Of a stretch of DNA of 35,694 bases, positions 1 through 35,694 are shown in pieces. Below the pieces are notes generated by a model. That model had not been told where the DNA came from. It worked only from the letters and a program-made list of their open reading frames with translations, and did not search any database. Positions within the stretch are counted from its first letter, which is position 1, and each line of letters starts with the position of its first letter. Where the stretch lies: positions 1 through 35,694 of IMG/VR virus record IMGVR_UViG_3300048589_001332. One strand, 5' to 3'. The position numbers were made by a program, and so were the translations under genes. This DNA is from a virus.

Positions 1-131
1 GACAAACATTAAGAAGCAAAACATTTGAAGGAATGGCACAGGCTTTTGCAGAACAGTGGGGAGGTATTTTTTTAATTCTTTTCTCACAAATGCTGATATG
101 AAGCACAAAAGCAGTATTGGCTATAACTATC

Positions 132-154
132 ATTTGTACAAAAGTTGTACAAAT
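132..154. promoter_or_regulatory. Inverted repeat upstream of integrase (operator candidate)
   Basis: The arm ATTTGTACAA is followed by a 3-nt spacer (AAG) and its exact reverse complement TTGTACAAAT. It ends 24 nt before the integrase ATG, where a repressor or an autoregulating recombinase would bind. The GTAC core recurs in the non-coding region at about 1583-1603. It could also be part of an attachment site; this cannot be decided without the other prophage end. Confidence 0.5.
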
Positions 155-178
155 ATCTAACAATTAAAAACATACACA

Positions 179-1015
179 ATGAACATCGGAAAGTACATAC
201 AGCAGTATTCCGAAGATCTGCGGCTCAAAAACTATGCAGACAACACAATCAAAAATTACTGCTCACAGGTGGAATTATTTCTTAAGCATTTCGAGCCTGT
301 TGCCACAAAGCCATCAGAGATCAGTGAAAGGCAGATAAAAGTCTGGTTGCTTCAGGCGAATACAATTAACAGCCGAAAGCATCGCTTGAGTGCCGTTAAA
401 TTGTTTTACGAGTTAACCGGTAAGCAGCCTATGAAATTCAAATACATTGAATACCCAAGAGCAGAAAAGAAACTACCAATTGTTTTAAGCAAAGAAGAAA
501 TACAGGCTATGTTTACAGCCTGCGAAAATCTTAAGCATAAAGTAATTCTTTCTTTATTGTATGCCTGCGGCCTAAGGGTATCAGAACTACTTAATCTTAA
601 ATGGCAGCACATTGATCGCAGCCGAATGATTATTAATGTTTTGGCTGCAAAAGGTAAAAAAGACAGACAGGTAATGCTTCCTGGCAGTTTAATTCCTTTG
701 CTGGAAAATTACTACTTTGAATACAAAAGCAAAGAGTATGTATTAAATGGTCAATTTACGTTACAATATTCAGATACCTCTGTAAACCAAGTTGTAAAGC
801 AACTTGCCAAAAAGGCTGGCATTGACAGCAAAAGAGTTTATACTCACTTAATGCGACATTGTAGCTTTACACACATGGTTGAAGCAGGCACTGATATAAA
901 TCTGGTTCAAAGACTAGCAGGCCATGCAAGCAGCAAAACAACTGCCATGTACCTGCACCTTAGCCATAATCTGATTAGTAAGATAAAGTCACCAATTGAC
1001 TCAATTGTTATTTAG
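179..1015 (+). CDS. Tyrosine recombinase (phage integrase, XerC/D-like)
   Basis: A 278-residue site-specific recombinase, expected to integrate and excise the phage. The N-terminal 90 residues look like a SAM-like core-binding domain (DNTIKNYCSQVELFLKHF). The catalytic domain shows the first arginine in ACGLRVSELL, the beta-hairpin lysine region AAKGKKDR, the HxxR box as HLMRH, a GH in RLAGHASSKTT and the nucleophilic tyrosine in TAMYLHLS. The length fits small XerD-like phage integrases. The ATG is preceded by A-rich sequence (CAATTAAAAACATACACA), normal for Bacteroidetes. It stands alone, followed by a strong terminator, and marks one end of the prophage. Family assignment is secure; its attachment site is unknown. 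Confidence 0.93.
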   Translation: MNIGKYIQQYSEDLRLKNYADNTIKNYCSQVELFLKHFEPVATKPSEISERQIKVWLLQANTINSRKHRLSAVKLFYELTGKQPMKFKYIEYPRAEKKLPIVLSKEEIQAMFTACENLKHKVILSLLYACGLRVSELLNLKWQHIDRSRMIINVLAAKGKKDRQVMLPGSLIPLLENYYFEYKSKEYVLNGQFTLQYSDTSVNQVVKQLAKKAGIDSKRVYTHLMRHCSFTHMVEAGTDINLVQRLAGHASSKTTAMYLHLSHNLISKIKSPIDSIVI

Positions 1016-1072
1016 AAATCAAACAAATAACTCAACCCCTCTACAGTCGCATATACACCCTCTGCCTTACCA

Positions 1073-1111
1073 TTCCCCCGCTACATCTCGCTGTAGCGGG
1101 GGAATCTTTTT
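1073..1111 (+). terminator. Rho-independent terminator after integrase
   Basis: A perfect 13-bp stem (TTCCCCCGCTACA with its complement TGTAGCGGGGGAA), a 6-nt loop and a TCTTTTT tail. It lies about 60 nt after the integrase stop codon. Confidence 0.85.
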
Positions 1112-1147
1112 AGCTTGCCAATCAACTAAAAAATTAGTTCACGGCCG

Positions 1148-1240
1148 GCCGCTTCAGCGGCACACTCATCCGCCTCCGGCGGATACCTTTTTCCTGGGCA
1201 TCAAGGCAGCTTCAGCTGCACTCTCGTGAGCGAAGCTCAC
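1148..1240. repeat. Row of four short GC-rich hairpins
   Basis: Four consecutive perfect small palindromes: 1148-1161 (GCCGCT/AGCGGC), 1168-1184 (ATCCGCC/GGCGGAT, followed by CTTTTT), 1206-1219 (GCAGCT-type, loop TC) and 1226-1240 (GTGAGC/GCTCAC). Three of them carry CTTCAG or CGAAG centres. Similar hairpins occur at about 11001-11025 and 13681-13735, suggesting an interspersed palindromic element family. Confidence 0.6.
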
Positions 1241-1259
1241 ACCATTTAACCAGGTTTCC

Positions 1260-1648
1260 GCACTATTTTTTTTCGCGCCCCTCCCCGCTTTTATGAATTT
1301 ATTATAGTGCAGGGGTACAAAACCAGCTTAGGGAAAATCGTTTAAAACGCTGATAACCATATATATACATACTCTTTTATTTATCCTCATTATATTTATA
1401 ATAAGACTTATATAAAAATAGGAAAAAAATCGTGCAAAAGTACGCACTATTTTTTTTGAGCTAAAATCCGCACGGCTGTAGCAAGCACGCGCGCACTATT
1501 TTTGCACTTTTTTGCACGAAAAGAAAATAGTTCAAAATTAAAAAATGTAATACGTTGATAATCATGTATATAAATCATTTTTTGTACTTTTGTACTTCCG
1601 TACTATTTTTTTGGCGGTTTTTGACAAGTATAGTTACGCTATTTTTTT
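1260..1648. repeat. AT-rich repeat region with GCACTATTTTT-type sites
   Basis: Sites of the form G(C/T)ACTATTTTT occur at 1260-1273, 1444-1457, 1493-1503 and 1600-1612, with a weaker one at 1636-1648 (TACGCTATTTTTTT). A second repeat, ACG(C/T)TGATAA(C/T)CAT(A/G)TATATA, occurs at 1347 and 1552, each upstream of a GTAC-containing stretch and a CTATTTTTTT site. The region therefore looks like a duplicated, diverged module. An inverted pair CGTGCAAAAGT (1431) and ACTTTTTTGCACG (1507) lies inside. Confidence 0.55.
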
Positions 1649-1719
1649 AGCCTTTTGCCATTATTTTTGCCTCGTATATTTTTTATGCTTAATTTAGCAG
1701 CACACCGGAGCAAAATTTA

Positions 1720-1757
1720 TTCTCCTTTACTTTATTATCAATCCGTTATACCTTTAC
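1720..1757 (+). promoter_or_regulatory. Phage-type promoter (variant) for the gene at 1762
   Basis: TTCTCCTTT at 1720-1728 and TACCTTTAC at 1749-1757, in the same register as the seven better copies of the motif in this window. It differs by C for G in the first box and A for G in the second. The ATG follows 4 nt after the second box. Confidence 0.55.
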
Positions 1758-1761
1758 CCGC

Positions 1762-2268
1762 ATGAGCCAGATCAGTGTAAACATTCAATGCCATGTTGCC
1801 GTAGTTGCCTACATACAAAGCGTGTATGGCAAACAACCCGTTTCTTTCCCCAAAAAAGACAGGTTCAATACCATGCTGGCATTCAGTGTAATTAAATCTC
1901 CGCCCGATTATGCAGGCGAACCAGATTATGGCAAAGAAACACTTAAGGTCAATCTTCCATACATGGAAGATAAAAACGTGTTAACCTGGAACTACGTTCC
2001 CGAGGTCGCCAAAAAGGAAATTGCAAAAGCCATGAAGGCGCTTATGTATTCCGAGTTTCATTTACACATGGACAAAGCCAAGTCGAAAGACATTGACTTT
2101 AATGTTCACTCTGCTGTTTACCTGTTCATGGAAAAATACAATATTCCACCGGTAGCTTTCGACATGTTTTTACAGGTCCGGAAACGATATTTATCTCGCC
2201 TCAGGGTAGCCCGGAATAAGTCTAAAAAGTTGTCAGATAAACACACTCTTTGTCCTTGTGATGAATAA
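1762..2268 (+). CDS. Unknown phage protein, 168 aa
   Basis: Not recognised. It is a soluble protein without signal peptide or membrane segment. The middle is mixed alpha/beta (NVHSAVYLFMEKY), and the C-terminal 40 residues are strongly basic (FLQVRKRYLSRLRVARNKSK), which would suit nucleic-acid binding. The C-terminus contains CPC. It is the first gene after the non-coding region, with a phage-type promoter ending 4 nt before its ATG, so the start is probably correct and the mRNA nearly leaderless. Position directly upstream of the head genes suggests co-expression with them; no function is claimed. Confidence 0.75.
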   Translation: MSQISVNIQCHVAVVAYIQSVYGKQPVSFPKKDRFNTMLAFSVIKSPPDYAGEPDYGKETLKVNLPYMEDKNVLTWNYVPEVAKKEIAKAMKALMYSEFHLHMDKAKSKDIDFNVHSAVYLFMEKYNIPPVAFDMFLQVRKRYLSRLRVARNKSKKLSDKHTLCPCDE

Positions 2269-2317
2269 TTGTTTCACCTTGTTAACGATTGCTAACGCTT
2301 AAACACTTTTTTAAAAA

Positions 2318-2797
2318 ATGCTCACCGAAAAACACACCCGAAACATTTCCGGCCTGATCACCAAAATTGAATCGGCATTTATGTCCGATATTAGTTTATT
2401 GGAGTACTTTGCGGTAAATAATTCAGCAAGCATAACATTTGTTGAAGGAAAATCATTCAGCGAAGATTATTTTTCGCCAAAATCGGCCAGGCTTAACTCA
2501 AAAACAGACGAAACACAGCATGGAGATGTGTTTTCCTTTGAACTTTCGTATAAAACTGCCGGCCTCGACGCAAGTAATACCATAAAATTGGCCAAAGCCA
2601 CCGGTAAAAGGATTTGTTTACGCATTACCGATAATAATGGCAGCCGCATAATATTACCTTATGCCAAGGTATTATTCACTCCAAACATAGGGGAGCAGCA
2701 GGGCAACCATACCGGGCTTACCATAACCATAACATCGGTACTGCCTCATCCGGCACCTATGGATCAGAGCCTGGGAACCTCAATTCCAATTATTTAA
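2318..2797 (+). CDS. Unknown phage protein, 159 aa (possible virion component)
   Basis: Not firmly recognised. The sequence is rich in predicted beta strands (ITFVEGKSFSEDYFSPKSAR, then FSFELSYKT and RICLRITDNNGSRIILPYAKV). That pattern suits a small beta-barrel virion or connector protein; this is inference. It starts at an ATG preceded by TTTTTTAAAAA, 49 nt after the previous gene, and is probably in the same transcript. No signal peptide. It lies directly before the protease-capsid operon. Confidence 0.7.
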   Translation: MLTEKHTRNISGLITKIESAFMSDISLLEYFAVNNSASITFVEGKSFSEDYFSPKSARLNSKTDETQHGDVFSFELSYKTAGLDASNTIKLAKATGKRICLRITDNNGSRIILPYAKVLFTPNIGEQQGNHTGLTITITSVLPHPAPMDQSLGTSIPII

Positions 2798-2828
2798 ACT
2801 CCGTTTTTACAGCCTTTTTGCACATTTA

Positions 2829-2866
2829 CTGTCCTTTCGGCCTCACTTACACCATATTAATATTGC
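2829..2866 (+). promoter_or_regulatory. Phage-type promoter for the head operon
   Basis: CTGTCCTTT (2829-2837) and TAATATTGC (2858-2866), with 25 nt between the end of CCTTT and TTGC. A 33-nt leader separates it from the ATG at 2900. Confidence 0.7.
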
Positions 2867-2899
2867 AGCAGTATCGGCCAAACTCCCGGTCTTTCTGCC

Positions 2900-4243
2900 A
2901 TGCAAAAAGGATTTTACATTGTTTCTCAGCTACTTCGCCGCCCCTGGGCGATTGATGCTCGTTTTGCCGAAGCCAACAAAACCATTCCTTACCGCCTGCT
3001 TAACGGCCTGGCTATTGAGTCTGAAAGCGATGCCAAACAAGACAAACGCTCTGTACCCTTTCTGATTCAGGACGCCCGCAAACCTTACTCATATTCTTAT
3101 TCAGACTGGAGCGACGCCCCCGAAGGCAGTATTGCCGTTATTCCCATCATCGGTCCGCTCATGAAGTACGATGTTGAGGAGTGCGGAATGATTACCATCG
3201 GAATGGCCAGCATCGGAAGATCAATCCAGGATGCAGCCGATAATCCAAACATTGCTTCCATCATACTTTATATTGATACTCCTGGTGGAACCGTTGACGG
3301 AACCCAGGCGCTGGCCGAACTTATTAAAAAAGTTGACCAGCAAAAACCGGTTATTGCCTTTGTTGATGGGCAAATGTGCTCAGCTGGCATGTGGATCGGA
3401 TCCCATTCGCGTTACATCATCCTGGAAAACACCAGCACCGAGGCCGGATCCATCGGGGTGTGCTACTCCTTTTTTGATGAGCTCAAACGCCTTGAGGCAG
3501 AAGGCATCACTTTCCATTACATAGTACCTGAAGAGTCGCAGGATAAGAACGCTCCTTTTATGGAAGCGCTTAAAGGCGAATACAAACTTCTTATTGATAC
3601 CGAGCTTAAGCCTCTGGTGTACATGTTCAGGGATGCCGTGCGCAAAGGCCGTGGCGAAGTTTCTGACGAAGCCATGACCGGAAAAGTTTTTTTTGCCGAA
3701 GAGGCCATTAGCCTCAACCTGGCCGATGAAATTGGCAGCTTCCAGCGAGCTGTCGAAAAAGCTTCAGAGCTGGCAAATTCTCCACAATCCAAATCTTCAA
3801 AAAACAAAAAATCAAAACAGATGAAGAAATTAACACATCTCATCGCCCTTTTGGGCGTTGAAGCCATTTCACTGGAAGAAGGTGCAGAATCTGTAGCCTT
3901 TACCATTGAGCAGCTCGAAGCAGCAGAAACAAGCCTTGAGCAGATGCATGGTCAGATTCAGCAGTTAACCACCGACCTGGGCACCGCCAACGATGACCTG
4001 GGTACCGCGCAAGGTACAATCACAAACCTGCAAACTGCTGCCACCACGGCACAAAATCGCATCACCGAACTCGAAGGCACTGTTTCGCAGCAGCAAACCC
4101 GCATCGCTGAACTGGAAGCCGATCCCGAAATCACTACTGTAACAAAGGAAGGTGATGACGATCCGGAAGGCGGAAAAACCACCGATGCTTCGGCTAAGCT
4201 GATGCACAAGAAATTCCTGGCCACCTCCGGCGCGGAAAAATAA
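2900..4243 (+). CDS. S49-family prohead protease with C-terminal scaffold-like domain
   Basis: A 447-residue serine peptidase of the SppA/lambda-C type (S49), expected to process capsid proteins in the prohead. Residues about 75-290 carry the ClpP/SppA fold: GSIAVIPIIGPL, ASIILYIDTPGGTV, the nucleophile region with Ser161 in MCSAGMW, and Lys216 in SQDKNAPF as the likely general base. The GKVFFAEEAISLNLADEIGS motif is typical of the family. Residues 308-447 form an unrelated acidic, coiled-coil tail with repeated LGTAN/LGTAQ, as expected of a scaffold. Met308 could be an internal start (see separate entry). The capsid gene follows 34 nt downstream, the classical order. Protease call is strong; the scaffold call is by analogy with lambda C/Nu3. 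Confidence 0.9.
   Translation: MQKGFYIVSQLLRRPWAIDARFAEANKTIPYRLLNGLAIESESDAKQDKRSVPFLIQDARKPYSYSYSDWSDAPEGSIAVIPIIGPLMKYDVEECGMITIGMASIGRSIQDAADNPNIASIILYIDTPGGTVDGTQALAELIKKVDQQKPVIAFVDGQMCSAGMWIGSHSRYIILENTSTEAGSIGVCYSFFDELKRLEAEGITFHYIVPEESQDKNAPFMEALKGEYKLLIDTELKPLVYMFRDAVRKGRGEVSDEAMTGKVFFAEEAISLNLADEIGSFQRAVEKASELANSPQSKSSKNKKSKQMKKLTHLIALLGVEAISLEEGAESVAFTIEQLEAAETSLEQMHGQIQQLTTDLGTANDDLGTAQGTITNLQTAATTAQNRITELEGTVSQQQTRIAELEADPEITTVTKEGDDDPEGGKTTDASAKLMHKKFLATSGAEK
3821..4243 (+). CDS. Possible nested scaffold protein from internal start in protease gene
   Basis: An in-frame ATG at 3821 begins MKKLTHLIALLGVEAIS at the exact junction between the protease domain and the coiled-coil tail; it would give a 140-residue protein. 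It is preceded by an A-rich stretch ending AATCAAAACAG, closely matching the AATCAAAACTCAG in front of the capsid gene start at 4278. In lambda, scaffold Nu3 is made from an internal start in the protease gene C in the same way. The product is predicted to be mostly helical and acidic. Real expression cannot be shown from sequence; the alternative is that the tail is only used as part of the full-length protein. Confidence 0.5.
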   Translation: MKKLTHLIALLGVEAISLEEGAESVAFTIEQLEAAETSLEQMHGQIQQLTTDLGTANDDLGTAQGTITNLQTAATTAQNRITELEGTVSQQQTRIAELEADPEITTVTKEGDDDPEGGKTTDASAKLMHKKFLATSGAEK

Positions 4244-4277
4244 ACCAATCATTCACTAATCAAAACTCAGAAAAAAG

Positions 4278-5312
4278 ATGGCTACTAACGCTGTTGACAT
4301 TTCCGCCCTGCAGGCTTACTGCGAGGAGCACGCACCGGAGCTCATAGCCCTGGCCGTGAAAAACAATGAGCTTTTTGAGCAAATGAATGTAATTGCCGGT
4401 GTTACCGACAAATACATTATGACGGCTCTTGAGTTCGAAAAAATCTTCAAACCTTATGCTAAAGCATGGGATCCCGCTGCCGGCGCAAAACTTACCCCGC
4501 GTACCGGATACGTTGAACTCGGACAGGTTGAGCTCGAAGAAGAGCCTCAGGCCTACCGTAAAACCTACCTTGGAAAAGTACTCAAAGGAACTGATCCCGA
4601 TCAGCATCCTTTTGAAAGAGATTTTCTCGAGGGAATTTCCATCCGCGTAAGCAACGACATCAACGATGATCTTGCTTTCTTCGGAGACAAATCGCTGAAA
4701 CAAAATGTTGATCCAGCCATCGCTAAAAGCGTTAAAGCCATCAACGACGGATTTTTCACCATCATTGACAAGGAAGTTACTGCCGGTAACATTTCCGTTG
4801 CCAAGAAAAATCTGATTGCCACCGGTGACATCAACAGCACAAACGCTGTTGCAAAACTCAAAGCTTTCTACCGCAAGGCCTGCACCTACAATCCTGCACT
4901 TCGCAGGCAGAGTGTTAAGCTGTACATCTCTCACGATGTGATGGATGCTTACAACGATAACTATCAGGCGCTGAATGGTGCGCTTCCTTACAACAAAGAA
5001 TTTGAAAAAACCTTCCTCGAAGGATCTGCTCAGCGTTGCGAACTCGTGCCTCTTTCGGCCATGGGTACCTCCAAGCGTATTATGCTGGGACCTCAGAAGA
5101 ATTTCAATATTCTGGTTGACCAGGTTTCTGACCAGGAAAAAGTTCACGTATTCTCCCCCGGCAACCCCAAGGTTGTTGGATTCTATCTTGCCGCTGCAAT
5201 CGGATTCGAGTTTACCACCCTTTCTGCTTTGTGGACCAACGAGGCAAGTGTTGACAGCGACGATTCTGGTTCTGCTTCTGCTTCCGCTTCGGCTTCGGCT
5301 TCTGCCTCCTAG
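4278..5312 (+). CDS. Major capsid protein with Ser-Ala repeat tail
   Basis: A 344-residue protein at the place of the major capsid protein, directly after the protease/scaffold gene. The internal pattern (EHAPELIALAVKNNELFEQM, KLYISHDVMDAYN, NFNILVDQVSD, GFYLAAAIGFEFTT near the end) fits the HK97-type capsid proteins of Bacteroidetes phages. The start has the A-rich leader CAGAAAAAAG. The odd feature is the last 15 or so residues: after EASVDSDD the chain ends in alternating Ser-Gly and Ser-Ala pairs. Related Ser-rich runs appear in the proteins at 5376 and 21051. It is followed immediately by a terminator, which may reduce read-through to later genes. Capsid identity is by position and pattern. 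Confidence 0.82.
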   Translation: MATNAVDISALQAYCEEHAPELIALAVKNNELFEQMNVIAGVTDKYIMTALEFEKIFKPYAKAWDPAAGAKLTPRTGYVELGQVELEEEPQAYRKTYLGKVLKGTDPDQHPFERDFLEGISIRVSNDINDDLAFFGDKSLKQNVDPAIAKSVKAINDGFFTIIDKEVTAGNISVAKKNLIATGDINSTNAVAKLKAFYRKACTYNPALRRQSVKLYISHDVMDAYNDNYQALNGALPYNKEFEKTFLEGSAQRCELVPLSAMGTSKRIMLGPQKNFNILVDQVSDQEKVHVFSPGNPKVVGFYLAAAIGFEFTTLSALWTNEASVDSDDSGSASASASASASAS

Positions 5313-5318
5313 ATTGTG

Positions 5319-5350
5319 AAAGCCGGTTCCGGCCGGCTTTTGCTTTTTTT
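5319..5350 (+). terminator. Terminator after capsid gene
   Basis: Stem AAAGCCGG/CCGGCTTT with a 6-nt loop, followed by TGCTTTTTTT. It lies 7 nt after the capsid stop, before the next gene of the same operon. It is probably partial, setting capsid expression above that of the genes downstream. Confidence 0.75.
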
Positions 5351-5375
5351 GTTCAACCACAAACATTAAAAAACA

Positions 5376-5933
5376 ATGGCATACGATTTAGAAGATATCA
5401 CCAAACCTTCCGGCAGTTCGCCCGGATCGGGTGGTGGCCTCAACAACGAGGTAATAATCATGCTCGAAGATGATGTAGAAACCCTCCCTGCACGTGAAGC
5501 TGACCTGGTGACTATGACAGGCAACATCACTATGAAACAAGGGAAATTTATGCATATCATCTACGCTACTCCCAAAACGCTGGAACCAATGCTTAAAAAG
5601 GTAAAGGGAGACAATCCCGATATTACCGCTTTTGAGGTTGGCCTTAAGTTTTTCCATCCCGACCTTGCTGCAGCAATCCTGTCATTTATGGCAAAACACA
5701 GCTCAGACAGGTTTTTCATTCTTCTCCGCAACTGTGCGCAGCAGCGCCAGTATTTCATTGGCGAGAAGTGTAATCCTTTGATGCTCGAAGAGTTTGAAAG
5801 CATCTGGGGTAAAATCCTTACCGAAGGCAAGGGTACAAACTTCACTTTCCTCGGCCAGCAGACACTGCCATACGCTATTTACTCAGGCACATTAACGCTG
5901 AGCGACAGCAGCGGATCCGGTTCAGGGGTCTGA
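5376..5933 (+). CDS. Putative virion protein (tail tube or head decoration candidate), 185 aa
   Basis: Not firmly recognised. A small globular alpha/beta protein (KFMHIIYATPKTLEPMLKKV, AAAILSFMAKHSSDRFFILL, FTFLGQQTLPYAIYSGTL). Both ends are Ser/Gly-rich: an N-terminal linker PSGSSPGSGGG and a C-terminus SDSSGSGSGV. It lies between the capsid terminator and another strong terminator, so it is a single-gene segment of the head operon, as expected of an abundant structural protein. It starts at an ATG after AAAAAACA. A tail-tube or decoration role is inference from position and size. Confidence 0.7.
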   Translation: MAYDLEDITKPSGSSPGSGGGLNNEVIIMLEDDVETLPAREADLVTMTGNITMKQGKFMHIIYATPKTLEPMLKKVKGDNPDITAFEVGLKFFHPDLAAAILSFMAKHSSDRFFILLRNCAQQRQYFIGEKCNPLMLEEFESIWGKILTEGKGTNFTFLGQQTLPYAIYSGTLTLSDSSGSGSGV

Positions 5934-5952
5934 TTCACTTTTAAGTTAAGTT

Positions 5953-5983
5953 AACGCCCCTCAAAATGGGGCGTTGCTTTTTT
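5953..5983 (+). terminator. Terminator after the 5376 gene
   Basis: Stem AACGCCCC/GGGGCGTT with a 7-nt loop and a GCTTTTTT tail. It ends 18 nt before the ATG of the next gene. Confidence 0.75.
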
Positions 5984-6000
5984 ACAAAACAATTAAAACC

Positions 6001-7011
6001 ATGGCAACGAAAAAAAAATCAACCAGCAAACCCAAAAAAGAGGATGTTCAGCCTGCAGCACTCCAGGATAATGAAATTCCTGCTGATGCCATTGCAAATG
6101 CAGTACCCGCACCATCAGAACCTGAGGATGTTCAGCCTGCAGCACTCCAGGATAATGAAATTCCTGCTGATGCCATTGCAAATGCAGTACCCGCACCATC
6201 AGAACCTGAGGATGTTCCAGAATCAGTAGATACGGATACTGAGGTTCCTGAATATTACGACACTTTTGTAATTCCATTTGTTGATTCTACTGCAAAATGG
6301 GAAGAACTGAGGTATGCACTCAGAAGCATCGCCAAAAATGTAAGCAACAATGCAAAAGTTTGCATCGTTGGCGCTGGATTACCATCGTTTGTTAATCCTG
6401 ATACTGTTACACTTATTGAGTGCGAGCAGGTAAAGGGTATGAGGTTTGCAAAATCCTATGATTCCATTGAAAAGCTGAAAGCAGCCATCAATCATCCCGA
6501 TGTTTCCGAAAGGTTTGTCTACACATACGATGATACCGTTATTCTTCACCAGATTACATCTTTTGAAGATGTTCCTGCAATTGCTGTATCACATATCAAC
6601 CCTGAAAAAATCAGCGATATGGATGGAAGCGCAATCTGGAAAGAGGTTTTGCAAAATACAGTTGGCCGGCTGAAAGCAAATAATCTGCCTATGCTTAACT
6701 ATGAAACACATTTGCCCAGAGTTTTCACAAAAGAAAAGGTTAAATCGACAATTGAAAAATTCGGGTTCCAGAAACGGCCTTATCTTTTCTCAACACTTTA
6801 CTTCAATTCGCTTGAAGAAAAAGATGTGATTCAACTGCTTAAAGATGCTGTTCATATCAAAGCCGACATCCGCAAACCACTCACACCCGAAGAAATTAAG
6901 GCCGAAGTTAAAAACAAAGTATTCCTCAACTACAACGACTCCGGACTTAATGAGCACCTGAAAGACTTCCTGATGGAAACATTCCCTGAAAAGTGCCGCT
7001 TCGAAATTTAA
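6001..7011 (+). CDS. Stealth-like/GT-A-type glycosyltransferase candidate in head operon
   Basis: 336 residues from the ATG at 6001; the frame is open upstream to a TTG at 5974, but that lies in the terminator, so 6001 is used. Residues 1-13 are Lys-rich; residues about 14-69 are two identical 28-residue repeats rich in Ala, Pro and acidic residues. The domain after residue 88 begins FVIPFVDSTAKWEELRYALRSI and contains YTYDDTVI with Asp177-Asp178, then RVFTKEKVKSTIEKFG. These resemble the Stealth/capsular phosphotransferase and GT-A glycosyltransferase pattern (sugar-nucleotide binding start, DxD-type acidic pair). The substrate is unknown; it could modify virion proteins or host glycans. It is the last gene of the head operon. 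Family call is moderate. Confidence 0.6.
   Translation: MATKKKSTSKPKKEDVQPAALQDNEIPADAIANAVPAPSEPEDVQPAALQDNEIPADAIANAVPAPSEPEDVPESVDTDTEVPEYYDTFVIPFVDSTAKWEELRYALRSIAKNVSNNAKVCIVGAGLPSFVNPDTVTLIECEQVKGMRFAKSYDSIEKLKAAINHPDVSERFVYTYDDTVILHQITSFEDVPAIAVSHINPEKISDMDGSAIWKEVLQNTVGRLKANNLPMLNYETHLPRVFTKEKVKSTIEKFGFQKRPYLFSTLYFNSLEEKDVIQLLKDAVHIKADIRKPLTPEEIKAEVKNKVFLNYNDSGLNEHLKDFLMETFPEKCRFEI
6040..6207 (+). repeat. Two identical 84-bp tandem repeats in the glycosyltransferase-like gene
   Basis: Units at 6040-6123 and 6124-6207 are identical, followed by a 10-nt start of a third (GAGGATGTTC). Each encodes 28 residues beginning EDVQPAALQDNEIPADA. Identity at all codon positions indicates a recent duplication, and the unit length keeps the frame. 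Confidence 0.95.
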
Positions 7012-7033
7012 CAGCCTTCAGATTCTGATAATT

Positions 7034-7063
7034 ACAGGGGATAACTTCCCCTGTTTTTTTTTG
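7034..7063 (+). terminator. Terminator ending the head operon
   Basis: Stem ACAGGGGA/TCCCCTGT followed by nine T residues, about 20 nt after the stop of the glycosyltransferase-like gene. Confidence 0.85.
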
Positions 7064-7103
7064 TAAAGAACTCAGCAATAACAGCACTTCCGGCTTTTAT
7101 TTC

Positions 7104-7141
7104 TTGTCCTTTCAGCTTTTTTAACTACAATTTACTTTCGC
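7104..7141 (+). promoter_or_regulatory. Phage-type promoter for the packaging operon
   Basis: TTGTCCTTT at 7104-7112 and TACTTTCGC at 7133-7141 in the standard register; the second box has CGC where the others have TGC. The ATG at 7153 follows after 11 nt. Confidence 0.75.
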
Positions 7142-7152
7142 ATAAAAAACTT

Positions 7153-7959
7153 ATGTCATCGGCATTAAAAGAATTGACTGACTGGCTTGCTTCAAAACAA
7201 AAGTTTGAACCAGGACTTGAATTATATAAAAAATATGGTACCAACAAAAACCTGATCAGGCGTTTTGATCGTACCGGTAATAATAAATTTAACCGTCAGT
7301 TGCTTTTTGAGCAGATAAAGCAAATGGCTTTAACCCTGGAAGCTTCACAAAAGGTTAAATCTCATAAGCCCAGAATCAGCAAACCGGCAAAGCCTTCAGT
7401 TGTTCTGCCTGCTACTCAACCTCCAGTTAAACTTCCTGAAAAGGTAATTATCTCAAATGAGATACTTCCCACTCCTCATGCAAACCTTAAAGATGATCTG
7501 GAAGGTGTAAATTTCGCGCTGTTGCCCGATTTTCTTAAAAAACTATCAGTAAAAAAAGGAGATCTGTATCGCGAAGCATCAAAGCTGCATCGGGAGTTGG
7601 ATAACTGCAAATCATTTAGCGAGGCTGCAGAGAAGTGCGCAGTTATTTTAAATAATATGCGCGAGAACGATCTCATTTACCAGGAATTAAGACACTTTAT
7701 AAGTCATAATAAGGTTTTGGGGCTTCACCCGGATTTAAAGAAGGAAACCAAAGCTCAGGAACCTGACTACAAAACCCTTCCGGCAGATCAGTTGCTTCGA
7801 AAAATAAGCAGCCGCAGTGCTCAGCTCAGCCGCCTGCGCAAGTGGATGAAGCAAAACAAGGCACACAAGGATTTCTTCCTGAAAAAGGCCGATGCCGAAA
7901 ACCTTGAATCTTTAATCAAAAAAATGAGAGAGCGCCTCCATGCTATTCAAAGTAAGTGA
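7153..7959 (+). CDS. Unknown phage protein, 268 aa, first gene of packaging operon
   Basis: Not recognised. A basic, mainly helical protein: the N-terminal 55 residues (LTDWLASKQKFEPGLELYKK) are followed by a Lys/Pro-rich linker (residues about 70-105, with KPAKPSVVLPATQPPVKLPEK) and a helical C-terminal half that ends in the coiled-coil-like SLIKKMRERLHAIQSK. No signal peptide or membrane segment. It overlaps the next gene by 20 nt, so translation is coupled. Its place in front of the terminase genes suggests a packaging or assembly role, which is inference. Confidence 0.75.
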   Translation: MSSALKELTDWLASKQKFEPGLELYKKYGTNKNLIRRFDRTGNNKFNRQLLFEQIKQMALTLEASQKVKSHKPRISKPAKPSVVLPATQPPVKLPEKVIISNEILPTPHANLKDDLEGVNFALLPDFLKKLSVKKGDLYREASKLHRELDNCKSFSEAAEKCAVILNNMRENDLIYQELRHFISHNKVLGLHPDLKKETKAQEPDYKTLPADQLLRKISSRSAQLSRLRKWMKQNKAHKDFFLKKADAENLESLIKKMRERLHAIQSK

Positions 7960-8524
7960 AATCGGTAAAGATGTTGTTCAGGCAGAACAATCCCGGGATG
8001 TGTTAAAACACAGTGCCGGGCTTAACCGTGTTTACTTATCAGAAAATTACAAGCAGCTGAACGAAAGCCTGTCAGGCATCGTACCAGGTGAAACCTATCA
8101 CCTTGTAAGCCTGGGGCGCTGGAGTATGCATCACCTGCTTTTTCATTTGCTTAAAATTACAGGCCCTGCCATGGTTTATGCCACCACCTGGAGCATAAGC
8201 GAAGATGTAGTAAGGCATTTGGTAGAAGCTCGCAATCAGGGATTGATTAAGGAAATGAGCTTTATATATGATTACCGGGTTCGCAAATACAAGCCTGCAG
8301 CCTATTTCCTGAGCAAAGAGCACTTTACCAGCAAAGTTACCAGCTGCCATGCCAAGGTTACAATTCTGGAAAGCGAAACGCACAGTCTTACCATTATCGG
8401 ATCGGCCAACTACACCCGCAACGATCGTATTGAAGTGGGTGTAATTTTTACCGACAAAGAAACTGCCACTTTTCATAAAAACTGGATAACAACCGAACTC
8501 CAAAACGCCGATGAAGAGCTTTAG
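7940..8524 (+). CDS. Phospholipase D-family (HKD) nuclease-like protein
   Basis: 194 residues with a single PLD catalytic motif near the C-terminus: His137 and Lys139 in CHAKVTILE, followed by the family's GSAN in TIIGSANYTRNDRIEVGVIF. Single-HKD proteins of this size, such as Nuc, act as dimeric nucleases. The N-terminal half (YHLVSLGRWSMHHLLFHLL, PAMVYATTWSISEDVV) fits the PLD alpha/beta fold. No signal peptide is seen, so it acts in the cytoplasm. The gene overlaps both neighbours (20 nt before, 14 nt after) within the packaging operon. A role in DNA processing during packaging, or in degrading competing DNA, is inference. Family call is good; activity is unproven. Confidence 0.75.
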   Translation: MLFKVSEIGKDVVQAEQSRDVLKHSAGLNRVYLSENYKQLNESLSGIVPGETYHLVSLGRWSMHHLLFHLLKITGPAMVYATTWSISEDVVRHLVEARNQGLIKEMSFIYDYRVRKYKPAAYFLSKEHFTSKVTSCHAKVTILESETHSLTIIGSANYTRNDRIEVGVIFTDKETATFHKNWITTELQNADEEL

Positions 8525-8801
8525 TCAGGAAGAAATTGCAGAAATAGAAAAAATGGCTGGGCTTTGCTTCACACCCGAGCAAATTGCCATTGTGCTGCAG
8601 GTTGATGCTGAAGAATTCCGTGCAGAATACAACAATACCAATAGCCAGGTTTACCTGCATTATCAGCGTGGTTCTCTTATTCATGAGTGCGAAGTAAGAA
8701 ACTCTATATACCAACTTGCAAAAGGAGGCAGCTCAACTGCTCAGCAGCAATACCTTGCTTTGATGAAAGAACGTAACTCTCAAATTTTTAAAACAAAATG
8801 A
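8511..8801 (+). CDS. Small putative DNA-binding protein before terminase
   Basis: 96 residues with a helix-turn-helix-like segment FTPEQIAIVLQVDAEEFRAEY, typical of the N-terminal domain of small terminase subunits. It overlaps the PLD-like gene by 14 nt and the next gene by the ATGA type. It may form the small terminase together with the product of 8798, or be a separate DNA-recognition protein. No other feature is visible. Confidence 0.6.
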   Translation: MKSFSQEEIAEIEKMAGLCFTPEQIAIVLQVDAEEFRAEYNNTNSQVYLHYQRGSLIHECEVRNSIYQLAKGGSSTAQQQYLALMKERNSQIFKTK

Positions 8802-9367
8802 GCCGCGAATCAGAATTAACATACCAGGAGCTTGTACGTACCATTGAGGCACGTGAAGAAATGAGCCCTAAACAAATTGAGATACTTGAGCGCTGGAAAT
8901 ATGCTCATAAAACCATGAACGATGACTTCCTGATCGGGATGCCACTTGAAGACAAGATCATGGAAAAATTTGGAGTAAGCAGATCCACTGCGCGCAAAGA
9001 TATCCTGGACAGCAACTCTTATTTTCTTACAGAAGATAAGATTGATAAGGACCTGTGGCGCGGGCGTCTGGCTTTCTGGCAGCTGAAAGGCATTGCACTT
9101 GCCTACAAAAACGACAATATGCGCGATTTTAACAGCGGCATCAAAAACCTGTATCTCATTATGGGGCTCGACAGGAAAGACACAAAACTGGATCCCAAAC
9201 TTTTCCAGCAAAATATATACAACTTCTTTTCAGATCCTCGCAGGGTTGGTATCAAGGCTGTTACTGAGCCCGAGGTACTGGAGCTCATTGATGAAATTGA
9301 AGGCATCTCCCCATCCGAAAGAGAACGTTTAATTCAAGAAGCTGACGGCTATCCCGAAAATGAATGA
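8798..9367 (+). CDS. Putative terminase small subunit
   Basis: 189 residues, directly upstream of and overlapping the large terminase by 8 nt. A helix-turn-helix is seen in MEKFGVSRSTARKDILDS (about residues 52-70); the rest is helical (FNSGIKNLYLIMGLD, TEPEVLELIDEIEGISPSERERL). Small terminase subunits recognise the packaging start site and feed DNA to the ATPase. It starts with an ATGA overlap. Its last residues, YPENE, embed the next gene's start; the gene at 23896 ends the same way. The call rests on position plus HTH. Confidence 0.7.
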   Translation: MSRESELTYQELVRTIEAREEMSPKQIEILERWKYAHKTMNDDFLIGMPLEDKIMEKFGVSRSTARKDILDSNSYFLTEDKIDKDLWRGRLAFWQLKGIALAYKNDNMRDFNSGIKNLYLIMGLDRKDTKLDPKLFQQNIYNFFSDPRRVGIKAVTEPEVLELIDEIEGISPSERERLIQEADGYPENE

Positions 9368-10988
9368 TCTGTATCTAAATATTCCGCAGCTGCAGTGCAT
9401 CCTGGTTGACCCCAAGGAGCTTTACGCCCATATGGGACGCGGATTAGGTAAAAGTACCGAAATCATCGCTCATTTAACGGCAAACCGGGTTTACGATATG
9501 CCCAGGGCTGGGTTCCTGCTTATGGGACGCACTTACAAGCAGATTCTTACCAAAACACTTCCGGCAACCGTTGACGGATGGAATAAGCGTGGGTTTGTTG
9601 AAGGCGTTCATTATGTAATCGGAGAAAAACCTCCCTGGGATGTTAAAGCATATGGGGCGCCTCAAAAGGATTACACTCATTTCATTTCATTTTACACCGG
9701 CACCGGCTTTCATCTGGGCAGCCAGGACAGGCCAGGGCTGGTAAACTCACTTACAGTGTGGGGGATTTTTGGAGATGAGTCAAAACTTTTGCTCGAAGAA
9801 AGATTCAAAGAAGACGCCATGCCTACCCTCAGGGGAAATCTCAACGCATTTAAGGATAACCCGCATAACAGATCGGTAGTACTTACTTCGTCCATGCCGC
9901 CTTTGCCCGATGGGCAGTGGCTTTATGAAATGGAAAAGAGGATGAACGAAAAGAAGATACGTGCAATACTCAATCTTTCGTGGTATGTTGAGCAGCTAAA
10001 GGTTGATTACAACGAAGCCGGTGAGTTCTTTAAACCCCGAATTGCCCGCAAAATCAAATTCTTCGCTCAGAAGCTGAATAAATGGCGTTTGGATAAAGAT
10101 GGCCAGGTAATGTATATTGAAGCCAGCAGCCTGGCGAATTTGCATATCCTGAGGCCTGATTATATACTTCAGCAACAGGATATACTCAAGGGTAAGTTTC
10201 GCACCGAAATATTAAACCTAAAGCCTAAACGCGGCGAAAGCTTGTTTTATGCCAACCTTGCGCCACGGCATTATTACACCGATTTTAATTACAACTACCT
10301 GGGAAGGTTCAACCATAAGAATATTGCCGAAAACGACAATTGTCAGGGCGATAACGATTTGCTTAAAACAAATCCTTTGATTATAGGGATGGACTTCGGC
10401 CCCAACTTTAACTGTATTGTTACAGCTCAGAAAATAGAAAGCCTCAGGGAGATCAGGTTCCTGAAGAATCACTGGGTAAAGTCACCCAAGATTATAGACC
10501 ATGTGTGCCAGGATTGGTGCGATTATTACCATACCCATCCTAAACGTGAGTTGTTGTTTTATTACGATAATACCGGGAACAACCGACAGGCAAACAGCGA
10601 CCTTACATTTGCACAGCAAGCCGCTCGGATATTCCGCAAAAACGGATGGGAAGTTACCCAGAAGACCATAGGAGGAGCCAACCCGCAGCACGATAAGAAG
10701 TATCTATTGTGGAACCTGATGTTGCTTGAGCAGGATAAGATCCTTTACAAGGTACGCATAAACGAGTCAAACGCCAGCGATTTGAAGCACAGCATGGAAT
10801 TCGCTCCAGCCAAAGAGGGAAGCAACGGGGAAGTAAAGAAAGACAAAAGCTCTGAAAAGAAAGCATCAATACCCGACGAAGAGGCAACCCACTTAAGTGA
10901 TGCCGCCGATACCATTGTATTTGGAGAGTTCAGAAATGTACTCGATTTATTCGATATGTCAAATTATTACGATATCAGGATAAGGTAG
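9360..10988 (+). CDS. Terminase large subunit (packaging ATPase-nuclease)
   Basis: 542 residues, the normal length for TerL, the motor that pumps DNA into the prohead and cuts it. The ATPase domain shows a Walker A-like GRGLGKST at residues 26-33 and Walker B as WGIFGDE with Asp139-Glu140, then a coupling-type motif VLTSSMP. The C-terminal RNase H-like nuclease shows Asp345 in IIGMDFGPN, Asp403 in FYYDNTGNN and Asp514/Asp517 in HLSDAADTI. It is the last gene of the packaging operon; a 980-bp non-coding region follows. The portal gene is nearly 9 kb away, which is unusual. Confident. Confidence 0.93.
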   Translation: MNDLYLNIPQLQCILVDPKELYAHMGRGLGKSTEIIAHLTANRVYDMPRAGFLLMGRTYKQILTKTLPATVDGWNKRGFVEGVHYVIGEKPPWDVKAYGAPQKDYTHFISFYTGTGFHLGSQDRPGLVNSLTVWGIFGDESKLLLEERFKEDAMPTLRGNLNAFKDNPHNRSVVLTSSMPPLPDGQWLYEMEKRMNEKKIRAILNLSWYVEQLKVDYNEAGEFFKPRIARKIKFFAQKLNKWRLDKDGQVMYIEASSLANLHILRPDYILQQQDILKGKFRTEILNLKPKRGESLFYANLAPRHYYTDFNYNYLGRFNHKNIAENDNCQGDNDLLKTNPLIIGMDFGPNFNCIVTAQKIESLREIRFLKNHWVKSPKIIDHVCQDWCDYYHTHPKRELLFYYDNTGNNRQANSDLTFAQQAARIFRKNGWEVTQKTIGGANPQHDKKYLLWNLMLLEQDKILYKVRINESNASDLKHSMEFAPAKEGSNGEVKKDKSSEKKASIPDEEATHLSDAADTIVFGEFRNVLDLFDMSNYYDIRIR

Positions 10989-11067
10989 ATTTGGGCGAGA
11001 CGGCTGCTGAAGAGCGCAGCCGTACGGCTTTCCGCTATATCTTTTGCTGTCATCATTGGTATACTAC

Positions 11068-11257
11068 GGGCAAGCAAAAACCATACGTTTCATTTCGTTT
11101 CGTATTGGCGGCAACCACTGCCTTTGCCAACCCAAACACACAGCACTCCATTTCATTTCGTGCAGAGTGTTTCTTACTCGCTTAATCTTATACTTCGCAG
11201 CTCGGCAGAGATAGCCGCCAATACTTCACTTCATTACACTTCTGCTTTTGCTTGCCC
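11068..11257. repeat. Nested long-range inverted repeat
   Basis: The outer arms GGGCAAGCAAAA (11068-11079) and TTTTGCTTGCCC (11246-11257) are exact complements. The inner arms GTATTGGCGGC (11102-11112) and GCCGCCAATAC (11214-11224) are also exact. The 21-22 nt between outer and inner arms on each side are not complementary. This could fold into one large hairpin with an internal bubble, or be the remains of a mobile element or recombination site. Confidence 0.75.
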
Positions 11258-11437
11258 TTTATCAGCTTTTGTATCCAGCAAAAGGATGCCGCTGCAATCC
11301 TCTCGCAGGGCTTCATCATTCTATTAGGCCTGTTTCCATTGCTTATTACTTCTGTGCTTTACCCGAGAACAATATGGCGTTACACTGTGCTATACAGCTT
11401 AGTGGCGCGCTCATAGCCAGTTTTATTGAGGTTTTTA

Positions 11438-11526
11438 TGTAAACCTTGTAAACCATGTAAACCTATGATTATAAATAATTAAAATACAACTAATTACAGG
11501 TTTACAGTCGGTTTACATAGTTTACA
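11438..11526. repeat. TGTAAACC site array in two orientations around an AT-rich core
   Basis: Three direct copies of TGTAAACC at 11438, 11447 and 11456 (9-bp period) are followed by an AT-rich core (11464-11498) and then three inverted copies: GGTTTACA at 11499 and 11510, AGTTTACA at 11519. Six sites converge on the core. This resembles iterons next to an unwinding element, or a multi-site operator. Confidence 0.7.
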
Positions 11527-11538
11527 GTTTGTTTATAT

Positions 11539-11629
11539 GGTGTTCCGCTTCGCTGCACGAATATGGGGCGCGCAGCGCCTTTAATAGGTGTTCCGCTACG
11601 CTCCACAGCACTATGGGGCGCGCAGCGCC
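11539..11629. repeat. 48-bp tandem repeat with GC hairpins
   Basis: The copies at 11539-11579 and 11587-11629 both begin GGTGTTCCGCT and end ATGGGGCGCGCAGCGCC; the middle differs. Each ends in the hairpin GGCGC-GCA-GCGCC. No coding sense. Confidence 0.7.
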
Positions 11630-11695
11630 ATATATCACTTTTTGGGCGGTGTTAATTGCTCACAGGGTAACCAGCGTGGCGTTAGTTCCTCTGTC

Positions 11696-11724
11696 AATCC
11701 CGGCAAAAAAATGCCGGGATTTTG
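11696..11724 (+). terminator. Terminator-like hairpin
   Basis: Stem AATCCCGGCA/TGCCGGGATT with an A6 loop and a short TTTT tail. It separates the repeat region from the promoter of the island. No gene ends close by, so it may end a non-coding transcript or read-through from TerL. Confidence 0.6.
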
Positions 11725-11780
11725 TAAAAAAACAAGTAAGGACAAACAAAGCAGCAAAAAAATATTGATTGATCCCCGAT

Positions 11781-11818
11781 ATTTAGACTGATTCTAAATT
11801 TACAAACTGCTATATTTG
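11781..11818 (+). promoter_or_regulatory. Host-like promoter with ATTTAGA inverted repeat
   Basis: A perfect -7 box TATATTTG (11811-11818) lies downstream of an inverted repeat ATTTAGA-CTGAT-TCTAAAT (11781-11799), near the expected -33 region. A nearly identical site lies at 14128-14152. The arrangement suggests a regulated promoter for the gene at 11970 and the ArdC-SymE pair. Confidence 0.5.
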
Positions 11819-11969
11819 CCTGTATATCAGTTAATTACAGAGCAAAAAGGCAGCCAAACAATTAAAAATAATAGCCAAAACACTTGCTTTGTATTATAAT
11901 TATCTGTAAATTAGCTCATTATTAATTCAGAAACAGCAGTCCGAGCTGTATAAAAACCGGTTTACGTTT

Positions 11970-12404
11970 ATGAGTAAAACAGCCCGCAAGGTTGCAGACA
12001 TCGCAGCCGAGAACACCGAAAGCCAGAGCAACAGCCAGGCAACCAACACCCCCGCCCCTGTTATGCAGGTGCTTAAACCCGAAGCCAGGGAAGAGCCGGA
12101 ACCGGAACCAGAAGCCAAAGCCCAGGCAGCCGAACCACCGAAACCGGTTTCTATTTCGGAGATCAAACGCAGAGCCCAGGAGATTTATTTGCTTTCGGAG
12201 CAACATGACAACCTTACAGCCCAGCTTGAAAAGGTGATGGAGTTTGCCGCCGAAGTTGGCGAAAATGCAACCCTTTCGCTGTCATCGGACGGGGTACGCA
12301 GATTCAACAGCAAAGACCCGGCAGCCGTGGCAAAAATGGTTGAAATCTGCATTAGCAACATTAAAGAGCGGATTAATGAAGTAGAGGCTAAACTTGCAGC
12401 CTGA
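11970..12404 (+). CDS. Unknown protein, 144 aa, with Pro/Glu-rich N-terminus
   Basis: Not recognised. Residues 1-60 are low-complexity (Ala, Pro, Glu, Gln; EEPEPEPEAKAQAAEPPKP), probably disordered. Residues 60-144 are helical (ISEIKRRAQEIYLLSEQHDN, ISNIKERINEVEAKLAA), suggesting a coiled coil. It starts at ATG; about 60 nt and a strong hairpin separate it from the ArdC gene. Acidic small proteins next to antirestriction genes are common in mobile elements, but no function can be claimed. Confidence 0.7.
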   Translation: MSKTARKVADIAAENTESQSNSQATNTPAPVMQVLKPEAREEPEPEPEAKAQAAEPPKPVSISEIKRRAQEIYLLSEQHDNLTAQLEKVMEFAAEVGENATLSLSSDGVRRFNSKDPAAVAKMVEICISNIKERINEVEAKLAA

Positions 12405-12421
12405 TCAATTATTAATTAACC

Positions 12422-12449
12422 GGCCGGCAACCGCACACGGTTGCCGGCC
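12422..12449. repeat. Perfect hairpin without T-run between two genes
   Basis: A 12-bp perfect stem GGCCGGCAACCG/CGGTTGCCGGCC with loop CACA, followed by TAAATC, so it lacks the T-run of an intrinsic terminator. It may be an mRNA stability or processing element upstream of ardC. Confidence 0.65.
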
Positions 12450-12463
12450 TAAATCATTAGAAC

Positions 12464-13390
12464 ATGACAACAAACATATATGAAAGTATAAACGCCCGGA
12501 TTACCGGACTTTTAAACGACAAGCTAAAAGGCTACGAAAAAACATGGTTCAGTGTTAAAGTTGAGCCATCTGCCCGAAATCCTTACACAAATCACTACTA
12601 TGCAATGATTAACAACGTTTTATTGCATATGGGTTTAATTGTGCGCCATGGTTACTACTTAAACCGCTGGATTACTTTCCTGCAGGCTAAACAGCTTGGC
12701 GCAAAAATCAGGAAAGGCAGTTACAGCGAAACTATTGTTTTTACATCGAGCATTTATCTGGATGGTGATGATAAAAATGTAAGCAAAACAGCCAGAGCCA
12801 TAGCCGATGCCGGGGGACAACTGCCCGATGGTTGGAGGCAAATACCATTTTTAAAGGGGTTCAACGTCTTTAATGTTGCCGATGTTGAAGGATTGCCAGC
12901 CGATTGGACCATCCCCGAAAAGATTGAATTTAACAACTCGCAGCGAATTGCCAAAATTGATGAAATTATCAGGCAAACCGGTGCAGTAATTAACGAGACA
13001 AACACAAACCAGCCCTGCTATTATCCGGGTAGAGATCAAATATTTATGCCCATGCGTTGGCAGTTTGACAGCGGAGATACATTTTACTCTGTTTTGTTTC
13101 ATGAACTTGGACATTGGACAGGACACGAAACCCGGCTAAATCGCAAGCTTACACCAAAACAGGAAGATTACGCATTTGAAGAACTTGTTGCAGAACTTAC
13201 CGCGGCTTATTGTTGCGCCCGGCTTAATCTTGCCGGAGAAATAACCAACAATGCAGCCTATATTAAGGGATGGTTAAAAGGCCTTGAAAATGACATGAAG
13301 TTTTTTACCCTTGCCGCTTCACTTGCGCAGAAAGCAGTTAATTACATTTTTGGCGAAGCAGCAGAAAACGCAGAAAGGAGCGCAGCATGA
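12464..13390 (+). CDS. ArdC-like antirestriction protein (zinc metallopeptidase fold)
   Basis: 308 residues. The N-terminal part (YLNRWITFLQAKQLGAKIRKGSYSETIVF in two adjoining segments) matches the ArdC N-terminal ssDNA-binding domain pattern. The C-terminal part carries the zincin motif His213-Glu-Leu-Gly-His217 in LFHELGHWTGHETRL, with a downstream EELVAELTAAY helix for the third metal ligand. ArdC-type proteins protect incoming plasmid or phage DNA from host restriction. It acts in the cytoplasm. Its stop overlaps the SymE-like gene start by 4 nt. Family call is confident; antirestriction activity is known for the family, not shown here. Confidence 0.88.
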   Translation: MTTNIYESINARITGLLNDKLKGYEKTWFSVKVEPSARNPYTNHYYAMINNVLLHMGLIVRHGYYLNRWITFLQAKQLGAKIRKGSYSETIVFTSSIYLDGDDKNVSKTARAIADAGGQLPDGWRQIPFLKGFNVFNVADVEGLPADWTIPEKIEFNNSQRIAKIDEIIRQTGAVINETNTNQPCYYPGRDQIFMPMRWQFDSGDTFYSVLFHELGHWTGHETRLNRKLTPKQEDYAFEELVAELTAAYCCARLNLAGEITNNAAYIKGWLKGLENDMKFFTLAASLAQKAVNYIFGEAAENAERSAA

Positions 13391-13635
13391 AACATATAAC
13401 AATGAGATGTTTAACCATTGGCGAAGGTATAAGGGTGCGGAAGCATAACCAGCGGACATATTATCCTCAAATAAGGTTGGAAGGTGTTTGGCTTGAGGAT
13501 GCCGGATTTTTGCCCGGTTCGGTGGTTTACCTTTTTGTAGAATCCGGTAAAATTGTGCTTAAATCTAAGCCTGAGAACGAAACCGAAGCAAAGGCAATAA
13601 AATTAATAAACGCGCTGGATGATGTAGCAGCATAG
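13387..13635 (+). CDS. SymE-like toxin (AbrB-fold)
   Basis: 82 residues with the SymE pattern: YYPQIRLEGVWLEDAGFLPGS followed by VVYLFVESGKIVLKSK. SymE of E. coli is an SOS-linked toxin with an AbrB-type fold; its mRNA is held down by the antisense RNA SymR. Here it is translationally coupled to ardC (overlap ATGA). In E. coli symE also lies beside restriction-modification genes, so the pairing with an antirestriction gene is notable. A GC-rich hairpin cluster follows the stop. No SymR-like gene can be assigned by eye. Confidence 0.78.
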   Translation: MKHITMRCLTIGEGIRVRKHNQRTYYPQIRLEGVWLEDAGFLPGSVVYLFVESGKIVLKSKPENETEAKAIKLINALDDVAA

Positions 13636-13658
13636 GTAAACGTTTTTAAGCGGTTACA

Positions 13659-13735
13659 CGCGGGAGGGCTTACCCCCCCGCGGCTGCTTCGCAGCCTTTT
13701 CGCTGAAGAGCGCGAAAAGTCTGCTTCAGCAGCCG
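13659..13735. repeat. GC-rich hairpin cluster after the symE-like gene
   Basis: Hairpins GGCTGC-TTC-GCAGCC (13682-13696), CTTTTCGC/GCGAAAAG (13696-13719) and CTGCT-TC-AGCAG (13721-13732). CGGCTGCT (13681) and AGCAGCCG (13728) can also pair at long range. Related to the hairpins near 1148-1240 and 11001-11025; the string GCTGAAGAGCGC is shared with the latter. Confidence 0.6.
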
Positions 13736-13751
13736 CTCCCCCCGGTCTGGT

Positions 13752-13804
13752 ATTAAGTGCGTATCTTAATTTGTTTTTTGATGGGCTTGGTTTACGCACT
13801 TAAT
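13752..13804. repeat. Inverted repeat upstream of the 13846 gene
   Basis: ATTAAGTGCGTA (13752-13763) and TACGCACTTAAT (13793-13804) are exact 12-bp complements, 29 nt apart. A -7-like TATATTTAC lies just downstream, so the pair could be an operator or a loop-forming site for the gene at 13846. Confidence 0.7.
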
Positions 13805-13845
13805 GAATTTAATTATATTTACATCACGGTTAAATCTGTTGATAC

Positions 13846-14097
13846 ATGGATCCTGAAAAACAAAAAATACTGAAAACTTCAAGATTTCTGCTCTGTAAAA
13901 ACCCGATGCTCGATGATCGGGAGTACATCCTGAGCACCAGGGGTGGTGATTTGCTGATTGAAATCGTTCATTTGCCCGGCAAAAACTTTGAACTTAAGCT
14001 TGCTAAAGTTTACGAGGCAAGCCCTTCTCAGATTAATGCAGCTTTAAAAGATGCTGCGAAATGGTATATTGCTTATTTGGGCAGCGTTAATAAATAA
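13846..14097 (+). CDS. Unknown small protein, 83 aa
   Basis: Not recognised. A compact alpha/beta protein (SRFLLCKNPMLDDREYILST, GDLLIEIVHLPGKNFELKL, NAALKDAAKWYIAYLGSVNK). No signal peptide or membrane segment. It stands alone between a GC hairpin cluster with an inverted repeat upstream and the regulated promoter of the helicase operon downstream. It starts at ATG after a -7-like TATATTTAC (about 13815). Confidence 0.65.
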   Translation: MDPEKQKILKTSRFLLCKNPMLDDREYILSTRGGDLLIEIVHLPGKNFELKLAKVYEASPSQINAALKDAAKWYIAYLGSVNK

Positions 14098-14127
14098 TTC
14101 AACATCAACACTTTACCAGCTCACCTT

Positions 14128-14152
14128 ATTTAGAATGATTATAAATTTAAGG
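14128..14152. promoter_or_regulatory. Second ATTTAGA-type regulatory site
   Basis: ATTTAGAATGATTATAAATT and the following bases match the site at 11781 at all but three of 25 positions. It lies about 30 nt upstream of the helicase-operon promoter. A shared regulator of both accessory transcripts is inferred. Confidence 0.5.
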
Positions 14153-14180
14153 TTTGGGTAAAAATAATTGTTAAAAAACT

Positions 14181-14211
14181 TGCATAGTATCAAATTTGAT
14201 ACTATCTTTAC
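14181..14211 (+). promoter_or_regulatory. Promoter with 22-bp palindromic operator for helicase/IbrAB operon
   Basis: TTG (14181-14183), 20 nt, then TATCTTTA (14204-14211) fits the Bacteroidetes -33/-7 pattern. The spacer is filled by a perfect 22-bp palindrome (14185-14206, half-site ATAGTATCAAA). A dimeric repressor bound here would block polymerase; the XRE protein at the end of the same operon is the natural candidate. Confidence 0.75.
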
Positions 14212-14261
14212 ATCATTAATTTAAAGCTGGCGGCAACAGTGAACAATACGGCGCAAATACA

Positions 14262-14825
14262 TTGAAAACTATAAAATCACTTTCGAGAGAAGCCAACGAG
14301 CTTCGGGCAAAATTCCAACAAACCATTGTTAAGGAACACATAAAAAGGGAAAAAGGTATCGGTGGCTACAAAGGCCAAATCTACTTTTTACTTCCAAAAT
14401 TTGATCAGAGGAATCCTTTATACAAAGGGGTCCCAAAATCTGTTTATTGTGAATTGCATGAGTATCTTTTCACAGTCCAGAGCCAGAAGAGGTTTTCTCA
14501 ATACCGCTTTTTTAACCAATTGGACATCGTTAAGAGCTTCATTGCGAGAGACATCACTCCTTGTTACTCCAGAGTTTGGCACAGTGGAGTATCTGCATGG
14601 TCAACGGGAGGAACATCTGATACCGCTCGTAAACACTTCGCCGCTCAGGCTGCAGTGTTATATGACGGAGTTGAAAAATATGGCTTTACTTATTACCCAA
14701 ACGATTACAACTTCGGCAGCCATCTTTACCAGCAGTTGAAGAATGCTGATCCGTTATTGGTTAGTATTTATACCCGTATTTTGGAAAGGAAAATGGCTGA
14801 AATATCGGTTACACATGAGAACTAA
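14262..14825 (+). CDS. Unknown protein, first gene of helicase/IbrAB operon
   Basis: Not recognised; 187 residues. The start is a TTG at 14262, about 50 nt after the -7 box; no in-frame ATG is available near the start, so the exact start is uncertain. The chain is basic at the N-terminus (SLSREANELRAKFQQTIVKE) and has aromatic-rich segments (YCELHEYLFTVQSQ, KYGFTYYPNDYNFGSHLYQ). No membrane segment. It overlaps the next gene by 11 nt. The operon position suggests it works with the helicase and IbrA/IbrB-like proteins. Confidence 0.65.
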   Translation: MKTIKSLSREANELRAKFQQTIVKEHIKREKGIGGYKGQIYFLLPKFDQRNPLYKGVPKSVYCELHEYLFTVQSQKRFSQYRFFNQLDIVKSFIARDITPCYSRVWHSGVSAWSTGGTSDTARKHFAAQAAVLYDGVEKYGFTYYPNDYNFGSHLYQQLKNADPLLVSIYTRILERKMAEISVTHEN

Positions 14826-15138
14826 ATGCTACTCCGTACGCCTTGAAAGCCTGGTCAGTGTATCTGACCGGGCTTATAAAGCCAGGACCTTTGATGGCTC
14901 AGAGGATATAATCCCAAAAAGCCTGGTATTTGGTTATGATTATGAGGTGCAGAAATCAGATGCTTACTGGATTGCAGCCTGGATACTTGAGAAAAAAGAC
15001 CTGCAATACAGCACAAAAAAAGAAGCCTGGTTTGATAGTGACACCAGAGAAATGTTGCCTAGTTATAAAGTTGAACATCATATTCCGGAACGCAAAGAGC
15101 CTGTAAAATCCAACATCCATGCAGACCTTACTAAGTGA
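14815..15138 (+). CDS. Unknown protein, 107 aa
   Basis: The ATG at 14815 is chosen; the frame is open to 14743, but that stretch overlaps the previous gene and encodes an odd Trp/aromatic-rich string. The product (YKARTFDGSEDIIPKSLVFG, DAYWIAAWILEKKDLQYS) is not recognised; its compact alpha/beta pattern could be a small adaptor of the helicase that follows. The end overlaps the helicase start by 20 nt. Confidence 0.65.
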   Translation: MRTKCYSVRLESLVSVSDRAYKARTFDGSEDIIPKSLVFGYDYEVQKSDAYWIAAWILEKKDLQYSTKKEAWFDSDTREMLPSYKVEHHIPERKEPVKSNIHADLTK

Positions 15139-16339
15139 CCAAAATGAGGCTAAAACAAAACTGCTTCCATTTAAGGTAGGGGCTTTGTTTATGGAGCCAG
15201 GAACCGGCAAAACCCGGGTGGCAGTTGAGCTTGTGAACGCTGTTCAGGACATTGACCTGGTTGTATGGATAGGGCCTTATCGCACAATTCACACTGCCGA
15301 CGACATTCCGACAGTGATGGATGAAATCGGGAAGTGGGGAGGATTTAACGCCGAGGCAATTTATTACGGCATTGAAAGTATTCAAAGCTCAGATAGACTA
15401 TATCTTGAGCTTCGTAGTAAAATGCAGGCTTCAAAATCGAGTTTTATTGTGGTTGATGAAAGCCTGAAAATTAAAAACAGCGAGGCAAAGCGGACGAAAC
15501 GTTTGCATGATCTGGGACAATTATCAACCTATAAGTTGATTCTGAATGGTACCCCGATTACCCGTAACCTGCTAGATATGTGGAGTCAGATGAATTTCCT
15601 TTCACCGCTAATCCTGAATATGGGCCTGGCTGAATTTAAAAACACGTTTTGTGAGTATACCACGCTGACAAAGCGATTCGGGGGGCATAAACTGTACACT
15701 AAGGAATTTATTACCGGATACGAGAATATTGATTACCTGTACAGCCTGATCAGGCATTATGTTTACGAATGCGATCTGAGCCTGCAGATAAAGCAGTATT
15801 ATACTGAGCTTAATTATCAGATGGATGAAGTATCCATGGCAGAATATAATTATCTGAAGGAAAAGTATCTTGATAATGAGATGCTGGTGTGGAAAAACAA
15901 CAATATTTTCCTTGAAATGACACAAAAAATGCAGCATGCATATTGCTGCACTCAGGAAAAATTTGAGGTGCTAAAGAATTTGTTTAAGACTATTCAGGAA
16001 GATAGAACAATCATTTTTTGTAAATACATAGCAAGCCAGAAAGCTTGCCGTAAATATTTTCCGAAGGCCACTGTTTTGAGCTATCAAAAAGAATCGCTTG
16101 GCTTGAATTTACAATACTTAAACAATACTGTTTATTTTGATAAAATATGGGACCTGGCACTTCGCCTTCAGAGCGGGCGCAGAACCTTTCGAACTGGTCA
16201 GGAATATGACTGCAGGTATTATGACCTTACCGGCAACGTTGGACTTGAATCGCTCATTGACCGGAATATTCACAAGAAAATAGGAATCACCGAGTACTTT
16301 AAAAAAGTCAGTAAAGAACAATTAATTGCTGAGTTATGA
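15119..16339 (+). CDS. SNF2-type superfamily 2 helicase/ATPase
   Basis: A 406-residue compact SF2 ATPase. Motif I (Walker A) is EPGTGKT at residues 26-32, motif II is VVDESLKIKNSEAKRTK with Asp113-Glu114, motif III is LILNGTPITRN, and the C-terminal motif VI is RLQSGRRTFRTGQ, the SNF2 arrangement. Many phages carry short SNF2-like proteins of this kind in early regions. It probably moves on double-stranded DNA. The start overlaps the preceding gene, and the stop overlaps the IbrA-like gene (ATGA), so it is one translationally coupled unit. Role in replication, modification or defence is open. Confidence 0.85.
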   Translation: MQTLLSDQNEAKTKLLPFKVGALFMEPGTGKTRVAVELVNAVQDIDLVVWIGPYRTIHTADDIPTVMDEIGKWGGFNAEAIYYGIESIQSSDRLYLELRSKMQASKSSFIVVDESLKIKNSEAKRTKRLHDLGQLSTYKLILNGTPITRNLLDMWSQMNFLSPLILNMGLAEFKNTFCEYTTLTKRFGGHKLYTKEFITGYENIDYLYSLIRHYVYECDLSLQIKQYYTELNYQMDEVSMAEYNYLKEKYLDNEMLVWKNNNIFLEMTQKMQHAYCCTQEKFEVLKNLFKTIQEDRTIIFCKYIASQKACRKYFPKATVLSYQKESLGLNLQYLNNTVYFDKIWDLALRLQSGRRTFRTGQEYDCRYYDLTGNVGLESLIDRNIHKKIGITEYFKKVSKEQLIAEL

Positions 16340-17619
16340 ACGTGTACGAAGCCACAATGAAGCGCATTGCTTACCTGTTCGATGAATTTGAGCAGGTTAT
16401 AATTTCATTCTCAGGTGGGAAGGATAGCGGCGTGATGCTGAATCTGGTGCTTGATTATGCAAAACAGGCCGGGCAGCTATCGAAAGTTGGCGTTTACCAC
16501 ATGGATTATGAGGCACAGTACCAAATGACAACCGATTATGTGGTTCGTACATTTGAAAGCCTTCCGGATGAAGCTGGAAGATATTGGGTTTGCCTGCCAA
16601 TAAAAGCGCAATGCGCTACCAGCATGTTTCAGAATTTCTGGCAGCCATGGAAAAAGGAAGATAAATCCATTTGGTGCCGTGATTTGCCGGACGATTGTAT
16701 CAATGAAGATAACTTTCCTTTCTCATTTGATTATGAAGTTTCGGATTATGAGTTTAATATCCGCTTTGCAAAATCAATATCAGCGAAGAAAAAAACCTGT
16801 TTTTTGATTGGCATTCGCACCCAGGAGAGCCTGCACCGGTATAAAGCTGTAAATAAGTTCAGCGATAAGAATGAATACAAGTCGAAAAACTACACTACGG
16901 TACTCACATACAATTGCATTAACGCCTATCCGATTTATGACTGGCTGGTTGACGATGTGTGGATTGCCAATTACCGGTTTAAATTTGATTACAACCGGCT
17001 TTATGACCTGATGTACAGGGCCGGTTTAAAGCCAGGCCAGATGCGTGTGGCCAGCCCGTTTAATGATTGCGCTACGGAGAGCCTTAAACTTTACAAAGTG
17101 ATAGATGCCAACAACTGGGGTAAGCTGATAGGCAGGGTAAACGGGGTAAACTTTTCAGGGCTTTACGGAGGCACTACAGCCATGGGGTGGAATACCATTA
17201 AAAAGCCCGCTCACTTTACCTGGAAGCAATATATGTACTTTTTGCTTGATACACTTCCTGAAGATACCAGGGAGAACTATCTTCGAAAGTTAAAGGTATC
17301 TTTTGCCTATTGGCTTGAGAAAGGTGGCGCTTTGCCTGTTGATGTTGCCAATGAACTGGATGGTAATAATATTGAATTTGAGGACCTGGGAGCTCCGGAG
17401 AATAACCGGAATTATACAAGCGACTACCGGGTGATAAAGTTCAAGGAGTATCTTGATGAGATTGATATCCGAAACCCGAACTTACTGCCAACTTACAAAA
17501 GGATGTGCATCGCCATCATGAAGAATGATACAGCCTGCAAAACGCTCGGATTCGGCCTTACAAAGCAGGAATTGGAGCGCAGATCGAATATAATGACTAA
17601 ATATAAAGCGTTGTTATGA
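16336..17619 (+). CDS. IbrA-like PAPS reductase-family protein
   Basis: 427 residues with the PP-loop SGGKDS at 26-31 (VIISFSGGKDSGVMLNLVLDY), the hallmark of the PAPS reductase/ATP-pyrophosphatase family that adenylates a substrate. Further family segments are FLIGIRTQESLHRY and NAYPIYDWLVDDVWIAN. Length and C-terminal extension fit IbrA/DUF3440 proteins rather than cysteine biosynthesis enzymes. In E. coli, IbrA together with the ParB-like IbrB controls prophage-encoded genes. The next gene here is IbrB-like and overlaps by ATGA, reproducing that pair. The substrate and reaction are unknown; DndC of DNA phosphorothioation belongs to the same superfamily. Confidence 0.83.
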   Translation: MNVYEATMKRIAYLFDEFEQVIISFSGGKDSGVMLNLVLDYAKQAGQLSKVGVYHMDYEAQYQMTTDYVVRTFESLPDEAGRYWVCLPIKAQCATSMFQNFWQPWKKEDKSIWCRDLPDDCINEDNFPFSFDYEVSDYEFNIRFAKSISAKKKTCFLIGIRTQESLHRYKAVNKFSDKNEYKSKNYTTVLTYNCINAYPIYDWLVDDVWIANYRFKFDYNRLYDLMYRAGLKPGQMRVASPFNDCATESLKLYKVIDANNWGKLIGRVNGVNFSGLYGGTTAMGWNTIKKPAHFTWKQYMYFLLDTLPEDTRENYLRKLKVSFAYWLEKGGALPVDVANELDGNNIEFEDLGAPENNRNYTSDYRVIKFKEYLDEIDIRNPNLLPTYKRMCIAIMKNDTACKTLGFGLTKQELERRSNIMTKYKALL

Positions 17620-18236
17620 AATGTTTAATCTCAGATTGGTCGTGTGTTTACCATGCTTGTATGAGTGATGATTGTCAGAAAGAAGTTGTACTTTCACAAG
17701 GGTTTGAATTAGGGAAAAGTAATTGCAAAAAAATGAAATCACCTGTTTATAATGTTATTCCAGTGCCTGTAGAAAAGATACAGGCCAATAGTTATAACCC
17801 GAATGCCGTGGCGCCTCCTGAAATGAAGCTGCTTTATCAGTCGATCAAAGAGGATGGCTATACCATGCCGATAGTCTGCTATTACTTGTCAGATATTGAC
17901 AAATATGAGATTGTTGATGGCTTCCACCGTTTTACTGTTATGCTTAAACATCGCGACATTTATGAGCGCGAAAACGGCCTTATGCCGGTGGTTGTAATTG
18001 AAAAAGACATCAGCAACCGCATGGCCTCCACCATCAGGCATAATCGTGCCCGTGGTTCGCATGATATTGACCTGATGGTTAACATTGTTTCTGAGCTAAC
18101 TAAATCGGGCATGAGCGATGCCTGGATAATGAAACACATTGGCATGGATGCCGATGAGTTGTTAAGATTAAAACAAATATCTGGCCTTGCAGAACTTTTT
18201 AAAGACAAAGAATTTTCAAACTCACAAGAAAAATGA
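17616..18236 (+). CDS. IbrB-like ParB-family protein
   Basis: 206 residues. The ParB/sulfiredoxin-like domain starts near residue 43 (VIPVPVEKIQANSYNPNAVA), with KSI/QSIKEDGYTMPIV, the ParB box YEIVDGFHRF and a downstream HNRARGSHDID. This is the IbrB pattern. The start used overlaps the IbrA stop (ATGA); it adds a Cys-rich N-terminus (Cys3, Cys10, Cys15, Cys20, Cys37). An alternative ATG at 17733 has a better A-rich leader (AATTGCAAAAAA) and would begin just before the ParB domain. The protein presumably binds nucleotide and/or DNA and acts with the IbrA-like partner. Confidence 0.82.
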   Translation: MKCLISDWSCVYHACMSDDCQKEVVLSQGFELGKSNCKKMKSPVYNVIPVPVEKIQANSYNPNAVAPPEMKLLYQSIKEDGYTMPIVCYYLSDIDKYEIVDGFHRFTVMLKHRDIYERENGLMPVVVIEKDISNRMASTIRHNRARGSHDIDLMVNIVSELTKSGMSDAWIMKHIGMDADELLRLKQISGLAELFKDKEFSNSQEK

Positions 18237-18706
18237 AAGACGACAAATACAAGGAAGCAGCACGGATGCTGCTGGGCTTTTTGAAACAAATTGCCCGGGA
18301 AAAAGGGATAACTGAAGTTCAAATATCAGAAACATCAGGGTTTATTCGCCCAAACGTTAACCGCATGTTTAGCGGCAAGTACATGCCAACGCTGGATAAT
18401 TTTATCCGCCTTGGAGATGCTGTTGGCGTTAGGCTTGAACTTCATGGACCAGAAGACACCACTGAAGCGCAGGTGAGGAATGTTAATATTCCAAAATTCC
18501 TTTTTTCGCCGGATGTGAAAACCAGAGAATTATACATAGTTCACACGCATTACCCTGCTTGCCTGATAAAGGTAGTGCAAACCATGCCGGCGCAGTTTGA
18601 AGTATTGCAAAACTTCGACAATTCAGATGATTTTTCTGAGGTATTGACAGAAGCAAGAGAATTCTTCCGGGATCAGGCAATTCAGAATAATGAGTTGATG
18701 AATTGA
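18233..18706 (+). CDS. XRE-type regulator ending the IbrAB operon
   Basis: 157 residues. An N-terminal helix-turn-helix of the XRE/Cro type spans about residues 14-63 (IAREKGITEVQISETSGFIR, MFSGKYMPTLDNFIRLGDAV). The C-terminal half is a separate alpha/beta domain (ELYIVHTHYPACLIKVV, DDFSEVLTEAREFFRDQAI) that I do not recognise. It overlaps the IbrB-like stop by 4 nt. As last gene of an operon whose promoter contains a 22-bp palindrome, it is the likely autorepressor. An antitoxin-like role is possible. Confidence 0.75.
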   Translation: MKDDKYKEAARMLLGFLKQIAREKGITEVQISETSGFIRPNVNRMFSGKYMPTLDNFIRLGDAVGVRLELHGPEDTTEAQVRNVNIPKFLFSPDVKTRELYIVHTHYPACLIKVVQTMPAQFEVLQNFDNSDDFSEVLTEAREFFRDQAIQNNELMN

Positions 18707-18736
18707 TTTAACTCAGAAAATCAACCACTTAATTTT

Positions 18737-18774
18737 TTGTCCTTTTTAAAATTTCGGTTTTGGGTAATATTTGC
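18737..18774 (+). promoter_or_regulatory. Phage-type promoter for the exported protein gene
   Basis: TTGTCCTTT (18737-18745) and TAATATTTGC (18765-18774), standard register. The leader to the ATG at 18818 is 43 nt, the longest of the set. Confidence 0.75.
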
Positions 18775-18817
18775 GTTCATTGTTTTACAAACCAAACCCA
18801 AATCAAAAACAAACTTT

Positions 18818-19321
18818 ATGAAGCGATTCATCACCTTCCTGGCTTTGCTCCTGATCGGAGTTACCAGTATGGCTGCAGAAAAGCCTGATTACAAACAGAT
18901 CAACGCGCCGCCAGATGGCACCTGCGTTGACCTGGCAATCACCATCAGCCAACCGGCTCTGGCGGTTGACCAGGTCTATATTGTAAGCTGCGTTTCTGAC
19001 GATGCCGTTAATTTTCATTTTGTGGCTTCTGTTGAAGCATCATCTGCCGATCGTATTGCTGTAAGCGAGTTTTATCCGCCTCCTGACGTGTCAATGTATG
19101 CGATTGATCCGGCACCTGATAACTTATACAACTTGTTTAGCCATAGCAGAGATTGGTTGCTAAACCGAAGTGAACGTTTTTGTAATCTACCCGCTACTGC
19201 TAATTACTCTTATAATCTGCATAGTCAAAACCGTGCCTGGCTCATACATAGAATGGACCTTGAACGTAAAATGAACTTCCTGTATCCTGCAGTTCGCGAT
19301 TTGCCGGTTCCTTTCGCTTAG
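18818..19321 (+). CDS. Exported protein of unknown function, 167 aa
   Basis: ATG 18818 starts a clear signal peptide (MKRFITFLALLLIGVTSMAA, cleavage likely after SMA or MAA). The frame is open to 18737, but that stretch is the promoter. The mature part, about 148 residues, contains a beta-rich half (VDQVYIVSCVSDDAVNFHF) and a C-terminal half with two similar segments, YNLFSHSRDWLLNR and YNLHSQNRAWLIHR, a short internal repeat. No lipobox. It has its own phage-type promoter and terminator, so it is expressed with the virion genes. It could alter the envelope during late infection or lysogeny; function unknown. Confidence 0.75.
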   Translation: MKRFITFLALLLIGVTSMAAEKPDYKQINAPPDGTCVDLAITISQPALAVDQVYIVSCVSDDAVNFHFVASVEASSADRIAVSEFYPPPDVSMYAIDPAPDNLYNLFSHSRDWLLNRSERFCNLPATANYSYNLHSQNRAWLIHRMDLERKMNFLYPAVRDLPVPFA

Positions 19322-19356
19322 TTTTCTCTGTTTTCATGTTGTGTATTCGGGTAAAA

Positions 19357-19387
19357 ATACTCCGCTTTGCAGCGGGGTATTTTTTTT
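19357..19387 (+). terminator. Terminator whose T-run runs into the next promoter
   Basis: Stem ATACTCCGCT/AGCGGGGTAT (one G-T pair), loop TTGC, then seven T. The last T residues are the first bases of the promoter at 19386. Confidence 0.8.
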
Positions 19388-19423
19388 GTCCTTTTATTTT
19401 TTTACCTGTAAGTGCATTTTTGC
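19386..19423 (+). promoter_or_regulatory. Phage-type promoter for the portal operon
   Basis: TTGTCCTTT (19386-19394) and CATTTTTGC (19415-19423). The ATG follows after exactly 3 nt (TAC), implying a leaderless or nearly leaderless mRNA. Confidence 0.8.
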
Positions 19424-19426
19424 TAC

Positions 19427-19720
19427 ATGAGCAACAAAACAGAAACGATTCATTTGAGAGATGCCCTCAGGTTGATGGACGAAAGCCTGAAACCCGATGG
19501 CACTACTGTTCCTTTCAGCATTTCGTTTTACAGATTCAGCGACTCAAAGCCGGCGCATAATGGCTCTTTGGCCACTTATCGCAATTGTATTAAGGCTGTA
19601 TTGCATCAAAACATGAGTAAAACCATGCAACGCGGAATTAGAGTGCTGGATTCAAACGATATCAAATCTGTACACATCTGGCTCATTAAAGAATTTAACG
19701 GACAAAGAGTTAGATGGTAA
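19427..19720 (+). CDS. Small protein upstream of portal, 97 aa
   Basis: The ATG at 19427 is chosen because it lies 3 nt after the promoter's TTGC; a GTG 15 nt upstream lies inside the promoter. The product (LRDALRLMDESLKPDGTTVP, MQRGIRVLDSNDIKSVHIWL) is a small alpha/beta protein not recognised by family. Its stop shares a base with the portal ATG (TAATG), so they are coupled. Position suggests a head or packaging accessory protein. Confidence 0.65.
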   Translation: MSNKTETIHLRDALRLMDESLKPDGTTVPFSISFYRFSDSKPAHNGSLATYRNCIKAVLHQNMSKTMQRGIRVLDSNDIKSVHIWLIKEFNGQRVRW

Positions 19721-21054
19721 TGAAAACACTTGAATTAAAAGAAGGTGTAGCCGGTGTGCTTCCAAAATCGAAAGGCACCTATAAGATTGAAGGCAATAAT
19801 TCAAATCCGAAGCCTTCCGGCGTTTCTAACACCACTGTTAAAAAACTGAATAAAAGCATCCAGAATTTTGCTGAGGACACCAAAGGAACAAGTGTTAAAG
19901 ACGTTAAGATATCAGTTTGGGGTCGCGACAATCTGTTCCCCCAGCATCTTATGAGCTTATACCAGAATAATATTTTCCCAGGGCTCATGGATTTTAAGGT
20001 GGATATGCTTTACAGCCTGGGGGCTCAGATTTATGAAAAAAAGGTTGTTGGTAATCAGTTGGTTGAAATCCCCGTAATTGATTATGAGATTGAAGACTGG
20101 CTTGAAAGCTGGGATGCAAAGAATTTTATTGCCGATCAGTTTACCGACTTCGTGTGGACAGAAAACCTGTTTACACAAATAGTGGTAAACAAAACCAAGA
20201 TTCAGCCTATTCGCTCTCTTAAGCATGTCAATACAGAAGAATGCCGCCTTAGCATAATGAATAATAAAGGCATTTCGGAGAAAGTTATGATGGGCAACTG
20301 GACTGATAAAAAAGACTATGTTCCGGTTGACAGATGGGATCCGCTTAAGCCCGAAAAGCATGGTGTGTATATGATACACGCGAAAAAGAAAAGTTACGGA
20401 TTCAGGTATTATAACTACCCGGTTTATATTGGGGTAACTTACAAGTGGCTGCCGCTGGCAAATGAAATACCTACCTTCCACCTTTCGCGGCTTCAGAATT
20501 CAATAAATGCGAAGTTTCATATTAAGATACCTGTTTCTTCGCTGCAGGCACTTAAGGAACTGTACAACTGGAATAAGGAGCAAATTGACAAATGGCTGGA
20601 AGATAAGCTCACAGAAATTGACAATATGCTGGCCGGTGCCGAAAATGCCGGGAAAGTTTTTTATACTTTCAAAACAACCGATGCAAACGGCAAGGAGTTG
20701 AATGGCTGGGAGATTATTGAGCTTAAAAACTCAGAAAAGGAAATGAGCGAAGCCAACCTGAGGCTGTTTAACGAAACCAATCAGGCCATTACCAGCGCGG
20801 TACAGGTGCAGCCATCGCTGGCCTGTATACAGCTTGGAGAAAAAATGAGCTCAGGATCTGAAGTACTCAACAGCTACAATCTGCATATTAAAACCCGTAC
20901 CACCATTGCGCGCAACCTGGTGATGGACAACATTAACCGGGCTATAAGATTAAACTGGCCCAAAAAAAGGGTTTATCTTAAGATTGTTGATGCGGTACTG
21001 GTTAAACAGGAAGATAACAAATCGGGGTTACAGGAGCCTTCAAATAGCCAATGA
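19720..21054 (+). CDS. Portal protein
   Basis: 444 residues from the ATG at 19720 (another ATG 6 nt upstream is possible). Portal-type pattern: an N-terminal disordered stretch, then VWGRDNLFPQHLMSLYQNN, FKVDMLYSLGAQIY, a central region with a Trp/Tyr-rich stretch, and the C-terminal helical part with ITSAVQVQPSLACIQLGEKM. The length is at the low end of portal proteins but normal for Bacteroidetes phages. The portal forms the dodecameric vertex ring through which DNA passes. It overlaps the next gene by ATGA. It lies far from TerL, separated by the accessory island. Confident by pattern and context. Confidence 0.8.
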   Translation: MKTLELKEGVAGVLPKSKGTYKIEGNNSNPKPSGVSNTTVKKLNKSIQNFAEDTKGTSVKDVKISVWGRDNLFPQHLMSLYQNNIFPGLMDFKVDMLYSLGAQIYEKKVVGNQLVEIPVIDYEIEDWLESWDAKNFIADQFTDFVWTENLFTQIVVNKTKIQPIRSLKHVNTEECRLSIMNNKGISEKVMMGNWTDKKDYVPVDRWDPLKPEKHGVYMIHAKKKSYGFRYYNYPVYIGVTYKWLPLANEIPTFHLSRLQNSINAKFHIKIPVSSLQALKELYNWNKEQIDKWLEDKLTEIDNMLAGAENAGKVFYTFKTTDANGKELNGWEIIELKNSEKEMSEANLRLFNETNQAITSAVQVQPSLACIQLGEKMSSGSEVLNSYNLHIKTRTTIARNLVMDNINRAIRLNWPKKRVYLKIVDAVLVKQEDNKSGLQEPSNSQ

Positions 21055-22079
21055 TAATAAAAAGTATAGCAGATCTTATCACTCACGTGGGGGGTGTACT
21101 GCAAGGGAAAGATTTTGGCGACATAAAACCATCGGTTGAGTGGGCTGAAGAAGAAATGCTGATTCCGGCCATCGGGCAGGAAATGTATGATTTGCTGGAA
21201 TCCTATCTTGAGGATGGCAGTGGATCGGGTTCGGCTTCTGCTTCCGGATCGGGTTCTGGTTCCGGATCTGCAACATCGTACCAGGATGCGCTTAAACTTG
21301 CGCCCAAATGCGCGCGCGTGGTTGCTCATTTTGCTATGTTTGACTATACTACTATCAGCGATAGTAAAGTAACGGCACAGGGGCTGCAGATTGTTGAGAC
21401 GAACACTCATAAAACTGCTTATGAGTATCAGAAACGCGACCGTAAAAAATATCACGGTGAGAAAGCCGATAAAGCCCTGGACAGCCTGCTGCTATTTCTT
21501 GAGAACAATAAAACAAAATACCCCGAATGGGCGAATAATGCAGCGGTTTACACAGAAACCAGGAAACTGATTATCAATAACACTCAGCAGTTTAATGAGT
21601 GTGTTGATATTGGAGGCTCGCGGCGAACTTACATGACTTTGAGGGGATTTATAAAGGATGTGGAGCAAATGCACGTACTTCCAGCCCTGGGTGTTACAAT
21701 ATACCAGGCGCTGAAGTCGCATATACTTTCTGGCGGCAACTCGGCAAACTACAAACAACTACATGATTTACTGGTACCGGCAGTGGCGAATATGGCCATT
21801 GCCGATGCCTTGCCGTCAATTATCTTCCGTATTGCCGGCGACACCATCACTACAGCGACTTACAATCCTTTCTCTGAAAAGGAAAAAGAGCAGATTACAA
21901 AAACAGTGAACAGCATTATTGCTTCGCGTTTGCAGAAAGGAGCCAACTACCTGAAGCTTGCAGTTGACTTTGTAAAAGCCACTCCTGATCTTTTTGCCAT
22001 TTCGCCTTACGCTGCCACTACCGAAGCGGAAGGTGGTTACAATAACTCGGAAGACAAAAAACATTTTGTTGGATTTTAA
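21051..22079 (+). CDS. Head-tail connector candidate (DUF6712-like) with Gly/Ser/Ala linker
   Basis: 342 residues, directly after the portal. Two halves look homologous: residues about 5-55 (EMLIPAIGQEMYDLLESY) and 190-225 (MHVLPALGVTIYQALKSHIL), each followed by helices of similar pattern. In the first half the loop after the long helix is expanded to a run of about 20 Gly, Ser and Ala residues (residues 56-74); the second half has only a short SGGNSAN there. Similar runs end the capsid protein. The family resembles DUF6712 of Bacteroidetes phages; an adaptor/connector role is inferred from its place after the portal. Confidence 0.65.
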   Translation: MIIKSIADLITHVGGVLQGKDFGDIKPSVEWAEEEMLIPAIGQEMYDLLESYLEDGSGSGSASASGSGSGSGSATSYQDALKLAPKCARVVAHFAMFDYTTISDSKVTAQGLQIVETNTHKTAYEYQKRDRKKYHGEKADKALDSLLLFLENNKTKYPEWANNAAVYTETRKLIINNTQQFNECVDIGGSRRTYMTLRGFIKDVEQMHVLPALGVTIYQALKSHILSGGNSANYKQLHDLLVPAVANMAIADALPSIIFRIAGDTITTATYNPFSEKEKEQITKTVNSIIASRLQKGANYLKLAVDFVKATPDLFAISPYAATTEAEGGYNNSEDKKHFVGF

Positions 22080-22130
22080 AAGAAATCAGACAACACTTCT
22101 CAATCACTCACTCATCAAAACCAGGAAAAA

Positions 22131-22559
22131 ATGCGAGACCTGATTTTAACCACTGTTCCCACTGTTTTTTTAACAGTAATCACTTTTTTTCTTACGCGCC
22201 GTAAATACAAGGCAGAAGTAAAAACTCAAAACGCTCAAGCAGAAACCAGCGAGATAGAGAATACCGAAAAGGCTATTAAAATCTGGCGCGAAATGACTCA
22301 AACTTTAAAGGCTGAGTTTACTGAGCAGATAGATATTTTGAAAAAGGAAAATGAAGCAATCAGGACCGAGCTTCAAAGTGTAAAAAGCCAGCACCAAACC
22401 GTGGTACAGGAAAATCGCGATCTGCGGGAACAAATGCAGTCTCTTGAAAAGGAGCTTAAAGCCTCAAAATGTCAAATTAAAACGCTTACCGATCAAAATA
22501 AAACCCTGATCACTGAACTTAAAAAGTTTAACAAAAATTACGAGGAGCCAAAACCATGA
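22131..22559 (+). CDS. Membrane-anchored coiled-coil protein (inner spanin or holin-type candidate)
   Basis: 142 residues. Residues 5-22 (ILTTVPTVFLTVITFFLT) form one membrane segment followed by RRK; residues 40-135 form a long coiled coil. This is the shape of an inner-membrane spanin subunit or of coiled-coil lysis accessory proteins; the positive charge right after the segment leaves the topology open. It overlaps the amidase gene by ATGA, so it is part of the lysis cassette. Confidence 0.65.
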   Translation: MRDLILTTVPTVFLTVITFFLTRRKYKAEVKTQNAQAETSEIENTEKAIKIWREMTQTLKAEFTEQIDILKKENEAIRTELQSVKSQHQTVVQENRDLREQMQSLEKELKASKCQIKTLTDQNKTLITELKKFNKNYEEPKP

Positions 22560-23107
22560 GACGTTTAGCAATATCAGCCGCACACTCAAACGTACCAGGG
22601 CAGGACATGGGCGCTGCAGGCAATAACCTGATTGAAGGTGTTGAAGCCGTTAAAATCAGAAACAAGGTAAAACAGCGGCTTGAGCAGCTTGGAGTAAAGG
22701 TTTCGGTAGATCCTGACAACTCGGTTACCGGCGCAACTGTACGGCTTTTCAAGCAGTTTTTTAAGGGCAAGGATGTGGTAGTTGACATTCATCTGAATGC
22801 AGCCACAAGTAACAGAGTCACCGGAACTGAGGTAATAATTCCTGACAACTACAGCGATTTTGAAAAAGCGCTTGCCTCCGATCTGAGTAAAGCAATATCT
22901 TCAACCTTAGGCATACATAACCGGGGTGTAAAAATAGAGGCACAAACAGCCAGAAAAAAGCTGCTGTGGATGACCATTCCGGCCGAGAACATTCTGATTG
23001 AATGTTTCTTTATATCCAATCCCTCGGATGTGAATTCCTATCATTTGTATGGCGATTTTATGTGCAATGCCATTGCCGACGTGCTTTATAAATATCTGCA
23101 AAAATGA
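22556..23107 (+). CDS. N-acetylmuramoyl-L-alanine amidase (endolysin)
   Basis: 183 residues covering one Amidase_3 domain. Zinc ligands and catalytic residues can be placed: His10 in ISAAHS, Glu27 in LIEGVEA, His in VVDIHLNAA and the catalytic Glu in ILIECFFISNPSD. It cleaves the amide bond between MurNAc and the stem peptide. No signal peptide, so it needs a holin for release. It is flanked by membrane-anchored proteins on both sides with 4-nt overlaps. Confident. Confidence 0.88.
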   Translation: MRRLAISAAHSNVPGQDMGAAGNNLIEGVEAVKIRNKVKQRLEQLGVKVSVDPDNSVTGATVRLFKQFFKGKDVVVDIHLNAATSNRVTGTEVIIPDNYSDFEKALASDLSKAISSTLGIHNRGVKIEAQTARKKLLWMTIPAENILIECFFISNPSDVNSYHLYGDFMCNAIADVLYKYLQK

Positions 23108-23697
23108 AAACAGACAGGCTTTTAAATTACATAATCATCGGCCTTCTCCTGGCAATGCTATTCCTGCAGAAGGAATGCTCCCGCAGCCCAGTGGAGCCAG
23201 AACCCCGCGTAACACGCACAGAGGTGTGGCATTATGATTCAACCCGGTACATTACACAGGTACCGTTGCCATATCCTGTGAAAGAACTGGAACTGGTACC
23301 GGTAGAAGTTCCGGTGGTGGTTGATTCATTTGCCATTTTTCAGGCATATTTTAAGCGATTTGTTTACCATCGTGTGCTAAAAGATGACAGTACTGCTTTT
23401 ATAAAGCTGATTGACACCGTGAGCCAGAACCGGTTTACGGGTTCATCGCTTGAATTTCTGTTGCGCAGGCCTGTGCAACATATCACTTACAACACTACCA
23501 TTGCCGATCCAACTGCCCGATTTTTTGCAGGCCCCATGGTTGGCGCAACCTTCGATGGTAAACTTGGACTTGGCGCTACGGCTTTGTATGTGAGTAAGCG
23601 AGATAATGCTTACAGCCTTACGGCAGATCCATTTGCGCGAAGAATAGAAGTATCAACGCTCTGGAAAATTCAGTTTCGCAAACACAAACCCCGTTAA
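23104..23697 (+). CDS. Membrane-anchored protein in lysis cassette (spanin-like candidate)
   Basis: 197 residues. An N-terminal segment (residues 7-21, LNYIIIGLLLAMLFL) anchors the protein, followed by QKECSRS, a Pro/Val-rich extended stretch (VPLPYPVKELELVPVEVPVVV) and a C-terminal beta-rich half (FFAGPMVGATFDGKLGLGAT, then IEVSTLWKIQF). The cysteine is not in a good lipobox. The stretch-then-beta design could bridge the periplasm and contact the outer membrane, as a one-protein spanin would. It overlaps the amidase gene by 4 nt. Function is inference. Confidence 0.6.
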   Translation: MKTDRLLNYIIIGLLLAMLFLQKECSRSPVEPEPRVTRTEVWHYDSTRYITQVPLPYPVKELELVPVEVPVVVDSFAIFQAYFKRFVYHRVLKDDSTAFIKLIDTVSQNRFTGSSLEFLLRRPVQHITYNTTIADPTARFFAGPMVGATFDGKLGLGATALYVSKRDNAYSLTADPFARRIEVSTLWKIQFRKHKPR

Positions 23698-23698
23698 T

Positions 23699-23884
23699 AT
23701 GGAACCAATTGAAGAACCTGCCAACACAATTGAAATTCTGATGCCGAAAGGGTATGAATATGCCGAAAAGGATGCTGATAAAAGAAAAGGCTACACCTTT
23801 AAGCGCAAATATACCCTGCAAAGGAACCAGGCCTGCCCCTGCGGATCGGGTAAGAAGTTTAAGAATTGTCATATGGTTGACTAA
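23699..23884 (+). CDS. SEC-C motif small protein
   Basis: 61 residues ending in the SEC-C zinc-binding motif (CPCGSGKKFKNCH). The N-terminal 40 residues are acidic and then basic. SEC-C motifs bind zinc and often contact other proteins, as in SecA. The start follows the previous stop by one base. Its role between lysis and tail genes is unknown. Confidence 0.75.
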   Translation: MEPIEEPANTIEILMPKGYEYAEKDADKRKGYTFKRKYTLQRNQACPCGSGKKFKNCHMVD

Positions 23885-23895
23885 ATATCACACCC

Positions 23896-24816
23896 ATGCA
23901 AGTAGTAGAGTTTGAAGGAAAAGACATCACCTATCCCGGGTCGTGGGATGAAATGACATTAAAGTATCTGAAGCCGCTGGCTCAGCTGCTGTTTATGGGC
24001 TTGTCGCCTGCAGATTTCAAGATTAAACTCATCTTCAAATGGCTTAATCTTGACAAGAGGTTGTTTAATTACAACGACAGAACTTATTTTATTTCAGGCA
24101 TTTACCGGCTTTCTCCAATACTGGCCATTAGCGGTATCAAAAAAAATAAGGTTAAGTTTTTTGACAAATCAGATGCCTGGCTGCTTGCCGAAACCTTAAA
24201 CTTTTTACTTACCGCAGAAGAGCAGCCTGATGGGCAGAAAAAATACAGAAGAAACATTCAGTTGCTTAAACAACTTATACCGGTGATTACGGCCGGCAAA
24301 GAGCGACTCTATGGGCCGGGGGACCGCATGATTAACATAACTGCCGGAGAGTTTGCCAAAGCGGAAACCCGGTACCAGAGTTATTTAAACACTGGTGACG
24401 AGAAATATTTGAATGAATTGATTGCCGTGCTGTATCGCCCGAACAAACGATTCATAAACCTTCGCAAATTTTTTCAGCACTGGGATGGCGAAAACCGGGT
24501 TGATTACCACGATTTTCATTTAGCCAGGGCAAAAGCCATTGGCAAAATTGATCACGTAACCAGGCTCTGTATCTTACTGCATTTCGAGGGATGCCGTAAC
24601 TATGCAGTAAATCAGAATCCTGAGATTTTTGAACCGGACGGATCTGACGAACCAGAAAACAACACCGGATGGGCAGGTATATTTCAGGCCATAAGCGATA
24701 AGCCCACCGAAATTGAGCAAATTGCCCGGCTTAACTTCTGGACACTTCTTTTCGACCTGAAGCAAAAAGCAATTCAAGCCAAAAAACTAGAATCAAAATA
24801 CCCTGAAAATGAATAG
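23896..24816 (+). CDS. Unknown phage protein, 306 aa (tail assembly candidate)
   Basis: Not recognised for certain. A soluble, mostly helical protein (LKYLKPLAQLLFMGLSPADF, RFINLRKFFQHWDGENRVDY). The C-terminus contains a Trp-rich piece (GWAGIFQAISDKPTEIEQIA) with KPTE, often seen in tail assembly chaperones of Bacteroidetes phages. It ends in YPENE with the next start embedded (8-nt overlap). Position between head and tape-measure genes fits a tail assembly chaperone or connector. Confidence 0.55.
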   Translation: MQVVEFEGKDITYPGSWDEMTLKYLKPLAQLLFMGLSPADFKIKLIFKWLNLDKRLFNYNDRTYFISGIYRLSPILAISGIKKNKVKFFDKSDAWLLAETLNFLLTAEEQPDGQKKYRRNIQLLKQLIPVITAGKERLYGPGDRMINITAGEFAKAETRYQSYLNTGDEKYLNELIAVLYRPNKRFINLRKFFQHWDGENRVDYHDFHLARAKAIGKIDHVTRLCILLHFEGCRNYAVNQNPEIFEPDGSDEPENNTGWAGIFQAISDKPTEIEQIARLNFWTLLFDLKQKAIQAKKLESKYPENE

Positions 24817-25300
24817 CTATTTTGAAACACTTGCCAAACAACACAAGCAGGTAGAGCACAGCGAAACCGTGCAGCATTTTTTCAGATCAATTGATCAGTT
24901 CCTGAATGCTGACAGTGACAATCGTGCGAATTACCCGGCTGTGGTAATGGACAATTTGAGCGGACGCATTACCGGAGCCAACTTTGATGCCAAGGTTGAT
25001 ACCATGAGCACGGGTATTATGTTTTTGCGCAAGCTCACAAACATTGATGATGCCGCGCAAATTGATCAGGCTCATGCCGACATGAAAGCCCTGGCATTTG
25101 ATTTTGGCGCACGCATGGAAGCCGATGCCGAGTACTGCGAAAATGAAACCCTTAAGTTTTTGCAGCAGTTTAACGCCGGCACTGTAACATACAAAGAGTA
25201 TGGGCCTGTGTTTGACAACTGCTTTGGGGTGCTTATGAGCTTTCAACTTGGCAATAAGGCCGCCTGGGAGCATAAACCCGAAAACTGGAATATCGAATAA
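24809..25300 (+). CDS. Unknown phage protein, 163 aa (connector or tail candidate)
   Basis: Not recognised. Mainly helical (YFETLAKQHKQVEHSETVQH, QIDQAHADMKALAFDFGARM) with a C-terminal beta-like part (NCFGVLMSFQLGNKAAW). Overlaps the upstream gene by 8 nt. The upstream frame does not continue by a -1 shift into this one, so it is not a classical frameshift chaperone pair. No membrane segment. Confidence 0.65.
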   Translation: MNSYFETLAKQHKQVEHSETVQHFFRSIDQFLNADSDNRANYPAVVMDNLSGRITGANFDAKVDTMSTGIMFLRKLTNIDDAAQIDQAHADMKALAFDFGARMEADAEYCENETLKFLQQFNAGTVTYKEYGPVFDNCFGVLMSFQLGNKAAWEHKPENWNIE

Positions 25301-25348
25301 AAAAATATTGTAAATTGCGGGGGTATTAACCCCTAAACATTTTGCGAT

Positions 25349-25873
25349 ATGAAAACTTTAATCTCATTTTTACTGGTAGTGACATCACATTTTGCTATTT
25401 GTCAAAATGGCAAATATGATATCTCTGAAGTAATTGAAATTGACAGCACATCCAAAACAGAGCTTTACAACAGAGCGATTGAGTGGTTTTCTAAAACTTA
25501 CAAATCTGCAGATAAGGTGATACAGCATGCAGATAAAGAAACAGGTGTTATAATAGGTAAAGCTTTAATGAAGTCCTACGTTAAGGTAATGGGATCGTAT
25601 AACAATGCTGGCTTTGTTTATTATACAATTACTATATCAGTAAAAGACAATAAATACCGGTATGAAATAAACAATGTGTATCATGACAGAGCTTTTTCAA
25701 GTTTGGGTGGCTCTGGCGGAAGTTTAAATAATGAGGTTCCTGCGTGTGGTCATTTTAATATTACAAAAAAGTACTGGGAAACAATAAAGAGCTTTGCAGA
25801 TAAGGATATTGAAAATATTGTCAACAGTTTAAAGACTTCAATGCAATTACCATCGAAAAAAGAGGATTGGTAA
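25349..25873 (+). CDS. Exported DUF4468-type protein (TBP-like fold)
   Basis: 174 residues with a signal peptide (MKTLISFLLVVTSHFAICQ). The mature part follows the DUF4468 pattern of Bacteroidetes: EIDSTSKTELYNRAIEWFSK, SADKVIQHADKETGVIIGKA, then a beta-rich segment with YRYEINNVYHDRAF. These are usually chromosomal envelope proteins of unknown function. The gene is visibly richer in A/T than its neighbours, suggesting separate acquisition. It sits between tail genes and the antirepressor module, so it is probably a lysogeny-expressed cargo gene (moron). A short hairpin GGGG/CCCC precedes the ATG. Confidence 0.78.
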   Translation: MKTLISFLLVVTSHFAICQNGKYDISEVIEIDSTSKTELYNRAIEWFSKTYKSADKVIQHADKETGVIIGKALMKSYVKVMGSYNNAGFVYYTITISVKDNKYRYEINNVYHDRAFSSLGGSGGSLNNEVPACGHFNITKKYWETIKSFADKDIENIVNSLKTSMQLPSKKEDW

Positions 25874-25882
25874 AAAAAACAC

Positions 25883-25912
25883 TTGACTTTCGTACATAAA
25901 TGTGTATCTTTG
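25883..25912 (+). promoter_or_regulatory. Host-like promoter of the antirepressor module
   Basis: TTG (25883), 19 nt, then a perfect -7 box TATCTTTG (25905-25912). Between them lies ACAT-AA-ATGT, a small palindrome that could be an operator. It is the best host-type promoter in the window. Confidence 0.8.
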
Positions 25913-25914
25913 TG

Positions 25915-26070
25915 CCATCATTCAGCTGAACATCTGAATGAAGAGTCCAAATCCGCCAACAATGTTCTTCGATAAAACATTTAACTTAATAGGGGAAACC
26001 CTCATTCATCTTACCGGGAAACCGGTAGCACCCTTGGCGGGGTGTGACTCGGATGGGTGGGGGTTTTTCC
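25915..26070 (+). ncRNA. Structured leader RNA, C4-antisense-like, upstream of antirepressor
   Basis: Between promoter and gene lie several compact helices: TCATTCAG/CTGAATGA (25918-25941); CCGCCAA (25953) with TTGGCGG (26034); AATGTT/AACATT (25961-25981); AGGG-GAAA-CCCT (25991-26002); TACCGG-GAAA-CCGGTA (26012-26027); CACCC/GGGTG (26029-26044), whose loop is the TTGGCG strand, giving a possible pseudoknot. A competing 12-bp helix joins 25999-26010 to 26052-26063, just before TTTTT and the ribosome site. In phages P1/P7 the C4 antisense RNA lies upstream of ant on the same transcript and pairs near it to block expression. Position and structure match this plan; the family match is unverified. 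Confidence 0.6.
26052..26068 (+). terminator. Possible attenuator/antisense target ahead of the antirepressor
   Basis: GATGGGTGGGGG followed by TTTTT; it can pair with CCCTCATTCATC at 25999-26010 (three G-T pairs). It would act as a conditional terminator or as the target of the antisense segment. Confidence 0.45.
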
Positions 26071-26087
26071 ATTAGGAGACAATGTAA

Positions 26088-26657
26088 ATGAAAACAACTG
26101 AAATTACAGTTGCCAATGTCAACCAGGTTGACATCACCATCATCAAAAACGGTGAAAAAAGAGTAGCCGTTCGGCCAATTTGCGATGCACTCGGCATCGA
26201 CTTCTCTGCTCAACTTCAAAGGCTAAAAAGAGATGAAATTCTAAGTTCAACTGTGGTTACCATAACCACGGTTGGAGCCGATAAAAAGGGCCGGGAAATG
26301 GTAACAATCCCTTTTAAATTTGTGTTTGGTTGGTTGTTTACTATTGACACATCTAAAGTAAGGGAAGATGCAAAAGATGCAGTTCTTAATTATAAACTGC
26401 AGTGTTACGATGCACTTTACAATTACTTTACTCGTCACGAGGAGTTTCTTGAGCACAGGCAAAGCCTGATTGATGCCCGCCTGGCCGAATACGATGCCGC
26501 CCGCAGCGATTTCAGGGTAGCCAAAGAAAAGGTAAACGAGGCACGCAAAGCCTTAGACGAGGCTCGCGCCATAACCGAAGCCGAATATTTTGAGAACAAA
26601 CGGCAGATGGTTATTGATTTTCCGGCAGAGCAAGGAAAGGAGGCTGGCAATGAATAA
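26088..26657 (+). CDS. Phage antirepressor (P22_AR_N domain)
   Basis: 189 residues. Residues about 14-115 match the P22 antirepressor N-terminal domain: VAVRPICDALGIDFSAQLQR, LKRDEILSSTVVTI, and VFGWLFTIDTSKVREDAKDA then LQCYDALYNYF. The C-terminal 70 residues form a coiled coil (RLAEYDAARSDFRVAKEKVN). Such proteins inactivate the repressor and trigger induction or immunity changes. The gene has a real Shine-Dalgarno site (AGGAGA, 8 nt before ATG), unlike most genes here. An ATG-TAA lies directly before the start and is ignored. It is led by the structured RNA described above. Confidence 0.87.
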   Translation: MKTTEITVANVNQVDITIIKNGEKRVAVRPICDALGIDFSAQLQRLKRDEILSSTVVTITTVGADKKGREMVTIPFKFVFGWLFTIDTSKVREDAKDAVLNYKLQCYDALYNYFTRHEEFLEHRQSLIDARLAEYDAARSDFRVAKEKVNEARKALDEARAITEAEYFENKRQMVIDFPAEQGKEAGNE

Positions 26658-26958
26658 GAAGTCAAGGCTTATTTTATTAAGCACATCCAGCAAACAGGCG
26701 TGGGATCTTACCGTGCTTGCCGAGGATTACCGCCAGGCATTTGGCAGCAATTGCATAATCGAAAACATTAACCGTATGAATTACGAGCTTGCCTGCGGCT
26801 TGCTTCAGCTGGTGCCACATGCACCCGAGGGCAGCGGCGAAACCATACTCGATATGGCATACGATATAAATATGCTCAGTAAGTTTAAGGATGTAAAAGC
26901 CGATGAGAAGCTTTATGCCGAATTTGCTTCGCATTCTGAAACCGAAACCGTAATTTAG
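26650..26958 (+). CDS. Unknown protein coupled to antirepressor, 102 aa
   Basis: The ATG at 26650 has a strong Shine-Dalgarno AGGAGG 6 nt upstream and overlaps the antirepressor stop by 8 nt; this decides the start against an upstream in-frame codon at 26590. The product (LTVLAEDYRQAFGSNCIIEN, MAYDINMLSKFKDVKADEKL) is small, soluble and not recognised. It is probably a second component of the antirepressor module. A terminator follows directly. Confidence 0.65.
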   Translation: MNKKSRLILLSTSSKQAWDLTVLAEDYRQAFGSNCIIENINRMNYELACGLLQLVPHAPEGSGETILDMAYDINMLSKFKDVKADEKLYAEFASHSETETVI

Positions 26959-26969
26959 CCTCCCCGGCT

Positions 26970-27002
26970 GCCCCTTGCAGCAGTGCAGGGGGCTTTTCTT
27001 TA
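26970..27002 (+). terminator. Terminator ending the antirepressor module
   Basis: A 10-bp stem GCCCCTTGCA/TGCAGGGGGC with one G-T pair and loop GCAG, followed by TTTTCTTT. Confidence 0.85.
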
Positions 27003-27018
27003 TCTAAAACCTGCAAAC

Positions 27019-27198
27019 ATGAGCGAAGATCAATCCCCGGAACAGAAAAAACAAAAGACCGAACAACAGCTTAATGTTGTTGAAAAAGTGATGAGATATG
27101 TGATATTTAACTCGCGTCCTGATGTACATGTACATGATTTGCAAAGCATTTTGTGCGATTTGTATAACTTAAAAGATACGTTGTGCGAAGAACAATAA
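27019..27198 (+). CDS. Unknown small protein, 59 aa
   Basis: The ATG at 27019 has an A-rich leader (CCTGCAAAC); the open frame upstream runs through a terminator. The N-terminal 25 residues are charged and Gln/Lys-rich (SPEQKKQKTEQQ); the rest is helical (NVVEKVMRYVIFNSRPDVHV, LQSILCDLYNLKDTL). Two terminators follow. Not recognised. Confidence 0.55.
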   Translation: MSEDQSPEQKKQKTEQQLNVVEKVMRYVIFNSRPDVHVHDLQSILCDLYNLKDTLCEEQ

Positions 27199-27250
27199 AA
27201 CAGTAAGCTTTTTACTGTTTTTTCCCCGCCCATCAGGCGGGGCTTTTTTT
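27198..27250 (+). terminator. Tandem terminators, the second fused to a promoter
   Basis: First stem AAACAGTAA/TTACTGTTT with a T-run; second stem CCCCGCC-CATCA-GGCGGGG followed by eight T. The last T is the first base of the next promoter's TTGTCCTTT. Confidence 0.85.
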
Positions 27251-27287
27251 TGTCCTTTCGCTTAGATAGTTGCCGTTGCATATTTGC
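27250..27287 (+). promoter_or_regulatory. Phage-type promoter for the tape-measure operon
   Basis: TTGTCCTTT (27250-27258) and CATATTTGC (27279-27287); ATG exactly 3 nt later (GCT). Confidence 0.82.
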
Positions 27288-27290
27288 GCT

Positions 27291-27809
27291 ATGGAACTTA
27301 GCAGCATTCAACGGGCAATTAAAAACAGCGGGGGCCGTGTGGGCAACTTCGACGAAACTGAAATGCTTTTTATAAGCGAAGAGCTTGATCAGCACGGCGA
27401 ATTCCTAAATGATTTATTTGTTGAAAGTATTGAAGAAAAGGGCCTTATTGATACCGAAGAATTGGTTGATAATATTACATATGGGCAAAGTATGATGGGC
27501 AACAGCCCATATCTGTTTTTTAAGTTTCCTATACATGGCCGCTTTATCGAAATCAACTTTCATCGCAAAAAAAACAGCATATCTGATGCTATTGATGCTT
27601 TTGCCTTAGTAAACAGCATCAGGCGCCGGAAAACGGCCAAAAAGAAAAAAAAGGATACGCGCTGGTACACCCGCAATGTTTACGGAAGTTTAAACCGATT
27701 GCTTTCGCGGCTGGCTACCAACTACTCACAAGCTGAGATTGCCAGGCTAAAGGGCATACTTGAACATAGCGGCATATCATCAAAACCCTCAGTTACTCTT
27801 CACCTCTAA
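27291..27809 (+). CDS. Virion-type protein upstream of tape measure, 172 aa
   Basis: The ATG at 27291 is chosen from the promoter position; a TTG 21 nt upstream lies within the promoter. Beta-like centre (SPYLFFKFPIHGRFIEINFH), then a Lys-rich stretch (RRRKTAKKKKKDTRWYTRNV) and a C-terminal helical part (LNRLLSRLATNYSQAEIARL). It is next to the tape measure (11-nt gap), where neck, tail-completion or tail-terminator proteins are found. No family is firmly recognised. Confidence 0.65.
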   Translation: MELSSIQRAIKNSGGRVGNFDETEMLFISEELDQHGEFLNDLFVESIEEKGLIDTEELVDNITYGQSMMGNSPYLFFKFPIHGRFIEINFHRKKNSISDAIDAFALVNSIRRRKTAKKKKKDTRWYTRNVYGSLNRLLSRLATNYSQAEIARLKGILEHSGISSKPSVTLHL

Positions 27810-27820
27810 ATCACTTACAG

Positions 27821-30800
27821 ATGGCAGACCTTGCAATTGACAGGGCGCAACTTGAAATTATCATCAAAAACGATGAATCACGCAAGCGCCTGCGCGAACT
27901 CGAAGAAGGTACTTCTAAACTCGCTAAAGAGCTCAGAACTTTAGAGAAACAAGGCAAAAAAGATACCGAGGCTTACCGCGAAAAAGAAGCAGCCATCAGG
28001 CGCAACCGCGCAGAGATGGACCGGCTCATCAATACCATTGGCCTTACCGGGCTTACCATGAAGGAGCTGAAGAAAAGGCAATCGGAACTCAATCTGATTA
28101 TGGCGCAGATGGACCCCAGAACTCCTGAATACAAAAAACTGGAGGCTCAGCTTGCACAGGTTAGCGGGCGCATAAGGGAACTTAGAGGCGGCGCAAATGA
28201 GGCGGGTGTAAGTTTAAAAGGGATGGCCGATGGGTTTAACCGGTATTTTGGTATGGTTACTACTTTTCTGGCTTCTATTACCGGGCTTGTGCTTGGTTTC
28301 CGAAGCCTTGCCGAAAAGGTTGCACACATGGATGATGTGTACTCTGATGTGATGAAAACCACAAAAAAAACCAGGGATGAGGTGGTTGAACTTAACGAGG
28401 AGTTTAAACAATGGGATACACGCACCGCCAGAGAGCAGTTGAATTTACTTGCCCGGGATGCCGGGAAGCTGGGCAGGGAATCAAGAAAGGATATTCTTGA
28501 TTTTGTGGAAGCTGGGAATCAGATAAATGTTGCACTTGGTGAAGATTTGGGCGATGACGCAATTAAAAACATCGGCAAAATGGTTGGCGTTTACCAGGAC
28601 GCCACTCAACAACTTCAGAACATTGGCCTGAAAGAACAAATGCTGGCTGTTGGAAGTGCTATTAATGAGCTTGGATCTTCCAGTACTGCAAGTGAACCCT
28701 ATCTGGTAAGCTTTGCCGGGAGATTGGGAGGTATTTCAAAACAGGCAAAAATCAGCATTGCTGATATTCTGGGATATGCCTCGGCTCTTGATCAGGATAT
28801 GCAGGCCGTTGAAATGTCGGCAACTGCTTTTCAGAATTTCATTATGAAATTAACGGCAGATCCTGCAAAGTTTGCCCGAATTGCCGGCCTTGAAGTTAAA
28901 TCTTTCTCAAATCTGCTGAAGACAGATGCCAACGCTGCAATAAAACAAGTTCTCACCTCAATGAATGAGCGCGGTGGATTTCAGGAGCTCATTCCAATAT
29001 TTGAGGAAATGGGTCTTGAAGGTGCCAGGGCTGTGGGTGTGTTATCGGCGATGGCTGGGAGCATTGAAAAAATTGATGAGGCACAGAAAATATCAAACCA
29101 GGCAATGGTTGATGGCACATCTATTACTGCTGAGTACAACATAAAAAACAACAACCTGCAGGCAGGTTTAGAAAAAGCCCGTAAAGCCTTTTTGGAAAAA
29201 GCGCTGGTACTTGGCGAAAAATTAACACCAGCGCTTACAAGAAGCACCAATGGCTTTGCATATATAATCAAGATACTTACAGAGCTTCCGAGGTTTATCA
29301 GAGAAAATCAGATACCTCTTATTTTGCTTGCCGGCGCATTCCTGGCATTGCAGGCTGCAAAAATTAAAGTAATTGCAGCTTCGGCACTTGAACATATTAT
29401 GCTGCAAAAAGGCATCGGATTGAAAATAAAAGATGCCATTGTACTTAAAGCCTTACTTGTGCAGGAGCAATACAGATTGGCTATGGTTGGTAAGACCACC
29501 ATTGCACAAAAAGCAGCAGCCATCGCCACAGCTACTTGGAGATCAGCACTACTTGCGCTTGGTGGTCCTTTGGGATTGGCTGTTATGGGAGTTACAGGTT
29601 TAATTGCAGCAATAAAGCTATATGATCAGCGAAATTCTGAATCGCTTAGGCTTGAGGCTGTAAAACAACAGCGTTTAAACAGTATTAACGAAATCAATAA
29701 GCAGCTGAATATTACCTATAATGCTACAAGTAACATTATTCGCGATATCAATTCGCTTAATTTTGAACAGATTCAGAATCTTTCCGATTTAACTGCAGCT
29801 ACTATTAAGCAGGCTGAAGCGGATTTGCTGGCAGCAAAAATTAAACAGCAAATAACCCAGGAAGAAAATACCCGGGTAGGTATATGGGATAGGATTAAAA
29901 ACCAGTTTCTTTCATTTAACAATACCTGGGCTGCCACCATCAGAAATAATGAAACAGCAAAAGAACGAGGCAAAGAGGCCGCCGCTCAGTTTAATGATGA
30001 GATATCGGCACTTGAGCAAAATATCAGCGATCTTAAAACACAGCATCAGGAAATGACCAACATCCTTACTGCTGAAGCCAAAGCCGATAAAATTGCAGCT
30101 ACAACCATTTCTCAATTCGAGGAAAAAGCCCGGTTGCTTTCCATCGCCTTAAGATCAGTAAACAAAGATTCCGAAGATTATAACCGGATTAATGCAAAGC
30201 TTACTGAGGTTAACAAGGAGTTAAATAAGGCCAACACCAAAATACTTGATGACAATGCAAAACTGATAACTGCTTACCAGGAGCTATCTAATCTTGCCGG
30301 GCAATACAAGGATCATTTAACTGACCTTGTAATGCAGGGAGACCTTACTGAGGCAATGAAGGTAGGACAGTTATTAAGCTCACTTCAGGCAGCTCAGAAG
30401 TTTATTGATGATATTGTTGCCGCCGGAGGTAACCTTGATGTGGTTATTGATAAGGTAAAAACCGGCATTATAGATAAAGGCCAGGAACAAAGTATTTTTT
30501 CTTTTGACGGTAAAGGGAATAAAATTCTGAGTGATGACTGGGTAAACCAGCTTTTTGATGAATACGAAGCAACGGTTGATCAGCTTGTAAATCCTGAGAA
30601 TGCCTCAGATATGCAAAAGGTGCAATTGCCAATGTTTGATAAGGAATTCTTCCTTAATCAAACAGAGGTGCTCAGCAATGCTGCTTTTAATATCTGGAAA
30701 AACAAACAGGATCAGCAATATGAATATGAGCTCAATCGCCTGAATCGAGCCAGGGAAGCAGAGCTTGCGAATAAAAATCTAACTGAGGCGCAAAAGGATG

Positions 30801-31447
30801 CGATTAATGATAAATATCGCAAAAGAGAAGCAAAACTCAAGGCTGAGGCATTCAGAAAACAAAAAGCTGCCGATATATTGCAGGCAATAATTAACGGTGC
30901 TTTGGCTATTACCAAAACTTTTGCAGCTTACGGTTTTACTCCGGCCGGATGGGCAGCTGCTATTGGGCAGGGAATTGCCACAGGGGCACAGGTAGCCACT
31001 ATTGCATCTACAAAAGTTCCTCAATACTCAAAAGGTAAATACCAGGTAACTGGTGCTGATGACAACCGCACATATCATGCAAGTTTTATAGGTACTCCAA
31101 AAACCGGCATTATTGCAAGGCCGAGCCTTATTGCAGAAAACGGGGGAGAGCTTATTATTGATGCTCCTACTACCAGCAAAATGATGGCCAACGCGCCCGG
31201 GCTGGTAAGGGCAATTTACCGCATGGCGGGTAAGGTTCCGCAGCGGGCAGATGGCAGTTATCCTGCTGATATGTATCCGGACGGCAGCAATCAGGGTGGA
31301 ATGATTATGATTCCGCGCGAATATCTTTCCGTTTTTTCAAATCTTGAAAATACACTCAGAAAAGGTGTTAATGCAAAACTTTCGCTTTTCGATCTTAAAG
31401 AATTTGAAGGCAACGAAAGCGATATTGAAAATGCTTCCGGCTTCTGA
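27821..31447 (+). CDS. Tail tape measure protein
   Basis: 1208 residues, the longest gene, with the TP901-type tape-measure core (about residues 150-450: RLGGISKQAKISIADILGYA, GAINELGSSS-like stretch, MSATAFQNFIMKLT, GLEGARAVGVLSAMAG). N-terminal 100 residues are coiled coil (LRELEEGTSKLAKELRTLEK). Hydrophobic segments lie near residues 145-165, 500-520, 580-600 and 1025-1070. A second coiled-coil stretch lies around residues 960-1020. The length suggests a long tail, so a siphovirus-like or myovirus-like virion. It determines tail length and helps DNA entry. Confident. Confidence 0.92.
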   Translation: MADLAIDRAQLEIIIKNDESRKRLRELEEGTSKLAKELRTLEKQGKKDTEAYREKEAAIRRNRAEMDRLINTIGLTGLTMKELKKRQSELNLIMAQMDPRTPEYKKLEAQLAQVSGRIRELRGGANEAGVSLKGMADGFNRYFGMVTTFLASITGLVLGFRSLAEKVAHMDDVYSDVMKTTKKTRDEVVELNEEFKQWDTRTAREQLNLLARDAGKLGRESRKDILDFVEAGNQINVALGEDLGDDAIKNIGKMVGVYQDATQQLQNIGLKEQMLAVGSAINELGSSSTASEPYLVSFAGRLGGISKQAKISIADILGYASALDQDMQAVEMSATAFQNFIMKLTADPAKFARIAGLEVKSFSNLLKTDANAAIKQVLTSMNERGGFQELIPIFEEMGLEGARAVGVLSAMAGSIEKIDEAQKISNQAMVDGTSITAEYNIKNNNLQAGLEKARKAFLEKALVLGEKLTPALTRSTNGFAYIIKILTELPRFIRENQIPLILLAGAFLALQAAKIKVIAASALEHIMLQKGIGLKIKDAIVLKALLVQEQYRLAMVGKTTIAQKAAAIATATWRSALLALGGPLGLAVMGVTGLIAAIKLYDQRNSESLRLEAVKQQRLNSINEINKQLNITYNATSNIIRDINSLNFEQIQNLSDLTAATIKQAEADLLAAKIKQQITQEENTRVGIWDRIKNQFLSFNNTWAATIRNNETAKERGKEAAAQFNDEISALEQNISDLKTQHQEMTNILTAEAKADKIAATTISQFEEKARLLSIALRSVNKDSEDYNRINAKLTEVNKELNKANTKILDDNAKLITAYQELSNLAGQYKDHLTDLVMQGDLTEAMKVGQLLSSLQAAQKFIDDIVAAGGNLDVVIDKVKTGIIDKGQEQSIFSFDGKGNKILSDDWVNQLFDEYEATVDQLVNPENASDMQKVQLPMFDKEFFLNQTEVLSNAAFNIWKNKQDQQYEYELNRLNRAREAELANKNLTEAQKDAINDKYRKREAKLKAEAFRKQKAADILQAIINGALAITKTFAAYGFTPAGWAAAIGQGIATGAQVATIASTKVPQYSKGKYQVTGADDNRTYHASFIGTPKTGIIARPSLIAENGGELIIDAPTTSKMMANAPGLVRAIYRMAGKVPQRADGSYPADMYPDGSNQGGMIMIPREYLSVFSNLENTLRKGVNAKLSLFDLKEFEGNESDIENASGF

Positions 31448-31449
31448 TT

Positions 31450-31487
31450 TTGTCCTTTTGCCGGCATAAAAACCAAATTATTATTGC
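31450..31487 (+). promoter_or_regulatory. Phage-type promoter for the distal tail operon
   Basis: TTGTCCTTT (31450-31458) and TATTATTGC (31479-31487); ATG exactly 3 nt later (AGC). The box begins 3 nt after the tape-measure stop codon, with no terminator between. Confidence 0.82.
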
Positions 31488-31490
31488 AGC

Positions 31491-32678
31491 ATGATCACTG
31501 TAACAAAAAAATCACCGGTAGTAGCATTGTGCGATAATCCAATGCTTTTTGAGTTTACCACCGATTTACCATCGGGTACCGAAGATATGTTTATCCTGGT
31601 GCAGCCATGGTTTTCATCTGATAATTCTGTGGCGGGTGAAGAAAAGTTGTTTCCGCCCCTTCCCGGATCGGCAGATGTGCTGCTGAATGAGTACCTGCGT
31701 ACCGGACTCAATCAGCTGAAGCAGTTTGTTTTCCCGGAACAGGGAAACTCTCCCTGGTTATCGCGCAACCTTATAAGGGAATATAAGCTCCGTATACAGG
31801 AGTGTTATATGGACGATGGTGATCCTGTGGTAGTAACAACCTGGCTCGAAGACAGGTATGTGGTACGAGGCAAGATCCCGCGCTGGATAAGTGCTTATTT
31901 TTATTCGCGCTGGACCAGTTACTGGGATTGGGTTGTTAGCCAGAAGGCTTTTCTTACCTTCTCGCCAAAAACGCTTTACACCCGCCCTGAGCAAATTCAG
32001 AAGCTCTATTTTATGGTTTACTGGGCAAATCAGGCAGGCGAAAAGCTTACACTGAAGCTCAATATCAGGTTTACTGATGGAACTACAGCTGATTATACAC
32101 CAGCACAGGAAACTGCAGAAATTTCGCGTTACGAGATTTATGAATTTCAGGTAGGTTACAGTGTGCTTGGCCTGGCCAATTGGGCTGCAACTAATCATCC
32201 CGGAAAGGAAATAGCAAGTTACCGGGTAACTGCAATGAGCGGCAGTACTGCTGTGAGCGAAACAAGGACTTACATACTCGATCATGCTGTTGATGCCGGA
32301 ATACAAATCATTTTTGCAAACAGCGCTGGAGGTTACGATACTTTGCTGGCTTATGGCAAAAATGAGCTGCAATCGGAGTATGAGTTTGAGAATGCAGAAC
32401 AACAGAGCCCAGGAGTTTCAAACCTGCCCGAAAAAGTGCAGCATTATTCAGGCAACAAAATCGTCAGAACCTGCCGAACCGGTTACATTTCTGCTGAAAT
32501 GGCACAGTACATGCCCGAGCTTTTTGAGAGCAAAGAGCGTTACGAGGTAAGCGGATCGGCTCTGGTACCGATTGTTTTACTTAACGCTAAAGTAGTAACA
32601 GCAAAAGACAATGAAAATCTTTTTTATGCCGAGTTTGAGTATGAATATGCCTTGAACCAAAAAGTGGAGGTAGGCTGA
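31491..32678 (+). CDS. Distal tail/baseplate-type protein, 395 aa
   Basis: First gene after the tape measure, where distal tail (Dit) proteins lie. The N-terminal 130 residues are beta-rich (MLFEFTTDLPSGTEDMFILV, YKLRIQECYMDDGDPVVVTT); the middle part is beta with aromatic residues (WISAYFYSRWTSYWDWVVSQ), then LTLKLNIRFTDGTTADYTPA; the C-terminal 100 residues contain NLPEKVQHYSGNKIVRTCRT. No known family firmly matched. Leaderless start supports the ATG chosen. Confidence 0.65.
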   Translation: MITVTKKSPVVALCDNPMLFEFTTDLPSGTEDMFILVQPWFSSDNSVAGEEKLFPPLPGSADVLLNEYLRTGLNQLKQFVFPEQGNSPWLSRNLIREYKLRIQECYMDDGDPVVVTTWLEDRYVVRGKIPRWISAYFYSRWTSYWDWVVSQKAFLTFSPKTLYTRPEQIQKLYFMVYWANQAGEKLTLKLNIRFTDGTTADYTPAQETAEISRYEIYEFQVGYSVLGLANWAATNHPGKEIASYRVTAMSGSTAVSETRTYILDHAVDAGIQIIFANSAGGYDTLLAYGKNELQSEYEFENAEQQSPGVSNLPEKVQHYSGNKIVRTCRTGYISAEMAQYMPELFESKERYEVSGSALVPIVLLNAKVVTAKDNENLFYAEFEYEYALNQKVEVG

Positions 32679-33376
32679 TGAAAAACTGGAAATTTGTTTG
32701 GGGGCAGAAAGGCCGTAAGCCTAGCGTTAATCAGCTCGATCACGAGACCATTGCAAAGGACAAGGAAACCGGAACTATGTGGGTTCTGGCCGAAAGTTCT
32801 GGTGGGGAAAAAGATGTGGTCGAGTTTGGTGGATCTGCATCAGCAGATAACCACCCCCGGGCTCACCAGATTGACAGCGCAGATGATCACCCCGCAGTAC
32901 CCGAAGCCGATTACAACAAACTGGTTGCCACAAATGCCGAAACAGGGGAAATTGAGTTAATTAGCAAAGATTCTTTTAGTGGTGAATCTTTGCTGCTACA
33001 GGCTGATACAAGTACATTCAGCGGCCTGCGGGTACAACTTACTGCAGGCGAAAATCTTTCAAAGGGGCAGGCTTGCTATATGTCAGCCGCAAAAATGTAC
33101 CGTGGAGATGCAGATGCAATTGCAACGTCTTATTGCTTTGCCGTAGCTACTGATACAATCAGCGCCGATGCCAGCGGAATATTTATGCTGCTTGGTATTA
33201 TTGGCGGATACAGCAGCCTTACGCCAGGCGCTCCTGTATTCCTGAGTTCATCTCCAGGCGCTTTAACTCAGGCAACACCAACCGGCACAAATAAAATTGT
33301 ACAAATACTTGGAGTTGCCATTAGTGCAACACATATCTACTTTAATCCTGATCTGGCTCAGGTAGAGCTTTTGTAA
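32678..33376 (+). CDS. Tail fibre or fibre-attachment protein, 232 aa
   Basis: Start shares a base with the previous stop (TGATG). N-terminal part (FVWGQKGRKPSVNQLDHETI, TGTMWVLAESSGG) is a short attachment region; a His-rich piece (ADNHPRAHQIDSADDHPAVP) follows. The C-terminal domain (VQLTAGENLSKGQACYMSAA, GYSSLTPGAPVFLSSSPGAL, THIYFNPDLAQVELL) is the capped beta domain common at fibre tips. Probably part of the host-recognition apparatus with the next gene. Confidence 0.7.
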   Translation: MKNWKFVWGQKGRKPSVNQLDHETIAKDKETGTMWVLAESSGGEKDVVEFGGSASADNHPRAHQIDSADDHPAVPEADYNKLVATNAETGEIELISKDSFSGESLLLQADTSTFSGLRVQLTAGENLSKGQACYMSAAKMYRGDADAIATSYCFAVATDTISADASGIFMLLGIIGGYSSLTPGAPVFLSSSPGALTQATPTGTNKIVQILGVAISATHIYFNPDLAQVELL

Positions 33377-33377
33377 T

Positions 33378-35513
33378 ATGGCAGCAAGATATTGGGTAGG
33401 CGGAACCGGCAACTGGAACGACACAGCCCGTTGGAGCGAAACATCCGGCGGTGTTGGTGGTGCAAGTATTCCAACAAGCGATGATGATGTTTTTTTTGAT
33501 TCAAATTCATTCACAGCTTCAAGCATTGTCGATATAGGTAGTGAAGTATCATGCAAAAGCATGGATTGGGGCGACATAAATCAATCAGTCATATTCCTAA
33601 ATAATGCAACTAATGGTATTTATACAGGTTATAATATAAATATATACGGGTCGCTTACTTTATCAAATTTAATGACAGTTACTTGCGGTTCTCGTGGTTT
33701 TATTTACTTCCGCTCAACCGAAGCTGAGACAATAACATCAAATGGCCTGTTAATGACTTTACCAGGCGTTTATTTTGATGGTGCTGGAGGCAAATGGACT
33801 TTAACAGACGACTTTTATACTTCATCAACTGATACTTCATCCGGAGGCCAAATTAGTTTCGCTAATGGAGAATTTGATGTAAATGGACATACTGTCACTT
33901 GTCGTACTATCCAGATTCTAAATGGAACTAAAACAATAACTTTTGGAAGTGGGACTATTAAAACAAATAATTTTTCAAACAATTATTCTGGTCTAACTAT
34001 AAACGCAGGAACGGGCACTTTACAAATAGGGCCTTTTTATCGTACTTCAATAACATCAAACAGCACAATTACAGTGTATAATCTTACAATATTAGGTGTT
34101 GCTCAGTCAGTTTATTTTGCAAGCGCTGAATTTCAGATGACTACAAATATTGTTGTAACTAATTTGCTTACAATAAAGGGATCAGGGCAAGGAGTAAACA
34201 GGCTATTCATTAGCCCAGGGCTAAATTCTTCAACTGTAAAAAGATCATTTACTGCAGAAAGTGTTATTGTAGAGTATGCAGATTTTTATGATATTATTGG
34301 ACTTGGAAATGCAGATTGGGATTTATCAGCAATTACAGGTGGTGCTGGGGATGGCGGCGGAAATGAAAATATAACATTTACAACTCCTAAAACAATTTAT
34401 TGGTTTGGCAATTCAGGAAATTATTCTGACATTACAAAATGGTTTACTGCTACAAACGGAGGCGGCACCCCAAACCAATTTCCTATGATACAAGATGTTA
34501 TGATTTTCGATGAAAATAGTATATCTGATGATTCAACTATTACACTCGATGTCACTCTTCTTGGGCAGATTGATTGTTTATCTGTTTTGCATGAACTTTC
34601 ATTTTTAAGTTCTGGCTTATATACAGCATCTCTAAGGCTTTTTGGCTCGCTATATTTTAATAATTTATGTACATTATTTAATGGTTCGATTACTTTACAT
34701 GGAGGAGGTAATTATGAAATAGATATTAGCACAAATACAATTGGGTCACTTTCTGTTTTATCCAGGGGTACATGGTCTTTAATTAATAATCTTAACATTG
34801 CACAACTCATATACCTAAGAAATGGTACGTTTGATATGAATAATTATGATGTTACAACACCAAATTTACAAATAAATGCAGGAACTTATTATTTAAGAAG
34901 CGGTACGCTTACTTTAGCCGGATATACAACAAGCTTTCAATTTGGTGCAGGAACTTTCGAAGGAAGTAACGGCACATTAATTAATAATCCATCGGCCGGA
35001 TCAAGTAATACAACAATGTACTTAAAAAGCGGGACAATAATTAAAAACGTTCAATTTAAAGGATTGTCAACAGGCACAGTACAGTTAAGGTTTACTGGTT
35101 CAACGTCAGCTTATTGTATATTTGAAAATGTAACAATTGATGCAGGACGTAAATTATCTATACTTCAAAGTCAAACAGTGCGTGTAAATACTTTTGTTGC
35201 GATAGGCTCTCCAGATAATAATATCACATTAACAGCCTTTGTTACATCCGGAAGTATTACAAGCCCATTTAAATTGCTAAACTTATCATATAATGATATT
35301 ACCGTCGAATATTGCGACATTTCATGGAGCAATGTAACCGGTACGACAAAGATCAAAACCTTTATGAACAAAACCTGGGCAAGCATTAAATCCGGCATAG
35401 GTGTATTAAAAGCCGGTATAGGCAAAATAATGGGCGTAGCGGTGGAAAGCAAGTGGATTGCAAACAATTCAACCGATTCGGGCAATAATACCGGGTGGAA
35501 ATTCAACCCTTGA
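33378..35513 (+). CDS. Large beta-solenoid tail fibre/adhesin, 711 aa
   Basis: Two similar halves, each starting with the same signature: RYWVGGTGNWND at residues 4-15 and IYWFGNSGNYSD near 340-351, both followed by an Asp-rich piece (DDVFFDSNSF; DVMIFDENSI) and rows of short beta strands rich in Thr, Ser, Asn and Gly. This is the pattern of beta-helix fibres and adhesins. The C-terminus (WIANNSTDSGNNTGWKFNP) is typical for the group. The coding sequence between about 33480 and 35330 is clearly richer in A/T than its two ends, as if the middle had been replaced. Likely the receptor-binding protein. Confidence 0.75.
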   Translation: MAARYWVGGTGNWNDTARWSETSGGVGGASIPTSDDDVFFDSNSFTASSIVDIGSEVSCKSMDWGDINQSVIFLNNATNGIYTGYNINIYGSLTLSNLMTVTCGSRGFIYFRSTEAETITSNGLLMTLPGVYFDGAGGKWTLTDDFYTSSTDTSSGGQISFANGEFDVNGHTVTCRTIQILNGTKTITFGSGTIKTNNFSNNYSGLTINAGTGTLQIGPFYRTSITSNSTITVYNLTILGVAQSVYFASAEFQMTTNIVVTNLLTIKGSGQGVNRLFISPGLNSSTVKRSFTAESVIVEYADFYDIIGLGNADWDLSAITGGAGDGGGNENITFTTPKTIYWFGNSGNYSDITKWFTATNGGGTPNQFPMIQDVMIFDENSISDDSTITLDVTLLGQIDCLSVLHELSFLSSGLYTASLRLFGSLYFNNLCTLFNGSITLHGGGNYEIDISTNTIGSLSVLSRGTWSLINNLNIAQLIYLRNGTFDMNNYDVTTPNLQINAGTYYLRSGTLTLAGYTTSFQFGAGTFEGSNGTLINNPSAGSSNTTMYLKSGTIIKNVQFKGLSTGTVQLRFTGSTSAYCIFENVTIDAGRKLSILQSQTVRVNTFVAIGSPDNNITLTAFVTSGSITSPFKLLNLSYNDITVEYCDISWSNVTGTTKIKTFMNKTWASIKSGIGVLKAGIGKIMGVAVESKWIANNSTDSGNNTGWKFNP

Positions 35514-35526
35514 TTGCTTTTAAATT

Positions 35527-35564
35527 TTGTCCTTTCTGTTTTTTGATTCTGATATTATACTTGC
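35527..35564 (+). promoter_or_regulatory. Phage-type promoter for the last, truncated gene
   Basis: TTGTCCTTT (35527-35535) and TATACTTGC (35556-35564). A leader of 18 nt, largely A, precedes the ATG at 35583. Confidence 0.8.
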
Positions 35565-35582
35565 ACAAAAAAAAACAACGCC

Positions 35583-35694
35583 ATGTTACTAGCAACTCAA
35601 GACGGACAGCCCATCAATTTGATAATTACTAAAACCCCGCGCAATATTCCTGCCGGCAATGGTTTTAAGCGTTCAAATAATTTAGGTTTCTTTG
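35583..35694 (+). CDS. Start of a further gene, cut by the window end
   Basis: An open frame starts MLLATQDGQPINLIITKTPR and runs to the end of the window (37 codons). A good A-rich leader and a phage-type promoter support it. The product cannot be named; position suggests another tail or fibre-associated gene. Confidence 0.65.
   Translation, partial: MLLATQDGQPINLIITKTPRNIPAGNGFKRSNNLGFF

What the first reader, a model, noticed from the sequence alone, without database searches (positions are those of the whole stretch)
5262..7011. Ser-rich virion tails beside a glycosyltransferase-like gene: virion glycosylation?
The capsid protein ends in Ser-Ala/Gly pairs, the 5376 protein ends in Ser-Gly, and the connector at 21051 has a Gly/Ser/Ala loop. 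A Stealth/GT-A-like protein is encoded as the last gene of the same head operon. Ser-rich flexible tails are natural acceptors for O-linked sugars, so the phage may decorate its capsid. Surface glycans or the bare tails could aid binding to mucus or host surface, or shield the virion.
Basis: inference. Interest (0 to 1): 0.7.

Follow-up and report, generated by a model that had tools for sequence, protein, structure and literature searches.

The report
Phage capsid and tail glycosylation module
This phage appears to carry an enzyme of the Stealth sugar-phosphate transferase family that decorates serine-rich ends on its own capsid and tail proteins, and related enzymes and matching serine ends recur together in phages of two bacterial phyla.

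Summary
The major capsid protein (MCP) ends in SGSASASASASASAS, the next protein (tail-tube-like fold) ends in SDSSGSGSGV, and the next gene encodes a real Stealth-family enzyme (Pfam CR2 E=5e-8; profile versus human/zebrafish GlcNAc-1-phosphotransferase E=3e-15; predicted fold Z=19.4 to it, about 11.7 to other GT-A enzymes; catalytic Asp-Asp and His kept).

In Bacteroidales phages with this MCP, Ser lies in the last four residues of both proteins in 9 of 12 loci with a glycosyltransferase, against 2 of 25 without (Fisher p=8e-5; metric post hoc, loci related). A relative whose Stealth enzyme lost both catalytic motifs lacks Ser ends. Independently, five actinophage lineages with a Stealth gene end both MCP and tail protein in Ser, as does Che8, whose virion is reported glycosylated; sister phages without the gene do not.

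Most likely the enzyme sugar-modifies C-terminal serines of capsid and tail. Virion glycosylation at these C-termini is known in mycobacteriophages, so this is a new variant: Stealth-type enzyme, long Ser-x repeats, another host phylum. Sugar or sugar-1-phosphate, and the exact serines, are inferred. No evidence for mucus binding.

The parts
4278..5312 (+). major capsid protein (MCP); C-terminal Ser-Gly/Ser-Ala tail at 5265-5309
   Evidence: PHROG 1623 head protein; tail absent from the MCPs of relatives without a glycosyltransferase
5265..5309 (+). Ser-x acceptor-like tail SGSASASASASASAS, six-base repeat with synonymous variation
5376..5933 (+). probable major tail (tube) protein; C-terminal tail SDSSGSGSGV at 5901-5930
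   Evidence: predicted fold resembles tail-tube/Hcp proteins weakly (Foldseek E 4e-3, prob 0.99)
6001..7011 (+). Stealth-family (GT-A fold) putative sugar-1-phosphate transferase; Asp-Asp at 6529-6534, catalytic His codon 6709-6711, CR4-like FLNYND at 6922-6939
6040..6217 (+). perfect 84-bp (28-aa) tandem duplication in the Pro/Glu-rich linker between the basic N-terminus and the catalytic domain
21051..22079 (+). DUF6712 head-tail connector with a Gly/Ser/Ala insertion loop (about 21216-21278); role in the module uncertain
2900..4243 (+). S49-type head maturation protease, first gene of the head block
7940..8524 (+). PLD-like protein, conserved neighbour after the glycosyltransferase slot

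Best explanation
The head block encodes a virion-decoration module. A cytoplasmic Stealth-family GT-A enzyme, made with the capsid and tail proteins, transfers a hexose or hexose-1-phosphate from a nucleotide sugar to serines in the flexible C-terminal ends of the major capsid protein and the adjacent probable major tail protein, so that the assembled virion carries sugars on its surface. The long Ser-Ala repeat multiplies acceptor sites on the capsid. Shown: sequences, fold, conserved catalytic residues, co-occurrence. Inferred: activity, donor, linkage, acceptor residues, surface exposure, benefit to the phage.
For: Enzyme: Stealth_CR2 E=4.9e-8; profile versus GNPTAB E=2.6e-15 and CpsY E=2e-8; model pLDDT 76, pTM 0.80, Z 19.4 to GNPT over residues 1-254, next GT-A families about 11.7; Asp-Asp and HxP His conserved in 11 of 12 family members, matching GNPT D408/H956 (PMC11418123) and CpsY D324 (PMC10668966). 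Co-occurrence, Bacteroidales: MCP with three or more Ser in the last 10 in 7/12 Stealth+ versus 1/37 Stealth- loci, p=7e-5; Ser in the last four of both proteins in 9/12 glycosyltransferase+ versus 2/25, p=8e-5, 2e-4 without the window. Two Stealth-minus loci with Ser ends (L116, L123) carry GT2 genes in the same slot; ten extra genes from Ser-negative loci include no GT. L050 has Ser-less ends and a Stealth enzyme without Asp-Asp and His. Different DNA repeats give the same Ser periodicity (window all TCN; L023 TCN/AGY alternating; L022 SESV). Actinophages: Gaia, Yvonnetastic, Fionnbharth, OneUp and TurkishDelight end both proteins in Ser (or Ser-Val); homologous tail proteins without the gene end IVAA or VIAV. 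Che8, reported glycosylated on its major capsid protein, ends KTGS/SDGS; glycans at capsid and tail-tube C-termini of mycobacteriophages are reported (PMC12619734).
Against: L021 has an intact Stealth gene but no Ser at the end of MCP or tail protein (a neighbouring protein ends TSGSSSGSTA); L060 has Ser near but not at the ends; L112 has Ser at both ends without a GT in the interval read; Rasputia has Ser only on the tail protein. The tree-based independent-pairs test agrees in direction (3.1 pairs same, 0 opposite) but is too small to be significant (p about 0.25). Ser-end metrics were chosen after seeing part of the data. The donor-contact Asn of the NDD motif is Tyr here. In several actinophages (Gaia, OneUp, Yvonnetastic, Rasputia) the Stealth gene lies far from the head genes.
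Confidence: 0.68

Rival explanations
1. The enzyme modifies a host surface polymer (capsule, teichoic-acid-like or O-antigen) as in cellular Stealth proteins, for superinfection exclusion or lysogenic conversion; the Ser tails are unrelated.
For: Characterised bacterial Stealth proteins known to me act on capsular or cell-surface polysaccharides; CpsY acts on glucan with UDP-GlcNAc (PMC10668966). The window has an integrase, so the phage may be temperate.
Against: The gene sits inside the late head block directly behind MCP and tail protein in the window, L021, L023, L046, L049, L050 and L060, and presence tracks the C-terminal residues of two unrelated virion proteins in two host phyla.
Confidence: 0.13
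2. The Ser/Gly/Ala tails are only flexible or slippage-grown low-complexity ends; the association with glycosyltransferases is due to shared ancestry and post hoc choice of metric.
For: The window tail is a six-base repeat; tail length varies quickly; the tree-aware test is not significant.
Against: Different codon repeats give the same Ser periodicity in an 89%-identical relative; the association recurs at single-residue level in actinophages without any repeat; residue shuffles disfavour two such tails.
Confidence: 0.12
3. The enzyme modifies phage DNA or nucleotides rather than protein.
For: Phage GT-A enzymes are known on hypermodified DNA; a weak TAGT hit is in the GT2 part of the L044 fusion (E=0.006).
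Against: No base-hypermodification enzyme was found among the window proteins scanned; DNA modification would not predict matching C-termini of capsid and tail protein.
Confidence: 0.04
4. The bare Ser-rich ends act by themselves, for example in mucus binding or steric spacing.
For: Ser/Gly/Ala tails are flexible; the tail of the 5376 model is disordered (pLDDT below 50).
Against: Does not explain the link with glycosyltransferases; no binding domain was seen in the tails.
Confidence: 0.03

Closest known systems
Virion glycosylation of mycobacteriophages (Che8, cluster F1, and others; Freeman et al. 2023, cited in PMC12619734, PMC11256854 and PMC11600133; original not held)
   Same: Phage-encoded glycosyltransferases; modification of capsid and tail-tube subunits at their C-termini; Ser at the end of both proteins (KTGS/SDGS in Che8)
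   Different: There by conventional glycosyltransferases as annotated; here by a Stealth-type enzyme, long Ser-x repeats on the capsid, gene placed inside the head block, Bacteroidota host
Stealth / GlcNAc-1-phosphotransferase family (GNPTAB, CpsY of M. tuberculosis)
   Same: GT-A fold, CR2 motif, Asp-Asp, catalytic His, CR4-like end
   Different: Minimal 250-residue core without spacer domains, CR1 weak, NDD Asn replaced by Tyr, probable protein acceptor, phage-borne
Serine-rich repeat glycoprotein adhesins of streptococci (GspB; PMC5578698, PMC7661464)
   Same: Ser-x repeats modified in the cytoplasm by dedicated glycosyltransferases
   Different: No GtfA/GtfB or accessory Sec genes found in the window; tails of 10-30 residues; virion rather than cell-wall proteins

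Membership tests
Stealth / GNPT-like sugar-1-phosphate transferases | CR2 sequence motif | tested here: met
   Stealth_CR2 E=4.9e-8, although 33.6 bits is below Pfam's curated cut-off of 39.4; 10 of 12 family members match and L044 exceeds the cut-off
Stealth / GNPT-like sugar-1-phosphate transferases | GT-A fold closest to GNPT/CpsY | tested here: met
   Z 19.4 and 17.9, next families about 11.7
Stealth / GNPT-like sugar-1-phosphate transferases | Catalytic Asp (D408) and His (H956) | tested here: met
   Asp-Asp and HxP in the window and 10 other members; lost in L050
Stealth / GNPT-like sugar-1-phosphate transferases | CR1 motif IDVVYT(F/W) | tested here: inconclusive
   Window reads YDTFVIPF; relatives L045 and L047 read FDVVYAI and LDVVYVL
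Stealth / GNPT-like sugar-1-phosphate transferases | CR3 Arg (R986/R419) and CR4 Asn (CLND) | tested here: inconclusive
   FLNYND is a CR4 candidate; the Arg could not be aligned
Stealth / GNPT-like sugar-1-phosphate transferases | Transfer of sugar-1-phosphate | not testable with these tools
   needs enzyme assay
Phage virion C-terminal glycosylation | Phage-encoded glycosyltransferase-fold enzyme | tested here: met
Phage virion C-terminal glycosylation | Ser at or near the C-terminus of both MCP and major tail protein | tested here: met
   SASAS and SGSGV; tail-protein identity of 5376 rests on a weak fold match
Phage virion C-terminal glycosylation | Glycan on virion proteins | not testable with these tools
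   needs mass spectrometry
Serine-rich repeat glycoproteins | GtfA/GtfB and accessory Sec export | tested here: not met
   none among the window proteins scanned with Pfam; not every small ORF was scanned

The most novel reading that the evidence does not exclude
Stealth-family phage enzymes phosphoglycosylate virions: they attach sugar-1-phosphate through a phosphodiester to C-terminal serines of capsid and tail proteins, a protein-directed Stealth activity that I have not found described for viruses, and a C-terminal Ser on both proteins is a portable acceptor tag that predicts virion glycosylation from sequence.
Probability: 0.3. Interest if true: 0.82.

Novelty: new variant of a known kind. 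Interest (0 to 1): 0.64.

Why it matters
Virion glycosylation has been documented in few phages. A sequence rule (glycosyltransferase plus Ser at the C-terminus of both capsid and tail protein) would let it be predicted across phage genomes, extends it from actinophages to Bacteroidota phages, assigns a function to an unannotated phage family (PHROG 7999, 'hypothetical' gp6 of Fionnbharth), and brings a Stealth enzyme, whose known relatives build capsules or tag lysosomal proteins, into virion biology. Cultured phages (Fionnbharth, Gaia, OneUp, Yvonnetastic, TurkishDelight) make it directly testable.

Tried and rejected
Close-relative scans of viral contigs with the enzyme alone found nothing or only the known contigs, and a six-row alignment was too divergent to scan. 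A phylum-wide genome search with the enzyme profile added no new full-length phage-type copy, otherwise weak partial matches, probably host Stealth genes. Strict coupling of the enzyme with a long Ser tail on MCP was rejected because of L021; Ser near the ends of both proteins fits better. The connector loop as a conserved acceptor was dropped: the insertion is seen in the window only. Similarity of MCP and tail-protein ends within one phage was tested: p=0.03 in Stealth+ and 0.12 in Stealth- phages, suggestive only. The tree-based test is directionally consistent but underpowered. Phosphoglycosylation papers on Leishmania were found by search but not read. No paper on Stealth proteins in phage virions was found in the library. 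Freeman et al. 2023 could not be read.

Full report
Observation. The window is a virus record of 35,694 bases with an integrase, S49 head protease, capsid, terminase, portal and tape-measure genes. The MCP (4278-5312) ends DSDDSGSASASASASASAS and the next protein (5376-5933) ends SDSSGSGSGV. They are the only two of 38 likely genes with five or more Ser among the last 12 residues; shuffling residues within proteins gives two such proteins with probability 0.0015. The connector at 21051 has a Gly/Ser/Ala insertion absent from three homologues. The third gene, whose ATG is best placed at 6001, carries a perfect 84-bp tandem duplication in a linker between a basic N-terminus and the catalytic domain.

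The enzyme. The protein matches Pfam Stealth_CR2 (E=4.9e-8, under the curated cut-off) and PHROG 7999 of unknown function. A 12-member profile matches zebrafish and human GlcNAc-1-phosphotransferase and M. tuberculosis CpsY in the PDB (E=2.6e-15 to 2e-8). The AlphaFold model (pLDDT 76, pTM 0.80) aligns over its full length with GNPT at Z 19.4 and CpsY at 17.9, well above other GT-A enzymes at about 11.7. The catalytic Asp and His named in PMC11418123 fall on D177 and H236 (335-residue numbering without Met) and are conserved in 11 of 12 members. The Asn of the NDD motif, which touches GlcNAc in CpsY (PMC10668966), is Tyr here, so the donor may not be UDP-GlcNAc.

The second substrate candidate. 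The model of the 5376 protein (pLDDT 73) has only weak matches, but these are consistently tail-tube, Hcp and baseplate proteins. I read it as the probable major tail protein; its Ser end is disordered in the model.

Co-occurrence in related phages. Relatives were found by capsid or enzyme similarity, not by tails. In 393 Bacteroidales genomes the capsid family occurs in 32 and the enzyme profile matches in 12, several of these weakly. MCPs with at least three Ser in the last ten residues: 7 of 12 Stealth+ and 1 of 37 Stealth- loci, p=7e-5. Counting any glycosyltransferase in the slot, Ser in the last four residues of both proteins occurs in 9 of 12 loci with and 2 of 25 without, p=8e-5, 2e-4 without the window. 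Two Stealth-minus loci with Ser ends, L116 and L123, turned out to hold GT2 genes in that slot, while ten extra genes from Ser-negative loci held none. I looked at L116 and L123 because of their tails, which is a bias that only partly answers. L050, whose Stealth protein lost both the Asp-Asp and the His, has no Ser at either end. The tree needs about eight changes of enzyme presence; independent pairs go the expected way but are too few for significance.

The protein pattern is what is kept. The window repeat uses only TCN serine codons, its 89%-identical relative L023 alternates TCN and AGY, L022 uses a 12-base SESV unit and L049 a six-base SA unit. Different DNA repeats thus give the same every-second-residue Ser.

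An independent case. PHROG-7999-like genes occur in actinophages. The ends of MCP and major tail protein are GSGS/VGSV in Fionnbharth, SSGS/VVGS in Gaia, NAGS/GFGS in OneUp, GTAS/AASS in Yvonnetastic and GSTS/CVAS in TurkishDelight; Rasputia has it on the tail protein only. Stealth-minus cluster K relatives end SGE/VAA, DGE/IAV and VTP/IAV, and five other actinophages lack the double Ser end; 5/6 versus 0/8, p=0.003. Yvonnetastic and TurkishDelight also encode conventional glycosyltransferases, so in them the Stealth gene need not be the one that acts. Che8, reported to have glycans on its capsid protein (PMC11256854), ends KTGS/SDGS. Glycans at the C-termini of capsid and tail tube are reported for mycobacteriophages (PMC12619734, citing Freeman et al. 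2023, which I could not read).

Mechanism and status. Shown: sequences, fold, conserved catalytic residues and co-occurrence. Inferred: that the enzyme is active, that the C-terminal serines are the acceptors, and that the product is surface sugar. By family the bond would be a sugar-1-phosphate diester, but plain glycosyl transfer is not excluded. Several Stealth+ phages add GT2, GT4 or methyltransferase genes in the same slot, which suggests that the first sugar can be extended or capped.

Weak points. Ser-end metrics were settled after seeing part of the data; loci within clades are related; L021, L060, L112 and Rasputia do not fit cleanly; the tail-protein call rests on a weak fold match; no glycan was measured.

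Verdict. The core interpretation is supported and sharpened; the mucus idea and the connector as acceptor are not. It is a new variant of a known kind.

Noticed in passing
6040-6217: Perfect 84-bp tandem duplication (28 aa, EDVQPAALQDNEIPADAIANAVPAPSEP twice) in the linker of the Stealth gene: recent duplication or assembly effect.
   Followed up: no
16336-18236: DUF3440/PAPS-reductase-like gene followed by a ParB-like gene, an arrangement recalled from IbrA/IbrB-type prophage pairs; also an ArdC-like anti-restriction gene at 12464-13390.
   Followed up: no
L156 (phage FF47) 27-1019 and 2911-3552: MCP and major tail protein share an unusual matching end (GGGGGEGEGESE / GGGGGEGEGEGE), perhaps another two-protein C-terminal tag.
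   Followed up: no
L044:4215-6341 (-): Natural fusion of GT2 and Stealth domains in one 709-aa protein beside the capsid genes.
   Followed up: partly
L005, L007, L024, L025: Stealth-minus relatives of the MCP carry long C-terminal extensions (by eye Ig-like) instead of Ser tails.
   Followed up: no
L021:7402-7899: Protein upstream of the head protease ends TSGSSSGSTA in the one close relative whose MCP lacks a Ser tail.
   Followed up: partly
L130:10107-10688 and L114:9788-10444: Phosphoribosyltransferase-like genes lie between tail protein and terminase in some relatives.
   Followed up: no
26088-26657: P22 Ant-type anti-repressor N-terminal domain gene, and a DUF4468 gene at 25349, between endolysin and tape measure.
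   Followed up: no

Follow-up and report, generated by a model that had tools for sequence, protein, structure and literature searches.

The labels 'PAPS reductase' and 'co-activator of prophage expression' have been handed on by copying to many hundreds of entries for phages and plasmids. The locus studied here raises the question of what the proteins so labelled, IbrA and IbrB, do when they are encoded together with an SNF2 helicase. It lies in a 35,694-nucleotide stretch of viral DNA, hereafter the window, corresponding to positions 1 to 35,694 of the IMG/VR record IMGVR_UViG_3300048589_001332, a virus whose host group is probably Bacteroidota. A search for portal relatives, aimed at the cargo position proposed in the initial annotation, found none, and a literature search returned no paper on mechanism.

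Operon layout and promoter

Inspection of the open reading frames of the window confirmed the six-gene coupled operon described in the initial annotation: all six genes are present at 14262-18706, each overlapping the next by 4-20 nt, with one palindrome-bearing promoter upstream. The features are the following:

14184-14205, no strand: operator candidate, the 22-bp perfect palindrome ATAGTATCAAATTTGATACTAT
14218-14253, + strand: transcript leader, TTTAAAGCTGGCGGCAACAG..ACAATACGGC, kept in L002, the nearest relative
14262-14825, + strand: ORF1, 187 aa, TTG start, an orphan in the variable first slot of the operon
14815-15138, + strand: ORF2, 107 aa, phrog_5809, the SNF2 partner protein
15119-16339, + strand: SNF2, 406 aa, a minimal Swi2/Snf2 DNA translocase with intact motifs
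16336-17619, + strand: IbrA, PP-loop ATP-pyrophosphatase domain plus DUF3440
17616-18236, + strand: IbrB, ParB/sulfiredoxin-fold domain plus HTH-like C-terminus, conserved part 17733-18236
18233-18706, + strand: XRE, 157 aa, candidate XRE-type repressor

The palindrome previously noticed at the promoter is the only perfect one of at least 16 bp within the window, and no shuffled sequence equalled it even within 3 mismatches. It overlaps TATCTTTAC, which we take to be a Bacteroidota-type -7 element; promoters of this type lie outside the coverage of our sigma-70 promoter scan. At the same place, L002 carries a 24-bp perfect palindrome, GATAATATCAAATTTGATATTATC, the two differing by symmetric, compensating G/C to A/T changes, and it also possesses, at the same place, a 59% identical XRE homologue. 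The combination of a compensated palindrome with a matching XRE gene supports autoregulation, in agreement with the earlier proposal that the operon has its own repressor: XRE, whose HTH_3 score of 22.3 bits is slightly below the Pfam cut-off of 23, would repress the operon by acting on the candidate operator. Exact 20-bp matches to the palindrome occur five times in other viral contigs, all of them within one unrelated coding gene, and are thus attributable to chance or codon usage. The leader is near-identical in L002, where it precedes an unrelated first gene whose ATG is in register with the TTG start of ORF1. Judged by database comparison, ORF1 is an orphan, with no match in Pfam, PADLOC, NCBIfam, phages, viral contigs or the PDB and a best PHROGs E-value of 0.14.

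The ORF2-SNF2-IbrA-IbrB module

The SNF2 protein matches SNF2-rel_dom (45.3 bits, Pfam cut-off 24.9), and its best PDB match is the Snf2/Rad54-family helicase 1z63 (E=9e-29). Its GTGKT, DES, NLQ and QxxxR..R.GQ motifs are intact, providing the Walker A (GTGKT), Walker B (DES) and conserved arginine fingers (R355/R358) of Swi2/Snf2 ATPases. The preceding gene product, ORF2, belongs to phrog_5809 (E=2e-49) and was modeled with confidence (pLDDT 86) as a mostly beta domain followed by a flexible tail with a short helix at its end, a predicted fold for which no match at E<=0.001 was obtained among PDB and viral structures. Small proteins of the ORF2 type found beside SNF2 have a C-terminal tail in common and are encoded in 31 of 53 SNF2-bearing loci and in none of 78 SNF2-free loci; on this conservation pattern we assign ORF2 as a previously unnamed partner protein of SNF2. 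An alternative accessory protein to the ORF2 type, F7, is fused to SNF2 in one locus (L160).

IbrA scores above the Pfam cut-offs for both DUF3440 (269.7 bits against 25) and PAPS_reduct (44.7 against 22.5). Its SGGKDS adenylating loop is intact, S26, G28, K29, D30 and S31 of the PP-loop are invariant in 222 IbrAs, and comparison with L002 gave a dN of 0.05 for a dS of 1.6. CysH is the top fold match, and the nearest solved relatives (FAD synthase, CysD, PAPS reductase and TilS) are adenylyl-transferring or PP-loop enzymes. IbrB, assigned to phrog_2159 (E=4e-81), is slightly below the Pfam cut-off for ParB_N (25.9 against 26.3), resembles Noc/ParB, SbnI and SerK, and contains the motifs DGFHR and TIRHNRARGSH. 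All homologues checked start at the residue matching the ATG at 17733, so that 17616-17732 is a window-specific in-frame extension.

Searching the gene set across phages revealed that its members regularly occur together. In a scan anchored on SNF2, IbrA and IbrB are neighbours in all 29 complete viral loci of the clade to which the window protein belongs, 26 of which also encode an ORF2-type partner, and in 11/12 loci of a middle SNF2 tier, compared with 2/14 for generic SNF2 helicases; when IbrA served as the anchor, IbrB adjoined it in 203 of 209 loci. The grouping of SNF2, IbrA and IbrB is not due to chance. The initial annotation would have been refuted had the genes seldom been found together, which is clearly not the case, and its four-gene core of SNF2, IbrA, IbrB and XRE stands for the first three members; by the loci compared, the conserved core consists of ORF2, SNF2, IbrA and IbrB, while ORF1 and XRE are variable.

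Relatives of IbrA were retrieved from 218 phage and 597 plasmid records. The core module recurs across many unrelated phages, and SNF2-IbrAB clusters were found in Flavobacterium phages 2A and FCL-2, Streptococcus phages CHPC877 and Pika, Lactobacillus phiAQ113, Fusobacterium phiFN37 and, amid housekeeping genes, the core genome of Listeria sensu stricto (lmo1309-1312). These clusters are annotated piecemeal. The gene order is SNF2-IbrB-IbrA in Flavobacterium and IbrA-IbrB-x-SNF2 in Fusobacterium, where a TGT-like gene lies close to the phiFN37 module, outside it. The position of the module also differs from phage to phage; in FCL-2, a phage reported as non-lysogenic, it is located between the terminase and portal genes, and the authors of that study had already remarked on two upstream ORFs travelling with IbrAB (PMC4541368). 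Streptococcus thermophilus (dairy) phages carry the module as well. Among chromosomes, Listeria and E. coli K-12 carry the module or IbrAB alone, and most chromosomal IbrAB pairs are without SNF2, suggesting that the motor is dispensable in some cases. Upstream of IbrA in Bacteroidota chromosomes there is a family (F4) that resembles GNAT acetyltransferases by eye, with no match in Pfam, PHROG or NCBIfam.

Possible functions of the module

Judging from the sequences, ORF2, SNF2, IbrA and IbrB most likely mark or remodel DNA without sulfur, and our leading reading, which we put forward tentatively, is that phage DNA is modified or protected through adenylate-based chemistry that does not involve sulfur. 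The sequences themselves show the gene set, its co-conservation, the intact active-site residues and the candidate operator, and the occurrence of the module in FCL-2 also speaks for this reading. The four proteins may form a complex with DNA as its substrate, in which IbrB would bind through its ParB-type nucleotide-binding domain and helix-turn-helix, and SNF2 with its dedicated partner ORF2 would use ATP to move along, or remodel, double-stranded DNA. The PP-loop of IbrA would consume ATP to adenylate a carbonyl or phosphate, from which a non-sulfur nucleophile would then displace AMP. The outcome would be a chemical mark protecting phage DNA from host enzymes or resetting host or phage gene expression, with XRE closing the promoter through the palindrome. 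Several points count against modification: no gene for modified-nucleotide synthesis was found among the ORFs scanned, Listeria and E. coli K-12 are not known to contain an unexplained base, the recorded IbrAB/YbdNM phenotypes are solely regulatory (eib activation; CitR control), and most chromosomal IbrAB pairs do without the SNF2 motor. A more specific and doubtful version is that the module represents an undescribed widespread system that would adenylate a base or phosphate of DNA, AMP being replaced by a non-sulfur group, with a ParB-like loader and a dedicated SNF2 motor. If true, phage DNA marking would gain a chemically new class, shared by Listeria and by phages whose hosts span several bacterial phyla.

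The regulatory phenotypes lead to a rather unlikely alternative, in which a small molecule that IbrA either adenylates or senses would let it switch a DNA-binding IbrB while SNF2 strips DNA-bound proteins, so activating late phage or host genes. IbrAB are described as co-activators of prophage eib genes in PMC8065619, citing Sandt 2002, ybdNM is under CitR and YbdM is a predicted transcription factor (PMC9068703), and both the ParB-type HTH-like region of IbrB and the placement of the module in FCL-2 agree with such transcriptional control. However, an enzymatic loop kept in 222/222 IbrAs together with a dedicated motor would be heavy machinery for a regulator, and the variable position of the module argues against it as well. 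We consider a role in DNA repair or at replication forks unlikely: SNF2 and its partner would anneal strands or translocate as a helicase while IbrAB process DNA ends or adducts, as the proximity of the window SNF2 to Rad54/Snf2 translocases and the exonuclease, RecT, primase or helicase genes beside some IbrAB pairs would suggest, but those neighbours are seen where SNF2 is absent and PP-loop adenylating enzymes are not known to have a role in repair. Anti-phage defence or superinfection exclusion by a prophage, quite unlikely in our view, would fit the repressor and promoter of a temperate-looking phage and the weak DndC, ZorD and DpdE domain matches. It is weakened by the presence of the module in FCL-2 and dairy phages and by a PADLOC scan that gave no complete defence system, and its occurrence in the Listeria core genome points the same way. 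The 'modification or defence system' originally suggested is supported in part: the components fit a DNA-directed system, and its defence side is weakened.

The remaining alternatives concern sulfur chemistry and toxicity. The metabolic reading given in phage annotations, in which IbrA would be a genuine PAPS reductase serving sulfur assimilation, is very unlikely: PAPS_reduct and CysH match IbrA, but the catalytic motif ECG[LIV]H occurs in just 1/222 IbrAs, the ATP-type loop is intact and a ParB-like partner is near-obligate, so this assignment was rejected. Dnd/Ssp-like phosphorothioation with host IscS is hardly to be expected. The PP-loop superfamily is shared, DndC models match IbrA at E ~1e-8 and DndA can be replaced by host IscS, but C280 of DndC is indispensable (PMC11662687), whereas the 222 IbrAs have no universal cysteine, CxxC in two members and no instance of the DndC iron-sulfur pattern C-x8-C-x2-C-x5-C; the DndC model TIGR03183 gave 34.1 bits, far short of its cut-off of 290.4. 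We deem equally improbable a toxin-antitoxin pair with IbrB as antitoxin and IbrA as toxin: TASmania lists lmo1309-1310 through guilt-by-association (PMC7020466), but this toxin call, based on neighbourhood alone, was not retained, and four genes conserved together, one of them encoding a motor, do not resemble a TA layout.

With a single clade of SNF2 helicases and the small protein that accompanies it tied to IbrAB, and sulfur chemistry unlikely, a vague annotation becomes a defined four-protein system. Its presence in the Listeria sensu stricto core genome (lmo1309-1311) and in a phage reported as non-lysogenic, and that of the pair in E. coli K-12, make IbrAB function testable in harmless laboratory strains.

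Comparison with known systems

The Dpd 7-deazaguanine DNA system combines ParB-like and SNF2-type (DpdE) proteins. DpdE matches were seen, with the window SNF2 aligning over the helicase motifs only, and no DpdA transglycosylase was found among the window ORFs scanned (part of the total); membership was tentatively set aside. Zorya was discarded: SNF2 shares its motifs with ZorD but is well below half its size, lacks the Mrr-like nuclease domain and scores 33.6 bits against a cut-off of 1500, and PADLOC detected neither ZorA nor ZorB among the operon proteins. Dnd has in common with the operon a PP-loop ATP pyrophosphatase (DndC) and ParB-superfamily and ATPase partners. The kinship to Dnd phosphorothioation drawn in the initial annotation is nevertheless not borne out, given the distance of IbrA from the DndC cut-off, the missing iron-sulfur cysteines and the lack of PADLOC matches to DndB, DndD or DndE among the operon proteins and to any model for IbrB.

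E. coli has counterparts of both proteins, IbrA-IbrB in ECOR-9 and YbdN-YbdM in K-12, which belong to the same two families (DUF3440/COG3969 and ParB-like COG1475) and are adjoining. An E. coli phage copy (L044) shares with the window the invariant PP-loop and the DG.HR and R.NRARG.H motifs, but has no SNF2 or ORF2 close by, and its IbrA is ~33% identical with a shorter C-terminus. The SNF2-IbrAB clusters of other phages and Listeria share the core module, to which the window adds the XRE tail with its cognate-looking palindrome, the orphan first gene and the IbrB extension.

The operon and its promoter

The 35,694-base viral record encodes an integrase, a head maturation protease, an endolysin, a tape-measure protein and an anti-repressor, markers of a tailed, temperate-looking phage, and its relatives and promoter type point to a probable Bacteroidota host. 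The coupled six-gene operon proposed in the initial annotation was recovered at 14262-18706 as six ORFs on one strand, with neighbours overlapping by 4 to 20 nt.

179-1015, integrase
14262-14825, operon strand, ORF1, orphan
14815-15138, operon strand, ORF2, phrog_5809
15119-16339, operon strand, SNF2 ATPase
16336-17619, operon strand, IbrA, DUF3440 with PAPS_reduct
17616-18236, operon strand, IbrB, ParB-like
18233-18706, operon strand, XRE, last gene of the operon

Shortly upstream of the operon (12464-13635) lie genes for an ArdC-type anti-restriction protein (ArdcN plus zincin) and then a SymE-like protein. Near the head genes, 5974-7011 encodes a possible Stealth CR2-like protein (PF11380 at 33.5 bits, under the 39.4 cut-off; also phrog_7999).

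The perfect palindrome noticed at the operon promoter was confirmed as ATAGTATCAAATTTGATACTAT (14184-14205), the sole one of at least 16 bp within the window; it overlaps TATCTTTAC, which we take to be a Bacteroidota-like -7 element. The nearest relative, L002 (IbrA 90% identical), carries GATAATATCAAATTTGATATTATC at the equivalent site, where symmetric changes preserve the palindrome, followed as in the window by the leader TTTAAAGCTGGCGGCAACAG..ACAATACGGC, and its final operon gene is an XRE 59% identical to that of the window. Two further loci, L222 and L214, pair a more distant XRE with different upstream palindromes. A putative autoregulatory loop between XRE and this candidate operator is thus well supported by sequence comparison, in line with the suggestion that the operon carries its own repressor. 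The L002 operon opens with a different gene, of 200 aa, instead of ORF1, so the first slot is variable.

Recurrence of the gene set and the SNF2 partners

Searched across phages and bacteria, the gene set proved recurrent. IbrB adjoins IbrA in 203 and SNF2 lies nearby in 93 of 209 IbrA-anchored loci, some contigs being common to more than one viral set. With SNF2 as the anchor, IbrA and IbrB were present in all 29 complete loci whose SNF2 belongs to the window's clade (profile score at least 400), and an ORF2-type partner in 26 of them; IbrA and IbrB accompanied 11/12 SNF2 proteins of the middle tier and 2/14 generic helicases. Among annotated phages, ORF2, SNF2 and IbrA each matched 90 Flavobacterium records, from few lineages. 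Mapping the SNF2 label onto a 150-row IbrA tree takes 8 changes versus 38.8 under shuffling, which indicates clustering and not a rate, the sampling being partly SNF2-anchored and many rows related.

Four small-protein families adjoining SNF2 are connected by profile-profile comparison: the ORF2 family to F9 (probability 95%, E 2.5e-8), F9 to F17 (94%, 2e-7) and F17 to F23 (95%, 3e-8). Most members have a common tail, E.H.P.K ... [ED]L[KR]x. These families occur in 31 of the 53 complete SNF2-bearing loci, and F7, a larger, unrelated family, in 12; a recognisable partner is absent from 10, and no such partner was found in the 78 SNF2-free loci. In L160 (5992-7980), F7 and SNF2 are fused in a single 662-aa ORF, which supports a role as physical accessory. 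The confidently predicted ORF2 structure (pLDDT 86) consists largely of beta strands and a flexible tail with a short helix at its end. No solved fold matched it. The tail may dock on SNF2.

Another family, F3 (145 aa, without Pfam or PHROG match), adjoins IbrAB, e.g. in L047, L157 and L203. It was found in 26/78 SNF2-free loci versus 0/53 SNF2-bearing ones (p=2e-7), and apparently replaces the SNF2 unit. The acetyltransferase-looking F4 (135 aa), for which no family match was found, is encoded immediately upstream of ibrA in chromosomes of Bacteroidota (L052, L066, L086 and about 30 more).

Predicted chemistry of IbrA and IbrB

The N-terminal half of the IbrA model (pLDDT 83) groups with CysH, FAD synthase, CysD and TilS. 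Residues S26, G28, K29, D30, S31, D57, E59, R161, E164, S165 and R168 are invariant across 222 homologues and represent the ATP-type PP-loop, whereas the PAPS-reductase catalytic motif occurs in one homologue, CxxC in two and the DndC four-cysteine pattern in none, and no universal cysteine was found among them. IbrA therefore likely adenylates some substrate and is unlikely to bear sulfide or persulfide chemistry itself, which speaks against the DndC-type sulfur modification first envisaged; a small sulfur donor may be supplied from elsewhere.

Profile searches with IbrB matched Noc/ParB, SbnI and SerK. Its DGFHR motif occupies the position of GERR in ParB and DGHHR in SerK, so IbrB likely uses a nucleotide. 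The conserved IbrB start is at 17733; the preceding 17616-17732 is a 117-bp in-frame extension flanked by ATGAAAT repeats and missing from the homologues seen. In a mycobacteriophage and a Pseudoalteromonas phage (L045, L046), the annotations place an ectoine-synthase (cupin)-like domain next to IbrB or in one protein with it.

Candidate functions and known relatives

A motor, a DNA-binding protein and an adenylating enzyme together suggest DNA as the target. The best-fitting reading, which we hold tentatively, is a non-sulfur DNA mark that would give protection or reset expression. Its main rival, a regulator, seems rather unlikely to us but is favoured by the recorded effect of IbrAB, which Sandt reportedly described as regulatory in 2002. 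The effect recorded for ybdNM is regulatory too (PMC9068703). The defence role also raised in the initial annotation is weaker, since the module is carried by Flavobacterium phage FCL-2, with neither integrase nor observed lysogeny (PMC4541368), by dairy phages, and by Listeria among housekeeping genes (lmo1309-1311 plus partner; PMC5736727).

In L304 (NZ_LR134403.1 'plasmid 6', Listeria monocytogenes), the module is surrounded by pyrH, frr, rseP and tkt, and the record looks like a piece of a chromosome; ibrB is followed there by a class I methyltransferase gene. Genes next to IbrA-IbrB-x-SNF2 in Fusobacterium phage phiFN37 (L041, 10748-13057) may form a 7-deazaguanine unit; they encode another ParB-like protein, a queuine tRNA-ribosyltransferase-like protein and a transporter for a queuosine precursor.

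A literature search with incomplete coverage of subscription papers and preprints found no paper describing the module of four genes, the superfamily of SNF2 partners or the missing sulfur chemistry. IbrA and IbrB are families named long ago; the FCL-2 authors observed that two ORFs upstream of IbrA/IbrB travel with them (PMC4541368), and lmo1309-1311 were listed side by side by Listeria workers (PMC5736727).

Follow-up and report, generated by a model that had tools for sequence, protein, structure and literature searches.

A 35.7-kb virus record, analysed over its whole length and referred to here as the window, contains three genes whose ATG codons lie immediately beyond a -7 promoter box, raising the question of whether they are expressed as leaderless mRNAs. 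The first-pass annotation predicted this from a common spacing of 3 nt between the TTGC of the box and the ATG, and the spacing is confirmed: the TTGC motifs are located at 19420, 27284, and 31484, and the ATG codons at 19427, 27291, and 31491. The window has PHROG family matches for head protease, portal, and tape-measure genes, the 9360 gene matches annotated phage terminases, and the gene at 179 is a putative integrase, labelled through shared family membership. Neither PHROG nor Pfam names any of the three predicted leaderless proteins, a direct search for relatives of the 31491 protein found none, and Rfam at the gathering score reports zero RNA families in the window. The features concerned are as follows.

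1717–1757, + strand: weaker promoter copy TTATTCTCCTTT-N20-TACCTTTAC, 4 nt from the ATG at 1762 (PWM score 18.2)
1762–2268, + strand: gp1762, 168 aa, a candidate late regulator encoded ahead of the head protease gene
2826–2866, + strand: promoter of the head maturation protease gene 2900, which has a leader; gap 33 (PWM)
7101–7141, + strand: promoter of gene 7153, gap 11 (PWM)
18734–18774, + strand: promoter of gene 18818, gap 43 (PWM)
19353–19384, + strand: intrinsic terminator just upstream of the 19427 promoter (14 pairs, T tail, -17.2 kcal/mol)
19383–19394, + strand: upstream box TTTTTGTCCTTT of late promoter, -44 to -33 (motif/PWM)
19415–19423, + strand: -7 box CATTTTTGC (motif/PWM)
19427–19720, + strand: predicted leaderless gene, 97 aa, of a family near the portal gene; A19427 is the predicted +1
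27224–27242, + strand: intrinsic terminator just upstream of the 27291 promoter (-14.8 kcal/mol)
27247–27258, + strand: upstream box TTTTTGTCCTTT of late promoter (motif/PWM)
27279–27287, + strand: -7 box CATATTTGC (motif/PWM)
27291–27809, + strand: predicted leaderless gene, 172 aa, ahead of the tape-measure gene
31447–31458, + strand: upstream box ATTTTGTCCTTT of late promoter, beginning at the tape-measure gene stop codon
31479–31487, + strand: -7 box TATTATTGC (motif/PWM)
31491–32678, + strand: predicted leaderless gene, 395 aa
35524–35564, + strand: promoter of gene 35583, gap 18; the gene runs past the window end (PWM)

The three sites with a 3-nt gap between box and ATG, together with the 1762 site, are members of a single promoter set with the window consensus (T)TGTCCTTT-N20-TAnnTTTGC and a spacing that is invariant over eight copies. 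There are eight occurrences of TGTCCTTT in the window against 1.6 expected, a number reached in 0 of 100 shuffles; seven of the eight are on the + strand, each exactly 33 nt ahead of T(T/C)GC, and they precede genes 2900, 7153, 18818, 19427, 27291, 31491, and 35583. A PWM scan adds the promoter ahead of 1762, giving eight promoters in the window with gaps to the ATG of 3, 3, 3, 4, 11, 18, 33, and 43. The 1762 site had been described as nearly the same as the gap-3 sites, and its ATG does follow after 4 nt, but the box reads TACCTTTAC and not TTGC. The bare -7 motif TANNTTTGC is not in excess in the window (8 versus 11.6 expected), and the signal therefore resides in the upstream box combined with its fixed spacing.

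The promoter recurs in many other Bacteroidota phages. A viral contig scan with TTTGTCCTTT-N20-TANNTTTGC identifies 83 stretches corresponding to 71 distinct sites, with an ORF start within 60 nt at 52 of the 71 and 11 of these at gap 3, whereas spacers of N21–24 pooled yield 62 distinct sites with an ORF start within 60 nt at two and none at a gap of 7 or less. A PWM scan of the window and 20 phage records selected by motif or by 27291 homology gives 77 hits with the exact spacing, 70 of them with an ORF start within 80 nt, and 61 hits for 16 other spacings summed. One motif is situated ahead of several virion-gene operons in a single orientation in these motif-chosen records, with 49 exact hits confined to one strand per record in 20/20 records; the opposite strand has two weak PWM hits in the 21 records, neither with an ORF. 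In two relatives of the 27291 protein (L006 and L007, 48–49% identity) the promoter is retained together with its 3-nt gap, and another (L008) has a gap of 11; in L009 there is no box at the 27291 relative but there are three elsewhere, one with gap 3. Eight whole bacterial genomes (2.4–7.9 Mb) contain 1–3 promoter sites apiece, and genome contigs, among the matches listed and with chance hits included, provide at least 121 distinct sites, at least 61 with an ORF start and at least five at gap 3. Flavobacterium host promoters with the palindrome AGGACATTTGTCCT around the box look like another class of site (several genome loci); they are all leadered and count among the genome-derived members of the 131-site and 160-site sets.

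Comparison of the spacing in related phages, which the first-pass annotation had proposed as a check, reveals a spike at gap 3 far above chance. The PWM set has 19 gap-3 sites among the 70 with an ORF start, taken as the first ATG opening an ORF and so somewhat biased toward near ATGs; in the wider sets ATG was the only start codon sought. In the union of 160 distinct sites, 30 are at gap 3, with none at gaps 0–1, two at gap 2, five at gap 4, and one at gap 5; there are 13 at gaps 4–8 (eight at gaps 5–8), five at gaps 9–13 (six at gaps 8–13), and a broad hump at 14–30. No start codon precedes the predicted +1 by more than one base, and there are few leaders of ~5–10 nt.

The base preceding the ATG distinguishes the gap-3 sites further. 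It is a pyrimidine at 30/30 gap-3 sites of the union set and at 72/115 leadered sites (Fisher 8e-6, a value that is only indicative because the sites are related by descent), and the same promoter position (-1) is a pyrimidine in 64 of the 115 leadered sites. YR is the usual bacterial initiator, and the ATG at the predicted +1 conforms to it, with a pyrimidine at -1 and a purine at +1. In a collection-wide viral scan for which the prediction was stated beforehand, promoter-NNY-ATG is present in 71 stretches (72 sites), promoter-NNR-ATG in one stretch, and a 6-nt gap with any base in three. Fifty-nine of the NNY sites are distinct, of which 58 open an ORF of at least 50 codons or one running off the contig and 45 come from loci outside the earlier site sets; 35 of the 59 fall in one protein family, and because the sites are evolutionarily related these counts are not independent events.

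The 3-nt gap occurs in at least four unrelated gene families, most often in a ~95-aa gene near the portal gene, where it is found in 15 of 22 members with one more at gap 2. It is present in 7/18 members of the 27291 family, 4/14 of the 31491 family, and 3/5 of a 76-aa family, and all ten first genes of at least 750 aa are leadered. The original proposal that the spacing reflects selection is supported by its presence in four or more protein families and by scan contrasts of 71:1 and 71:3.

Leaderless mRNA is the best reading of the gap-3 sites and is probably correct, as the -1 pyrimidine, the abrupt lower limit to gap length, the retention of gap 3 in several families, and start-site maps all point the same way. 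The relevant passages of a Flavobacterium psychrophilum study map the TAnnTTTG sigma-A box to -12 to -5 (PMC9723704), and those of a Flavobacterium johnsoniae study place the G of the -7 element at -5 with the start 4 or 5 nt on (PMC6847099). With the G of TAnnTTTG at -5, TTTGC plus 3 nt would place the A of the ATG at +1, by a flavobacterial rule carried over to this phage. The phage promoters have TAnnTTTG at -12 to -5, with deviations in the window where the boxes at 19415 and 27279 begin with CA for TA and that at 31479 has ATTG for TTTG. The promoter does not call for an ATG at +1, since most sites have leaders.

If the three genes were translated mainly from longer transcripts initiated upstream, a leaderless start would be of minor importance. 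The 19427 and 27291 genes argue against this, as both have strong terminators upstream with T tracts running into the promoter box. At 31491 the upstream fold is only -4.0 kcal/mol and there is no terminator, and with the promoter beginning at the upstream stop codon this gene may be transcribed as part of a longer mRNA too. Among the 21 records, 14/19 gap-3 sites versus 14/43 leadered sites fold upstream with an energy under the 5% cut for random stretches, which lends partial support to insulation; in the NNY set 11/59 sites pass a fixed cut applied to a shorter stretch of 30 nt, and given the different cut and length the point is suggestive only. Translation mainly by read-through is overall unlikely.

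Leaders of 1–4 nt, with transcription starting a few bases off the A and genome compactness keeping the 5′ UTR to a minimum, would resemble the leaderless arrangement closely. The 13 sites at gaps 4–8 and the F. johnsoniae starts at 4 or 5 nt past the -7 element, as given in the passages noted above (PMC6847099), are compatible with this, but compactness predicts a smooth pile-up and not one exact position. The fall from 30 sites at gap 3 to five at gap 4 and one at gap 5, the pyrimidine that is always at -1, and the 71 stretches with gap 3 and a pyrimidine against three at gap 6 with any base make such short leaders quite improbable.

The window start codons are predictions, and ordinary leaders would result if translation began downstream of the assumed AUG, although this is very unlikely for several reasons. 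The predicted start codon is AUG at 19427, 27291, and 31491, and the in-frame alternatives in the window, GTG at 19412 and TTG at 27270, are both upstream of the predicted +1. In many members of the ~95-aa family the AUG comes immediately ahead of a conserved block (M-x-V-Y-E-A-I), and M1 is aligned in 23/23 rows of the family alignment. ATG is not the initiator consensus, as positions +1 to +3 of leadered sites are rich in A, with T in 23% at +2 and G in 4% at +3; judged from these sequences, the gap-3 ATG is a start codon and not an initiator motif. Deposited starts, compared in eight named phage records, coincide with the gap-3 ATG at 4/4 sites found, namely start 188 of Cellulophaga phage Ingeline_1, starts 19746 and 28496 of Porphyromonas phage019b, and start 19884 of Porphyromonas phage026a; phage019b 28496 is annotated as a ‘neck protein’ and matches 27291 in place and gap. 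At other PWM sites with an ORF, the annotation agrees at BT-TP2 25866, phage019b 35196, and phage026a 32401, and differs from the first-ATG choice at BT-TP2 18022 (annotated 18034) and Ingeline_1 33461 (annotated 33506). Phage 6H has one PWM site with no ORF, and the Leef_1, laban6-1, and Mea-Yong924-1 records have zero promoter sites. That three of eight promoters share a spacing by accident is extremely improbable, for although numbers in the window are small and the -7 motif alone is not enriched, the same gap-3 spike is seen across other contigs and the collection scans disfavour chance.

Leaderless transcription at this spacing is probably not peculiar to the phages. In 61 Bacteroidota genomes there are 475 matches to TANNTTTGC-NNY-ATG versus 213 for the reversed-pattern control, 358 versus 256 for TANNTTTGC-NNR-ATG, and 203 versus 195 and 329 versus 239 for a pyrimidine with gaps of 6 and 19 nt after TANNTTTGC, respectively; the NNY-ATG enrichment indicates that the hosts share a leaderless class at the same spacing. 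Passages of published transcript maps put ~3.7% of Bacteroides thetaiotaomicron 5′ UTRs under 10 nt (PMC7366714) and 5.5% of F. psychrophilum transcripts as leaderless (PMC9723704), and the F. johnsoniae passages describe 87% with leaders over 10 nt and no clear -33 motif (PMC6847099). A 2011 survey, in the section concerned, lists leaderless genes in 1/37 Bacteroidetes/Chlorobi genomes and recognised Pribnow-like boxes only (PMC3160421). The phage and host leaderless mRNAs are alike in the position of the AUG (at the 5′ end or close to it), in the -7-to-AUG spacing, and in having a -1 pyrimidine, but the phage share is larger (19/70 late promoters at the exact position) and is tied to gene families.

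The promoter itself resembles the Bacteroidota sigma-A (ABfr) type, with -7 TAnnTTTG and -33 TTTG, in its -7 box and the distance to the predicted +1. It differs in its upstream element, which is TGTCCTTT at -40 to -33 (the search pattern sets this position), followed by a spacer of exactly 20 nt; a TTTG at approximately -33 is absent from the phage set, with G in only 7% at -32. The TGTCCTTT box is unlike the known host -33 element, and it suggests a phage-specific late activator as a candidate. The activator-dependent middle or late promoters of T4 (MotA), Mu (C), and P2 (Ogr) similarly place a box specific to the phage ahead of a -10/-7 element of host type and serve several operons in one orientation, but differ in the box, its position, and the hosts. 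Phage lambda cI expressed from PRM is a leaderless phage mRNA beginning at the AUG and transcribed with sigma-70, although it is a single repressor gene, whereas here there are virion-gene operons under one promoter type.

A plausible scheme is that the late-promoter set comprises a T tract and TGTCCTTT at approximately -44 to -33, a 20-nt spacer, and TAnnTTTGC at -12 to -4, with host RNA polymerase containing sigma-A presumably reading the -7 box and a phage factor reading TGTCCTTT at -40 to -33, which would make the set late. In a subset of genes, transcription would start on the A of the AUG, with +1 assigned from the Flavobacterium start-site maps, to give a leaderless mRNA, and the remaining late genes of the set would have leaders, mostly of ~10–40 nt. 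Leaderless mRNAs initiate by direct binding of the ribosome to the 5′ AUG, and translation of these genes would begin in that way.

The product of gene 1762 is a candidate for the late activator. A homologue is found in 11/21 records and is ahead of the head protease gene wherever both are found, and the counterpart in Bacteroides phage BT-TP2 is annotated as a ‘transcriptional regulator’ (annotation only). gp1762 has no Pfam or PHROG match; its structural model is confident (mean pLDDT 92), a fold search of the PDB returned nothing at E 0.001 or better, and a search of BFVD gave one match, an uncharacterised protein of Polaribacter phage Leef_1. Records collected through gp1762 homology have the promoter in 11/17 cases (22 sites against two for the reversed pattern), although some of these records are near-copies of one another. 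Leef_1 has the gp1762 fold relative and lacks the promoter motif, and ten motif-bearing records, some of which are fragments, have no detected gp1762 homologue.

Among the matches listed in the open-licence literature, there is no account of this promoter or of leaderless phage mRNAs in Bacteroidota, and both the phage late-promoter set and the family-tied leaderless class appear to be new. A tentative possibility is that temperate Bacteroidota phages of one broad lineage use a late code of their own, with TGTCCTTT acting via a phage factor (possibly of the gp1762 family), in which particular small head-tail genes are leaderless and large or abundant products leadered, and direct ribosome binding at the 5′ AUG sets dose or timing. 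To our knowledge Shine-Dalgarno signals are absent from Bacteroidota, and the choice of start codon by their ribosomes is an open question in the field. With the AUG mostly in one of two places, on +1 itself or at least ~10 nt beyond it, these promoters would form a natural series for two initiation modes in inducible phages. For Bacteroidota phages they also provide a strong candidate for the late promoter and a candidate regulator family, and promoter position may aid start-codon calling in such phage genomes.

The 174-aa gene 25349 has TTTTGC followed after 3 nt by its ATG (window 25340-25351), with ACATTTTG standing where TAnnTTTG would be expected, and the phage upstream box TGTCCTTT is absent at this site. 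The gene is possibly leaderless and expressed from a promoter of another kind, or its 3-nt spacing is possibly the product of chance.

Among the matches listed, host promoters carry the palindrome AGGACATTTGTCCT where the phage promoters have their own box, with the distance to TAnnTTTGC unchanged:

L131, L142, L148 and L161: promoter loci of Flavobacterium
L121 and L212: two further promoter loci

The gap between the -7 box and the ATG is 19-30 nt in all six of these listed loci. The palindrome looks like a dimeric activator site centred near -41.5.

The family of gp1762, the product of window gene 1762-2268, has no match in Pfam, PHROG or PDB; its AlphaFold model is confident, and in many Bacteroidota phages the family gene precedes the head protease gene. 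By eye, gene 5974-7011 contains two adjoining, near-identical stretches of ~84 nt (about 6036-6208), and repeated palindromic G+C-rich stretches lie at 11520-11640, a gene-poor region past the terminase gene.

Enrichment of TAnnTTTGC-NNY-ATG, the predicted leaderless arrangement with a pyrimidine before the ATG, is very strong in two Bacteroidota genomes, G069 (32 matches versus 1 with the reversed control pattern) and G073 (41 versus 4). Some lineages may be far richer in leaderless genes.

Follow-up and report, generated by a model that had tools for sequence, protein, structure and literature searches.

A candidate C4-type antisense leader crossed by a short reading frame, ahead of an antirepressor-type operon in a Bacteroidetes phage

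The leader and its neighbours

The window, meaning the whole stretch of DNA analysed, is a virus record of 35,694 bases, for which the label "prophage" used in a preliminary description of this DNA was not established. The phages nearest to its large terminase and tape-measure proteins infect Flavobacterium, Porphyromonas, Cellulophaga and Polaribacter, and the best matches also include two Microcystis phage records. The DUF4468 and tape-measure genes flank a small operon whose first gene encodes a 189-aa P22_AR_N protein, which matched PF10547 above the Pfam gathering score (108.3 bits, E 3.2e-31, cut-off 30.7) and 'anti-repressor Ant' in PHROG. The preliminary description had placed a P22-type antirepressor after the leader; the domain is indeed encoded there, and the protein would probably act as an antirepressor under the control of the leader. 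The features of the locus are as follows.

25349-25873: DUF4468 gene, upstream neighbour of the leader
25883-25912, plus strand: Bacteroidetes-type promoter, TTG at 25883 and TATCTTTG at 25905-25912, read directly
25918-25940, plus strand: 5' hairpin at the transcript start, from folding; seen in some family members only
25943-25947, plus strand: target site a (a1-like), GAGTC, pairing with 26046-26050
25953-25959, plus strand: target site b (b1-like), CCGCCAA, pairing with the loop at 26034-26040 and ending 2 nt before the start of the upstream open reading frame (uORF)
25962-26075, plus strand: uORF of 37 codons, spanning the entire antisense core, its stop overlapping the ribosome site
25992-26070, plus strand: C4-like core RNA, with main stem 25992-26011/26051-26070, hairpins C and D, and strand a'
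26012-26027, plus strand: hairpin C with GAAA tetraloop, from folding
26028-26045, plus strand: hairpin D with b' (TTGGCG, 26034-26039) in its loop, from folding and pairing
26046-26050, plus strand: a' (GACTC), unpaired in the predicted core
26074-26078, plus strand: Shine-Dalgarno-like AGGAG, its AGG paired with 25985-25990 across a bulged A (25991)
26088-26657, plus strand: P22_AR_N antirepressor-type gene, 189 aa, from Pfam and PHROG matches
27821-31447: tape-measure gene, downstream of the small operon

The leader (25913-26087, approximately 170 nt), lying between the promoter and the P22_AR_N gene, is real and conserved. The promoter, previously said to be of host type, could be read in the sequence, and its TTG ... 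TATCTTTG arrangement fits the Bacteroidetes consensus; TAnnTTTG was present upstream of the leader in 17/17 members of the family described below and in both held-out members. The structured nature of the leader was confirmed by its folding energy (-61.9 kcal/mol compared to -43.1 kcal/mol for shuffles; z -4.41, with 0/200 shuffles as low). The 5' hairpin, judged by eye, was missing from short leaders such as L256, L257, L259 and L251.

Several details of the fold had to be revised. Of the two GAAA-capped stems first proposed, one was recovered (26012-26027), whereas the second 'GAAA' (GGGGAAACCC) forms one side of the main stem. The supposed 12-bp competing helix (25999-26010/26052-26063) does not compete, being the middle of the 20-bp main stem, and the GGGGG-TTTTT tract taken for its end is paired within that stem, with no free U-tail. 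The suspected pseudoknot was supported, as the pairing of 25943-25959 with 26034-26050 is pseudoknot-capable and is kept in relatives.

Relatives of the leader and covariation of its antisense and target sites

Bacteroidetes phages and genomes of Bacteroidales yielded 16 distinct relatives and a further two that were held out. A protein search returned nine related loci, five of them with this leader recognisable upstream, and an 18-base exact pattern from the window gave no matches. An initial gapped collection pattern lacked stringency (246 matches in 249 records examined). Twelve stretches passed a lenient filter, comprising the window's own copy twice (window, L001), the real element in five (L002, L003, L005 and the same-contig copies L105 and L030), and chance matches that were rejected (L029, L078, L082, L098, L202). 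A main-stem DNA pattern, which set no condition on sites a, b or the uORF, retrieved 20 stretches from viral contigs. Fifteen were this leader element, 12 of them distinct and three (L260, L262, L265) near-copies; L249, L250/L255/L264 and L258 were discarded as chance. Alignment A1 and covariance model R1 were built on 13 sequences, namely these 12 and the window. R1 then added L281, L282 and L283 (match in 14/23 records searched), and a second pattern added L284, giving 17 members in all; a further pattern search returned five members, all already known. Near-copies (L260, L262, L265), same-contig copies (L105, L263, L030, L266, L253) and L285 (identical to L281) were left out of the 17-member tests. 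With strict filters, a scan of the phylum matched 1/395 Bacteroidota genomes and a scan of the order 3/393 genomes, the latter being the source of the held-out members L310 and L311. Comparing three leaders with named phages by BLAST yielded nothing beyond short chance matches.

Some candidates were set aside. Model R2 captured the outer stem only, and matches to the hammerhead ribozyme, IMES-4 and other Rfam families scored far under the gathering thresholds. The leaders L007, L008 and L010, which precede P22_AR_N genes, fell outside the family (L007 and L010 by eye, both with R1 E>=0.1; L008 with no R1 match), and the phage of L008 carries its family member at another place, L282. Positions 2790-2990 of L010 and 2940-3000 of L007 are structured leaders of a different type before other P22_AR_N genes. 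Near 9638-9720, at a contig end, L265 is a near-copy of L251 that diverges directly after the T run and has neither the ribosome site nor the same gene.

All 17 cores of the first set folded alike, into a long stem, a tetraloop hairpin, a second hairpin with b' in its loop, a short single strand a' and a closing stem. RNAalifold predicted 27 pairs in A1, and for 11 of them at least one sequence differed at both positions. The bulged A beside the main stem was invariant in A1, and the extension beyond it into the ribosome site corresponds to columns 55-60 paired with 146-151. Because the search patterns required the main-stem sequence, part of its invariance reflects how members were selected. 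L282 (1548-1637) has one extra A in the A run of its main stem relative to other members.

The loop of hairpin D and the strand that follows are complementary to the two short upstream sites a and b. Across the 17 members, the duplex of each antisense segment with its own target averaged -18.2 kcal/mol compared to -11.6 kcal/mol for cross pairs (z -8.2; 0/20000 permutations reached the observed sum, in a test that makes no correction for relatedness among members), and the same permutation test on hairpin C gave z 0.03. The own target ranked first of 17 in five members and among the first three in 15. There were 16 different a strands and 12 different b strands in the 17 members, each matching its own partner. 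In shuffle tests of single leaders z ranged from -1.2 to -6.3, so that L002, L252 and L009 are not individually significant. Held-out L310 added a matched b pair and an a pair not seen before, and held-out L311 also pairs. Covariation in homologues, a check proposed in the preliminary description, was strong, sites a and b changing together with a' and b', so the combination that was to count against that description (no model match and no covariation) is not what we found. For a second target of the P1 a2/b2 kind, no site was detected near the window's gene (z 0.4) or elsewhere within the window, and weak values (z about -2) were obtained in L006, L261 and L251.

The covariation fits pairing in cis and in trans equally. 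The a/b and a'/b' sites lie approximately 75-100 nt apart in one transcript and could pair in cis, where the sole target set also lies. These points suit a purely cis-acting leader, in which an a/b-a'/b' pseudoknot within the same molecule controls uORF initiation in the way of a riboswitch or protein-binding leader, with no excision and no action in trans. However, P1/P7 C4 RNAs of the same order are processed and trans-acting according to passages of PMC5320573, and the strong divergence of a/b between phages resembles a change of specificity, not a conserved ligand pocket. We therefore regard the cis-only explanation as unlikely; under the preferred antisense reading, the RNA would pair with its targets in the cell, be processed and act in trans.

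A short reading frame through the RNA

Absent from the preliminary description was the 37-codon uORF, which starts 2 nt past site b and ends over the ribosome site. In 17/17 members a start codon lay close to the end of site b, at most 2 nt ahead of it or 5 nt past it (15 ATG, 2 TTG), and shuffles had an ATG at that position 2.4 times on average and 8 times at most, compared to the 15 observed. The frame, of 23-68 codons, was open through the entire RNA to the ribosome site in 16/17 members and the other two frames in 1/17 each, one of these being nearly always closed by construction through the UAG within the AUAG demanded by the search pattern. Over the core only, in 13 members, the own frame was open in 13/13 and the remaining alternative frame in 6/13. 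The sole exception was L282, whose uORF stops early, in hairpin D. Held-out L310 has an open ATG uORF; held-out L311 has a TTG only, further downstream, and its frame is also open. These patterns suggest that the uORF is translated.

Relative to the core RNA, the uORF uses one frame in 9/13 members and another in 4/13. Two frames over the same RNA imply that translation through the RNA is kept, and not a peptide. If the conserved feature were instead a small uORF-encoded protein, with the RNA structure secondary, the open frame in 16/17 members and the peptide motifs (IGETL...) common to the uORFs of some relatives would be accounted for. The reading of a shared core in two frames and the compensatory a/a' changes, which alter the peptide freely, make this very improbable.

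At the ribosome site, the main stem extends past the bulged A, so that the AGG of AGGAG is paired, and uORF translation may be coupled to this site. In passages of PMC9723704, flavobacterial hosts are described as having no Shine-Dalgarno use and atypical promoters, and the strong ribosome site of the leader stands out because such hosts lack Shine-Dalgarno use. A different role for the stem would be that of a transcription attenuator, in which the main stem and GGGGGTTTTT would act as an intrinsic terminator, blocked by uORF translation. GGG-TTTT stands at the stem end in the first 13 members, yet for most of them the tract was in the search pattern, and translation of the uORF would melt the stem. 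Within the stem, however, the T run pairs with GGGGAAA and leaves no free tail, and the covarying a/b pairs are unneeded for attenuation. We consider an attenuator quite improbable as the explanation; attenuation and the antisense switch that we favour could coexist.

Leader-peptide attenuators of the trp and erm types likewise have a short ORF over a structured leader. The present family differs from them in that the peptide is not conserved, two reading frames are used, and antisense/target pairs are conserved.

C4-type RNAs and the proposed switch

The P1 record is annotated in the order a1, b1, c4, a2, b2, icd, ant1. In common with the P1/P7 C4 immI operon (RF01695; c4-a1b1, RF03163), the leader has promoter, a1, b1, C4 and antirepressor operon in order, a three-stem fold with a tetraloop hairpin, b' in a hairpin loop and a' in the next single strand, and an upstream a1/b1 target that is colinear with and complementary to a'/b'. 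P1 c4 folds into a stem, a hairpin capped by UUCG, a second hairpin whose loop holds b', and a seven-base strand holding a', each placed as in the leader core. Unlike P1/P7 C4, the family has one target set rather than two and no icd, and the ribosome site of the gene lies within the stem extension. RNase P processing yields a C4 RNA of about 77 nt that acts in trans; the window core is 79 nt long (25992-26070) and its first base is G. Passages of PMC5320573 describe C4 as binding its targets through the a' and b' loops, with b' occluding the ribosome site and RNase P processing at the 5' end of the stem, and C4 is listed for 'Proteobacteria, phages' in passages of PMC2864571.

The RF01695 covariance model, the search first suggested for the leader, matched neither the window nor any of the relatives' leaders, and its P1 positive control scored 68.8 bits; R1 in turn did not find P1 c4. 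The uORF through the RNA is conserved in the leader family and not in proteobacterial C4 loci. Ten of 20 such loci combined z<-2 with a start codon near the target; in these the own frame was open in 5/10 and the others in 5 and 5, and we rejected the idea that C4 loci generally carry the uORF. A 66-codon frame with no CDS annotation does occur in P1 (L287 168-368; P1 record 48267-48467); its ATG overlaps b1, and it crosses c4 and stops just before icd.

The c4-2 RNA is reportedly described in a NAR paper. Its model (RF02944) left the window unmatched even at E<=10 and exceeded the threshold in 1/19 records in all (G022), at L282 (42.8 bits; gathering 41), a locus also found by R1, which was built without it. 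It also scored above threshold in 9/395 Bacteroidota genomes, with two to six matches per genome, and the earlier statement that our leader would extend the C4 system to Bacteroidetes is therefore overstated. A literature search found no Bacteroidetes phage leader of such kind, which is weak evidence of absence as most subscription journals were outside its coverage.

Among five named phages tried, c4-2 was present in one, Flavobacterium phage 1H (49.4 bits; L303 2684-2762, corresponding to KU599889 9697-9775, minus strand). It occupies the same slot as in the window (DUF4468 gene, RNA, small genes, tape measure). A complementary target lies upstream of the 1H RNA (z -4.6), and a weaker target is seen where the gene begins (z -1.5). 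R1 scores neither the 1H element nor the chromosomal c4-2 loci, so the kinship to c4-2 rests on L282, synteny and fold. Chromosomal c4-2 loci share with the leader family the fold, an upstream target and a through-running uORF. In 15 of them, targets before and after the RNA were alike in most, and 12 had an ATG by the upstream target, with the frame open through the RNA in 10 and the other frames in 0 and 3. They differ from the leader family in having another copy of the target ahead of the gene, and what follows them is in most cases a 77-aa gene family instead of an antirepressor. In the Bacteroidota genomes of L288-L302, c4-2 often occurs several times per genome, mostly ahead of this conserved 77-aa gene (MSTNTLSKETELRL...). 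L004 has two sub-threshold c4-2-like units (3956-4043 and 5036-5122) close to a P22_AR_N gene, and each shows strong complementarity upstream.

The preliminary description's C4/ant plan holds in the order of parts, the fold, the covarying a/b targets and the c4-2 matches in L282 and the syntenic 1H; the models RF01695 and c4-2, neither of which matches the window, and the lack of a second target set speak against it. The C4 idea was right in plan and wrong in some details, and it lacked the reading frame. At the level of sequence, the architecture, the covarying a/b pairs and the conserved uORF are established, and we consider it probable that the leader is a C4-type antisense switch shutting off uORF-coupled expression of an antirepressor operon in a Bacteroidetes phage. 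Against this reading stand the missing RF01695 and c4-2 matches and second target in the window, the failure of R1 at P1 c4, the 1H element and the c4-2 loci, the early uORF stop in L282, and the restricted occurrence of the uORF in proteobacterial C4 loci. The operons also count against it, as the first gene is of the antirepressor (P22_AR_N) type in 4/17 members only (window, L002, L003, L252) and a small gene in the others. PHROG gave no match for 10 proteins of such operons, nine of them first genes. P22_AR_N or Bro-N occurred within the operon in 11/17 (proteins of the remaining operons being scanned in part); as five loci were found through P22_AR_N and the window was the query, the fair figure is 5/11 (L252, L254, L281, L283, L284).

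In the proposed switch, a single transcript from the host-type promoter would carry sites a and b, the uORF start, the C4-like antisense RNA, the ribosome site and the antirepressor gene. The antisense RNA, in cis or in trans after release, would pair with a and b and cover the approach to the uORF start; with the uORF untranslated, the ribosome site would remain sequestered by the main stem and its extension, keeping the antirepressor off. Without the antisense RNA, a ribosome on the uORF would melt the main stem and open the ribosome site. The anatomy would account both for repression, through pairing at a/b ahead of the uORF start, and for coupling between the uORF and a stem-locked ribosome site. 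Passage of the ribosome would also ruin the antisense fold in the same transcript, making translation and antisense production alternatives for that transcript.

A further, tentative idea, which we hold at somewhat below even chances, is that this exclusive use of one RNA forms a bistable, self-locking immunity switch, with the 16 a keys in 17 members defining as many superinfection-immunity groups. If so, a translated transcript could not form the antisense RNA and a folded one could not be translated, and each phage lineage would have its own a/b key, giving RNA-defined superinfection-immunity groups among Bacteroidetes phages. To our knowledge, P1/P7-type RNA-based immunity has been worked out mainly in one pair of enterobacterial phages. 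Here that plan turns up in Bacteroidetes phages in a compact form, with the putative antisense RNA lying inside a reading frame whose start is at the target, and immunity specificity would be predictable from a few paired bases. Such a design may also explain why a strong Shine-Dalgarno site occurs in hosts that mostly work without it. Flavobacterium phage 1H, with c4-2 in the same slot, is a cultivated system at hand.

Elsewhere in the window, a protein encoded at 18233-18706 has weak matches to phage transcriptional repressors and is a candidate partner for the antirepressor. Among the proteins encoded at 5974-7011, 4278-5312 and 21051-22079, one has a tandem repeat of approximately 25 aa near its start and the two others have Ser/Gly/Ala-rich runs.
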